NCBI RefSeq assembly: GCF_964355755.1
Contig: NC_092679.1
Location: forward strand, 5,022,001-5,086,000
Length of the DNA stretch: 64,000 nucleotides
Reading direction: 5' to 3'
Origin: Antedon mediterranea
Lineage: Eukaryota > Echinodermata > Crinoidea > Comatulida > Antedonidae
This document shows positions 1-64,000 of this stretch, in pieces. Position 1 is the first letter of the stretch; every line of letters starts with the position of its first letter. The position numbers were made by a program, and so were the translations under genes. The notes under the pieces were generated by a model, which saw nothing but the letters and a program-made list of their open reading frames with translations, did no database searches and was not told the DNA's origin.

Positions 1-50
1 ACGCAACATAAAAGCCATTAAAATGATCAACAGAAAGTGTCAACTGTTAC

Positions 51-1320
51 CTGGCAGTGAGTTCGCTGGAACAAATAGGCTTCGAGAACGCATCGTCTTT
101 AGGTTGAGTGTAACGTCTGTGTTATCAACTGACCACTCGAATTCCGTTTTGCCTGGTGGTACACACTCCGCATTGAACACATTTGCCGCAAGTAGAAAAC
201 TATATTATTAATAAGAAAGCATGTACATCATTATTCCTAGTAAACTCATATTTCTGTTGAGTTGAACAAACAGAAATAAGGAATATTTATCTTTTTTATG
301 TTGGTGATATCGATCGGATTGAGGTACAATGAGTACATTCTTGTTTTTTACCTTAATAGCATGATCTGAATATCGCATTAGTATTTGAAATAAATGTATG
401 TGTGAATAGCCAATAAAATATATAAAAAAAATCTCTGCGCCTATATAAACATGCTCGTACATTGTTTAAAATGTACTATTCTAGGTTATGCTTAATTTTC
501 GTCAAAACAAAAACATTTGGCACATATGGCGTTTCATAACTATTACCCGAGAAATCGGGTCATGTGTAAACGTACCTGTCAGAGACCTTTACATTCTCAA
601 CGTTGGTACCTTTAACGGATACCGTAACTTGAGGCGCTACCACGGCTGAACGAGTTACGGAAAAAGTTGCCGTATCGGATTGTCCTAAAAAGTTTGTGAC
701 TGTGAGCATGAACTCATAAACCGTTTCCACGTCAATCAAGGTGCCATTCAAAACTATAGCAGGCGATCCACTACCACCGTTTATAGCTATAAAATGAAAA
801 TATTGACGAAATATGTTAATTAATTATGCGCGCGTATACAGTGAAATGGAGATGTGTTTCCTTATTCAATTCCTCCACACAGTTCTTGCTGATTCTACGA
901 CGCTACTGACGAAACGCAAATCGAAACCTCCCTATTGGAAAGTGGCAACAGACATTTGGAGTACCGCTCCTTACCATCTCTTGATAGTAGTGTGTGGAAT
1001 AAAAAGCAAAGATAAACATACTAGTAGTAGTAATTACAACTAAAACCATTGCTTACAATTAAGTTCTGTATCCACGTCTGTCGTACTACCTTGGCTCGTC
1101 ACCGACCACTGGAACGTCAACTGCCTAGCACCGCTACCAGTAGACCGCCGCCCGTCCAACTTCACATTTCCACAGCTTGAAATTTGTTCTGAACCCGACA
1201 GAATCGCTTTGGGTCTGATGGCACTGTCTGGTCCTTCAATAACTGCTGATCCTTCGGCGGCCTCTGACAGCTCTTGCCTGAAAGCTCTCAGTGAACCTGG
1301 CTTCAAAGTCAGACTGTCAC
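51..1320 (-). CDS. REJ-type protein exons 13-15: REJ repeats
   Basis: Exons 1320-1057, 786-576 and 199-51. Motifs in order: GDSLTLKPGSL, CGNVKLDGRRSTGSGAR, LTFQWSV, VYEFMLTVTNFLGQSDTATFSV, FEWSVDNTDV, SLFVPANSLPG. These match the REJ module pattern of an Ig-like strand set with F-W core, S-SL-VPA-SLPG and Y-F-L-V-N-LG. The last exon ends at 51 with donor GTAACA one base into a codon, so the gene continues left of the window. Confidence 0.8.
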
Positions 1321-4300
1321 CTACATTTCAGATAAAATTAAGGAGAAAATCAACGGCATTGTCTTGCTCACTTAAAATGCACAATTTCCAAAATATATTA
1401 AACCAAAAAAAAGTTTATCTCAGACCCAGATAATTATAATGATTGTATTGTTTTGCTTATGGTTGATAACAGCGAATACATTTCTTGTATTTTTATGTTT
1501 CTTATACAAGACCGTGTAGCTATATAATGTATATGTTATTTGTATCAGATAGTCATGTTATTTTAATGGCATTTTTATAACTCTGCCTGTTACCATGGGT
1601 GAAGAAACAGTTTCGACAATGATTCTACACCCAAATAGTAATATAACGTATATAATAAGCGGTTCCGCAGGCCTAACGTCATAACTCAGAAATTCAAACT
1701 CACCTATTCCGGGTAGGTTGTCTCCGTTTCCAAAAAGAATGAACAACGCCATAGGGGTAAGCCACTTGCACTCGGCGCCATCTCCTAGACTGTCTGCGCC
1801 CTGGATGACATCCGCACAAGATCGAAAGCTATTGTAGTCTACACCATCTAGAAATGTCATCATTAACCCCGCCCCTAAAATTAAATTTGATTTTGGTGGT
1901 TTAGACTATTGATTTAAAAATATTATTTATTATTTATTTATTTATTATTATTATTATTTTTATGTTATATTTAGTTTTAAAAATGTGTCGTAATTTTGCT
2001 ATGTAAACTTACCATTAGTAGTGAATTGAATGCTTTCAAGTCTTGGTGCTGGGTAGTACACATTGATATTAACGGAGGGTTCATCCCCAGTCAATCTTAA
2101 CCTATGTTCACCGTTAATGGACATGACGACCTTAAATGTGCCTGAATTCCTTGGTACGGGGACATTAACTGTTATCGATGTTTCGGACGAAAATTCACCA
2201 TAATATATATACTGGTGTCCTGTCAAATGAAGAGCGCATTAAAATAGTTCATAGAGTATAACATTAAATGATATAATAAATAAATATACTATAAATATAC
2301 AGTGTTGTCGAAACTCCTAAATGAAGCGGAGAACATATTGAACACTCATAGACCAGAACAATGTTTATATGCACGATATTCCAGCCGATTATCGATACTG
2401 TAGGCTTATCTATTTCCGAAGTTTCATAGGAATATTTCGTAATACAACATCACATGTGTTTCACATGTATCTAGTAGTAACTTAACCTTTAACCTTACAT
2501 AATACACCACATGTTATATATATGAGCTGCTGTATTACCAATTATTCCTATGATACTTCGGAAATAGATAGTATGTGGAGATACACCATAAGTATCGGGT
2601 ATTTATAGTAATATACAATATAACAGCTTCTCTATATTTGTGTTATTTATGTGGTTTTTGTATCAATCAAATGAATTACACATTTGTTTGGTGAAAGTTT
2701 AAGATTTAATTTCTTGTGGCCAAATCATAAGTAACGGAGTGGAGTTGTGGCCTGGTGGTTATGATGCTTGGCTGCCAATCCAAGGGTCCTGGGTTCAAGT
2801 CCTGTCATATGTCAGGATTTTTTCTAATGACAATTTACAACTCCACTCCCAAAGACTTGTAATAAAGACTTTGTTTATGTAGAGCATTGTGTGTATATGT
2901 TTGTCTCGTGAACGGATTGCCACCTTTAAGAAGGATAGTGATTGAATTTGCTTATGGTTATCCTTGGCAATTTGCCTAAATATATAAAATAAAAAAAAAA
3001 TTAAAAAAAATAGTTCATAATGTGCTATACTACATACAGCTATATGAAAAATGTATATACGGTTTTATTTTTTAGTATATACAATGCTTTCAGCTTTTGC
3101 TGCTTTTTATATTACAGTTTTATACCGAAATAAAATAAAGAAAAAATGTTTTAAACCTGAAAAAAAAACATTCGTTCGTCTCCGGCATCGAGAGTATCAA
3201 ATTAATATACATTTAGTGACACAACTTTACAATAAGTCACCAAAAGAAGCGGGTGCTTGTCCGTTTTAAATACCAATAACTTACATTTCTAGGCTCAACA
3301 GAAAACATTTTTTAAACAAAGACACAGACAAATTTAAATAAAAATGAATGACAATTTGTTGTTGTAGTCTTGTTAGCAACTGTATCGAAACACACCAACA
3401 TACCATCAAATGGATTCGTGATGAGAATCGATGGATATACGTCATAATGATCCGGTGATATGTCTAGGATGTTGCCTAGGTTACTGTCAGTAAAAGCAAC
3501 GACATCGACTTCTTGTTCATTGTCATCTCGATCAATAGTGAATTGTAAGGGAGAGACACTGGTGATTACCACATCTGAAAAGAAAGCGCACATAACGTAA
3601 TTAGAAACTGCTCGTTGCTTAGTTACTTTAATGATAATCAATTAGATTTCCAATATTAATTGCATAATTTAGATTCGGCGTGTCAATATTCAGACATGAT
3701 GAATACATTAAAATGTAACCTGCGATGATAAAATATTTTATTTATTAAAGCTCTGCCTACACATTCAAACTTTTTGTGACAAAAAATGTAATGTGGCCAT
3801 ATATGGACATGATGATAAAACTACCAAATTTGAGCAAATTACTACCGTATTTAGGCACATCACACTTTTTTGTCAAACTAGTTTGATTGTGTAAGAGCTT
3901 TATGTATGTTTATGACAGCGAATAATTAGTATGTAATTAGTAGTAATTTAGTATGTAGAATAATCTTCTCACAACTGTGAACTGACCAATCGCAAGATCC
4001 ATCGCGTCGTGATTAGTCAGATTCCTGCGGCGCACTTACGTGCGTTGCATCCAAGTAACCAAGCTTTAATCAACTTGATATTAAGGCTGGCATATTTTGT
4101 TTTACATTTTATTTTGAAATGTTTCTAAACACATAAACGCATAACACATGACACGCCGAATAAATGACAAGTTTGGAGCGCCATAACTCACCATCATACA
4201 CTTTGAGAGTAGGATCAGTTTCTGCTGGTGTAACGTCATTATCACGGCGTATCTGTAAATCATAGTCCCCTAAAACACAAGCAAAAAACGCTTTAATATA

Positions 4301-7300
4301 ATCATTTTCCAGTTCGGATCTAATAATAGAGATTTTCGTCAAAAGGTGATTTCCTAGATTCAAAAGCGCCGATCCGTTTTTATAAGTAGAGAATGTTAAT
4401 TCATTTCAAACGCGGGGAAATGCTTCCTTATTAATTTCTATTCGACACAGTTATTGTGTTTTTCAGGTTCAGCATGATGACCTACAACACCAACGCCGGG
4501 TCATAGGTCATCGATCATCGGTGCAAATAAAGAGCTTCTTACTAAAGTTAGGGACACCACCTGGTACGCGGTGGAAGGATTTCTGACAGTATGTACGGCG
4601 GCGGGAGTCATAGGAAGTTTACACATTTTAGGCCATACTCCATGATGGATTGTATGACATACCTGGATTTAAGTTAACATTGCATGTTAATATAGTTCCT
4701 GATGTTGTTGTTCTTGCGTCCCTAGCCATCACTTCGAAGGTTGGATATGCTGTACTTGTAAAGATACATACAGGCATTGACCCGGAAGTGAAACCTGCAC
4801 CAGCAACGCTTACCTAATAATATTAATGTAAAAAAACAATTAAATAATAATATATGGCTAAAGCGTGGTTCCCACTAGAACGCAACGCAGCGACGTATTG
4901 ACGCAAAGTACTGTATTGCGTAATCACAAGTGGGAACCGACGACGCAGCAGTGCTGCAAAAATCGTAGGTTTGATTTCACGCAGGCGGTGGAAGACACAA
5001 TTATTGGAAGGGCATGTTCTTACGTTGCGTAGGTTGCGTTACGTTTCGTGTCGCTAGCGGGAACCAAGCTTTAATAATGAGCATGCGTAGTTTGTTTAGC
5101 CCCTACTATAGGCCCTACATGTACCGAATTGCGAAACTACATACAAAATAACTTTAACTTTATTAGTTAGTCGTACTTGCAGCTGCTTTATAATATGTTG
5201 ATGCTGATTCCATTATTTCAACATTACCTGCTTAGGTTTATGCAGCTTTAAGTTTGAAAAAGTGAAATAAATCAAAATAATTATAACTAACCAAGACGTC
5301 TTGATTTGCGGGAATGAAATTGGGATAAATTCCGTCGACAGCCAGGCAACTTAATCCAGTTCCTCCACACACTCCACAAGCGTCCACTTTTAGTCCACTG
5401 TTAAAAAAAAGTTAAACCGATTTTAATTCACAAATTTCAGTATTGATACAACGGAGTGGAGTTGTGGCTTAATGGTTATGATGCTTGGCTACCACTCCTG
5501 GGTTCAAGTCCCGTCACGTGTCCGGATATTTTCTAAGGACAAAATTACAACACCACTCCCAACGACTTGTAATAAGACTTTGTTTATGTAGAGCATCTTG
5601 TGTATATGTTTGTCCTGTGAACCTCTGAGGGTCCCTAATGATCAGCAATTGCTGGATGAATCATTCTCAATAAATATGGTAAAACAGGCCATAAAATCGT
5701 CATGTTTTTGCGGCCATTTCCATCTGAGCAGCAAAAGTGTATGTGTACACATACATTATTAGTACCATCATCACAACAATCGTATACGTCATCTATAACG
5801 GTTATCATCATCAATTTCCGTTGTTTCGTCATCATAATTACCCCCAATCAGATATATACCTGTTTGGTACTCCGTCACACCCCATACATGAACTTTCGTC
5901 GGCGGCTGGGTCATCAATACACTGGCCACACTCGTTTTTGCCGAAATTGTGGTCTAGTCCAGTTGATCCACCAACACATTCTCCGCACTCGTTCACAGTA
6001 GCTTTGGGAAAACCTAGATAAGAAAAAAACGCTGTCCTGTTAACAATCACAGTTACATTTGTCACCCAATAGTATCGTTTCTGCAACCTTCATCACAATA
6101 TACTAGCTTCTTTCCTTCTGGTTTTGTCAAATCCTTTCTGTTAGCCAGCTGTTCGGCTGATTGGTCAGTGCTTTGTCGGTGTTTTAGTTAAGCGTGGTTC
6201 CCACTAGAACGCAACGCAGCGACGTATCGACGCAAACTGCTGTATTGCGTAATTACAAGTGGGAACCGACGATTGCGTTACGTTGCGTCGCTAGTGGGAA
6301 CCAAACATTAGGCGCTAGGTCATGGGTTTGTTGCCGTCAGCGACACCGTGGGATGTATATTGTTGCTAGACATGATATATCTACGAGAATTGTTATATGT
6401 GCGACACAATGGCCAATAGCCTGCTTGTTTTTATTACTATCCTTAGTTTCGTCCTAACAATAACAATAGCTGTAGCAAATGGATAAATGATGTACTTACC
6501 CGGTATGACACATTCATCGGAGCAGTCTGTGTACCTGCTTCCACCGAAGTATATCCCGGCATCAAGTTCCTCTGCTGATATGGCTGGCTCACACTCTCCA
6601 CACGTGTCGATAACCCATGGCTCAACACTATTACATATTCCCAGACAGTCTAAACGGTTTGCGTTGTAATCTGCCGCTTTACCGGTGCTTCCCCCTAAAT
6701 AATTATGTTAAAATAAAAGTCACTGAAAAAATGTCGGCTCAGGACTGTGATCGATATTACTGTAACCTCGACAATCTGCTCATGTGCCTATAAAAGACAA
6801 GTTTAGTAACTCTTACTTAATCCTGTCTCGACAGATGTATCGGGTTTATTGATCTAGAAATAGTTGTTGTTGTTTATTATTATGTCATCATCACACTACT
6901 TAGTCACGTTAGAAACAACATTCTATAATTTTATAGTCGAGGAAGTATCATCTTAGTTGTCATAAACTGAAATAACCTACCAACACATTCGTTGCATGGA
7001 TCAATGAAAGCTGTGCCGTTACACGTTCCACCACAGTCCCATCTTTGTATATATCCCGCCGCATTGATACAATAACCGCATTGATCACGACCATCTGAAC
7101 TCTCTCGAATTCCGGTTCGTCCACCAACGCAATCTCCACACTCGTTTCTAGTCGCTGTTCCCCCACACTCGCCCGCACAGTCTGTTTCCGTACGTCCATT
7201 ACAAAGGCCAAGGCAGTCTGTTTCCTGGTCACCATTACAAATGCCTGCACAGTCAACAACTCCACGACACTCTTCGTCTGTAAAACCAAAATTAAAACAT

Positions 7301-10300
7301 TTATGACACAAACCATAAGGAAGTGAGATTAATCTCGGTCGTAACTTCAAATGAACTAAAGACCATAGGAACATGAAACTTACCCATTTGTCCATCTGTC
7401 ATGGCGGTGGTAAAAGCCACACAGAATTCCTCATGTGTGTCAAAACCAGTAATGTATTCAAATGTAAACTGAAAACGTTCTTCTCCATTTTCTGTATAAA
7501 TTTCCTCAGATGATTCGTCGCTAGGATCGCCAAAGATTTCTGATAATACACCAAATGCAAAAGTAACTAGTTTTGTACATCTATCGACGTTACTCATCAG
7601 GCCTAGGCCTCTTTCGCGAAGACGTATAGCCATATTATGACCATCGCCTGCATCTTCGGCTGCTACGATCGCGTCACATGTTCCGCCTAGGCTGCCATAA
7701 CCCGTCACGATACCCAGTAGTTGATCAGCGTAATTAATCAGTTCAACAATATCTAAATCCTCTTCTTCAGAATCATCGCTTGATTCAGGTAAAATCATGT
7801 CAATAATGTCTTGCCAATTTCTACACGCGGCCACAATGTTTTTCCATACGTTCCCCAAGACTATGTCAATGGCGTCAATAATCATTTGTTTCGGTGGTTT
7901 GTCACCGTTGATTATGTTGTCAACGTTCGGACAGATATCAAGTTCTTCGTTGTAGCCAACAACACCCATCAAGTCTTCCAATATTCTATCGAAGTCAATT
8001 GGTATCAGATAAGGCGGGTAGCCATATATTGGCGCAATGATATCCACACATTTATCAGTCAAGTCACGCATTACAAACTGTGGATCCAAAATAACGCTGC
8101 AGATGTCAGTAATCTCTAGGAGTCTTAAAAGTGGGTCAAGATGCGTACACATAGATCTGTACGCTGCAATACCACTTTCTTTACGGATTGCCTCCCCAAT
8201 GATTCCAATAAACTGATCGAATGTTACGTATGGTAAAAATGTATCTTCATTAAATAAGTTCTCTTCCAGGTCAAAATCACTTGGTAATTCTGGCGGGAAC
8301 GCTGGATTTTCGAAACGGACGTTATTGGTTGTTATATCCAGGGCTAAAGCAAGTTTCCGACACATGTCCGTCCGTGAATAACCCGTAAGCTCTTGGATTG
8401 GAATTGAGTAGCCCTCCTCTTCAAAATGAATAAAGAAACTCTCGCAGACGGACGGATCATGCGCAATTGAGTACAGTTTGTTCATGAAATTACCCGCCAC
8501 CTCGTATCGTCTGTCGGGAGAAGTTTCAGCTCCGGAAGAAGAATATGGATAATGACCAAAATAATTATAGTTTTCAAATAATTCTACAATATCTTCGCAC
8601 ATTTCATAACCATTCTCATAGTCGCCAAGAAAAACGAATGTTGCTTTCATGTAATCTAGTATATCAGGCTCTCCGTCTGAGCTTTGTGTAGCGTCATCGT
8701 ATTCCCGAATTAGTTCGGAACAATCGGACGATCGTGACATCATAGTGTTAACAAAGAATTCAACAAGAACATCGGTTATCTGTAAAACGAGAAATCTCTT
8801 GATTCAGTAACTTAAATTGTATGAAATAATTTATTGTTTTCTATCTCGGCAGATCCGTTTCGAAAGGCGAGGGGAAAAAATAAACGATCGAGTAGACCTA
8901 TTACTACTTCTCTTTGCCAAGTAGATTGGGGGTTTCCTTTTTATTACACGCACTACTATTTAAAGTAAATGGTACTTGCAAATTATATTTCAGTAAAGTA
9001 TGGCTGGAAATTACACTCAAAATCAACACTACGGCAAATACATGTAACAGATTCTGGTAGGGGGACCATGTTCCTTTCGCCCTCCCAACCCCCGCACCCC
9101 ACGGACCTGCGCCGTTGACGGTTGCCATATCAGATAGTCTACATAATATAAACTTTGATCGCCTATAGCTCGCGTCGTAATACTTCTAATACTGTACATG
9201 GGTTCGGAGATAATCATAATTTACGTTGCTAGACTGGGAGAACATCTGCCATTTAGATGGTAATAGTTATATATAACACTAAGTGTTTTCGACAAATTTC
9301 CAATTCATTATTAACCAATAACTGAAATTTGTATACATAAATTATAGATAATTCTCTTAATTAAAAGACCATTCATATTGATTGAATGTTAGAAAGCCAT
9401 TAGACAACAATGCATTAAATTATAATTGTTGTGATCTTGTCGGCCATTTAGAGAGTAATTTTCTATTTCAATCTTGTATTTTTTTGTAATAAATTTGGTG
9501 AAATATATGAAATTATATCAGTTTCGTACTTACAAACTTAGCTAAATTATCGTAGTCCCATTCGACTGATTCAGTGAACAATTTACACATATCATGAGGA
9601 TCACAATCTTCAATTTTGTCAGTATATCGAAGCGCATGGCAAAGATCATTTGCTGTTTCTTCAAGTACACTAACTTCGTCTTCGTAATACCATCCGTCGG
9701 AATTCCATACATCGGAATGCCATCCGTAGGAATTCCATACATCGGAATTCCATACATCGGAATGCTCGTCTACGGGGCTGGGAAGGGGGTAGTCATGGTA
9801 AAAGAAGTCGTCAATATATGTGTTAAACTCATCGACTACTTCAACACATGCAGGCATACCAATATCATCGTTTTCATACAAGTGACTGCAAAACTCTGGT
9901 ATACCACCAGGATTCATGTGACCGAAACCTGGCTCGAGGTATTGACATAAAACATTCATTGCTTCGATTCCTTTCTGCTCCTTCTTCATGTCACCGAATA
10001 CGCCTAAGACCTGTGTGAACGTTAGGGAGGAAAATATGAGATCTAACCCAGGCCATCGGTCATCATCTGGCGGTTGCTCACCAAAATCAGCTTCAGTGTA
10101 GTCTGTTGGCTGCGTTAGGCTCATAGTCTCAGTTATTTTTTCGCAGAGCTCCCGAGGGTCAGTATAGCCTGTGTTTTCCTCGAGGTTTAGTGGTAAGTCT
10201 TCTTCTTCGAAAGCATGAAGAAACATCTCACATACCTGAGCATCGTAAAGGATGTCATAGAACGTTTCTACCATACGATCTGCGACGTCATCATCAGTCT

Positions 10301-11188
10301 CATTACAGTGGTATTCATTACGTCCTTCCCATGCGGCATCGGTTGTATAATATGCCACAAAGCGACAAAGTTCATGAGAGTTGTTATATCTGCCAAGGAA
10401 AGTGAACGCAACTCTGATATAATCTAATGCGTCGAATGGTGGAGGTGAGTAACCCCATCCATTCATCGGTTCACCTGTCGGCCAATTCATCGACCCACTC
10501 TCCCACCAACTGAACGGTCCATCCATCGGTCCATCCATCGGTCCGTCCGTTGGCCCACCATCGGCCAACCAATCCATCGGTCCACCATCGGCCCACCCGC
10601 CTGGTGTCGGCAAATCCATCGGCCCATGCATCGGATCGTTAGGCTCAAGTATCATCATTTCGTTGATATAATGGACGCAATCACCGCCATGGCTATGCAT
10701 TACCGCCTTGAAAAACATTTTCAAGCTAGATGTAAACTGCAAACAAACAATATGATCACTTTAATAGAAAATAATAATGGAATATATTTTAAATAACTAA
10801 TAGTTGACTGTTGGATCTTCTATCCGCCGCGTCAAGGATATGCGACAGTGGTTGTGTTTTATTTTTATACATTAGGTACCTTAGTACACGGAATACTCCA
10901 TTACATTTTGGATGTATGCAATTGGAAATGCGAACGGGTGCTTATAATATTTTACTAGATTAGAGCACTTTTCATATACTATTTGAAGAATTGCATGCAT
11001 TCCCATGGATGCGCACATTGTGCACGCAATGCATACAGGTTACGCAATGTAGACTCCATTTTTACATGATTCGGATCAGGATGATTTTAAATGCGTTTTT
11101 ACTGTTTAATTACCCAGGCGGAGGTCAGAACCCTCTGATATCGCTCTTGTTACTGTTATTATTATTATTGCGCTATATAAGAACTGAC

Positions 11189-11264
<76 letters not shown>

Positions 11265-12044
11265 GCCTAGACTAGATTGACAATAGCGCAGTAGCAGTGT
11301 TACCAATAAAATAGTTACCATATCTGCTATTTCTGTGTTGTTCCATTGAATGACATCCGACAAATAATTGCAGACGTCAGTAGGCTCTTCATGTACTCCA
11401 GTAATGTTTTTGAATGCATATATGAAATCATGATAAAGTGTTTCATAGATTAATAAATCATGTTCCGGCCACCACAAGCCCCATGAATCATCACCGAATG
11501 AAGGGAAGAAGCCACCATCATCAGGTGATAAGTCGTCAGAAGGAGAAGATCTCTTTCTTCTTCGCGTAGCTGAAATGGGTTCAACATCAACATGTCCATC
11601 ATAATCGTCGTCATGACTAAAGATCATTTCGCAGTAATCTCGAGTATCAAACCTAGTATCACTCGCAATTTCAGAGCAAACTTCTCCAACAATTTCGCCT
11701 TCGGAGCACAAAAGCCTTTGAAGATGGACCCCCGCGTCGGAGCAAAAAATATTCAAAACATGGCGGATGTTGTGACTGTTGTACATCTTTCCTATCATGG
11801 TCAGAGCGTCCCTGAATGTGAATCCTGGTATGATTTCCCCACGTTGTGCATACAATTCCATATCACAATCCTCGCCATCCTCATCAGACCTACTGCCCGA
11901 ATCTATCGGACTGGCTCGTTTAACAAGACTGCGTCTAACATCAATTTGCGCATCTTCGGGTTTTTCTACTACTCTCCCATTACTGATAAAAGTGTATGTA
12001 CATACGATAAACACCACTTCATATATCAGTAAGTTTAACCGCAT
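51..12044 (-). CDS. REJ-domain, polycystin-1/suREJ-like extracellular protein (5' 15 exons; 3' end off window)
   Basis: Fifteen exons join in consistent phase: 12044-11319, 10736-9534, 8779-7384, 7277-6981, 6694-6500, 6013-5860, 5397-5292, 4813-4663, 4269-4192, 3574-3404, 2219-2013, 1874-1704, 1320-1057, 786-576 and 199-51. Together they give about 1826 residues with no stop. Order seen: signal peptide (about 1-23), repeated Cys modules (about 60-1100), DC-G-C / CG-CGG repeats (about 1110-1350), then a region with REJ-like signatures (CG-V-LDGR-STGSGAR, PGIGDSLTLKPGSL, FEWSV, SLFVPANSLPG). REJ regions occur in polycystin-1 relatives and in sea urchin sperm receptors for egg jelly. Those normally continue into GPS, PLAT and membrane segments, which would lie left of base 1. 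The start is the ATG at 12044 because it gives a good signal peptide. The role (adhesion or receptor) is inferred. Each exon pair joins with matching phase, which argues for one gene rather than several. Confidence 0.82.
200..575. other. intron of REJ-type gene, no feature seen
   Basis: AT-rich intronic sequence between two REJ exons. I see no repeat or open frame of note. Confidence 0.6.
1704..4813 (-). CDS. REJ-type protein exons 8-12: beta-rich repeats leading into REJ region
   Basis: Exons 4813-4663 (VSVAGAGFTSGSMPVCIF), 4269-4192, 3574-3404 (DVVITSVSPLQFTIDRDD), 2219-2013 and 1874-1704 join with phase 1 at each junction. The first resembles an IPT/filamin-like strand pattern (VAGAGFTSG...PVC...L-C-V). 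The last carries RSCADVIQ...LGDGAECKW...ALFILFGNGDNLPGIG, which fits the cysteine pair and LG-G--LPG pattern of REJ repeats. Assignment of the intermediate exons to Ig-like folds is inference. Confidence 0.7.
2378..2605. mobile_element. palindromic MITE (family E) copy 1
   Basis: Left and right arms are imperfect inverted repeats: CTATTTCCGAAGTTTCATAGG pairs with the arm containing CTATGATACTTCGGAAATAG. The inner part also pairs (CACATGTGTTTCACATG). A related, more diverged copy lies at 46540-46760. It sits in an intron of the REJ-type gene. No coding capacity. Confidence 0.65.
2733..2915 (+). mobile_element. tRNA-derived SINE, copy 1
   Basis: Starts ACGGAGTGGAGTTGTGGC. An A-box-like TGGCCTGGTGG and a B box GGGTTCAAGTCC are correctly spaced. 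Between them CTTGG-CTGCCAAT-CCAAG forms a perfect anticodon stem with GCC in the loop, so the head most resembles tRNA-Gly(GCC). A non-tRNA body follows (CTCCACTCCCAAAGACTTG... to TTTGTCTCGTG). A second copy with the same body lies at 5451-5627. Confidence 0.8.
2916..3403. other. intron remainder, AT-rich
   Basis: Homopolymer-rich intronic sequence with a chance open frame on the plus strand (3051-3269) of no recognisable family. Nothing else seen. Confidence 0.5.
3746..3902. mobile_element. MITE family C copy 1
   Basis: Inverted termini TAAAGCTCTGCCTACAC... and ...GTGTAAGAGCTTTA enclose a partly palindromic centre (CATATATGGACATGATG...). Related copies lie at about 26063-26191 and 27551-27672. 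Confidence 0.7.
4270..4662. other. intron of REJ-type gene, no feature seen
   Basis: No repeat or gene recognised. Confidence 0.5.
4859..5073. mobile_element. palindromic MITE family A (GGTTCCCACTAG) copy 1
   Basis: Begins AAGCGTGGTTCCCACTAG and ends with the complement CGCTAGCGGGAACCAAGCTT. TA flanks both ends. The inner half repeats the GTGGGAACCGACG arm. It lies in an intron of the REJ-type gene. Confidence 0.85.
5292..7277 (-). CDS. REJ-type protein exons 4-7: cysteine-rich DC-G-C / CG-CGG repeat region
   Basis: Exons 7277-6981, 6694-6500, 6013-5860 and 5397-5292 join in phase. They encode regularly spaced cysteine repeats such as DCAGICNG, DCLGLCNG, DCAGECGG, ECGDCVGG, DCGGTCNG, ECGECVGG and DACGVCGG. 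This motif type occurs in many secreted or surface proteins of invertebrates and protists. The cysteines are probably paired in disulphides outside the cell (inference). The region links the N-terminal Cys modules to the REJ-like part, and each intron interrupts the repeats at a similar place (within a Gly codon of VGG or PG). Confidence 0.8.
5451..5627 (+). mobile_element. tRNA-derived SINE, copy 2
   Basis: Same family as 2733-2915: ACGGAGTGGAGTTGTGGCTT head, B box GGGTTCAAGTCC, body ACACCACTCCCAACGACTTG. About ten bases of the anticodon arm are lost relative to copy 1, so the tRNA-like fold is broken here. Confidence 0.8.
6188..6310. mobile_element. palindromic MITE family A copy 2 (short form)
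   Basis: TTAAGCGTGGTTCCCACTAG at the left and CGCTAGTGGGAACCAAACATTA at the right, with a GTGGGAACCGACG internal arm. Shorter than copy 1. Confidence 0.85.
6695..6980. other. intron of REJ-type gene, no feature seen
   Basis: Nothing recognised beyond splice signals at the two ends. Confidence 0.5.
7384..8779 (-). CDS. REJ-type protein exon 3: acidic Cys-module exon
   Basis: Encodes about 465 residues in one exon, the longest of the gene. It repeats the layout of exon 2: DILDYMKATFVFLGDY...EMC, then EEEGYSIPIQELTGY...MC, then VTFDQFIGIIGEAI...MC...IC...KC, and finally a partial TGFDTHEEFC unit. It is strongly acidic (runs of D/E such as SSDDSEEEDLD). Acceptor TTTTACAG and donor GTAAGT flank it. 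It ends one base into a codon, which the next exon completes. I recognise no named domain here. Confidence 0.8.
8780..9533. other. intron of REJ-type gene, no feature seen
   Basis: AT-rich, with a short GC-richer patch at about 9060-9120. Minus-strand open frames here carry no recognisable motif. Confidence 0.5.
9534..10736 (-). CDS. REJ-type protein exon 2: Cys modules plus low-complexity W/M/P/G/D tracts
   Basis: Encodes about 401 residues, phase 0 at both ends, so the exon can be duplicated or skipped without a frameshift. It begins FTSSLKMFFKAVM...DC, which aligns with the start of exon 3 (ITDVLVEFFVNTMM...DC). Two low-complexity tracts are encoded by coding minisatellites: a GPMDGPMDGP-like stretch (10440-10650) and a SDVWNSDGW-like stretch (about 9690-9765). 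Between them lie the module DALDYIRVAFTFLGRY...ELC and its partner LTFTQVLGVFGDM...LC...FC...AC. Acceptor TTTGCAG and donor GTAAGT are both good. Confidence 0.8.
9690..9765 (-). repeat. coding minisatellite (SDVWNS-type)
   Basis: Tandem units of GGAATTCCATACATC / GGAATGCCATCCGTA type lie inside exon 2 of the REJ-type gene and encode a WNS/DVW/DGW repeat on the minus strand. Confidence 0.8.
10440..10650 (-). repeat. coding minisatellite (GPMDGP-type)
   Basis: Imperfect repeats of CCATCGGTCCATCCATC-like units encode a Gly/Pro/Met/Asp/Trp-rich low-complexity stretch within exon 2 on the minus strand. Confidence 0.75.
11160..11265. repeat. (TTA)n microsatellite
   Basis: A nearly pure ATT/TTA trinucleotide tract in the intron just 3' of exon 1 of the REJ-type gene. 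It gives long spurious Asn or Tyr frames. Confidence 0.95.
11319..12044 (-). CDS. REJ-type protein exon 1: signal peptide, propeptide-like basic sites, Cys module 1
   Basis: Encodes residues 1-242. The start MRLNLL is followed by a hydrophobic stretch (IYEVVFIVCTYTFIS) typical of a signal peptide. An in-frame TTG 27 bases upstream (12071) would only add a polar lead, so I prefer ATG 12044. A KR pair lies near residue 42-43 and a furin-type RRRKR at about 161-165. Between them sits the first Cys module (FTFRDALTMIGKM...FC...LLC...VC...YC). The exon ends after codon ATG at a GTAACT donor (phase 0). Reading past the donor gives poly-Asn from an ATT/TTA microsatellite, which is intron. Confidence 0.8.
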
Positions 12045-13125
12045 TTTTAACTGGTAATTCAACGCATTCAAATAATGATTGCGTTGGTTGGTCTACGCGG
12101 CTCGGTGTTGCTTCTGCAGTAGCCAAGCTTTATTCGTCGACTTTTACAAGGATGATGTGCTTTATTGATTACCCCACGGATTCTGTAATTCTTGTTATCT
12201 CAACCATAATAATATTTGATATAAGCTACCTCATGAATATACAATACAGTACTCTAAAATCATTATTATTATGCTATTCGTGATTGGTTCACTTGTTGTC
12301 AAAGTAACAGTAACAAAGAATAACCATGGATAAGAAAAAATAGGATCAAAGCCTTCTCATGACGATATCGTTCACTAATTACCGTAGGAAATAGCGAACG
12401 CAGCACACGATTGCGTGCGCAGCATCATGTGCACGTGAGATATGCCAGTATATATATATACATATATAGGCAACTTTATTCCAAAAAATGTAACAAAACG
12501 ACGCACTGTGGATTTACAAAATCTGTTACGTTCTTATATGCATGCATCCTACAACAACAAAAAATATAAAATAACGTAAAAATAAAGATTCAAAATAACA
12601 AAAGCCACTTATTTCTGTTGCTGGCAATCTCACGCAAATTAATTAGGTCGTTTAAATTATTTATCTTAACATTTCTGATAAATAAATCATTTCTAAGTGT
12701 ACTTAACAGATATGCCAGTATGCTATGTCTATTTGCAGGTCGTCAAGGTGTCGTTTCTATGCCAGAGATTAAGTTGTTAATTTAGGCTTAATTAAGGTAG
12801 CATGGGGCCTAAACCATTTGTAATTTACCCTTAATAGTTGTACACAACAATAAACCATTATTAATAGGCTATAAACACAAATTCCATGTATTTAATACGT
12901 ACTAAACATTATTCATTCTCCATTTATACATCTATTTAGAATAAAATACACCGTTCATATCGATCGTTTGACCTTCATCCTTTTAAAAATAGACTATTAT
13001 AGCCATTATTCACAAAAAAACGCGAACACATTCATAAATAGTGTTCACCATTTGTAGTTATAGCAACTATAATAATATGAATTTTAAACGAATTGTTGTC
13101 GACGAGAAAGACAATTAATACCGTA
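12045..13125. promoter_or_regulatory. intergenic region between divergent REJ-type gene and RBM25 (5' flanks)
   Basis: The two genes are transcribed away from each other, so this stretch should hold the promoter of the minus-strand gene. A TA-rich run (TATATATATACATATATAGG) lies near 12450-12470, but it is about 400 bases from the start codon and I cannot call it a TATA box. No gene recognised. Confidence 0.3.
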
Positions 13126-13560
13126 AACTCTCGATTTTTAGGACTCTTGGATGGGCTTCTTTTCGAGATTACATTTTCAAACTGAAAGGGGACTTTTAGA
13201 ATGAATGCTGTAAATGTCTATGTATTACAAATTACACAGTAAAATCCCTATTCTTTTTTACATTTTCTTTTTATAAACGGCGTGGTAAAAAATATTATTA
13301 GACTATATATAGGTAATATTACTTGAATTTTACGTTTCTGGTGTTTTTATTCATCTTCAGACGTATTTTCGTGCTATGGTACAAATTATCCACTGCATAA
13401 TACCCACCGGCTATGGTGTGATTACTGAAAAAAAGTCTGTCTGGCTTTAGCAGCAGAATTTTGGCAAATTTTGTATTTGGCCATTTTAAGGAAAATTCAT
13501 ATTTCGTCTTGATTTCTGTTACATAAATTGGTTTATGCTAACCAGATATTATATTTATAA
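13126..13560 (+). mobile_element. dispersed repeat family D, copy 1
   Basis: Shares many segments, in opposite orientation, with 23640-24130: TACACAGTAAAATC, AATATTACTTGAATTTTACG, TTTGGCAAATTTTG, TTCGTCTTGATTTCTGTTAC. That makes it a dispersed element. No coding capacity seen. Confidence 0.7.
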
Positions 13561-13739
13561 TGCACATGGGTCCCATAGCAATTAAAACATATAGGCCTAC
13601 AACATGAAATTAAGAACGCGTCAATTATTATCAACATTATTTATTATAACCTATTTTTGTATAATCTTAATTTCATAGGCGACCAGGAAAGAAAATAATA
13701 CTATAGAAGTATGCCAAGAACTATGGCTCTGGTTAGTAT

Positions 13740-13910
13740 TCATAAATTGCGCCCCCAGTCGGCATAGGTCGTGCGTGAACGATTTCCATTTCTGTTGTTT
13801 TCAGACAACGACCGCGTACGACGACGAGAAAAAAAGAGAAGGAAGAAGAGCGTGGCTGCGGCGAAGTAAAACTCTATTTCGTGAGAAATACGTTTATAAA
13901 ACTATCTAGG
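13740..13910 (+). promoter_or_regulatory. probable RBM25 promoter / non-coding first exon
   Basis: A locally CpG-richer stretch (GACAACGACCGCGTACGACGACGAG, purine-rich GAGAAGGAAGAAGAGCG) lies about 0.65 kb upstream of the RBM25 start codon. Candidate donors follow: GCGGCGAA|GTAAAA at 13866 or CTATCTAG|GTAATT at 13910. Acceptors TTTTAG (14515) and TTACAG (14531) lie just before the ATG. The position of the transcription start is not visible. Confidence 0.4.
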
Positions 13911-13959
13911 TAATTGTTATCACGATCAAATAGTCTAACGTGTACTAGGATAACTAGCT

Positions 13960-14260
13960 CCAATAATAAACTCTAGGCCTAGAGAGTAGGGCTAGCCTAC
14001 TATCTAGCTAACACTGGACTGTGGTAGTATAAAATAATACTTAATAAATAGGCCTGGCTGCTGGCTGGGGCCTAGGCCTACTACTAGCCGACCTAGATAG
14101 CCTACCTAGGCTAGGCCTAGAGCAGCTCGAGGCGGGAGAGAGAGAAAGTCGGCTTATTAGGCCTGCGCCTGATTAATTAAAGACTGTTCTTCCTAGGTAG
14201 GCATAGGACCTAGCCTCTAGATATCCACTAGGCCTACATGCAAAACGACTGACGTATCCA
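13960..14260. repeat. CTAGGCCTA-rich tract
   Basis: Dense, overlapping CTAGGCCTA / TAGGCCTAG / CTAGCC words. Such palindromic words are frequent in echinoderm and related genomes. It lies in the presumed 5' UTR intron of RBM25. Confidence 0.6.
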
Positions 14261-14532
14261 TTCTTTACTTTATTTACTAATTTTACTTTAATAAAGACTT
14301 TTCTAGGAATTGGGCCTGCCTGCCATGTTAATTGTTATGACAATTTTTTTTTTTAAAGCAGAGATTATCTTATCTGATCAACCAATGCAAAACTAGACCT
14401 ATAGACTAGGCCGAGATCGCTAGGCATATAACCTACGGTATCTCCTCTACTCTAGTACATTGGCTATTAACTTTATACAATTTTTTTTACTAATATTAGG
14501 CCTATATTATTTTAGGTTAAACTCATTACAGT

Positions 14533-17500
14533 ATGTCGTTTCCTCCGCCTGGAAGGCCTCTTCATCAAGTGCCGCCAATGCCACCAGGTATTCAACCAAG
14601 AGCAGCATTTGGGGCCTACCCCCGAATGCCAGGTAAGTTGCAAATGCTGCAAACAGATAATTTAATTGAGATTATTTAATATATTGATAATTAAATTGAC
14701 TTTATGTTTAAAGCAGAATGCACAATTTAAGTACTACTTTAAAAAAGTATAATTCTCGCACCTGTTTGTAAGTAAATGATGAGTGTTTGGGTCATATAAT
14801 GTCTATGTACATAGAGGATTTTTAAACTTAAATATTTTTTTTCAAGGTCAGCCAGTTGGACCAATGAGGATGATGACAGTTGGGATGATGCAAAGGGGAA
14901 TGGTAAGTCATTAAGATTGTATTTCATGTCGACACTGAAATATAGTAGATGATGCTTAATTGTTATTGTGCAGACTTGTAGCTGCAGGTATCTCAAAGGG
15001 GTTCAAACTTAAGTGTAGACTTGAATTAATGTAAGCTGGAGAGAAGGACTGAACCAATGCCACCATAACATAAGGATTTATACTACTACCACTATCAAGA
15101 TTCAAAAACTAATTATCTAAATATTAGTTATATGTAAGAAGCCTTAAGAAAATGTAATGTCGGACAAGGTACGCTGATTGCTATTTTACGAAAGTGTAAT
15201 CAAATCTGTTATGACGTTCTGTTGTAAATCAATCAAATATGTAAAATAACTAAAGCAGCATGTACAATAACTGGCGTAGAAATTGAAAGTTTAAGTTATC
15301 TTCGTGATAAAACGGCTCTTAATAAATTAGAATGGATAATTATGAAAAAAAATGTGACTCATCCACTAAATAGTATTGTAAGTTTTAATAGATCTGGTAG
15401 AATTCGGCAATGCAAAGTTAAAACCAACCGTTTTAGTGATTCCTTTTCCCATTATGCTTGTCATCTATATAATGTACATTTTTCAAGATCATTAGTTAAG
15501 TTGTTATGTTTTTATATTGTGTTTTAAATTGTATTGTATCTATATTTCTAAACTTAGGAAAACACACATTATATATGTTATAATTATTTGTTTTTGTTGT
15601 TAACGTTTTCCGTCTTCCGACATTACGCTTTCCACAATTTGTTTCCATTTTTGTCTGTTGTATGGCAGGATGGTTTGTTATTGTGTTAGTGTCTACTTGT
15701 CCTTGTAGGTCTTTCTTTATTTGATTCATCCAGTTATTTCTTGGTCTTCATACGGGTCGTTTGATTGGGGTATCATCCAGTAATCTAATTATATGTTCAT
15801 ACCATTTTAGTCTCCTTCGTTTAATTCTTTTACTCCATTCTTCTTGTTTTTTTATCTACAGTAGTATATTTTCGTGTTACACACTCTATCTGTTAATTTA
15901 ATATTTATCATCTTTCGCAACATTTTCCTGTGATATATATCTATACTTTCTTGTAATTTTTTTGTTTAGTACCCAGAGTTATAATTATGTGACAATAAAT
16001 TGAATCTTGAATAGATAATGTTCTTTCTGTTAGCCGAACATACAACTAAATGTGAATAACTTTGATTTGTTTATATCTTTAGCATCCAGGTATGATGCAA
16101 GGTATGCCACAAAGACCAGTGATGCCACATCCTGCTACAACCGCCACTTCAGCTGTATGTTACATTGTATTATAAATAAACACACATCAGGCATACATAG
16201 AACATTAATTCTAAATCGCCTGGTGATATACTGAAATTTAATTAATTAATTTGATACGATAAAGATGATGAAAGGTCACCCCAACCAAGTCTCGAACCCG
16301 GAACCTTCTGCATAATATGCAGCTGCATAGTGTATCAAGCAGAAGGTTCCGAGTGCGTATCCTGTATTATATTATATAAATAAAAAAAAACTACTACCAT
16401 AGTTCCCCGGGTATAATCCCACCCTGGGTATAATCCCACCCCGACTTTATGATCACCTTCGCACACAAGCATTTCCCTGGGCAAAGTCCCAGTGTATAAT
16501 TTAACATTAGGACAGAGGTGGTCCTACAGCTAGGCCTATGTCAATTTTTTTTGTAAACAAATTCTCCTAAAAAATAGAGTAATTTCTCTGAAATTCGGCT
16601 GACTTGAAACTCATCGGCCATCGTAAAGGTGAATACAAGCAAAGGCCATTATCGCCCCCATCGTAGCGTTCTGCACATGCTATCGCCGGGTACATTGTTG
16701 TTGTTGCTGCATGCTTGATTACCAAAAAAAAACACCCTCTACACCGACCGGAGCGTGCGCAGTATGGTGTCACATGAAATGCGTCATGAGAGATCACTTC
16801 AAATAATAGTATACCAAATTATTATATCGAATTTGAACAATAACATAACAGGCCTAGTAGTCTTCTAGTTTGAACATCTGCATAGTGTATCAAGTAGAAG
16901 GTTCTGAGTTTGTATCTTAATAGACACGTTTCTCGCTCGCGACCAATCAGAAATAGTGGGTATAGATTTGTAAACAAACCAAACACCGCTCTCGCCTAGT
17001 GCGTGTTGAAGCATAGCGAAATGGCGACTTTTGTTGCAAGGTGTATCATAAATGTTTTATATGTTTGATAAATCGTGAATTTAACTACACAAAATCACTG
17101 AATAATATTCCTGTTTTTCATTTTCAAACACTTGCTGAGTGGTTTGCGTCTGCTCCGAAGGATAGTGGCGCAAAATCTTGGAATTTTTTCAAGGAAAGGT
17201 ATCCACGACGTGCTCGTGTCTCCGCCAGTGGCGTTGCCTGATGCGGTACTTGGTCTAATACTAGGCCTAGGCTTGGGTGTCTGTGAAAGCGCCGAAGAAC
17301 ATCACATAATACATGGAAGATGCCATAGGAGCATGAAGAAGAATGAAAGATAATAATTAATATATTTACGCAACATTTGTAAATAAAATCAACAGTTAAC
17401 ATGTATTAAATGCGCCGTAATTATATATGTCAAACCAAAAATGACAATACATAAATAAAGTCGATGATTCCGAATCAAATGCCCAAATAATTCTACAGTG

Positions 17501-20500
17501 AATATAAAACATAAGTTTAGAAAATAAATAACATCCTTACCATGCCATTCCATCAAATGACTAGTTTTGACGATTGCTTTTTAAGATGATCATCTCTCAG
17601 TTCTCCCATGCTTCAACATACCTCTCGCTGTGTTTGTTTACCATTGTATACCCACTAAAAGGTCAAACTGACGGTGACCTCGTGAGCGCGAAACGTGTCT
17701 ATTGGGATGGCTTTTTCACATTCTCGAAGATATCTTCATCTTTTTGTTTTTAATTTAATTAATTTTCAGTTTATCATGGGGTGAATTAGAATTTGTTCTG
17801 TGACTGTAGATTTCTTATCATTTTAAAAATGTATACAAAATTTTTAGTTTTGTGACATGTTTTTCATGATATTTTATTTATTTACAAAACATTGTATTTA
17901 ACAATTATATTATTACATTATCATCAGGATCAGAAACCAAAACAGAAGATTACAGTGTTTGTAGGAAATATATCTGAAAAAGCTCCAGACGGAATGATTA
18001 AACAACTTTTACAGGTAAAAGATCTGAATGAAACATTTACTCTCTCTCCACACATCTTCTGAATGAAACATTTACTCTCTCTCCACACATCTTCTGAATG
18101 AAACATTTACTCTTTATATTTAAATAAATTGCCAGATAACCATAAGTGTATTTTCCGTGCTATTACTGTGTATGTTTTTGTTTAATTTTAGAAATGTGGA
18201 ATTGTTTTAAATTGGAAGCGTGTCCAAGGGGCGTCGGGAAAGTTGCAAGCCTTTGGATTCTGTGAATATGCCGACCCCGAGTCTGGATTGCGTGCCATAC
18301 GTGTACTACACGACCTCAAACTTGCCGAGAAAAACTTAGTTGTAAGGACAAAGTTTATTATTTTATTGCCAGGAACTTGTGGTTGTGCTTTTTTTAAATT
18401 CTAAAGATAAAGTTAAAAATGTATTATTAAAGAATTTTAATATATATAGTGATTGTATATTAATTATATTTCTTTACCAGGTCAAAGTTGATCCGAAAAC
18501 AAGAACTTTACTTGATGAATATTTAGCTAGCAAGAAGAAAACTGGAGACACAGAGGTATAATTTGTTAAAATATAGAACAAAATAATGCATCAATATTTT
18601 GTACAAGATTAAAATGTTCTAGGAATGTTTGTGTTTGATAATTTCTCTGCACTGAAGAATAATTTTGACATGATTCCTAACCAATTGCTCGATTCCCTAT
18701 AGGATGGTGAGACCGAAGAAGAGGAAGGTATAATAAACGAAGATGGACTAGATGAGCAAGCTAAGAAAGTAGATAAAGCAATTGAAGAACAGATCAATAT
18801 CATCCTGCAAGACCACCATCAGGCCCTAAACAGACAAGGTATGTATTTACAATAATTAATGTCTTCAAAATGTGTTTAAATCATTGGAATTTCCTGAACA
18901 TTAATAGTGTAAACAACATTTAGTGTACTGCTAAAACAATGTGTGTTGCTGAAAAATTAAGTATGTTGCTCAAACAATAAGTGCGTTGCTCAAACATTAA
19001 GTGTATTGCTCAAACATTAAGTGCATTGCTCAAACATTAAGTGAATTGCTCAAACATTAAGTGCATTTCTCAAACATTAAGTGCATTGCTCAAACATTAA
19101 GTGCATTGCTCAAACAGTAGTTTGTTGCTCAAGCATAAGTGCATTGCTCAAACATTAAGTGCATTGCTCAAACATTAGTTTGTTGCTCAAACATTAAGTG
19201 CATTGCTCAAACATTAAGTGCATTGCTCAAACATTAAGTGAATTGCTTAAACATTAAGTGCGTTGCTCAAACATTAAGTGCATTGCTCAAACAGTAGTTT
19301 GTTGCTCAAACATTAAGTGCATTGCTCAAACATTAATGTGTTGCTCAAACATTTGTATCTATTAAATGTTTAATTATTTAAAACTTAACTTTTTTTTTTT
19401 TTTTTTTTATTTCATACTCATCCAACAGCGAGTAACCCGCCAATTACAGGATGGTAACTAATTCTTATACTAATTCTAATTTTTCAGATGATAAAGATAA
19501 TGATAAAAAGAAAAAACCAAGAGAAGATCGGAGAGAAGTAAGTGAAATCAGTAATTTGTTGCTAAATTCTGTTCTTAATGTTGTGGATTAGCAGTGTTCT
19601 TTAATTCAGCAGTGGTTTGATTCAAGTCATGCGTCCAAAATGAGCTGCAAGCCTACAAACTGAAGAAAGACTGTCCTTGTCGATAATCAGAAGTTAGGTA
19701 GTAGAATCAGTTGATCTTAACAGGCATTTTTGCCTTTTTATCTCACAAAATAAAGATAATGATATCAGTGTCGTTACTTTCTTTGTAGGAAAGCGTAGAT
19801 GACATGGAGTTGGAGGAGGATAAAAAAAATCTGATCTTTCGGGAAATAGACAGATTTCGCGATACCTACAAAGTAAGTCCAACTAATACTTCTCTTCATT
19901 TTAAATATTAAAATTTTGTTTTATTCTCCCTTTAGGTGGTCGTATAAACATTCTAATTCTTTACAATATTTCCTAACCCTCCCAATGTGGGTAGCATTAC
20001 ATCATGTTCCTTTGTTTTGCAAATCTTTAAAACATCAGAAATAATAAATATGATTCCACTGCAAGCATGCTTTACAATTACCCGTAATTGTCATACTTCA
20101 AGTGTCCCCTAAAATTTTCAATGACTCTGAATTCAAGGTGAATTTGTATACTCTAATCGCCCTTAAAAAATGTCCAAATTAAACTAATTATTATGAGCCT
20201 TATTATGCCATACAACTTGCTAATTGTTAAGAAGTCATTTTATTTGAGTCCTATTTTAATTGCTCTGGTTAAGTAGCTGTGTTTTCTTTGGTGCGTTTGT
20301 GTGTGTTTGCGATGTTGTCAACTTCATTTCGAGCAAATTTTAATACGCCTTGTACTCGTGTGTATAAAATGCTAGGTGTTACAATTGCGAACACCAGAGG
20401 ACGCCATAACATCCTGTGGCTACCCATAATGCCGTTGGAAATTCATTGTAGTCCCGTCAGTCAACCATTACATATTGTGCTTTGGTAAGTTAAAAAAATT

Positions 20501-23500
20501 AAGAAATTATCCTTGAGGCAGGAATTTTAAGGTATGTGGGATTTATTAGCCATTCAATTCACCCCTCCCGCATACGCCATGGCAATTCCTAATTTTTTAT
20601 ATTTTCATTTATTTTTAAATATTTAATTCTCTTTACCTCTGCATTCCTGGCTTTTAACTTAAATAAATATGTTATGCTTCTTAATTTGGGAAGTTTAGTA
20701 TAAAATATAAGACTTAAACCCCAACAATAGTTAGTAAACATTTAGAAAATGGTGGACTTTAAATAATACAAGGTAAGATTTTTAATTATTTGTAATTAAG
20801 TATTAACAAATTCACTTCCATAGCATTCATCAAGGAATTGCAAAAGTTGCCATCAAGGAATTCATAGTGGATAGAAAGCTGAAGAAGATAAAGAATAGTT
20901 TTGCCAGATATCATAGACTTATTGTTCTTTAAGGTATTCCATTTACTTAGTAACATTATGTTAAGTATTTGTGCAAATAAAAGAACAATGAAAATAAAAG
21001 ATAAATGCATACATTATTATTTATTAACTATTAATAAAGATGATTACATTACCCCTGGTCCATTATAATTATCAGTTAATTTATACAGCTTTATTTCATT
21101 ATAAATTGTAAAAGTAAAGTAAATAATCACAAAATATCTTATAATCACAGTATTTAGTTTTAAACTCATATATGTATGAGTAAGCTTACAGTAATGCTCA
21201 ACTTAGTGATGATATAAATAGTATTACAGTATAACGATTTCAATCATAAAATAAAAATTTAATTCATTAGGTTTATTAAAAGGGTTTAGGAAATGACAAA
21301 TTTGAAGCATGTTGGTTTTATGATGCATGTTCATTCTGTTTAGTGTAGACTTTCTCAAATTATGTATTTAAAATGTTATTCATCATATATGTTTAAATCT
21401 TACATCTGTTTAGATCTTGTATGCACATTAGTAATTAGAATTACAATGTTGATGCTGTTATATTAATTATAAAATTGATTATGAATATGATAGTACCAAT
21501 GTCCAATTAAAATTTGCTGCCTTTACTCTGAACGTAGCAAATGCATATTATAAATTGTTTTTGATGTTAAATTTTATCTTTGACTAAAGTAATTCTTATT
21601 CGCAATATTATGAATAACACATTTTCTTCATAGCCTTAATGACATTTTTACTCAACAGCATAACAACAGCCCCTTTCTTTCACAGCGATTATAACATTTT
21701 CATTATTTATAAACAGTGATTATTATACTGGTTATAATTAGTAACATGCCTACGCATTATGCATGTTCTACGACAAGTATGGAACCTCTCCGTATGCGTG
21801 GACGGTCAAAGTTCAAGTGGTTGATGACAGTTCTCGATACAAGTATTGATAATAGTGTATGACAGTGTGATTGTGTTATAACATATGCTATATAGATAAT
21901 TTATTCATTAATTGTGCATATATATTATCAACAATATTTTCTAGATTGATTATGTCAATAATCATACTCAATTACCTTACATTCATTTTAAAATCAAACC
22001 CATTGGGGTGTGATCTTATAAAATGATTGAAGAGGTACAGCGGAAAAAATATTGCATCATTTATAAAATTTTGAAATATGAAATTATATAAAAATTAATT
22101 GTCAAATAATTATGTTTTTTATATTTGGCTTGCATTTCTGATCAATCTCAAGCTGATCTTAAGAATGAAAATTTAACTTTAATCAAGTTTTGTTTCAGTG
22201 AGCTATATTCTGTTTATTTATCTAAAATACAAGTCTTTCAATGTCTTTCCAATTGCAATGTACATAATGATGTACAATACCCATCCTATAAACTGTTACA
22301 AAAAATGTTTACTGTTTCAGGAAAAAATATAAATTGATAATGACTGTCTTACTAACATATTGGATATTTTTTCATCCAAATAATTTTTCAGGCTGACAGA
22401 GATAAAGAAGAAAACAAGGACAAAGAAAAAGAAAGACGAGAAAGAAAGGAGCGAGAGAAAGAAAGAGAACGGCAACGTGAAAGAGATCGAGAAAAGGACC
22501 GTGAAAGAGAACGGGAGAGGGAGAAAAAAGAAAAGGAAAGGAAGCGAGAACGAGAGAGGGAATTGGAACGTGAACGGGAAAGAGAGATGAGAGGACGCAG
22601 CAGGGATGAACGTGATGCAAGGTAAATCATCACGCTGATTAAAGTGAAGCAAACTGATAACAAAAGTACTGTTTAAAAATAATCAATTGTTATTGTGGGA
22701 ATAGAGAGATTTATTTGGTGAATTTTAATTAAGATAAATTTACTGTATATATTTTCATTATTTTTAGGAGAGACAGAGAGCGTGAGCGAGATCGGGAGAG
22801 GGAACGGGAAAAGGAGAGGGATTTTGACGAAGAAGAGGAATATGAACGAAGAAAGTTAGAGAGGAAATTACGAGAAAAGGAAGATGCTTATCAAGAGGTA
22901 AGATATTGCTTTAAATTATGACATCAATTATGACATCATCATTTATGACATCATCAATTATGACATACGGTTGTAACAATTTTGAACGAATGAATTGTCT
23001 GTCTTTTAGCGTGTAAAGGAGTGGCTATCACGAGAAAGGAAGAAAAAAAGGGAAAACGAAAAACTAAAAGAGATCCACGCTGATGAAAGGATTGAACAAG
23101 AGAAAGAAGCTAAACGACTAAAAGAGTTCCTGGAGGATTACGATGATGAAAGAGACGATCCAAAATACTACAGGTAAGTTATCAGCATTTAGAAGAGATT
23201 AGAAGAGATTAAAAGAGAAAGAAGAGCTGCAAACTTTGACTGGGAAAGACTTACTTTATCATTGGAGCTATTTATAGGTGCTAGGAGTGCCTATTGTTTA
23301 CGAAGGACTGGCATTTTGTTGGTTTCGCTTTATTGGTCTAGTTTAATGAAATGTTCTATGAACTGGCATTTTATTAATTTGCTTTGTTGTCTAGTTTAAT
23401 ACGAGTGTTATTTACCTCCGCATGTAATCGATCATGTGTGTTTGTTTGTCTGTCTTTCTGTTTGTTTGTTAGCAGGATTACTCAAAAAGTAATTACAAGA

Positions 23501-26500
23501 TCTTTACCAAAATGAATGTAGAGATAGATATGTGGTCAAGGACCATTCCATTAATTTTTGGGACCATTTCGGACCACGGTCCTAATTCTGGACCACTTTT
23601 TAGTATACTTTTCAGACCTGCTAGGTGAGCAGTCTTAAAGCTCAGGTACAGGCATGAATTTTAAATATAATATCTGATTAATTGTACATAAATCAAATAT
23701 TTGTAACAGAAATCAAGACGAAAAAACATGAATTTCCCTTAATATGATCAAACACAAAATTTGGCAACATTCTGCCATAAAAACCAGGAAGACCTTTTTT
23801 CAGTAGTTAGGTAGTTTAACCTAATGTAATAGCATGTCTGGTGACTCCCTAGAAGGTGAAAAAAGATGGTGGATATACGGTGGATAATTTTTGCTATAGC
23901 ATAAAAATAAAAATCTGAAGTTGAATAAAAATACCAGAAATGTAAAATTCAAGTTATATTACCTATATTTAGTCATCTGATAACATTTTTTACCACACTG
24001 TTTATTTTTCATAGCTTTTTAAAATGCCTCTCTATTTACAAAATTTGTGTACAAATGAATAGAGATTTTACTGTGTAATTTGAACTATCCCCCCACTGAA
24101 AAGAAAGTGCTTATTTTCAACAAGCTCATGTAACACAAATAAAATCCCCAAAATTATGAAACATAGGGGAAACTATAGATCGATAATTATTGGAATGTAT
24201 GATCAATAGAAATTTTTTGCCCGCACCTGGCCTTTAAAGTAACAAGTAAACTGAAATTGCATTTTCTCGAGAACTACTTGTCCAAAAAACTTCATTTGTA
24301 CATGAGGCAATAATTTGTGATTTGTAATTTTGAAACATAATTTGATTTAATGTGCACGATTGATTTTCGCGTTGCTGTTCTATTGTTAGTCAACCAAAGC
24401 TATTGTTAATTGAAAGGACAAACTCGCATACACATGCTTGTAGTGAAATTAGCCTAAATCACAAACAGCATTAAGACACACACACATATATATATTTTTT
24501 TACCGTACAAATCTTGTGTAGGAGAATTTTACAGTAGGCGGAGGTATGCACTCTCGGAATGGCTTTCTAGTTTGTTAATATTTTTCTTTCCACAGAGGAA
24601 GTGCTTTAGAAAGAAGGAAGAAAGAAAGAGAAAAAGAAATGGACTTGGACATAAAGGATCGCAAGCGAGAAAGAGAAGAGATTGAGGAGATAAAACGGAA
24701 ATTACTAGAAGAAGGGCGTGAAGATGTCGATGAGGAGATAGAGCGATTAGAGAAGGAACGAGATGCGCATAAAACGAAGCAGCTGCATATGGTGGTGATG
24801 TCGCCACATTCAGCAGCAGAGGACAGCAAACAGGTGCGGATGAAACCAGCATTTGCGCCAGTACAGGTAACACGTCATTGTTATACTATACAAATGATGC
24901 ACAGTCTAACGTACGTTAGTGGAGATGCAGCGACAACATTTATTTTACAATATTGTAAATACCCAAGAGTGCGCCGCATCTCCACTAACGTACGAATTTA
25001 CACTTGTGCATTATTTGTTTTATAACATGGGTCTATGAACTATTTTCACTTATTATACTATTTTGGGTCAATACAGCTAGGCCTAGCCTAGAAAGAAGCT
25101 AGGCCTAACACGGCAAGCACCACTCCTTGGTGACCAAATCACCACCTAGTCTTACGGCCAAGCCTATAGCTAACCTAAGCCTAGCAAAAGAGTCGTGTAG
25201 CATGGGAATTGACAAGAGATACAAGTGGTGTGTGTTTGTTTTTTGTTTTTTTTAATGAGCCCATGTTATAAAATATTATGACATGCCTGCTATTCACAAG
25301 GATGTAAGTGCAATCACAGGCAACATTGTTGCTTGTGTTTCAGCCATGTATTGTCCTGGCGTTGTGTCTCTAGTAGGAACCACGCTTAAGCATTTACATC
25401 TAAATAAAACATACACTACCCATGACATTTAAGGTGGCGAAATTGGTACCCCACTACTAGAAGTAAACAAATCACGGGCCTGCTAAGTACCTACTTATAA
25501 AATATAAAGGTTTTGAGAAGAAATTTCAAAATCTTTTCCTCAGTTTGTTAAAATTCATTCTTTTATTTCAGACTGAAGTCCAGGAACAGATTTTAACAAC
25601 AAGTGCAAAAGTAATGTCGCAGATTAAAATTAATTGTCCATTTGGAAATTTACTTTTGACATTGTACAATACACCCTGTTTCAAATTAATCTCTTTTTTT
25701 TTTCAATGACTGTGGTTAATTTCATTATTTTATATCACTGTAATCTTTCTTCTAATGATTGTTATACCATTTATATTTTTATCATTATTGTTGTCATCAC
25801 CAAGACATTTTAATATCATCATAATCATTTTGATAACTCTTTTAGTGATTCGATGGTCTGTCAATAACTTTTTTGAGTTCCATGTTAATATTTCCTATTC
25901 CATTACTTTTAACATTTTATAATGATAACAGTATTTAAAGAGATAAACAGTAATATATCTTTATTATTACTAGAAGTGGTTTATTTATTTTGGTACATTT
26001 TAATCTTTAACATATTTTATGAAATAAGTTTTTTAAATAATTGTTTTGTAACTGAACTAAACTTAAGCTTAAAAAAAATGTGATGTTCCCATATATGACC
26101 ATGATCATTATTGCTACCATATTTGGGTATATCACCACCATATTTGGCTTTTTTTTTTTTTTTTTTTTTTTTTTTCTAGACAGAGCTTTACATAACAAAG
26201 AACTATTTTATTTTAGAGTGCAGATAATGGGGACTCTGCAACCCCTGAAAGTGCCTCACCATTGAAGATGGAACAAGACACGGCCTCATCAGGAGCTGAA
26301 GATTCTGAACCTCTTCCGGCACAATCGCAATCTAAGATTGGATTTGGAGGTCTTAAATTGGGTAAGAATCATTTCATTTATATCACTGTTAATATGGGGC
26401 CTGTAGCCCTTCGAAAATGTTTTTTTTTATTCTGTTAGTTGGGGCTAGTAGCCCATCTAAAATTAATATTTTTAATGATGATTAGTCTAGTATTGCTGTT

Positions 26501-29394
26501 AATATGGGGCTAGTTGTAGCCCTTCTAAAATTTAATTTTTTTACTCTGTTAGTTGGGGCTAGTAGCCCATCTAAAATTAATTTTTTTTTATTCTCTTAGT
26601 AGGGGCTAGTAGTCCATCTCAGGGAAAGAAAAACAAAAAAATGTCTTTAGTTGAAGTTTTCAACCAGGATGATGAAGATGGGTCGGATTCATCCCGCAAA
26701 CGACGCAAACTCATTCCAATTGATTACACAGAAGAAGAGAAGAAAGCAGTTGAAATGACAAAGAATATGTCATCATCAGAGGATAAAAAGAAAGTGATTA
26801 AAACGATAATTGATAGAATCCCAACATCAAAAGATGAATTGTTTGGTTATAAAGTTGATTGGGCAATTGTAGATGAGGTAAGCTTTTGGGTAATAAAGCT
26901 TGGTTTCCACAAGGACGCAACGCAAGCGTGTTAACCAATGACAAGCGAAAATTCAAATAATTCATCGCCTGTGATTGGTCAAATTAACTTACGTTGCGTT
27001 ACGTCTCTTGTGGGAACCAAACATAATAATAAATTGTCAATACAGTCAACTCTCCCAATTCCCTTCGGCTTGCCTGATATATTTTTCAGGTATTTAGAGT
27101 GTATTTTGAATGGTACAAAAGGAATTTGGAACCTGTTGTATCACAAGAAAAGCTGTGAAATTTTTAGAGATATGCTGGCTTTTGAATATTGTCCAAAAGT
27201 TTAGTAACAATTTTAGCTTACACTAGCAGAAATTAATCTATTGGAAATTAAAATCTAGATATATTATCTCTCACAAATTTTTTCTCTTACAATTTAATCT
27301 ATTAGAATTTATTTTATCCAATTTTGTATTGAAATATAATTAATTTTCTTAATTTCAGTCACTGATGGAGCGAAGAATCAAACCTTGGATTAACAAAAAA
27401 ATTGTGGAATACATTGGAGAAGAGGAACCAACGTTAACAGAATTTATATGTACAAAGTTATTAGCTCACAGTCCTGCATCCAGTATACTGCAAGATATCA
27501 CAATGGTTGGTGTATTTGTTTATTGCATGTAAAATTCTATAGACTTATTATAAAGCTCTGTCTACACTATCAAACTGACAAAAAAAGTGTGATGTTCCCA
27601 TATATGATAGTGATATGAAATGTTCATGTCCATATATTGGTACATCGCATTTGTTTGTCACATAAAGTTTGATATATATACAGTACAACTTGTTCAATCA
27701 ACATTGATTGTTTTTACACAAGTTTGTGATATTACAAACTCCATAAATACGAAAAAATGAAAGAAAAATAAAATTGAAAAGAAAAATTACAGCAGAATCG
27801 CTTCCATCTGACGGGAACACTATCCAAGTTTCTTTATAGCGATTCTACTGTAGTACATACTAATTGATAGTGTAATAATAATAATAATAACAGGATTTTT
27901 ATAGCGCACATACCACTCAAGAGTGCTCAAGGCGCATTAAAAAAAATAAAAACAAATCATACAAATGCCTGACAAATAAAATGCAATTTCTTTGGAGGGT
28001 CCCCATCCGTTCTCGTTCTGTCGCGGTCCTGGACCCCTACCTAGGTGACCAAACAAAGGAGCAGGCTTAAGAAGTCGACACAATTACAGCTCGAAAACCA
28101 TTGAATTTAACTACAATCAGATACACCGATTTTAAATCATGCTATCTACGTCATTAGACATGCATCACTACCCCTGTATTGTAGCCTGTTGAGCATCACT
28201 TAGCTAAGTTTACCCTCTAGTACTTTAATAATAATATAGAAATTACCCATCTTGCCCGAAGATATTTTACCGGGTATAATATAGGTCATATGATGAATTT
28301 GAGCTTGGCAATTTGCATGTCATCAAATATAATTTAAATTTAACGATACAATAAAAAAGAATTGTATTTTTTTCAACCAACTTCACTATTCAACATGCAT
28401 ACACAGGTACATGTATATGCCAACATTTGAATAATTAAAGATATATTGTCCCATGAAACACAAAAAAAGGTCAAAATATTCTAAATTTAAATTGGCCATA
28501 TCAAAGTAATATTAAAGTTATTCACTTTAAGTCGAAAATTCAAGTTTACGTAATTAACAGGTAAATTAATTTGATTACATTTCGTCTGGAAAATCGTCAC
28601 GAGCAAAAGTAAACAAAGATTTCAAACCATGAGTATGCATTAGGCATAATGCTAATTAGGATTATTTACTACTCGTTGAGAAGGTGTTTTCAGACCGATC
28701 GCAAGGAAGTTTTATGATTATGCATACAGAGTAGCCAAATAAGCGCAGTCAAAATTATTTTTTGAACAAAAAAAACGTTTGTATTTCAGTTGAATTATTT
28801 AAATTAAATAATTTTGGTGAAAGTTAATAACTATTATGATACTTCAAAATAACCCACTTTTTTTCGAAATCTTTTTTTTTTTTTTTTTTGGGAATTAGTC
28901 AAAGGGACAATACATCTTTAATATAGTATGAGATAAGGATAATCTCAAAAATTATTTTGTTACAGTTGTTCATTTAACATTGTCAATATATTTAGCCCAC
29001 TACATATACTGTAGTCAATATTTTTGCGTTCTGGTCTTAGGTTACGAGCTTCCCTTTTAAAAGACAGACATAATTTCTCTTGTTATGAACTCAATAAGAT
29101 TATATAATCAGTGTGCAACAAGATAATGTTAATTTTAATATACAGTAATAATTAATTGTAATATATATATACAGTATTAAAAAAAAGGTTTATTGAATAA
29201 TATTCAAGTTTGCCTATTTTTTTTTTATATATTTATATTTTTTTTATTTTTGTATGTGTACACCATTTGGAAAAGAATTATCAATAAATATTATCTTATA
29301 GGTATTGGACGAAGAAGCCGAAGTGTTCGTTGTCAAGATGTGGCGTGTTTTAATCTATGAAGTAGAGGCTAAGAAGCAAGGACTCGTTAAGTAG
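14533..29394 (+). CDS. RBM25: RNA-binding protein 25 (splicing regulator, RRM + RE/RD + PWI)
   Basis: Eighteen coding exons: 14533-14632, 14847-14902, 16083-16154, 17928-18014, 18192-18341, 18481-18555, 18703-18838, 19488-19537, 19789-19872, 22392-22621, 22768-22897, 23010-23173, 24596-24866, 25572-25610, 26217-26361, 26603-26877, 27359-27505, 29302-29394. They join with perfect phase into 2304 nt, 767 aa, close to the vertebrate length (about 840). Order: Pro/Met-rich N-terminus (1-76), RRM (about 83-160; RNP2 VFVGNI, RNP1 LQAFGFCEY), acidic linker, RE/RD-rich charged helix (about 270-535), KIGFGGLKLG-type motif, PWI domain (about 680-767, literal PWI and IGEEEPTL). RBM25 is a nuclear, spliceosome-associated protein that affects splice-site choice. 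The start ATG lies just after an acceptor. The stop is TAG at 29392. Confidence 0.97.
15300..15485 (+). pseudogene. LINE C-terminal remnant (non-LTR retrotransposon)
   Basis: The translation LNKLEWIIMKKNVTHPLNS, NRSGRIRQCKVKTNRFSDSF and HYACHLYN resembles the C-terminal tail seen after the reverse transcriptase of some invertebrate LINEs (HPL, SGRIR, K-KTNRY--SF, YN). Only the end of the protein is present. Confidence 0.55.
15590..15860 (-). pseudogene. LINE C-terminal remnant, stop-interrupted
   Basis: Minus-strand reading gives RRLKWYEHIIRLLDDTPIKR and then RPRNNWMNQIKKDLQG, the typical R-LKW-GHI-R and GRPR--W-DQIKKDL signature at the end of CR1/jockey-like LINE proteins. A stop interrupts the two parts, so it is dead. 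Confidence 0.7.
16155..16913. other. RBM25 intron 3, left part
   Basis: A direct duplication of GGGTATAATCCCACCC lies at about 16408-16442. GCAGAAGGTTCCGAG-type words recur near 16295, 16338 and 16893. A minus-strand GGTTCGAGAC B-box-like word at 16292-16302 hints at a SINE scrap, too little to classify. Confidence 0.4.
16914..17712. mobile_element. TIR DNA transposon derivative in RBM25 intron 3
   Basis: About 100-120 bp imperfect terminal inverted repeats. The left arm has AATAGACACGTTTCTCGCTC, GTGGGTATAGATTTGTAAAC and GTTGAAGCATAGCGA. The right arm has the complements (GCTTCAACATACCTCTCGCT, GTTTGTTTACCATTGTATAC, GAGCGCGAAACGTGTCTATT). The roughly 550-bp centre has a short plus-strand frame (17041-17241) with two Cys and a W, of uncertain family. 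No full transposase. Confidence 0.75.
17928..18555 (+). CDS. RBM25: RBM25 exons 4-6: RRM domain
   Basis: Exons 17928-18014, 18192-18341 and 18481-18555, all phase 0. RNP2 is ITVFVGNI and RNP1 is KLQAFGFCEY, preceded by WKRVQGASGK, a diagnostic RBM25 segment. The last exon supplies the end of the fold (VKVDPKTRTLLDEYLA). Introns fall in phase 0 within the RRM. Confidence 0.95.
18025..18115. repeat. 34-bp tandem repeat, about 2.5 copies
   Basis: CTGAATGAAACATTTACTCT... is repeated directly, starting about 10 bases 3' of the exon 4 donor of RBM25. Confidence 0.9.
18925..19352. repeat. 20-bp intronic minisatellite, about 21 units
   Basis: The consensus CAAACATTAAGTGCATTGCT repeats almost continuously, with GTTTGTTGCT variants every few units. 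It lies in RBM25 intron 7 and is not transcript-coding. Confidence 0.95.
19873..22391. other. RBM25 intron 9
   Basis: A 2.5-kb AT-rich intron. Short plus-strand frames at 20279-20488 and 22125-22337 have no recognisable motif. No transposon recognised. Confidence 0.5.
22392..24866 (+). CDS. RBM25: RBM25 exons 10-13: RE/RD-rich and charged helical region
   Basis: Exons 22392-22621, 22768-22897, 23010-23173 and 24596-24866. Long alternating Arg-Glu/Asp runs are followed by YEEEE-type acidic patches and YQERVKEWLSRE, then FLEDYDDERDDPKYYRG. The coding strand is almost pure purine (GAGAAAGGGA type). That gives serine/proline-rich shadow frames on the other strand which are not genes. Confidence 0.95.
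23405..24562. mobile_element. dispersed element with CTCCGC / GCGGAG ends, hosting a nested insert
   Basis: The left end TTACCTCCGCATG is followed by TGTTTGTTTGTCTGTC and GTTTGTTAGCAGGATTACTC. The right end is GGCGGAGGTATGCACTCTCG. The outer words are inverted complements, which suggests a DNA element. Family D sequence (23640-24130) lies inside it in reverse orientation relative to 13126-13560. Confidence 0.55.
23640..24130 (-). mobile_element. dispersed repeat family D, copy 2 (reverse orientation)
   Basis: Reverse complement of the 13.1-kb copy: GTAACAGAAATCAAGACGAA, CAAAATTTGGCAACATTCTG, AAATTCAAGTTATATTACC and GATTTTACTGTGTAATTTG all match in order. It lies within the 23405-24562 element in RBM25 intron 12. 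Confidence 0.7.
24880..25017. mobile_element. small hairpin element
   Basis: The arms AATGATGCACAGTCTAACGT and GTTAGTGGAGATGC pair with the right side GCATCTCCACTAACGTACG and TTGTGCATTATT. This gives an interrupted stem with a loop of about 45 bases, consistent with a MITE-like fold-back in RBM25 intron 13. Confidence 0.65.
25016..25278. mobile_element. MITE-like element with TTTTATAACATGGG ends
   Basis: Left TTTTATAACATGGGTCTATG and right ATGAGCCCATGTTATAAAAT are inverted repeats of about 20 bases around a CTAGGCCTA-rich centre. It directly abuts the preceding hairpin element. Confidence 0.7.
25360..25391. mobile_element. MITE family A solo end
   Basis: GTTGTGTCTCTAGTAGGAACCACGCTTA matches only the right terminus of the GGTTCCCACTAG family. 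The rest is missing. Confidence 0.6.
25572..25610 (+). CDS. RBM25: RBM25 39-nt microexon
   Basis: TTTATTTCAG acceptor and GTAATG donor flank 13 codons (TEVQEQILTTSAK), phase 0 on both sides. Because it is a symmetric microexon, it could be skipped without changing frame. Confidence 0.75.
26063..26191. mobile_element. MITE family C copy 2
   Basis: GTGATGTTCCCATATATGACCATGAT centre with right terminus AGACAGAGCTTTA. The left terminus is degraded, and a long T tract has expanded inside. It ends 25 bases upstream of an RBM25 exon acceptor. Confidence 0.65.
26390..26630 (+). repeat. tandem repeat that includes an RBM25 splice acceptor
   Basis: Units of the type TGTTAGTTGGGGCTAGTAGCCCATCTAAAATT recur three to four times in intron 15. 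The last, slightly diverged unit (CTTAGTAGGGGCTAGTAGTCCATCTC) forms the functional acceptor and the first codons (ASSPS) of exon 26603-26877. Confidence 0.8.
26603..29394 (+). CDS. RBM25: RBM25 exons 16-18: C-terminal PWI domain
   Basis: Exons 26603-26877, 27359-27505 and 29302-29394. They hold the basic patch SRKRRKLIPIDY, then RIPTSKDELFGYKVDW, MERRIKPWINKKIVEYIGEE and VFVVKMWRVLIYE, ending GLVK-stop. The PWI fold binds nucleic acid in splicing proteins. The 1.8-kb last intron holds a MITE and a fragment shared with 37402-37600. Confidence 0.95.
26895..27025. mobile_element. palindromic MITE family A copy 3
   Basis: TAAAGCTTGGTTTCCACAAGG at the left and GTTACGTCTCTTGTGGGAACC at the right, with ACCAATGACAAGCG and its complementary-type CGCCTGTGATTGGTC inside. 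It starts 17 bases after an RBM25 exon donor. Confidence 0.85.
27551..27672. mobile_element. MITE family C copy 3
   Basis: TAAAGCTCTGTCTACACTATCAAACTGAC at the left, CATATATGATAG centre, and TTTGTCACATAAAGTTTGAT at the right. The right tip is truncated. Confidence 0.7.
27872..28068. mobile_element. dispersed repeat (TATAGCGCACATACCACTC), copy 1
   Basis: An (AAT)n start is followed by TTTTTATAGCGCACATACCA, GAGTGCTCAAGGCGCATT, GGAGGGTCCCCATCCG and CTACCTAGGTGACCAAAC. The same order occurs at 37402-37600. The end structure suggests a SINE-like element, family unknown to me. Confidence 0.75.
28435..28920. mobile_element. MITE family B (TTAAAGATGTATTGTCCC) copy 1
   Basis: TTAAAGATATATTGTCCC at the left and GGGACAATACATCTTTA at the right are inverted repeats. 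About 490 bp, longer than the other two copies. It lies in the last RBM25 intron. Confidence 0.8.
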
Positions 29395-30320
29395 CAGTAT
29401 TTTATTTCTATCATGTGACCTGTGGCCTTTGGGGTGTCAAATATTTAGACAGACTTCCTTTTTTTTTATTGGTACTACATTATATGTTTTTTGTTGGTAT
29501 ACACAGATGAGCCGTATTAAAAATATAGAATCTATGTTATTTCTTATGACCATTTACACAAAACGCGGAGTGGACAGGCAGACAGCTTCTATGTGAGACA
29601 AGCTACATAGTTTTTCACTTACCATTACTGCTTGTCTGTGTAAATTGGCCTTTAGACACAACCCACCCCAACACCTCTTTCTTTTTATGGACATTGTACT
29701 CCAGTGTGTTTTGCGATGGAACATCGCCTCCGCTTCCACATTCTTCTTTTAATCAATGTTGAACTACAGCCTGTATATATTTATTGGTATGCCGAGAGAC
29801 AAACACCACCATTTTGGAAGTTACATTGACGAGGGAAAGAAATTAAATTTGTCATGTATCCAATGAAATATTTTGCCATTTATTATGTTGTCATCAAGTT
29901 GGCACTAATGCTTTATGCATGTGACATGCTTGTTTGACTTGTATATGTTAAGTATTGAGATATTCATGACAAGTTTTGATTAGACTTGTTAGCATACACC
30001 CTAAGGTGGCTTCTAACAATACACCCCAAGGTGGCTTCTAACAATACGGCCCAAGGTGGCTTCTAAGCGTACACCATGAGGTGGCTTCTAAGCATACACC
30101 TTGAGGTGGCTTCTAAACATACACCCTGAGGTGGCTTCTAAACGTACACCATGAGGTGGCTTCTAATCGTACACCCTGAGGTGGCTTCTCAGCATACACC
30201 CTAAGGTGGCATTTTAGTTTATGCAGATTATACGATGTTAACAAGCATACTGTATATCGTTTTTATAATTGTAACACGATTTGTTACGTTAAAATGAATA
30301 AATTAGTGAACTTGTAGGTT
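29395..30320 (+). other. RBM25: RBM25 3' UTR with polyadenylation signal
   Basis: After the TAG stop no further exon is visible. A 25-bp minisatellite lies at 29994-30214 and an AATAAA at 30297-30302. This is the best candidate poly(A) signal, giving a 3' UTR of about 0.9 kb. The cleavage site is not directly visible. Confidence 0.6.
29994..30214 (+). repeat. 25-bp minisatellite in RBM25 3' UTR, about 9 units
   Basis: The consensus ACACCCTGAGGTGGCTTCTA plus five variable bases (AGCAT, ACAAT, AACGT) is tandemly repeated. The GGTGGCTTCTA core is strictly kept while the joint varies. Confidence 0.92.
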
Positions 30321-30960
30321 ATAAATATTGAGTGTTATCATTTAATTTTATTGTTGTTCTCTGTTCCAATCTTTACTTTGTTTTTCAAATAATCGCAAAA
30401 TGTAATTGTTGCCGTTTTCCCCAAGGCTATATTTCGTTTACCTCTTTCGCAACTCTACAGCTCGGTTGGTCGGTTGGTAAACACAAACTCAAATTTGAGC
30501 ACGCAGCTGCAGTCATGTATATGGCCTTGTTTAGGTTAAAATAAAATGAATAAAAAACTGAAAATTAAAAAAAAAAACAATTTATATTATATACATACAA
30601 ACAAATTCGAAATAGTTTTAATTTTAAACTTTTCACTCAAGGCAAGATTTCCTTGTGCTTTAGGATAAAATAAAACGACTATAAAACTAAAAAGAAAAAA
30701 AATATTGCTTGCTCTCATGCCAAAACACTAGAATCCCGGAGAGTCAACAAAAATATTACATATAAAAATATTTCCTAATAAACAAATTAAAATGAGATGA
30801 TCTAGCAATTAAGATCATCCCGATTGATGAAATATTTAAGTAGTACTAATATTATCGTGACGGAATAAGTGAATTGTCGAGCTTAAAAACAAAACCAAAG
30901 CAGAAAAAAGTCACCGGCTATGCCATGTCTCGTCAAAATGTATGAAGAATTCAAAAGCAT
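30321..30960. other. intergenic, no feature seen
   Basis: AT-rich sequence downstream of RBM25 with A-runs. A chance plus-strand frame (30332-30544) has no motif. Confidence 0.5.
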
Positions 30961-30984
30961 TTTAAAAACGCCCTTTGTACTTTA

Positions 30985-31180
30985 GTTGGTTCTCGAGGAC
31001 TTGCACGCAGAACTCGAGGACTTGCACGCACGCAATACGAGGACTTGCACGTACGCAATGCGAGGACTTGCACGTACGCAATGCGAGGACTTACGCGCAG
31101 CGCAAATAATTTGACCAATCACACGCAACAGTTCGGATAACCACTCGATCTTCAATAGTCAACTTACTTAATAAGTCATT
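30985..31180. repeat. CGAGGACTTGCACG minisatellite and degenerate family A fragment
   Basis: Five units of about 20-27 bases (CGAGGACTTGCACGTACGCA) are followed by GCGCAAATAATTTGACCAATCAC, which resembles the inner part of MITE family A. Probably a degenerate copy in which a terminal motif has been amplified. Confidence 0.6.
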
Positions 31181-31587
31181 GCGTTGTATCCCAGTGCGAA
31201 TAGGTTGAATTGAACATGTTTTCTTATAATTCTAATGCAAGCCTAGGACCTGCTTTGAATAGCTAATCAGCAACACGTTTTGCACTCGACGTGCCCTCCC
31301 TCAAACGATACGTGTTTCGTAAACATAGCTCTTACATGTTGCCAGTAAAAAGACAAGTGTGTCCAATAGTTCATAACTAATTTATTCGTCTTTTAATAAA
31401 ATCTTTAAAAAAAAGTGAACAAAAAAACCATTTCTTTTTCGAACTACTTTATTTTTCAACCAGTTCCTCATATCCATTTCTTTCCCATAACATATAATTC
31501 ACTGTCCCTTTAAACATATATATATCTTTCAATAATCAGCAACTCTAACCAAATCTATCTTTGATATATTATTATATTTGATATGAC

Positions 31588-31901
31588 TTAAAGATGTATT
31601 GTTCCCCTGAAAAAATTTTGTTGTTGAATATTACATTGTAATGTAACATAAAAGTTATCCACTTTGACCAAAAATTGAATAGAAAAAATTAATGTATTTA
31701 CCTGAAAAAATGTAATTTAAAGCAAAAAATGGTCAAATTGAATATTATCATTTATTTTGTCATTTTATAAGTGAAAACATGATTTTTTTTCGTTTTTTTC
31801 TATTGATGTGATTAACTTTATTAAAACTACAAAATAACATATTCAAAATCTGATTTAATTAATCTTCATTTTTCATGTTTGTTGAGGGACAATACATCTT
31901 T
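31588..31901. mobile_element. MITE family B copy 2
   Basis: TTAAAGATGTATTGTTCCCC at the left and GAGGGACAATACATCTTTGA at the right. The interior resembles 37714-38023 (CAAATTG, CATTTTATAAGT, ACTTTATTAAAACTAC, AATCTTCATTTTTCAT). Confidence 0.88.
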
Positions 31902-32056
31902 GACATTTTTGTAGCAAACGGTCCCATAATTCACCGTTACTTGTTGTTTACACACTTGTGGTGCATTATATACAATTTGTGAACGTATAAACTTACCATA
32001 CGATAAACAACCAAACTGTGTAATCAGATTTAACATTAGTTTGATATAGATGAATG

Positions 32057-32275
32057 CTTAAGCTTGGTTCCCACTAGCGACGCAACGTAACGCACTATAC
32101 GCAACGTAAGAAAATGCCCTTCCAATCATTGTGTTTGCCCCCACCTGCGTGAAATCAAACCTGCGATTTTTACAGCACTATTGCGTCGTCGGTTCCCACT
32201 TGCGCTTACGCCATGCATCACTTTGCGTCGATACGTCGCTGCGTTACGTTGCGTTCTAGTGGGAACCACGCTTAA
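32057..32275. mobile_element. palindromic MITE family A copy 4 (long subfamily)
   Basis: TTAAGCTTGGTTCCCACTAG at the left and CTAGTGGGAACCACGCTTAA at the right. The interior has the GAAAATGCCCTTCCAAT and GTTCCCACTTGCGC segments shared with 4859-5073 and 32690-33075 (long subfamily). Confidence 0.9.
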
Positions 32276-32484
32276 GCAACACTGTAATATTTATATATAC
32301 AACTAATATACTTGTATTTACATTGTGAAGTGTTCTATAATTAAGCTATGTCCGAGTGTGCCTATATTTGTAAATGGGGTTCGTGAAATGCCCTTTTCAA
32401 ACTAGAGATCAGCAACGAAAGTATAGTAAGTAGGCCTGGCTAGCTTAATGTACTGTCTAACTTGTGAAATACTGTGAAGTCAAC

Positions 32485-32648
32485 TTAGGCGTGGTTCCCA
32501 CTAGAACCTAACGCAAGGATGTAAACGCAACGCAAGCGTGTTGACCAATAACAAGCGACAGTTCGAATAATCCATCGCTCGTGATTGGTCAAATCACTTA
32601 CGTTGCGTTACGTCCTTGTGTTGCGTCTCTAGTGGGAACCAAGCATAA
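32485..32648. mobile_element. palindromic MITE family A copy 5
   Basis: TTAGGCGTGGTTCCCACTAG at the left and CTCTAGTGGGAACCAAGCAT at the right, with ACCAATAACAAGCGAC and CGTGATTGGTCAAATC inside. Confidence 0.9.
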
Positions 32649-32689
32649 GTGTGACTTAGCATGTTGATTAACCAAACTTAACTCAGTGC

Positions 32690-33075
32690 TAAAGCTTGTT
32701 TCTACTACAGTGTCGACGCAACCTACGCAACGTAAGAAAATGCCCTTCTAATAATTGTGTTTGCCCCCGCCTGCGTGAAAACAAACCTGCGATGTTTGCA
32801 GCATTATTGCGTCGTCGGTCCCCACTTGTTATAAAGCGTGGTTCCCACTAGCGACCCAACGCAAGGACGTAACGCAACGCAAGTGAAATAACCAATCACG
32901 AGCGATGGCTTATTCACTTGTGATTGCTAACTCTCTATAACTTCACTTGTCATTGGTTAAAACGCTTGCGTTGCGTTTACGTCCTTGCGTTACGTTCTAG
33001 TGGGAACCAAGCTTTACGCAACACAACACTTTGCGTCGATACGTCGCTGCATTGCGTCCTAGTGGGAACAACGCT
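32690..33075. mobile_element. MITE family A copy 6, split by a nested copy
   Basis: The left part (32690-32830) and the right part (33016-33075, CTTTGCGTCGATACGTCGCT...GTCCTAGTGGGAACAACGCTT) together form one long-subfamily copy like 32057-32275. It is interrupted exactly by the copy at 32835-33014. Confidence 0.85.
32835..33014. mobile_element. MITE family A copy 7, inserted inside copy 6
   Basis: A complete short-subfamily element, AAGCGTGGTTCCCACTAGCG to CTAGTGGGAACCAAGCTT, flanked by TA on both sides. The host copy resumes directly after it. This fixes the element ends and points to a TA target-site duplication. Confidence 0.85.
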
Positions 33076-33523
33076 TTACTCGCCATGCCGCCGGAAACAC
33101 GCGGACAGTTAGTTTTGCGTTTAGCAATTTAAATTATTATTTAATCCATATAAGTCAATAAATGTGTAATGTTAATGATAGAATCAACAGCTATTTAGCT
33201 GATTGATTAGAGCGCTGATTATTTTAGCACACACTTAATTTTCAAAGCGCGAGGGCATTGTGGGTTTATTTAAACCATTATTTTTTTGTGACAAAAAGTG
33301 ATACATTATAAAGAATTGGATTAAACTTATAATTCATAATACTGTTTTTAATGGAAGGGCATTAGTCGGTGACGTATGATGTAATGGCCCTAATAATCCC
33401 ATCAGTGGGTTCAAATACATATGGCAGTTAGCAGCAACAACGGTTGTTTTTCCACGCTACCTAGGCCTAATATACCAATCTATATTTTCATGACATAACT
33501 ATAAGTGGGCCAGAATAATTACC
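33076..33523. other. intergenic, no feature seen
   Basis: Nothing recognised between MITE copies. Confidence 0.4.
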
Positions 33524-33735
33524 ATGTTAAGTTTGGTTCTACCATCGGACGTAACACAACAACGACGCGTACGCGTAGTGAGTTGACCAATCAGAAGCGA
33601 CTGTTCGTATGGTCTATCGCGTCATAAAGTGAGTTGACCAATCAGAAGCGACTGTTCGGATGGTCTAACGCGTCATAAATACTATACACTCACTCCCGTT
33701 GTACTTGTGTTGCGTCCACGTAGATACCAAGCCTT
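33524..33735. mobile_element. MITE family A copy 8 (diverged)
   Basis: TTAAGTTTGGTTCTACCATC at the left and CACGTAGATACCAAGCCTTA at the right. An internal direct duplication of GTGAGTTGACCAATCAGAAG is visible. Confidence 0.75.
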
Positions 33736-33768
33736 ATTCTGTAAAGACCCCTTGTTTAGCACCTCTAA

Positions 33769-33931
33769 AGCTTGGTTCCCACTAGGAAGCAACACAAGAT
33801 CGTAGACGCAACGCAAGATCGTAGACGCAACGTAAGTGAGTTGACCAATCACAAGCGATGGATTTTCGAACTGCCGCTTTTCATTGGTCAACATGCTTGC
33901 GTTGCGTTTACGTCCTTACGTTGCGTTCTAC
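33769..33931. mobile_element. MITE family A copy 9, right end missing
   Basis: TAAAGCTTGGTTCCCACTAG at the left. The element stops at GTTGCGTTCTAC, where the next copy begins, so the right TIR is lost. Confidence 0.85.
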
Positions 33932-34115
33932 TAAAGCTTGGTTCCCACTAGAACGTAACGCAAGGACGTAAACGCAACGCAAACGTTTTAACCAATGACA
34001 AGCGAAGTTATAGACAGTTAGCAATCACAAGCGAATAAGCCATCGCTTGTGATTGGTCAATTCACTTGCGTTGCGTTACGTCCTTGTGTTGCGTCGCTAG
34101 TGGGAACCACGCTTA
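33931..34115. mobile_element. MITE family A copy 10
   Basis: TAAAGCTTGGTTCCCACTAG to CTAGTGGGAACCACGCTTAA. Nearly identical to the next copy, with which it is in tandem. Confidence 0.92.
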
Positions 34116-34297
34116 AGCTTGGTTCCCACTAGAACGTAACGCAAGGACGTAAACGCAACGCAAACGTTTTAACCAATGACAAGCGAAGTTATAGACAGTT
34201 ATCAATCACAAGCGAATAAGCCATCGCTTGTGATTGGTCAATTCACTTGCGTTGCGTTACTTCCTTGCGTTGCGTCGCTAGTGGGAACCACGCTTTA
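34113..34297. mobile_element. MITE family A copy 11
   Basis: Head-to-tail neighbour of copy 10 in the same orientation, sharing the junction TTAAGC and differing at only a few bases. Confidence 0.92.
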
Positions 34298-34299
34298 AG

Positions 34300-34610
34300 G
34301 GGGGCTCTCCAACGCTAGGTAATTGCATTAGGCTGCTCTGGGGCCATGTATTTAGCTCATAGTCGTTACGCTACTGATCATATATTTCCGAAAAGCATGT
34401 ATCAATTACTGTACTGATGTTAAGAATATGTAATTGCTTCACAATATCGATTCTGTACCGTCCTTAGTTTGAAATATTAATGTACAACCCAAGATATGAT
34501 TGAATGTAATGATTTACAAAACACTGACGTTTTCTATGAAAACATACTAAATATAATACTAAAGTACAATAAATAAAAGAAATGTCATTTTTTGATATAG
34601 ATAACTATCA
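34300..34610. other. intergenic, no feature seen
   Basis: No recognisable feature. Confidence 0.4.
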
Positions 34611-34613
34611 ATC

Positions 34614-34799
34614 TAAAGCTTGGTTCCCACTAGAACGTAACGCAAGGACGTAAACGCAACGCAAGCGTTTTAACCAATGACAAGCGAAGTTATAGACAGT
34701 TAGCAATCACAAGCGAATTAGCCATCGCTTGTGATTGGTCAATTCACTTGCGTTGCGTTACGTCCTTGTGTTGCGTCGCTAGTGGGAACCACGCTTTAG
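34614..34799. mobile_element. MITE family A copy 12
   Basis: TAAAGCTTGGTTCCCACTAG to CTAGTGGGAACCACGCTTTA. Near-identical to copies 10, 11 and the one at 42892. Confidence 0.92.
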
Positions 34800-35611
34800 C
34801 TTCATTTTAAACTTTTTCTGAGATCATATAGTCAATTTAATATCGACACTTTTCTTTTGATGATAATAAAGAGATTTTTCGGCCTTTTTAATTTTCATAG
34901 ATATCCTCATCTTCGCCATTTTTAAAAGGGCTAAATGTTCAGTAAAGTTTGGGGAAACTGTAATTGTATTTATATGAGTTTCCCGTCAGTTCCCTCCGTC
35001 CCTGAGCAATGCATATTTTTAAAAATTTAAGCAGTTTGAGATCAATTTGCGTTCATTGATATAATATTCTGGGCGGATAATTTAATGCTTTGTCTCTTTG
35101 GTTTTTGGACAAATGTTCGCCACTCTATTACCGTAACTAATCGCGGTTTCTTAGGAGCCGTTGAGTTGGACGAATTATAAGTAATTAAAATAAGCAGAAT
35201 CTACATACTGTACTTAATTACCTTATTTAAAATCACAGTTCGTCTAAAATGATATTACGACGTAAATGTAAAAACCCTGGAAATGTATTAAATATTTACA
35301 AAGCTCTTTCAGCTATCTATATAAATAATATCGATTAATAATCGATAATTATTTACAATGTCATACACTGATGGAATAATGACGTCACGAAGTGGCCAGC
35401 GATGTAGTTTGAATGCTTCGTCACTGTCGTATGAATATATTCACACACGTTAAGACTTGCCTTGAGTCACTGTGATCCAGTAGAAACAGTCGGTCTAGCT
35501 GGGTTTCACTCGAAACGCTTGGCTAGACCAGACTAGGCTAGGCTAATTATTCACCAGTTTCCACCTGAAAGTTGACAGCAAAACAGATCGAATTTTATTC
35601 TGAGTAGTTTC
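34800..35611. other. 3' flank of the globin gene
   Basis: AT-rich. An AATAAA on the minus strand (35599-35594) lies only 13 bases after the globin stop. No clearly better signal was identified. Short CTAGACCAG/CTAGGCTAGG words lie at 35520-35545. Nothing else seen. Confidence 0.4.
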
Positions 35612-35752
35612 TTAATCGTTTTGTTCTTCAAGTCCAATTTTCATTGTCCCAGAGATTATTTGAAAGAGTTTTCTCCAGGCTTGTTCATGATCATTGGTAC
35701 ACGCGTCTTGTAAGGCTTGTCCCAGTGCGTATACTAAAGCGTTCTCGACTGC
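35612..35752 (-). CDS. globin exon 3 (helices G-H, stop)
   Basis: Acceptor TTTTGACAG. It opens AVENALVYALGQ and contains AWRKLFQIISGTM, ending EEQND-TAA. Typical G/H helix sequence of a globin. Confidence 0.93.
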   Translation of the reverse strand, partial: AVENALVYALGQALQDACTNDHEQAWRKLFQIISGTMKIGLEEQND

Positions 35753-38700
35753 CTGTCAAAAGAGAGAAAAAAAAGTGTATATATATATATAATATAAAAA
35801 AAACTCCCTATTCAGGGACACTTTCCAGTGGAACAAACAAATTGTACTATATGTTTTAACACTATACGATCAGCCCCGGTTAAAGTATATGTCAGTAAAA
35901 CTCCTTAATCTGGGAAGACTTTAGTAGTATTATTTATATTATTAATACAGACCATTATACAAAGACAGTACAGTAGCAGTTCCTAGGAAGATCCAAAGAC
36001 AGCATAAAAAGCCATACCACTATCATCAACAATTATGTGAACACCAACCCGGTAATTACTAACACAAACTGTATAACATTTAAATAATACAACACATAGA
36101 TTATTACAAAATGTGCCTAATTAAAACTATATTATTTTATTTATTAATTTATTATTATTTATAATTAATTTATAAGGTCTATGTAATACAGTAAATACGT
36201 GAAGCTACATTTTAATTAATTTAATTTTGTGTATCATTAAAGTAAAGTCCTCATTTTTAAATTTCCTTTCTGTAAGAAATGATTTTAGTTAAATTTCGAA
36301 ATGTTCCTACTCTTTAGAAAGAAAAGAATTGCAATATATGTTTTAACATTAAAACGACCAGTCCCTATTCTGGAGACATCTCTATGTTAAAGAGACACTT
36401 TGTAGGACCCCAAATGTGCCTCCTAAAAAGGACTTCTATTGTGCGTTGAACACTAGACAAGTATTTAGTATTAAAGACGGTAACATATTTAACCTTTTTA
36501 TAATCGCCAAGACCTTCAGACGTGACACTGTGATATAGTGTGACGTGTCATAAATAATAATGTATACGAAAAGAAAAAAATAATTATATAGTTTAATCTG
36601 GTTTTAACTTTCGGTGAGTGGTCTCTTTAACTTGTGTTGTGGTCACAAGCGCTACATTCCTTGTCATTCGGAAAATGTTCAATATTGTTGCAAGATTAGG
36701 AATGAATCCTTCAATAATATCTGATTTTAGTTGGTTTGTAATGAGGTAGTTAGTTTAAATGCACAAGCCGTAACCAGCCTGCGGCTTACATCCCAAGTAG
36801 CACTATCAGTATATTTAACCGTAGGCAGTTACTTTATCAACATTAACTCATATCAATAATGTGTACGGATTGTATACAGAAACGAAACGACTAAATTACT
36901 CCTAATTGATATTTACATGTACTTTTATACCTTGATCTGCATCTGTTCTTAATTGTGTATACGATCTACGATGGGTTTGTATGTTAATATTTATGTCTCT
37001 TCGTTAATGTACCTTACAATATAGCAACCTTTAGGCCCAACTGCTTACTGAACTATATTGCTAATGCACTGCATACAGATCGCATTTAGTGGCCTTTTTA
37101 GTACAGGTTGTACAGTCTAGAATCTGAATTACCGTCTATTCTCTATCGAGTATTCTATCGGGTTTCCACTTGGGCGCGCGCAACTCAAGTAAGTTGACCA
37201 ATCACAATTGACAGTTGAGGATGATCCGTATGTGTGATTGGTCAAATTACTTGCGTTGCGCTTACGTCCTTGCGTTGCGCCCTAGTGGAAACCAATCTTT
37301 AAGAATGCAATACTATCGATCAGTTTTGTCTTCTCTTATTTATCTTCGTTTCTATTGTTTCATTCGATTATTGATAAAATATTTATACAATACCACCTGT
37401 AGATAATAATAATAATAATAATAATATTTTTATAGCGCACATACCACTCCAGAGTGCTCAAGGCGCATTTAAAAATAAAAAAGAAATAAATCATACAAAT
37501 TCCTGACAAATAAAATGCAATTTCTTTGGAGGGTCCCCATCCGTTATCGTTCTGTCGCGGTCCCGAACCCCTACCTAGGTGACCAAACAAAGGAGCAGGA
37601 TACACATTTGCCTTGCCACAGACGACCAGGTAGATGTAGGCAATGTATGCAGGAAACCAACACGAATATTTTTAAGACACCAATAAATGACAATATTTGT
37701 CCAGCTTTAGTTGTTAAAGATGTATTTCCCCCTGAAAAATAATTCTTAAAAATGTTGTTGGTGAATAAGATATTTTAATGTCGCATAAATAATGCGCATA
37801 AAAAAAAGGAATTTAACTGAAAAATAGTCAAATTGGCTGCCAGCCATGAATGTGTTTTTGGTTGAATTTAAAAAAAAAATTGCCATTTTATAAGTTAAAA
37901 CGTTTTGGTCATGTTTTTCTTTCTACGAAAGTATTAACTTTATTAAAACTACAAAGTAACCTATTCAAAGTTTGGTTTAATTAATCTTCATTTTTCATTT
38001 TTTGGGAGGACAATACATCTTTAAGGATTAGGTGTCTATGATCATGGAATAGTTTTTTTTTTCAATTATTACAATTTTACAAAAACACCTAACAGTTGCC
38101 TACACCTAAAAGAAGCGAGTGGTTGTCAGTTTGGTGACTATCATTTAAATGAATCTACATGACATACATACAACATACAACAAGTACCGTAACAATTATG
38201 TACAAAAAAGTAAAAAACATTGGTCGCCCACGACCGGTCAGCACCTCCGTTTTTTCTTGTTTTTTTTTTCTACAGGACAAAAGTCTATTATACAGTACCG
38301 AGACTTGGCTAATCGCCAGATCTCCCACGAAAAAAAAACTCACCGTAAAGAAAGCTGGTTTAACTCCATACTTTTGATGTTTTTTGCCTAGTTGTTTTAA
38401 TGTAGGGAAAATGATACTGAGGTTGTCGATGTTGTTTACTGCAGTGTTGATGGTGTTCATTACTCCACGCACATGTCTTTTAAAGAGTGGGTGACGTTTC
38501 AACTCGGCGTCAGTCCTCTCTCTCTTCCCAAAGGGAAATAAAAGTATCAACTCTGGATTTTGATCAAATAACCTGAAAATATATATTTAAAAACAAATAG
38601 ATGCACTAATTATATTAAATAGCATATTATAAAACTTTCTTGAAATAACGAGAGGAAAGATCGAAACGACTTTATTGTTTGGAGTAAGTTTTATACTATG

Positions 38701-41700
38701 TTGTATATTGTTATATATATTTCCCCACATTGTGTAAAATGGCAAAATCAGCACTGTGGTCATGTTATAAGAGTTATCTGATAAAACTTCTGGAAACTAG
38801 GAAACCTTTTGCCATTTTCTAGAATAGGAAATCTGTAAATTATAGTATAGGGAATTTTAAGGCCGTCGAACATTTTTTAAACCAAGGTAATACGAAGATA
38901 ACTTGTAATTATGCCGTTTTCCATATCTATAGGTAAATGTATAGAATGTGCATTTCTCTTGAGAACTGGAGCTTTTGGAGTTCTCAAGAGTCTTGCAAAT
39001 ACCTTTGGAGAAAATACACGTCTTCTTCTACATTTTGTTTGTGGTAAATACAGGCGTATAGCCTATAATAATATTGTATAACTCTTTTCAATTTGACAGT
39101 GATTCATTTCGCTTTTTGGTTAACCAGTCTTTTGGATTTTGAACTCTTTTGTTTTTTGTTTTGTTATGTGTTTGTTCTTTTCTGACGAAAAAAAAAATGA
39201 AATGGTAATGTTGATTCGTTTCTAATTCCCTTTTTGAAGAAAGTACTATACTACTACTACTACTTTTGGTAAACATACAGGCATACGTAGTCGTAAGATT
39301 TCTAAGTTTTTTGGAGAAGTACTATACTACTACTTTTGGTAAACATACATGCATAATGTATAGTCGTACATTTCAAGAATTAAAGAAATGAATTTGTGTT
39401 AAAAAACATCGCATAGAATGATTATTTGGGCTAAATAATGGGCTGTTCTGATTGGTCGATACCACCTCTTAAGAAATTGATTTGATTATTAGGAAAATCA
39501 TCATAAATAATACATACAAAGTGATAACATAAATTACTGACATTACAAATAAATATATTTATAAAAGATTTTTTTAGAAAGCCCAAAAAGCTTATTCGCT
39601 TATTTCCATTGGGATACTTTTATAATCTAAAATAGAAAATATTAAGGTTACAGAGTATTGAATAAAACATATAAATATAACAAGAAAAATAATATATATA
39701 AAACAAGTTAATTAAAAAGACTATGATTGCCTTTTATAGTTATTTGGTTGAACAAAAATGTGATTTAACATTTTTCTTAAAATTACTTATTAATTGATAA
39801 AGATAATGAAAAGATAAACAAAAGTGAATGTATTGTTAGCGACGAAAAAAGTAACTGACAAAATTCATGACATATATACACTATGTCAGTCAGAATGAAC
39901 AGATATTTAGCATTAATTGTACAAAAGTCCTTCTGTATACACTATAATGTAGTGAATGAATGAAATGTACTCAAAGTTAATATCGGTAATGCATGTGCTA
40001 AAACACATGTCTATCGCCATTAATCACTGCAGAGAACTCTCACTGCGATAGTAAAATGATGTCCTAAAATGATTTAGAGAGACGTTAAAATACTACGATA
40101 ACATTAAAGTGACCATCCAATTTTAAAGTTCAATTATTATAGAAATTCTGGATAACAATTTTAAACCAATCTTTATTTTTATTTTCCCACACGATTATTG
40201 GCAATGTGACCTTCAACCCAACACCCCCTCCCATCCCCCTTCCATCCCATCCCCCTTCCATCCCATCCCCCTTCCATCCCATCCCCCTTCCATCCCATCC
40301 CCCTTCCATCCTTCCCCCTTCCATCCCCCTTCCATCCCCCTTCCATCCCCTTTCATCCCCCTTTCATCCCCCTTTCATCCCCCTTTCATCCCCCTTCCAT
40401 CCCCCTTTCATCCCCCTTTTCCTCTATAATCTAAGACTAATTTCGCACTAAGATTTTCGCAAGCGGTCGGTTACGGTTTGACCGTGCGAATCAAGCGCAT
40501 GTTTTTGCACATGTCGTTTACACGTAAAATGATGTAAGGTTTCTCTAAAGCTACCGTACAAAACCGGTGATGTAATGGCAGTGAATATGTCATTAACATG
40601 TGTTGAGAAGATTTATGATAGGAAAAAATGATTATAGACACAATAGAACCACCGTTATTGTTTATACGATTGTGGCCTAATAATAAATGTGGAAACTAGA
40701 TTTGATTCAAACAAAAATCCAAAAACATTGATAGTAAATTATTAGAGCCTCAATCACAGTACACCAAATGTAAGACCCTCAATCACAGTACACCAAATGT
40801 AAGACCCTCAATCACAGTACACCAAATGTAAGACCCTCAATCACAGTACACCAAATGTAAGACCCTCAATCACAGTACACCAAATGTAAGACCCTCAATC
40901 ACAGTACACCAAATGTAAGACCCTCAATCACAGTACACCAAATGTAAGACCCTCAATCACAGTACACCAAATGTAAGACCCTCAATCACAGTACACCAAA
41001 TGTAAGACCCTCAATCACAGTACACCAAATGTAAGACCCTCAATCACAGTACACCAAATGTAAGACCCTCAATCACAGTACACCAAATGTAAGACCCTCA
41101 ATCACAGTACACCAAATGTAAGACCCTCAATCACAGTACACCAAATGTAAGACCCTCAATCACAGTACACCAAATGTAAGACCCTCAATCACAGTACACC
41201 AAATGTAAGACCCTCAATCACAGTACACCAAATGTAAGACCCTCAATCACAGTACACCAAATGTAAGACCCTCAATCACAGTACACCAAATGTAAGACCC
41301 TCAATCACAGTACACCAAATGTAAGACCCTCAATCACAGTACACCAAATGTAAGACCCTCAATCACAGTACACCAAATGTAAGACGGTGATCGGTCTATG
41401 TTTGAACAGGAGGGCCCACACGATCATAGTACCCAATTTAAAACGTGGTCCTTATTTTAAAAATAAAACTATTTGTCGAAATGAAATATATGAAAGCATA
41501 TAGTATTAAATGAATTCGACGTCGTGTAGTATATTTTAATGACAGAATTTGATAATGTTTATTAAACATTTTGTTGCGGTTGCTTTAAAGTAATTTTGTA
41601 AGAAGTAAATGAATCATGAAATATGACATTTCGAAATTTGTTGATAAAAATGGTATAATTAGCAGGGCATTCACATCTAGCAAGAAGTTAGTTTAATACA

Positions 41701-44700
41701 TGTCATAATTCTGTAGATTGTATTGGAATGCTAGTTATTCTGTATTAGGTATTCTGATACTATTCAATTTCCGGTCAGATTGCTTGGTTTATCTTTAGCC
41801 TGGTCAGTCTTATCAAACAATAAAAGCTCTATGTAAATCACTTTATCGTTATTACATGTCTTTTAAAGTCAGTTATCATATACCTGAATAGGATAGTGTA
41901 CTAATGACCGAAGTAGACACGGGTTATCTGTGGTCAAAAACGGTTGTGGTCAATAGTAGTAGGACCGTAGAATCCAAGCCTTGAGACATCTGTGCTATCG
42001 AGATGTCACCTGTGTTAATATTAGTATATTGTGTGATAAACGGGTTTTCTAAATAATAAATGTTTACTGACAAAATCGTTGCATGGATAAGGGCATTTAC
42101 TTTCAGAATAGCACACACAAGTTTGTACTACGTACGAGCTAAAAACTAAGCATACTAATTCTGTAAGGCTACATGTAAATTGATAAACTAGCTTTATAAA
42201 ACAAGGACTCTGCTGTTTTGATGGAAGGTTGATATAGTTAGTGGTCACTGACCAGGTCACGACCAAGTAATTGGTATTGTGCAGGTTTCGAATCAAACTA
42301 ACAACATATTACAATAACAATATTAAAAACGTGGTGGGCCTCAAAATGTTTCTATATTTGTGTCTATTCGTACACAATTTAGTACAGGCTGAAAACAGTT
42401 TAATGACAAGCGTCAACATAATCGCGCCGGCACGTTGCGATTGATTGTATCGTAAACTAGACGCCACCCACCGCGGATATTGTTATTAAATTCCAATAAT
42501 ACTTGTAACCATGATCAACAACCAATTGAAGTAGCCGAAATTGTCAACAAGACACCAACTAAACAACTATTTGTTTGTGAGGTTAAACAATTTGTTTAGT
42601 GTTGTACATAGACTAGAATGTTAGGTTTGATTTAGCTGAGTTGGGTGAGTGAACGTTATACGGTGGTGCAAAACATCCATGTACTTATAGTAAAGAGAAT
42701 TATATCTCACTTCTTCTACACAGTAAAGGAACACGATAACATAATCAAGCATCATTTATTTCATATACAGCAGAATGCGGATTTACCAAATACGATTTGT
42801 TTGAAACAGTGACCGTTATTTAGGTGGTCCTTCTGAGAGAGTGTAAAACATCCATTTACTTATAGTAAAGGGAATTATATCTCACTTCCTCTAAAGCTTG
42901 GTTCCCACTAGAACGTAACGCAAGGACGCAAACGCAACGCAAGCGTTTTAACCAATGACAAGCGAAGTTATAGACAGTTAGCAATCACAAGCGAATAAGC
43001 CATCGCTTGTGATTGGTCAATTCATTTGCGTTGCGTTACGTCCTTGCGTTGTGTCTCTAGTGGGAACCACGCTTAAAAGAACACGATAATATTAAATCAA
43101 ACATCATTTATTTCATATACAGCAGAATGCGGAATTACCAAATACGCAAGTTGCATTTTGTGAGAAACACATTTGGACTTGATTCGAGTTGAGAGAACTT
43201 CGTAATGCGACAAACATTTAGTAACTTAATTTCTTGCTAGTATAGATAGGTGACGTGATGTAATCCAGTACGGTTCTAGATAATCCAAGTTCATCAAAAT
43301 ATTGACACGAGAACCTGTTAAGAAACTTGTCTATTTAGTCAATCCTAATCATTGTGACTTACTGAAGACACAAGTAATTATTACTGATACATTCCAAACG
43401 ACTGTTTCTGATCTTTACTTGTAACGAATTCGATAATGTAGAGATTAGTGTTGCTACGAATCCAATTAAGAGGGTATACTTCGGGTTACAATACTTATTA
43501 AGTATTAATCTAAATCATGTATGCTTCTTAGATGTTGACCGATTTAATGACAAAGAAACCGAATCGGAATATAGCGAGTGGCAATAATGATGATTATAAT
43601 TTCTAACTTTATTTGCTGAAAGTTCTATTATTCTCAATTTATAGCCTAGCTTTTACATTTGTTTAGAAAACCTTTAAATATTAATTTTGTTGAAATAGAT
43701 ACCAACCGTCACAAACAGTGAATTTGTCCGGTTATTTACGAACTTTTGATTGTTTCGTTTTTTGTCTATAAATTCCAGCTAAAGTATTATGCGTATGAAA
43801 CGCCATGTGTGCAAAGATATTTATCTTTTTACCAATATTAAGTCGAAATGCCGCCTAGAACCTAGAATATTAAAACCCGTACGAGGCCCATGTACCATGG
43901 TAATAATTCAGGCTAACTTATGTAATAAGAATATATTTTACGGGATTAATTTTGATTAGTCAATTATGCTTTAGTTTTATAGATTGTTTAATCAGCCTGT
44001 GGCATCGTGCAATCAGTATTGATTAATTATCTATCGACATATATACTCTAAATAATTTAAAATGGGATGATAATCCGGGATTGTGAAACGAGGAAGCTCT
44101 AAATAGTAGGTTTGGAGGTCGCTCCTTTAAGTTTTGGTTCCCACTTGGGACACAACGCGAGGACGTAAGCGCACCGTTTGTGGTTGGTCAATTCACTTGC
44201 TTTTTTATGCCTACATAACATATTATGTATGGTAAAATGAGGAGACCCTATTTCAAAATTTAAATTTTGAAATATTTGTTTGTGGATGATATGTATAGGT
44301 GTACCATACCAGAGTTTCATGTAATTTTAATGACGATACCCTCCCTAAAGGTTGGTTCCCACTATAACGCAACGCCAGGACGTAACGCAACGCAAAGTGA
44401 CTAATCTCAAGCGATGGATTATTCGAACAGTCGCGTGTGATTGATCGAATCGCTTTCGTTGCGTCTACGTCCATGCGTTGCGTCCTAGTGAGAACCAAGC
44501 TTAAACTAGTATTATGTTCATGTTCTTACATATTGCACCTTCTGTTTCACGTCCCATTCACTGAAGTAGGCTATTCTTGCTTATTGACAGATAGAATTCC
44601 ACTGAAAAGTGATATTGTAACTGCGTATAAATTCTTGTATTCGACAGAGAATTATTTTCGATTTAAGTTATAAACCAACATGCATCTCGTATTCCTAATA

Positions 44701-47037
44701 TGGTTACCCCCTATTTAACTAAGTTCCCCCAGGCGTTTTGAGTCGTGATAAATCAGACTTATATGTGACCACGTGACTAAGTTATTACTTGGATGAATTA
44801 GAGTAAGCTTTAGAATGTTTGTAAAAATAGGAACATCGCTCAGGGTTGTCTATTTATTATCGTCTTAAAAACACTCGCAATGTTAAAATTATACTCTGTG
44901 TGTACTTCGTGCACTCTATCGGCGAATTACCTAAATTAGCTGTGTAACAAGTACTTCTGGCGACACTGCGGGTATCCCGTTTCTATGACCCCAAAGTAGT
45001 ATTGGATGCCTGAATTGATTGAATAAAATTCAGATTGTTATCCTTCTTAAAGAAAACGGCAACGCATTTATGTTGCTTCACTTTAGATGTTTTCTTTGTT
45101 ATCTCGAACGTATTGTCTGTTATTCAAGCATATTAGGTTCATCAAGTACAAGCAACATATTTAATGATTACGACTCAGATGCTATAGAAATGTTTAAACT
45201 TCTTACATACAACTAAAATGTGATTTACATTTAAAAAGATTTCGTTCGTTGATCAAAAACAAAAATATGATTAAAAAATAAAAGCAGAAAGCAGATCTAA
45301 ATCTGTAGACTGTTGGACTACCGTACTAATCTTGGAAAACGGTTCGAAACCATTGCTTGTATCCTTAGGCAAGATACTTTACTTACGTTTGCCTCTCACC
45401 ACCCAGGTGTATAAATTGGTATCCGGTTAGATCAAGACACAACTTTGCGCTGATTACTAGCTGCATTATGGGAGTATGTTTCCATACGTGTTTGATGCAA
45501 AAATTGACCGGGGTAATAATGTTCAGTGCTCAGAGGTTTCACAACATTAGTCGCTATATAAATCCAGGATGTTATTATTATTATTATTATTATTTAAATG
45601 TATTATTAATGAAATTATTTAAATTTTCTTTTTCATTTGTATATATTTATATTGGCTCATATTTTATAGTTTAGCTTTTATTTTCAACCTGTTATTGGTG
45701 TTTTACACTGTTGGTTTGATATAAAGAATAAAGAATAAAGAATTATTATTATCTATTAATAGATTCGAACCCATGACATGCGTCACGTAAGGCAATCGAT
45801 TGTGTATGTTATATATCCATATTTTTCCTTTATGTGATATTGTTATAATACATTTATTTGGTCACTATTGATGAATAATAACCAGCAGTGAGAATATGAT
45901 CAACCCCTACACAAATTCTACACTCACTATTATTATTACATTATTATATTTCAACAGATGGTTTTGTTATTTTATGTAAATAATTAAAATATCATACTAT
46001 TGATTAACAAATCAATCAACAAATGGAACTCACTACCAGAACATGTCATTAAAAGCACAAACACAAATTCATTCAAAAACAACCTCGAAATTCACATAAA
46101 CAAAAGGAGAGAGGGCAACTATTACGAGCATTAAGCTCACAGCCTCTTTTAATCACTAAAGGTAAGAAACAACATACATAAAAGACTTATGATTGGTTCT
46201 CATTTGGACACAACGCGTAACCAGAAGCGACAGTTCATATGAGCCGTTGTGTCGTGAAAATTGTTTGCGTTTACGTCCCTGGGTTGCGTTTTTCAATGGG
46301 AACCAAGCTTTAGGATGATACGAAAATGAGCTTTATATAAAATTGAGTTTTGATAGAACAAATGTATACACAATGGTAAATCTATTAAATATTTAGCAGA
46401 CATAAATTATTAAGGAAAACAGAAATCCAAGGAACAGAAGCTTATGAAAAATACGAATAATGCATAGGTACATATTGGTTTTTAATTGCCTAAACAACAA
46501 ACTATTTTTACTAGAGTTTTATTTATTTATTGTGTATCATTTTGACAAAAGTACTATATTTCTCCAGTATCATATGAGTATTCTGTAATATAGCATCACA
46601 TGTGTTTCACGCTTATCGCCTAGTACCATAGACATTTAACCTAACATGATACGGGTACACATGTGACACACATGAGATGCAGTATTGCCGAATATTCCTA
46701 ACTGGGCAATTATTGTTGTATTGTAGAGATACAGCACTGAAAATCGGTTCTGGTATCTGTAAAGTTAGTCTTAATATTTAATGCTAAAATTGATTAGGCA
46801 TGTAGTCTTCTTAACATCGACTAGTCTGTTGATATGAAGACTCGTCTGTGTTAGTATATATCAACTATTAGTTTGATTTTACAGTACTGAGAATGATCAA
46901 CGCATAAATAACTTCGAAGTTAATGTAGATCTATCTACTTACCTAATAAAGATTGTAGCTCCGTTCGACTCGAAATTCTCTGTAAAATCTGTCCAAGAAT
47001 TTGTAATCAAACTTATTTCATTGATAGTAAGGCTCAT
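35612..47037 (-). CDS. neuroglobin-like globin, 3 exons, 154 aa
   Basis: Exons 47037-46943, 38572-38344 and 35752-35612 join as 95+229+141 nt with a terminal TAA and give 154 aa, normal globin length. Helix A has INEISLITNSW, and the region before and in helix B ends GATIFIR-LF. CD follows with NPELILLFPFG. Helix E has LFKRHVRGVM, where His fits distal E7. The F helix has LGKKHQKYGV with proximal His F8. G and H follow with NALVYALGQAL and AWRKLFQIISGTM. It matches the neuroglobin pattern (F--H-R-VM, LG-KH---GV). It binds haem and reversibly O2 or other ligands (family knowledge). The first intron is phase 2 at B12.2 and the second phase 0 near G7. No signal peptide, so it is cytosolic. Confidence 0.93.
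35753..37150. other. globin intron 2, left part, no feature seen
   Basis: AT-rich intron without recognised elements. Confidence 0.5.
37158..37304. mobile_element. MITE family A copy 13 (diverged)
   Basis: ATCGGGTTTCCACTTGGGCG at the left and GCGCCCTAGTGGAAACCAAT at the right, with ACCAATCACAATTGACAG and TGTGATTGGTCAAATTAC in the middle. Within globin intron 2. Confidence 0.8.
37402..37600. mobile_element. dispersed repeat (TATAGCGCACATACCACTC), copy 2
   Basis: (AAT)n, then TTTTTATAGCGCACATACCA, GTGCTCAAGGCGCATTT, GGAGGGTCCCCATCCGT and CTACCTAGGTGACCAAACA, matching 27872-28068. Confidence 0.78.
37714..38023. mobile_element. MITE family B copy 3
   Basis: TTAAAGATGTATTTCCCCCT at the left and GAGGACAATACATCTTTAA at the right. 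The interior is collinear with 31588-31901. Confidence 0.88.
38344..38572 (-). CDS. globin exon 2 (helices C-F and start of G)
   Basis: ATATTTTCAG|G acceptor and ACG|GTGAGT donor. It carries both haem-pocket histidines (KRHVRG and GKKHQK). The intron at E11.0, found in vertebrate neuroglobins, is absent. Confidence 0.94.
38573..40200. other. globin intron 1, left part
   Basis: AT-rich. A direct duplication of ACTATACTACTAC..TTTTGGTAAACATACA at about 39245-39285 and 39316-39350 is the only structure seen. Confidence 0.5.
40215..40428. repeat. C-rich (CATCCCCCTTC) minisatellite
   Basis: Pure pyrimidine-rich repeats of CCATCCCATCCCCCTTC and CATCCCCCTTT. The complement is G-rich (GGGGGATGGGATGGAAGG), with closely spaced G runs compatible with quadruplex or triplex structure. 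Proline-rich or Gly-rich frames across it are spurious. Confidence 0.93.
40746..41385. repeat. 29-bp tandem array, about 22 near-perfect units
   Basis: The unit GACCCTCAATCACAGTACAC plus CAAATGTAA repeats contiguously with almost no variation; only the first unit differs visibly. There is no spacer, so it is not a CRISPR. It lies in globin intron 1. Confidence 0.97.
41386..42891. other. globin intron 1, middle part
   Basis: No gene or transposon recognised. CATCCATGTACTTATAGTAAAGAGAATTATATCTCACTTC near 42680 recurs at about 42850 and flanks a MITE insertion, which suggests a local duplication. Confidence 0.45.
42892..43075. mobile_element. MITE family A copy 14
   Basis: TAAAGCTTGGTTCCCACTAG to CTAGTGGGAACCACGCTTAA. 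Near-identical to 33931, 34113 and 34614. It is inserted within the duplicated host sequence AGAACACGATAA...CATCATTTATTTCATATACAGC, found on both sides. Confidence 0.92.
43090..44120. other. globin intron 1, no feature seen
   Basis: AT-rich, nothing recognised. Confidence 0.45.
44129..44205. mobile_element. MITE family A fragment (left half)
   Basis: TTAAGTTTTGGTTCCCACTTGGG...GGTCAATTCACTTGC, without the right TIR. Confidence 0.75.
44346..44504. mobile_element. MITE family A copy 15
   Basis: TAAAGGTTGGTTCCCACTAT at the left and CGTCCTAGTGAGAACCAAGC at the right. Confidence 0.85.
45297..45595 (+). mobile_element. SINE-like element with TTA-repeat tail
   Basis: A promoter-like head with B-box-like GGTTCGAAACC (about 45341) is followed by GGCAAGATACTTTACTTACG, CTCACCACCCAGGTGTATAA and GGTATCCGG, a central block seen in several marine invertebrate SINEs. 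It ends in ATCCAGGATG and a (TTA)n tail. Confidence 0.6.
46024..46135 (+). pseudogene. LINE reverse transcriptase C-terminal remnant
   Basis: NKWNSLPEHVIKS and NSFKNNLEIHI form the WNSLP--V--S----FK--L tail that ends many non-LTR retrotransposon proteins. Only the end is present, followed by a stop. A (TAAAGAA)n-like LINE tail is seen nearby at 45720-45740. Confidence 0.7.
46184..46314. mobile_element. MITE family A copy 16 (diverged)
   Basis: TTATGATTGGTTCTCATTTG at the left and TTTCAATGGGAACCAAGCTTTA at the right. Confidence 0.78.
46540..46760. mobile_element. palindromic MITE (family E) copy 2
   Basis: GTAATATAGCATCACATGTGTTTCAC, AACCTAACATGATAC and GCAGTATTGCCGAATATTCC match 2378-2605 in order. 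The ends are more diverged. Confidence 0.6.
46943..47037 (-). CDS. globin exon 1 (helices A-B)
   Basis: ATG at 47037 opens MSLTINEISLITNSW. The donor CTTTATTAG|GTAAGT leaves two bases (AG) of an Arg codon, the conserved B12.2 phase-2 globin intron. Confidence 0.92.
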
Positions 47038-47590
47038 GTTGTTGTCTGTTGAATAGATTTCTGACTAAGTGGCGATAGTGTTTATCGTCGTCGTGTCCGT
47101 AAAGGCAATGCCAGGTGGGTGGAAATATAAGATCCGTAATAGTTACGCTTGTTGGGCGTTGCACGGTATAGTAGATGGCACGTGGTATAACAGCGTTACT
47201 GGTGTAGTTAAACTGGTCAATATCGGCTCTCTGTTATGCATATAAGCCAAGATATGATTAGAATAACTTAAGCGGATTAGTAAATATGTTTAAAAATATA
47301 ATACAAATCTGTAGTTGCGCGTATAGTATCCGACCGTATATTGGTTCGATCACAATTTAGAATCCACTGCTTATCGCCGTAAACCGAGTATTGATCTTGT
47401 TTCCACGGTCGAATATATCTGCAATAGATTGAATGAAAGTTGATACAAACAAGGCGAGATTGAGTCGACGTATCGACGACAGAGAAGTAACGCTTTGGCA
47501 AATATTAGCATTTGGGAGTGTTGAATATTCATGTACGCGTCAGCAGCAGATATTCGTCGTTTTGATAGATGCTGTAAAAATCCTTGTTTT
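47038..47590. promoter_or_regulatory. 5' flank of globin gene
   Basis: Should hold the globin promoter and 5' UTR on the minus strand. I see no convincing TATA box. Minus-strand frames at 47277-47670 lack motifs. Confidence 0.3.
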
Positions 47591-47599
47591 ATAGTACAA

Positions 47600-49320
47600 A
47601 CATGGATTTTCGAAAATAGCCCAAATTCAACCATTATTTGTTGCCATGCGCAGAGTCGAATATTGGGCATGTCAATTAATATTATGCTATAGTAACCAGT
47701 TTTATCGGAAAATAAAAAGGTCGAAATTTTGCTCTTTTTCGAAAAAATCCATGTACTATAGTACAGGGAAATTTTCGAAAAATTGCCATTTTTCGACCCT
47801 TTTACTATTTACTATAGCATAATAAACATGCGCAGAGTCGAATATTAGGTTCTGCGCATGTCAATTATGCTATAGTAACCAGTTTTATCTATTTTTTGAC
47901 ATACATGGTTACTATAACAAAATAAACATGCGCAGAGTCGAATATTGGGTTTTGCGCATGTTAATTATACTTTAGTAACCAGTTTTATCGGAAAATAAAA
48001 AGGTCGAAATTTTGCTTTTTTTCGTAAAAATCCATGCACTATAGTACAGGGAAAATTTTCGAAAAATGGCCATTTTTCGACCCTTTTATTTTATGATATA
48101 AATAGTTACTATAGCATAATAAACATGCGTAGAGTCAATAATGCTATAGTAACCAGCTTTATCTATTTTTTGACATAAATGGTTACTATAGCAAAATAAA
48201 CATGCGCAGAGGCGAATATTAGGTTCTGCGCATGTCAATAATGCTATAGTAACCAGTTTTATCTATTTTTTGACATAAATGGTAACTATAGCAAAATAAA
48301 CATCCGCAGAGACGAATATTGGGTTCTGCGCGTGTTAATTATGCTATAGTAACCAGTTTTATCGGAAAATAAAAAGGTCAAAATTTTGCTATTTTTCGAA
48401 AAAATCCCTGTGCTATAGTACAGGGAAATTTTTCGAAAAACGGCCATTTTTCGACACTTTTATTTTATGATATAAATAGTTAATATAGCATAATAAACAT
48501 GCGCAGAGTCAAATATTAGGTTTTGCGCATGTTAATTATGCTGTAGTAACCAGTTTTATCTATTTTTTGACATAAATGGTTACTATAGCAAAATGAACAT
48601 GCGCAGATTCGAATATTGGGTTTTGCGCATGTTAATTATGCTATAGTAACCAGTTTTATCGGAAAATAAAAAGGTCTAAATTTTGCTATTTTTCGAAAAA
48701 ATCCCTGTACTATAGTACAGGGAAATTTCCGAAAAAATGGCAATTTTTCGGCCTTTTTATTTTATGATATAAATAGTTACTATAGCATAATATACATGCG
48801 CAGAGTCGAATATTAGGTTCTGCGCATGTCAATTATGCTATAGTAACCAGTTTTATCTATTTTTTGACATAAATGGTTACTATAGCAAAATAAACAGGCG
48901 CAGAGTCGAATATTGGGTTCTGCGCATGTTAATTATGCTATAGTAACCAGTTTTATCGGAAAATAAAAAGGTCGAAATTTTGCTATTTTTCTAAAAAATT
49001 GTCATTTTCGACCCTTTTATTTTATGATATAAATAGTTACTATAGCATAATAAACATGCGTAAAGTTGAATATTAGGTTCTGCGCATGTCAATTATGCTA
49101 TAGTAACCAGTTTTATCTATTTTTTTGACATAAATGGTTACTATATAGCAAGTTAACCATGCGCAGAGTCGAATATTAATTACGCATGTTAATTAAACTA
49201 TAGTAACCAGTTTTATAGGAAAATAAAAAGGTCGAAATTTTGCTATTTTTCGAAATTTGAAACCTTTTATTAGTAAATTAGACAATTTTTTTATTATTTT
49301 GGTTATGTACTATAGCCTAA
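47600..49320. repeat. palindromic satellite, about 6 higher-order units of 260-380 bp
   Basis: Each unit is built from nested inverted repeats. CATGCGCAGA...TCTGCGCATG has a 10-bp stem. GCTATAGTAACCA...TGGTTACTATAGC has a 13-bp stem. The arms AATAAAAAGGTCGAAA...TTTTTCGACCCTTTTATT surround a perfect 20-base palindrome, CCCTGTACTATAGTACAGGG. Unit starts (CCAGTTTTATCGGAAAATA) recur near 47697, 47970, 48351, 48652 and 48950, with a variant near 49210. No coding frame. Confidence 0.9.
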
Positions 49321-49429
49321 TTGTACAGGAATTTTTTTTCGAAAAATTAACAAAATACAGTCGTGAAGAAGACATTGTGTGCGCATGTTACCTTCACGTA
49401 TTTTGAGAAGACTGTATTTAATTTTTAGT

Positions 49430-49500
49430 CGCGTGGACGCGACTCTATAGTTCACTATGTCGGTCGGTCGGTCTGTCGGTCGGTCTGTCGGTCCGGTATC
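49430..49500 (+). mobile_element. AGTCGCGTGGACGCGACT element, left flank of satellite
   Basis: AGTCGCGTGGACGCGACT (itself a hairpin) is followed by CTATAGTTCACTAT and CGGTCGGTCGGTCTGTCGGT repeats, then GGTATCACTATGC. The same block recurs at 61090. The right end of this copy is not evident. Confidence 0.75.
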
Positions 49501-49788
49501 ACTATGCGATTTATCGCTTTCTGACCTTATCTTGATATCAGTTTAATCTAGTCAGTCAATTTTTTACAGTATATTCCTTATGGCCAGGAATCGATGTGGT
49601 TATGTTTTCACGGTGCGCAATAAAAAATTACGCGGTCTACGCACGATTTAACAAAATCACGTTTGTAATCATATCTTCACAACCATGAATCACAATTAAA
49701 TAAAATTTGGTACTCATAAATTTCAGGGCATAAATGATCATATGGCAATACAATTACGTGCGTAGCGCATGTAACGCATGCGTACGCA
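49501..49788. other. unique sequence between element and satellite
   Basis: No gene recognised. Near its end is CGTAGCGCATGTAACGCATGCGTACGCATG, a run of overlapping palindromes just before the first satellite hairpin. Confidence 0.4.
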
Positions 49789-52700
49789 TGTGACTTAGGC
49801 AATTAAGGAGAGCTGACTTATGATCTGCCTAACTCACTGCTTATATATTTATACTGCCCTCTGTACATTATCTGAGTGCTTTTATATACATTTGCACATG
49901 CTCAGATCGTCTTTTTTGTGTTTTTGCCTAAGTCAGCTGTGTGACTTAGGCAATTAAGGAGAGGAGACTCATGATTTTTTAAATAAAATAAGAAATACAT
50001 TTTTATAGTATATTTTTTAACCCATTTGTTACAAATTCTTTCTCTTTTATTGCTACTTTCCTTTTCTAAAATCATCAGTGTTAATTTTAATCTGAAGAGC
50101 TGATGCTATTAAATTTTGTTACTTAAAGGTAGCATTTTTTGTATATAGATGATATCGACAGCCTCATAACAAAAGTGTCTAAGTCATAATTTTTTTTCTG
50201 CCTAACTCACTGCTTATTTCAATATACTATATTTTTTGTGTTTCTGCCTAAGTCAGCTGTGTGACTTAGGCAATTAAGGAGAGCTGACTTATGATCTGCC
50301 TAACTCACTGCTTATATCAATATACTATATTTTTTGTGTTTCTGCCCAAGCCAGCTGTGTGACTTAGGCAATTAAGGAGAGCTGACTTATGATCTGCCTA
50401 ACTCACTGCTTATATCTTTATACTGCCCTCTGTAAATTATCTGAGTGCTTTTATATACATTTGCACATGCTCAGATCGTTTTTTTGTGTTTCTGCCTAAG
50501 TCAGCTGTGTGACTTAGGCAATTAAGGAGAGGAGACTCATGATTTTTTAAATAAAATAAGAAATACATTTTTATAGTATATTTTTTAACCCATTTGTTAC
50601 AAATTCTTTCTCTTTTATTGCTATTTTCCTTTTCTAAAATCATCAGTGTTAATTTTAATCTGAAGAGCTAATGCTATTAAATTTTGTTACTTAAAGGTAG
50701 CATTTTTTGTATATAGATGATATCGACAGCCTCATAACAAAAGTGTCTAAGTCATAATTTTTTTTCTGCCTAACTCACTGCTCATATCAATATACTATAT
50801 TTTTTGTGTTTCTGCCTAAGTCAGCTGTGTGACTTAGGCAATTAAGGAGAGGAGACTCATGGTTTTTTAAATAAAATAAGAAATACATTTTTATAGTATA
50901 TTTTTTAACCCATTTGTTACAAATTCTTTCTCTTTTATTGCTACTTTCCTTTTCTAAAATCATCAGCGTTAATTTTAATCTGAAGAGCTGATGCTATTAA
51001 ATTTTGTTACTTAAAGGTACCTTTTTTTGTATATAGATGATATCGACAGCCTCATAACAAAAGTGTCTAAGTCATAATTTTTTGTTTGTTTTTCTGCCTA
51101 ACTCACTGCTTATATCAATATACTATATTTTTTGTTTTTCTGCCCAAGTCAGCTGTGTGACTTAGGCAATTAAGGAGAGCTGACTTATGATCTGCCTAAC
51201 TCACTGCTTATATCTTTATACTGACCTCTGTACATTATCTGAGTGCTTTTATATACATTTGCACATGCTCAGATCGTCTTTTTTGTGTTTTTGCCTAAGT
51301 CAGCTGTGTGACTTAGGCAATTAAGGAGAGGAGACTCATGATTTTTAAAAAAAAATAAGAAATACATTTTTATAGTATATTTTTTAACCCATTTGTTACA
51401 AATTCTTTCTCTTTTATTGCTACTTTCCTTTTCCAAAATCATCAGTGTTAATTTTAATCTGAAGAGCTGATGCTATTAAATTTTGTTACTTAAAGGTAGC
51501 ATTTTTTTTATATAGATGATATCGACAGCCTCATAACAAAAGTGTCTAAGTCATAATTTTTTTTTCTGCCTAACTCACTGCTTATATCAATATACTATAT
51601 TTTTTGTGTTTCTGCCTAAGTCAGCTGTGTGACTTAGGCAATTAAGGAGAGCTGACTTATGATCTGCCTAACTCACTGCTTATATCAATATACTATATTT
51701 TTTTTGTGTTTCTGCCTAAGTCCGCTGTGTGACTTAGGCAATTCAGGAGAGCTGACTTATGATCTGCTTAACTCACTGCTTATATCTTTATACTGCCCTC
51801 TGTACATTATCTGAGTGCTTTTATATACATTTGCACATGCTCAGATCGTTTTTTTGTGTTTCTGCCTAAGTCAGCTGTGTGACTTAGGCAATTAAGAAGA
51901 GGAGACTCATGATTATTTAAATAAAATAAGAAATACATTTTTATAGTATATTTTTTAACCCATTTGTTACAAATTCTTTCTCTTTTATTGCTACTTTCCT
52001 TTTATAAAATCATCAGTGTTAATTTTAATCTGAAGAGCTGATGCTATTAAATTTTGTTACTTAAAGGTAGCATTTTTTGTATATAGATGATATCGACAGC
52101 CTCATAACAAAAGTGTCTAAGTCATAATTTTTTTTTCTGCCTAACTCACTGCTTATTTCAATATACTATATTTTTTGTGTTTCTGCCCAAGCCAGCTGTG
52201 TGACTTAGGCAATTAAGGAGAGCTGACTTATGATCTGCCTAATTCACTGCTTATATCTTTCTACTGCCCTCTGTAAATTATCTGAGTGCTTTTATATACA
52301 TTTGCACATGCTCAGATCGTTTTTTTTTTGTGTTTCTGCCTAAGTCACAACCTAAGTCAGCTGTGTGACTTAGGCAATTAAGGAGAGGAGACTCATGATT
52401 TTTTAAATAAAATAAGAAATACATTTTATAGTATATATTTTAACCCATTTGTTACAAATTCTTTCTCTTTTATTGCTACTTTCCTTTTCCAAAATCATCA
52501 GTGTTAATTTTATTCTGAAGAGCTGATGCTATTAAATTTTGTTACTTAAAGGTAGCATTTTTTTTATATAGATGATATCGACAGTCTCATAACAAAAGTG
52601 TCTAAGTCATAATTTTTGTTTTGTTTTTCTGCCTAACTCACTGCTTATATCAATATACTATATTTTTTGTGTTTCTGCCCAAGTCAGCTGTGTGACTTAG

Positions 52701-55700
52701 GCAATTAAGGAGAGGAGACTCATGATATTTTAAATAAAATAAGAAACACATTTTTATAGTATACTTTTTAACCCATTAATTTGTTACAAATTCTTTCTCT
52801 TTTATTGCTACTTTCCTTTTCTAAAATCATCAGTTTTAATTTTAATCTGAAGAGCTGATGCTATTAAATTTTGTTACTTAAAGGTAGCATTTTTTGTATA
52901 TAGATGATATCGACAGCCTCATAACAAAAGTGTCTAAGTCATAATTTTTTGTTTGTTTTTCTGCCTAACTCACTGCTTATATCAATATACTATATTTTTT
53001 GTGTTTCTGCCCAAGTCAGCTGTGTGACTTAGGCAATTAAGGAGAGCTGACTTATGATCTGCCTAACTCACTGCTTATATCTTTATACTGACCTCTGTAC
53101 ATTATCTGAGTGCTTTTATATACATTTGCACATGCTCAGATCGTCTTTTTTGTGTTTTTGCCTAAGTCAGCTGTGTGACTTAGGCAATTAAGGAGAGGAG
53201 ACTCATGATTTTTTAAATAAAATAAGAAATACATTTTTATAGTATATTTTTTAACCCATTTGTTACAAATTCTTTCTCTTTTATTGCTACTTTCCTTTTC
53301 CAAAATCATCAGTGTTAATTTTAATCTGAAGAGCTGATGCTATTAAATTTTGTTACTTAAATGTAGCATTTTTTGTATATAGATGATATCGACAGCCTCA
53401 TAACAAAAGTGTCTAAGTCATAATTTTTTTTTTCTGCCTAACTCACTGCTTATATCAATATACTATATTTTTTGTGTTTCTGCCTAAGTCAGCTGTGTGA
53501 CTTAGGCAATTAAGGAGAGCTGACTTATGATCTACCTAACTCACTGCTTATATCAATATACTATATTTTTTGTGTGTTTCTGCCCAAGTCCGCTGTGTGA
53601 CTTAGGCAATTCAGGAGAGCTGACTTATGATCTGCTTAACTCACTGCTTATATCTTTATACTGCCCTCTGTACATTATCTGAGTGCTTTTATATACATTT
53701 GCACATGCTCAGATCGTTTTTTTGTGTTTCTGCCTAAGTCAGCTGTGTGACTTAGGCAATTAAGAAGAGGAGACTCATGATTTTTTAAATAAAATAAGAA
53801 ATACATTTTTATAGTATATTTTTTAACCCATTTGTTACAAATTCTTTCTCTTTTATTGCTACTTTCCTTTTCTAAAATCATCAGTATTAATTTTAATCTG
53901 AAGAGCTGATGCTATTAAATTTTGTTACTTAAAGGTAGCATTTTTTGTATATAGATGATATCGACAGCCTCATAACAAAAGTGTCTAAGTCATAATTTTT
54001 TTTTCTGCCTAACTCACTGCTTATTTCAATATACTATATTTTTTGTGTTTCTGCCTAAGTCAGCTGTGTGACTTAGGCAATTAAGGAGAGCTGACTTATG
54101 ATCTGCCTAACTCACTGCTTATATCAATATACTATATTTTTTGTGTTTCTGCCCAAGCCAGCTGTGTGACTTAGGCAATTAAGGAGAGCTGACTTATGAT
54201 CTGCCTAACTCACTGCTTATATCTTTATACTGCCCTCTGTAAATTATCTGAGTGCTTTTATATACATTTGCACATGCTCAGATCGTTTTTTTTTTGTGTT
54301 TCTGCCTAAGTCACAACCTAAGTCAGCTGTGTGACTTAGGCAATTAAGGAGAGGAGACTCATGATTTTTTAAATAAAATAAGAAATACATTTTATAGTAT
54401 ATATTTTAACCCATTTGTTACAAATTCTTTCTCTTTTATTGCTACTTTCCTTTTCCAAAATCATCAGTGTTAATTTTATTCTGAAGAGCTGATGCTATTA
54501 AATTGTGTTACCTAAAGGTAGCATTTTTTTGTATATAGATGATATCGATAGTCTCATAACAAAAGTGTCTAAGTCATAATTTTTGTTTTGTTTTTCTGCC
54601 TAACTCACTGCTTATATCAATATACTATATTTTTTGTGTTTCTGCCCAAGTCAGCTGTGTGACTTAGGCAATTAAGGAGAGGAGACTCATGATTTTTTAA
54701 ATAAAATAAGAAATACATTTTTATAGTATATTTTTTAACCCATTAGTTACAAATTCTTTCTCTTTTATTGCTACTTTCCTTTTCCAAAATCATCAGTGTT
54801 AATTTTAATCTGAAGAGCTGATGCTATTAAATTTTGTTACTTAAAGGTAGCATTTTTTGTATATAGATGATATCGACAGCCTTTTAACAAAAGTGTCTAA
54901 GTCATAATTTTTTGTTTGTTTTTCTGCCTAACTCACTGCTTATATCAATATACTATATTTTTTGTGTTTCTGCCCAAGTCAGCTGTGTGACTTAGGCAAT
55001 TAGGAGAGCTGACTTATGATCTGCCTAACTCACTGCTTATATCTTTATACTGCCCTCTGTAAATTATCTGAGTGCTTTTATATACATTTGCACATGCTCA
55101 GATCGTTTTTTTTTTGTGTTTCTGCCTAAGTCACAACCTAAGTCAGCTGTGTGACTTAGGTAATTAAGAAGAGGAGACTCATGATTTTTAAAATAAAATA
55201 AGAAATACATTTTTATAGTATATTTTTTAACCCATTTGTTACAAATTCTTTCTCTTTTATTGCTACTTTCCTTTTCCAAAATCATCAGTGTTAATTTTAA
55301 TCTGAAGAGCTGATGCTATTAAATTGTGTTACTTAAAGGTAGCATTTTTTGTATATAGATGATATCGACAGCCTCATAACAAAAGTGTCTAAGTCATAAT
55401 TTTTTGTTTGTTTTTCTGCCTAACTCACTGCTTATATCAATATACTATATTTTGTGTGTTTCTGCCCAAGTCAGCTGTGTGACTTAGGCAATTAAGGAGA
55501 GCCGACTTATGATCTGCCTAACTCACTGCTTATATCTTTATACTGCCCTCTGTAAATTATCTGAGTGCTTTTATATACATTTGCACATGCTCAGATCGTT
55601 TTTTTGTTGTTTCTGCCTAAGTCAGCTGTGTGACTTAGGCAATTAAGGAGAGGAGACTCATGATTTTTTAAATAAAATAAGAAATACATTTTTATAGTAT

Positions 55701-58700
55701 ATTTTTTAACCCATTTGTTACAAATTCTTTCTCTTTTATTGCTACTTTCCTTTTCCAAAATCATCAGTGTTAATTTTAATCTGAAGAGCTGATGCTATTA
55801 AATTTTGTTACTTAAAGGTAGCATTTTTTGTATATAGATGATATCGACAGTCTCATAACAAAAGTGTCTAAGTCATAATTTTTGTTTTGTTTTTCTGCCT
55901 AACTCACTGCTTATATCAATATACTATATTTTTTGTGTTTCTGCCCAAGTAAGCTGTGTGACTTAGGCAATTAAGGAGAGGAGACTCATGATTTTTTAAA
56001 TAAAATAAGAAATACATTTTTATAGTATATTTTTTAACCCATTTGTTACAAATTCTTTCTCTTTTATTGCTACTTTCCTTTTCTAAAATCATCAGTGTTA
56101 ATTTTAATCTGAAGAGCTGATGCTATTAAATTTTGTTACTTAAAGGTAGCATTTTTTGTATATAGATGATATCGACAGCCTCATAACAAAAGTGTCTAAG
56201 TCATAATTTTTTTTTTTTTTTTCTGCCTAACTCACTGCTTATATCAATATACTATATTTTTTGTGTTTCTGCCCAAGTCAGCTGTGTGACTTAGGCAATT
56301 AAGGAGAGCTGACTTATGATCTGCCTAACTCACTGCTTATATCTTTATACTGACCTCTGTACATTATCTGAGTGCTTTTATATACATTTGCACATGCTCA
56401 GATCGTCTTTTTTGTGTTTCTGCCTAAGTCAGCTGTGTGACTTAGGCAATTAAGGAGAGGAGACTCATGATTTTTTAAATAAAATAAGAAATACATTTTT
56501 ATAGTATATTTTTTAACCCATTTGTTACAAATTCTTTCTCTTTTATTGCTACTTTCCTTTTCCAATATCATCAGTGTTAATTTTAATCTGAAGAGCTGAT
56601 GCTATTAAATTTTGTTACTTAAAGGTAGCATTTTTTGTATATAGATGATATCGACAGCCTCATAACAAAAGTGTCTAAGTCATAATTTTTTTTTCTGCCT
56701 AACTCACTGCTTATATCAATATACTATATTTTTTGTGTTTCTGCCTAAGTCAGCTGTGTGACTTAGGCAATTAAGGAGAGCTGACTTATGATCTGCCTAA
56801 CTCACTGCTTATATCAATATACTATATTTTTTATGTGTTTCTGCCTAAGTCCGCTGTGTGACTTAGGCAATTAAGGAGAGCTGACTTATGATCTGCTTAA
56901 CTCACTGCTTATATCTTTATACTGCCCTCTGTACATTATCTGAGTGCTTTTATATACATTTGCACATGCTCAGATCATTTTTTGTTTGTTTCTGCCTAAG
57001 TCAGCTGTTTGACTTAGGCAATTAAGGAGAGGAGACTCATGATTTTTTAAATAAAATAAGAAATACATTTTTATAGTATATTTTTTAACCCATTTGTTAC
57101 AAATTCTTTCTCTTTTATTGCTACTTTCCTTTTCTAAAATCATCAGTGTTAATTTTAATCTGAAGAGCTGATGCTATTAAATTTTGTTACTTAAAGGTAG
57201 CATTTTTTTGTATATAGATGATATCGACAGCCTCATAACAAAAGTGTCCAAGTCATAATTTTTTGTTTGTTTTTCTGCCTAACTCACTGCTTATATCAAT
57301 ATACTATATTTTTTGTGTTTCTGCCCAAGTCAGCTGTGTGACTTAGGCAATTAAGGAGAGCTGACTTATGATCTGCCTAACTCACTGCTTATATCTTTAT
57401 ACTGCCCTCTGTAAATTATCTGAGTGCTTTTATATACATTTGCACATGCTCAGATCATTTTTGTTTGTGTTTCTGCCTAAGTCACAACCTAAGTCAGCAG
57501 TGTGACTTAGGCAATTAAGGAGAGGAGACTCATGATTTTTTAAATAAAATAAGAAATACATTTTTATAGTATATTTTTTAACCCATTTGTTACAAATTCT
57601 TTCTCTTTTATTGCTACTTTCCTTTTCTAAAATCATCAGTGTTAATTTTAATCTGAAGAGCTAATGCTATTAAATTTTGTTACTTAAAGATAGCATTTTT
57701 TGTATATAAATGATATCGACAGCCTCATAACAAAAGTGTCTAAGTCATAATTTTGTTTTTCTGCCTAACTCACTGCTTATATCAATATACTATATTTTTT
57801 GTGTTTCTGCCCAAGTCAGCTGTGTGACTTAGGCAATTAAGGAGAGCTGACTTGTGATCTGCCTAACTCACTGCTTATGTCAATATACTATATTTTTTTG
57901 TGTTTCTGCCTAAGTCCGCTGTGTGACTTAGGCAATTCAGGAGAGCTGACTTATGATCTGCCTAACTCACTTCTTATATCTTTATACTGCCCTCTGTACA
58001 TTATCTGAGTGCTTTTATATACATTTGCACATGCTCAGATCGTTTTTTTGTGTTTCTGCTTAAGTCAGCTGTGTGACTTAGGCAATTAAGGAGAGGAGAC
58101 TCATGATTTTTTAAATAAAATAAGAAATACATTTTTATAGTATATTTTTTAACCCATTTGTTACAAATTCTTTCTCTTTTATTGCTACTTTCCTTTTCTA
58201 AAATCATCAGTGTTAATTTTAATCTGAAGAGCTAATGCTATTAAATTTTGTTACTTAAAGATAGCATTTTTTGTATATAGATGATATCGACAGCCTCATA
58301 ACAAAAGTGTCTAAGTCATAATTTTTTTTTTCTGCCTAACTCACTGCTTATATCAATATACTATATTTTTTGTATTTCTGCCTAAGTCAGCTGTGTGACT
58401 TAGGCAATTAAGGAGAGCTGACTTATGATCTGCCTAACTCACTGCTTATATCAATATACTATATTTTTTGTGTTTCTGCGTAAGTCAGCTGTGTGACTTA
58501 GGCAATTAAGGAGAGCTGACTTATGATCTGCCTAACTCACTGCTTATATCTTTATACTGCCCTCTGTACATTATCTGAGTGCTTTTATATACATTTGCAC
58601 ATGCTCAGATCGTTTTTTGTGTTTCTGCCTAAGTCAGCTGTGTGACTTAGGCAATTAAGGAGAGGAGACTCATGATATTTTAAATAAAATAAGAAACACA

Positions 58701-61090
58701 TTTTTATAGTATATTTTTTAACCCATTTGTTACAAATTCTTTCTCTTTTATTGCTACTTTCCTTTTCCAAAATCATCAGTGTTAATTTTAATCTGAAGAG
58801 CTGATGCTATTAAATTTTGTTACTTAAAGGTAGCATTTTTTGTATATAGATGATATCGACAGCCTCATAACAAAAGTGTCTAAGTCATAATTTTTTTTTT
58901 CTGCCTAACTCACTGCTTATATCAATATACTATATTTGTTGTGTTTCTGCCTAAGTCAGCTGTGTGACTTAGGCAATTCAGGAGAGCTGACTTATGATCT
59001 GCCTAACTCACTGCTTATATCAATATACTATATTTTTTGTGTGTTTCTGCCTAAGTCCGCTGTGTGACTTAGGCAATTCAGGAGAGCTGACTTATGATCT
59101 GCCTAACTCACTGCTTATATCTTTATACTGCCCTCTGTACATTATCTGAGTGCTTTTATATACATTTGCACATGCTCAGATCGTTTTTTTTGTGTTTCTG
59201 CCTCAGTCAGCTGTGTGACTTAGGCAATTAAGGAGAGGAGACTCATGCTTTTTTAAATAAAATAAGAAATACATTTTTATAGTATATTTTTTAACCCATT
59301 TGTTACAAATTCTTTCCCTTTTATTGCTACTTTCCTTTTCTAAAATCATCAGTGTTAATTTTAATCTGAAGAGCTAATGCTATTAAATTTTGTTACTTAA
59401 AGGTAGCATTTTTTGTATATAGATGATATCGACAGCCTCATAACAAAAGTGTCTAAGTCATAATTTTTTGTTTGTTTTTCTGCCTAACTCACTGCTTATA
59501 TCAATATACTATATTTTTTGTGTTTCTGCCCAAGTCAGCTGTGTGACTTAGGCAATTAAGGAGAGCTGACTTATGATCTGCCAAACTCACTGCTTATGTC
59601 AATATACTATATTTTTTTTTGTGTTTCTGCCTAAGTCAGCTGTGTGACTTAGGCAATTAAGGAGAGTTGACTTATGATCTGCCTAACTCACTGCTTATAT
59701 CAATATACTATATTGTTTGTGTTTCTGCCTAAGTCAGCTGTGTGACTTAGGCAATTAAGGAGAGCTGACTTATGATCTGCCTAACTCACTGCTTATATCT
59801 TTATACTGCCCTCTGTACATTATCTGAGTGCTTTTATATACATTTGCACATGCTTAGATCGTTTTTTTGTGTTTCTGCCTAAGTCAGCTGTGTGACTTAG
59901 GCAATTAAGGAGAGGAGAATCATGATTTTTTAAATAAAATAAGAAATACATTTTTATAGTATATTTTTTAACCCATTTGTTACAAATTCTTTCTCTTTTA
60001 TTGCTACTTTCCTTTTCCAAAATCATCAGTGTTAATTTTAATCTGAAGAGCTGATGCTATTAAATTTTGTTACTTAAAGGTAGCATTTTTTGTATATAGA
60101 TGATATCGACAGTCTCATAACAAAAGTGTCTAAGTCATAATTTTTGTTTTGTTTTTCTGCCTAACTCACTGCTTATATCAATATACTATATTTTTTGTGT
60201 TTCTGCCCAAGTCAGCTGTGTGACTTAGGCAATTAAGGAGAGCTGACTTATGATCTGCCTAACTCACTGCTTATATCTTTATACTGCCCTCTGTACATTA
60301 TCTGAGTGCTTTTATATACATTTGCACATGTTCAGATCGTTTTTTTTTTGTGTTTCTGCCTAAGTCACAACCTAAGTCAGCTGTGTGACTTAGGCAATTA
60401 AGGAGAGGAGACTCATGATTTTTAAATAAAATAAGAAATACATTTTTATAGTATATTTTTTAACCCATTTGTTACAAATTCTTTCTCTTTTATTGCTACT
60501 TTCCTTTTCCAAAATCATCAGTGTTAATTTTAATCTGAAGAGCTGATGCTATTAAATTTTGTTACTTAAAGGTAGCATTTTTTGTATATAGATGATATCG
60601 ACAGCCTCATAACAAAAGTGTCTAAGTCATAATTTTTTTTTTCTGCCTAACTCACTGCTTATTTCAATATACTATATTTTTTGTGTTTCTGCCTAAGTCA
60701 GCTGTGTGACTTAGGCAATTAAGGAGAGCTGACTTATGATCTGCCTAACTCACTGCTTATATCAATATACTATATTTTTTGTGTTTCTGCCTAAGTCAGC
60801 TGTGTGACTTAGGCAATTAAGGAGAGCTGACTTATGATCTGCCTAACTCACTGCTTATATCAATATACTATATTTGTTGTGTTTCTGCCTAAGTCCGCTG
60901 TGTGACTTAGGCAATTCAGGAAAGCTGACTTATGATCTGCCTAACTCACTGCTTATATCTTTATACTGCCCTCTGTACATTATCTGAGTGCTTTTATATA
61001 CATTTGCACATGCTCAGATCGTTTTTTTGTGTTTCTGCCTAAGTCAGCTGCGTGACTTAGGCAATTAAGAAGAGGAGACTCATGATTTTT
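49789..61090. repeat. 11.3-kb modular hairpin satellite
   Basis: Every module begins with a hairpin of 11-bp stem (TGCCTAAGTCA-GCTGTG-TGACTTAGGCA) and AATTAAGGAGAG. Three continuations occur. SX is about 100 bp: CTGACTTATGATCTGCCTAA...CAATATACTATATTTTTTG. SY is about 150 bp: same start, then CTTTATACTGCCCTCTG, TTTGCACATGCTCAGATC. L is about 320 bp: GAGACTCATGATTTTTTAAA to GATGATATCGACAGCCTC and back to CAATATACTATA. I count about 19 SY and 22 L modules. Minus-strand 60-70 codon frames recur in L modules only because the repeats are alike; they lack gene signals. The array ends in a truncated L at 61089. Confidence 0.95.
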
Positions 61091-61193
61091 TAGTCGCGTG
61101 GACGCGACTCTATAGTTCACTATTCCGGTCGGTCGGTCGGTCTGTCGGTCTGTCTGTCGGTCCGGTATCACTATGCATTGTAGCACGCGACTT
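61090..61193 (+). mobile_element. short TIR element AGTCGCGTG...CACGCGACT, right flank of satellite
   Basis: AGTCGCGTGGACGCGACT, CTATAGTTCACTAT, CGGTCGGTCGGTCGGTCTGT, GGTATCACTATGC, ending GTAGCACGCGACT. The ends AGTCGCGTG and CACGCGACT are exact inverted complements, so this about 100-bp copy looks complete and non-autonomous. It interrupts an L module of the satellite at GATTTTTT. Confidence 0.8.
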
Positions 61194-61596
61194 AATGGCT
61201 GTTGGCCTTGTTCGAATAAAAATCCCTGTACAATTATAGTGCCGGGTTTATTCCGAAAATCAGCCGAATTTCGAATGATTATTTTTTGCCATGCGCAGAA
61301 GTAAACAGTGTGTTCTCTGCGCATGTTACTTCAAATATATTTTGAAAAGGCTATCTTTTGGTCATATTCCGAAAAAATCTAAGATGATGACAACCCAAAA
61401 TAGGCATGTAATATAGCAATATTATCGCATAATATATTTTGGCCATTTTTGGAGGACTGTAATACAAATACTATTATAATACAATTAACTTGATATAATA
61501 CAACATAATTGCACACACATCTTAAATAAATATATTATAGAAAATATCAATTTTATAAATATAACCTAAAAATATTATTTAATAACCAGAAAGTGG
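61194..61596. other. flank with degenerate palindromic-satellite sequence
   Basis: AAAAATCCCTGTAC, TTCCGAAAATC, CCATGCGCAGAAGT and TCTGCGCATGTTACTTC echo the unit of the 47.6-49.3 kb array. It appears to be one diverged unit. The rest is AT-rich 3' flank of the following exon. Confidence 0.55.
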
Positions 61597-61845
61597 CTAT
61601 TTTTTATTTGCGAAGTGTACAGTGTGCTTTCCAGCTCCACCACTGCGGCACATAGCTTTTATAGTACGCTGTTTATTCAGGAACTCTTGTAATCGGCTTC
61701 TCTTGCCCGTACCTTTGCCGCCAGTGTCAGCGGCGTCTGAGGCAGCTTGGTGCTGGCGAAGGTGCATTTCTTGTAGGGTAATTGGAACAGTGATCTCTTT
61801 GATTGGTGCTAGGTTTGTGAATGGTAGAGAGGAGTAAACAACAAC
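61597..61845 (-). CDS. probable last coding exon of an unrecognised gene
   Basis: On the minus strand the acceptor ATTTATTGACAG opens an 82-codon frame, phase 0, ending in TAG. It begins VVVYSSLPFTNLAPI and contains KEITVPITLQEMHLRQHQAA, GGKGTGKRSRLQEFLNKQR and a basic end GKHTVHFANKK. The GC content is higher than the flanks, codon use looks coding, and the frame spans the exon exactly. The upstream exons would lie right of 61845; none was found within the window. I do not recognise the family. A pseudogene is possible. Confidence 0.6.
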   Translation of the reverse strand, partial: VVVYSSLPFTNLAPIKEITVPITLQEMHLRQHQAASDAADTGGKGTGKRSRLQEFLNKQRTIKAMCRSGGAGKHTVHFANKK

Positions 61846-62660
61846 CTGTCAATAAATAGATCATAATTACCAACGAGTTTGCAACTCATATCTCGAATCT
61901 GCCAAGTTGGCATTACTTCACTTTTCACTCTTTTATTTCTAGTGAAGATGAAATGTGTCTTTCATATTATGATGCTTTAATCTGTGTCACACAGTGGCAA
62001 CCAACTCACACACGATCTGAACGAAACTTTTCTACATGAAATCGAGAATTGAATTGAAAACTATCACTTTTATCATTTTCATTTGCTCGTATGAACAGTC
62101 AAACATTTTATTTACGGTCGCCGTGGGAATAGTGGCTGTAAATTAGGATTAACATCCAATGTTAGCTGAGCTAATGCACTTTTAAAAAGTATTAAAGTAG
62201 TTAAACAGATGATTGTTGAGCAGCAAACATGCTGGCAACGTGAAATATCCAACTAAATACGCCTAAATTGATCCGAAAACTTATTGAGGGCGCAATATTC
62301 AACTTATTCAATTCAAGTTCACATTTATTTAGCAAAAGCCCCGGCAAAAGCACGGATTTTATAGAAGGAAAAAACCGTATAAACTAAACTCAAAGCGTGA
62401 AACAACAACTCGTCGATACATAAAGCAATTTAAAAGAAACTGAAGGAAAATATATTTAATTTGCGACCGCATCATCAATAAGGTCATCACAAAATAGGAT
62501 AATATATGCAAAACTGTGGGTAGAAAGTAAAGTATTTTTTTGCCTTCACGTACTACCTTTGTCAATTATACTTTGCAATTATAATTAAAAATATTCTTTT
62601 GTATATTCAATTTAACGAATTTTGAAAATACGTATACTGTACTAGACATAGCCTATATCT
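61846..62660. other. intron or intergenic, no feature seen
   Basis: AT-rich, no repeat or exon recognised. Confidence 0.45.
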
Positions 62661-62689
62661 GCATGCTAGCCAACTTTAGCTTGGCAGGA

Positions 62690-63815
62690 TTTGCTAGTGT
62701 AGATATGGAAGGCAATCACCGCCAAAAATACAATTACAAACATACAAGATATTCGTGGAAATATACAACGTACACGCAGAAACGTACAACGCACTCGCAG
62801 AAACGTACAACGTACTCGCAGAAACATACAACGAACTTGCAGAAACATACAACGTACTTGAAATTGATTAGATCATTAGGAGAAAAAACTCAAAATCATT
62901 CTGGATTAAACTAAAACAAACACATTAACATACATATTAATACATGGCGCACTCACTTCGAATCCTTATTTCATAATAATGAAAATAGAGGTAATCAAAA
63001 TGTAGAAAGTATCATTAATAATGAACCTGCTGTAAATGAAAACAAACTTGACCTAAATAATGACATTACAGTAGATGAGGTAATTCATGCCATTAAATAA
63101 AAAAAAAACAGGTAAATCACCTGGAATCGATGGATTATTACCAAAACTTTGTATAAACTCATCACAAAATGTAATATATATATATATATTATATAGATGC
63201 ACCTTCCTCATGGTTGGTTCCACAAACGTTTAATATCCAAACTTTTTACTGTCCCACTAGTTTTATTTACGTACGTGCACCTTACCTGTTAATGAAGCCA
63301 TAGCGGTAAATTTATTGCGCGGTTAAGACCTCAACAACGGTAGGAAAAATGCAAATGTTTACTTATTTTTATACGGTCGATTTCTGATTCTGAAAGGAAA
63401 CATGGAAGTGGCCCATTTTGCAGAAGTGATAATCCTGCAAATAAGAAAAATGATAAATAAAAAAACCCCGCGTTATCTTTATCTTTGAAATGCTTGATTG
63501 AATATTATAATATTTTCATCCTAAATGTCCACACCCTTTATATAATGGACGATTCCATAGTTATTTTCTGCGCATTCATTTTCGCGACTTCGTTGTACCT
63601 TTTTGTGTTTGTCTGTTTCAGCAAACACGTTGTACGTTTTTGTGTTGTCCTTTTCTTCAAGTACGTTGTATGTTTCTGCGAGTACGTTGTACGTTTCTGC
63701 GAGTGCGTTGTACGTTTCTGCGTGTACGTTGTATATTTCTACGAATATATTGTATGTTTGTAATTGTATTTTTGGCGGTGATTGCCTTCCATATGTAGAC
63801 CAGTTGACAAACTGC
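62690..63815. mobile_element. fold-back element with minisatellite arms
   Basis: The left arm (about 62690-62862: ATATGGAAGGCAATCACCGC, AAAATACAATTACAAACATA, then ACGTACAACGCACTCGCAGA-type repeats) is the inverted complement of the right arm (about 63605-63795). The centre holds a LINE reverse transcriptase fragment. The facing arms give matching spurious frames on opposite strands. Confidence 0.8.
62946..63165 (+). pseudogene. LINE reverse transcriptase N-terminal fragment
   Basis: The translation has NKLDLNNDITVDEVIHAIK, a stop, and KKTGKSPGIDGLLPKLC. It is the classic I---EV--AI---K-GKSPGIDG--PE entry of a non-LTR reverse transcriptase, broken by a stop and then by a (TA)n tract. Confidence 0.75.
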
Positions 63816-63894
63816 AGAAAACTAGTTTCCACAAGTTAGCCTAGGCTGGTAAACTTGTTATTCCTTTTAGTTCGTAACAAAAGGTTTGATTTAA

Positions 63895-63988
63895 TTTTGT
63901 TGGTCCCCACTGTAGAACGCAACGTACGTGAGTGAGTTGGCCAATGACAGTTGCTTTGGATAATCCATCGCTTTACATTGCGTCTTAG
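63895..63988. mobile_element. MITE family A copy 17 (partial)
   Basis: TTGTTGGTCCCCACTGTAGA at the left with GGCCAATGACAGTTGC inside. The right half is truncated at CATTGCGTCTTA, where another copy begins. Confidence 0.75.
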
Positions 63989-64000
63989 GCTTGGTTCCCA
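63986..64000. mobile_element. MITE family A copy 18, cut by window end
   Basis: TTAGGCTTGGTTCCCA is the left terminus of a further copy that continues beyond the window. Confidence 0.6.

Follow-up and report, generated by a model that had tools for sequence, protein, structure and literature searches.

When the modules of a satellite array follow one another in a preferred order, does the order reflect a grammar, or does it record how the array was made? The question is raised by an array in the window, which is the whole stretch of 64,000 nucleotides analyzed here (C10:5,022,001-5,086,000 of the Antedon mediterranea genome, which was searched over 354.4 Mb on 18 contigs, the 11 large ones making up ~353.5 Mb). 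The locus also touches an old question, that of how satellite DNA passes between chromosomal places. The ordered array is real, but the preliminary description of it overlooked the transposable element around it: the array forms the center of one mobile element at positions 49,427 to 61,212 (Table 1). In the reading that we favor, with a probability of about 0.87, this element would be a composite nonautonomous Helentron (HINE) that carried the modular satellite as internal cargo, moved as a unit, and was then amplified internally in blocks. The "grammar" is most likely a trace of the copying of multiunit blocks and not a fixed rule.

Table 1. Parts of the element and its flanks, in positions of the window
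Feature	Start	End	Strand	Basis
Left flank: DNA of a palindromic repeat family (100/297 bp), the type receiving the element	47,645	49,426	.	
5' end (LF): subterminal repeat and inverted partner, hairpin right after TTTTT	49,427	49,444	+	Position; fold, 7-bp stem
GTCK-type tetranucleotide microsatellite, 5' module	49,459	49,493	+	
Linker, right side truncated	49,494	49,787	+	Alignment
Array of satellite modules (22 L, 19 Y, 12 X), with a truncated L head last	49,788	61,091	+	Header parse
Further hairpin of the 5' type (LF2), abutting the L head at CATGATTTTTT	61,092	61,109	+	
LF2 microsatellite	61,126	61,162	+	
3' end (RF): subterminal repeat CACGCGACT and short palindrome, ending GGCCTTGTT	61,183	61,212	+	
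Right flank: the interrupted palindromic repeat goes on	61,213	61,400	.	

Cutting the array at its shared header (Tandem Repeats Finder together with reading of the sequence) yields 54 headers, i.e., 53 complete modules and 1 truncated module. L modules measure 320 to 332 bp, Y modules 149 to 165 bp, and X modules 98 to 101 bp; they stand in the order YLXYLLYLXYLYLLYLXYLXYLLYLYLLYLXYLYLXYLXYLXYLXXYLYLXXY, followed by an L head that is broken off after CATGATTTTTT, at 61,091. The array had been described as one header with three bodies (SX, SY, and L). Such modules exist, but the bodies are really combinations of two heads (a short head, S, and the L head, which is S plus ~222 extra bases) with two tails (X and Y). 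L modules in the window carry the X tail without exception, and an L head with a Y tail is absent there; outside the window, insert-broken modules aside, that combination was found once in array N (374 bp) and once in array Q (336 bp). Motif searches of the genome at up to three mismatches returned 1,016 matches for Y, 1,041 for L, and 0 for the controls, and the satellite was read at 22 places besides the window. A structured-RNA reading of the array was rejected, as cmscan, run to E = 1, gave no Rfam match inside it; the 20 matches obtained (E ≤ 1) all lie at 47,649 to 48,961, in the palindromic repeat of the left flank, and all are under the gathering score. A tRNA search of the window found none.

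All 19 Y modules of the window precede an L head (18 complete and 1 truncated), as had been noted by eye, compared with a mean of 8.1 and a maximum of 16 Y-L pairs in 20,000 shuffles. The claim that L can be followed by any of the three modules also holds (X in 10 cases, Y in 8, and L in 4), and X is followed by Y (10 cases) or X (2 cases) and never by L. The order is still nonrandom when Y-L is fused to one symbol (P = 0.0009; 20,000 shuffles). X-X-Y-L runs, which had been said to recur, are present in two instances only, the second with the truncated L, which makes "recur" generous. "Grammar" is likewise too strong a word for this nonrandom order, because other loci break Y-L. Over 15 parsed arrays, including the 18 complete cases of the window, Y (n = 185) was followed by L in 163 cases, X in 10, Y in 9, an insert-broken L in 2, and LY in 1; outside the window, the X and Y successors make up 19 of 167 cases. 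These counts leave aside locus P (no header), the forward copy of O (2 headers), and the last cut module of each array; they treat merged or unclear modules as classes of their own and cover arrays G, H, and D in part (D has at least 19 further, uncounted header positions past an inserted stretch). In Q, the largest array, the successors of Y (n = 67) were L in 50 cases, X in 6, Y in 4, and unclassified in 7. The exceptions are clustered (four Y-X in C, six Y-X and seven Y-Y in G, and one Y-Y each in D and M), and those in C and G come back within repeated blocks. A strict Y-L grammar is thus ruled out by Y-X and Y-Y at other loci, including Q, and the counts indicate that the Y-L preference is family-wide and the absolute rule local.

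Ordered mosaics of this type had been taken to suggest amplification of multimodule blocks, and higher-order periods near 570, 820, and 1,400 bp had been proposed as a check. Of these periods, one is clear in the window (574 bp; z = 7.5 relative to 30 random orders of the modules) and one is weak (~820 bp; 0.091 compared with 0.043 ± 0.022 in shuffles), whereas that at ~1,400 bp is not above the shuffles (0.052 compared with 0.037 ± 0.019). If neighbors are copied together, differences among Y copies should track differences among the L copies that follow them. With modules limited to 300 to 350 bp (L), 90 to 106 bp (X), and 135 to 170 bp (Y) and all others dropped, this Y-L correlation was strong in four arrays (r = 0.89 in C, 0.72 in A, 0.69 in H, and 0.54 in E) and weak in the window (r = 0.21; P = 0.04) and in three others (0.27 in G, with P = 0.04; 0.22 in I, with P = 0.0005; and 0.23 in D, with P = 0.06). 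Other neighbor pairs in the window gave r = 0.39 (P = 0.006) for L-X and nonsignificant values for X-Y (0.03) and L-Y (-0.03); elsewhere they were mixed, with L-X high in D, E, and H and nil in C and I and X-Y high in H only.

Runs of consecutive matching modules (threshold, 0.03; 200 within-class permutations) gave a similarly divided result. Array C contains a repeated 12-module block of ~2,267 bp, with 30 consecutive matching modules compared with a permutation maximum of 9, and the runs reached 33 in H (maximum, 13) and 15 in E (maximum, 9). Runs in I (11), A (7), and D (5) were also above all 200 permutations, and those in the window (5; maximum, 6), G (4; maximum, 9), and F (3; maximum, 4) fell within the permutation range. 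Coincident neighbor pairs were in excess in the window (38 compared with 24.2 ± 4.2) and in G (43 compared with 22.1 ± 4.6), and the block test showed no excess in F. For every one of the 22 L modules in the window, the closest relative among 194 compared lies inside the window, which fits local amplification after arrival; the same is true of 15 of the 19 Y modules and 9 of the 12 X modules. In satellites with higher-order repeats, multimodule blocks amplify jointly; unlike those satellites, the array here is bounded by transposon ends and stands at many separate loci. Blocks are more alike than the monomers within them, clearly so in C, E, H, A, and Q and weakly so in the window. Block amplification, as had been proposed, is therefore strongly supported in the sister arrays (among them C, H, E, and Q) but weakly supported in the window itself.

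The element that encloses the array has HINE termini, which in the published scheme comprise a terminal hairpin, a microsatellite, a 3' subterminal repeat, and a palindrome (PMC7492417, PMC4067079; the comparisons made here with these papers and with PMC12628747 draw on parts of each). AGTCGCGTGGACGCGACT occurs twice, at 49,427 and at 61,092, in both cases followed by a GTCK microsatellite, and GCACGCGACT...GGCCTTGTT stands at 61,183 to 61,212. Subterminal inverted repeats are present at both ends (AGTCGCGTG and CACGCGACT), although at 9 bp they are shorter than the 11 to 15 bp usual in reported HINEs (PMC7492417, PMC4067079). The 5' repeat has an inverted partner beside it (AGTCGCG-TGGA-CGCGACT; 7-bp stem), and there is a tetranucleotide microsatellite in the left part of the element. 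The candidate 3' palindrome has a 3-bp stem in the window (weak with DNA parameters) and a 5-bp stem in the J-type end, and the 3' module of the window is of the short type, as in long HINEs. A canonical Helitron (5' TC, 3' CTRR, insertion at A/T) was rejected, as the window element starts with AG, ends with GTT, and lies in a T-run. Over 362 columns, the 5' module plus linker of the window share 97.2% identity with the 5' end of array E. The corresponding identity is 90.5 to 95% for J, A, Q, and the element inside E and 88% for the element inside Q; for I it is 80%, over 157 columns.

The flanks of the window element, joined without it, match continuous sequence at C2:32,616,028, C10:14,771,344, and C5:6,422,886, at only 76 to 78% identity over 70 to 94 bases. 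At the sister site I, the joined flanks are uninterrupted at at least nine places over positions 1 to 130 of 130 (73 to 85% identity), including C7:23,360,278 and C2:2,864,527. Insertion in T-rich DNA without a target-site duplication was found in the dispersed HINE copies, in the filled L modules of Q, and at the empty sites.

Minimal copies of the module, ~120 bp long, are dispersed genome-wide (2,207 candidates, 40 of them scored). All 12 copies taken with flanks from the scored set have TTTTT directly 5', and 10 of the 12 have a 3' end within ~120 bp. Three longer copies among the 12 (L013, L014, and L020) consist of a 5' module, a ~600-bp linker, a second 5' module, and a 3' end, in flanks that differ, and L016 has the same linker-second-module junction; the ATGCCTTTTT junction of the long copies accounts for 62 of the 100 matches listed for the LF2 junction pattern of the window (104 in all). 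The first 16 arrays (the window, A to K, M, N, and two at O) were chosen regardless of junction. LF2 was found at the 3' edge in 10 of them, 9 of which retain RF; at E it is a remnant only, and it was not found at that edge in A, C, G, H, J, and M. Eight arrays (B, D, F, I, K, N, and both O copies) have the same junction of ...TATAGTATATTTTT with LF2, the hairpin being damaged in F, and E has the same TATAGTATATTTTT stretch with the hairpin lost. Searched at up to one mismatch, the junction pattern gave 20 matches, of which 7 were in known arrays; 9 of the 13 others were read, and they comprised 8 satellite-LF2 junctions (7 with RF) and 1 minimal HINE in other DNA. Outer flanks at several of these loci clearly differ, and others lie in the palindromic repeat family. 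The last Y just before LF2 has no header hairpin in B, E, F, K, N, and Q and in six of the seven other pattern-picked satellite loci.

The recurrence of one junction at many loci indicates that array and 3' end travel together. The junction of CATGATTTTTT with LF2 in the window, however, occurs exactly only once in the genome (25-base pattern; 1 of 104 matches at up to two mismatches), and together with the short-type 3' module this suggests that a 3' module was acquired independently at least twice. HINE ends meet the satellite at three different T-runs of L (counting the insertions in A, J, E, and Q). At the other end, LF was found at the window, A (hairpin lost), E, I, J, N, and Q and was not found in the examined left flanks of B, C, F, K, M, and both O copies. 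The point where linker and array join varies among loci, and E and N share ...GCGCTCACTC there. 5' modules outnumber 3' ends within E (three hairpins and two RF) and within Q (four hairpins and three RF).

Both ends are in view in four elements: N (4.7 kb; 5' module at C2:12,714,508), the window (11.8 kb), I (22.8 kb and 107 headers, on the plan of the window element), and Q (43,089 bp and 178 headers, with two internal HINEs). Two L modules of Q hold an 806-bp HINE exactly in T6 (...GCATTTTT-HINE-TGTATATAG...); they are 13.8 kb apart, in the two copies of a 6.3-kb block that is duplicated at 99.4% identity. Since the same L site is filled in both copies, the HINE insertion came first and the block duplication second, and inserted HINEs are natural tags of multimodule block copying. 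The structures of long arrays may include assembly errors.

We propose that L modules, through their T-runs, were repeated targets of HINEs, which are T-run inserters. An upstream 5' end and a downstream 3' end would then have bracketed a stretch of satellite, which, judged from sequence, probably moved as one unit by rolling-circle transposition via a putative autonomous Helentron. Modules within each copy would later have been amplified as multimodule blocks, by unequal exchange or by replication of a template without its 3' stop, and such amplification in each copy would give a locus-specific favored order, which in the window is (X)Y-L(-L). A broader form of this proposal, to which we give odds a little short of even, is that of composite Helentrons: two HINEs in satellite T-runs would jointly play the part of the paired IS copies in a composite transposon, so that as much as tens of kilobases of tandem DNA (43 kb in Q) would be transposed together by the rolling-circle route. 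L would be a reusable landing pad from which new composite families arise repeatedly (three T-runs), each moved array evolving its own module order.

The same observations bear on other explanations. An ordinary stand-alone satellite, in or beside which HINEs merely inserted because L modules are rich in T-runs, would account for the HINE insertions within arrays seen in Q, for arrays without a 3' module (A, C, G, H, J, and M), and for the uniqueness of the window's own LF2 junction. It is nevertheless improbable, because an identical junction base and terminal block are found at many loci, several of them with clearly different outer flanks, and because the outer flanks of both the window and site I are continuous elsewhere. 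Even less credible is a true grammar, in which Y-L is kept by function, a transcript or DNA fold needing that order; the Y-L frequencies reported above (19 of 19, 163 of 185, and 50 of 67 for the window, the 15 arrays, and Q, respectively) are in its favor, but Y-X and Y-Y are tolerated in other arrays, recurrently within repeated blocks in C and G, and the array has no Rfam match at E ≤ 1.

A less remote, although still unlikely, alternative concerns the last step only, namely, that the blocks formed during rolling-circle transposition itself, by replication past the 3' end into concatemers, and not by later unequal exchange. The surplus of 5' modules in E and Q points that way, and a concatemer model has been described for plant Helitrons (PMC12628747), but block lengths vary between loci, and the nearest relatives of the window's modules are mostly in the window, as local exchange would also give.

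HINEs with satellite cargo are well known in the literature. The window element resembles Cg_HINE of the Pacific oyster, as described in the parts of PMC7492417 drawn on here, in its 5' subterminal repeat with an inverted partner, its GTCY/GTCK microsatellite and variable spacer, its central tandem repeats in the same orientation, its 3' subterminal repeat and candidate palindrome, and its T-rich target, which is not duplicated. Cg_HINE has monomers of 138 to 181 bp in one cluster, exceptionally in two consecutive arrays, mostly with five or fewer monomers and at the longest with 29 (PMC7492417). The elements reported here differ in their multimodule satellite, their size (4.7 to 43.1 kb, with up to 178 headers), and the extra 5' module that precedes the 3' end. 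DINE-1 and HINE families of mites and flies share the terminal anatomy and the T target (PMC4067079); the parts of that paper covered here describe no modular satellite cargo and, unlike the present case, link the families to an autonomous partner. Plant Helitron arrays in which a single 3' end accompanies several 5' ends (Xiong et al., via PMC12628747) have a similar surplus of 5' modules, but in the parts of that account considered, their repeat unit consists of truncated Helitrons, whereas here the unit is a separate satellite. "Shuffled" Helitron-satellite loci of the oyster have already been described (PMC12628747), and these loci, together with the arrays that have multiple 5' ends, limit the novelty of the present element. 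Among the open-licence PMC papers listed in the searches or drawn on here, we found no composites this large with a modular satellite and no paper that combines Helentrons with higher-order repeats.

One genome seems to preserve the intermediates: a HINE in a module, satellites with a fixed 3' end, and composites of 4.7, 11.8, 22.8, and 43.1 kb. Long arrays have been suggested to limit mobility (PMC7492417, in the part used here), and the size of the composites tests that suggestion.

An autonomous Helentron, in which a Rep/helicase is fused to an endonuclease, was not found with the same termini among the Helitron-like open reading frame (ORF) loci examined. The genome has 87 Helitron_like_N matches, to which the analysis established no link of the HINE termini, and the sequence taken around an ORF of ~3,100 amino acids at C8:0.936 Mb showed none of these termini; in that family, two copies were compared by their 5' pieces, which align over almost their full length, and no end was delimited. 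A separate observation comes from L037, where a 5' module was seen near a Rep ORF.

The element, a probable composite non-autonomous Helentron that carries the modular satellite, adjoins a tandem family of palindromic 100/297-bp repeats (CATGCGCA cores; CCTGTA...TACAGG). The same family lies beside or abuts several of the sister arrays of this satellite elsewhere in the genome (A, C, G, I, J, N, and O), and it is a frequent landing site. In sister array Q, another repetitive sequence (GACAGCGTCAATGTTTT...) separates the modular array from the 5' module, and in K, F, and O it is present on the left-hand side of the array. This arrangement is possibly that of a two-array element.

Array D resumes past a LINE-like insert and reaches the edge of the sequence examined. 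On its 3' side and at one further locus, composite ends adjoin gene-like sequence, which, by reading alone, we take to resemble an exon of a Rab GTPase gene and the beginning of a gene for a short-chain reductase.

Among the 87 Helitron_like_N matches in the genome, 41 are found inside open frames that are 2,500 aa or longer and have very similar scores; the matches in long frames apparently represent a young, high-copy-number autonomous family.

Within the window, adjacent open frames of 155 to 500 aa appear by eye to be acidic and partly cysteine-rich, and a Pfam search of these frames returned no match. To the right of the element, a tandem repeat with a 21-bp unit (ACGTACTCGCAGAAAC...) has, by eye, an inverted partner ~0.7 kb away, and reverse-transcriptase-like sequence separates the two.

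Locations of the repeats, open frames, and array boundaries described in the text
Feature	Location	Strand
Open frames	6,931-12,092 (window)	minus
Palindromic family	47,645-49,300 (window)	
21-bp repeat	62,738-62,858 (window)	
Inverted partner	about 63,600-63,760 (window)	
Second repeat, array Q (L056)	C8:12,817,800-12,823,800	
Array D past insert (L062)	C2:15,692,501-15,696,000	
Array D, 3' side (L005)	C2:15.68 Mb	
Composite ends (L054)	C9:2,340,800-2,341,500
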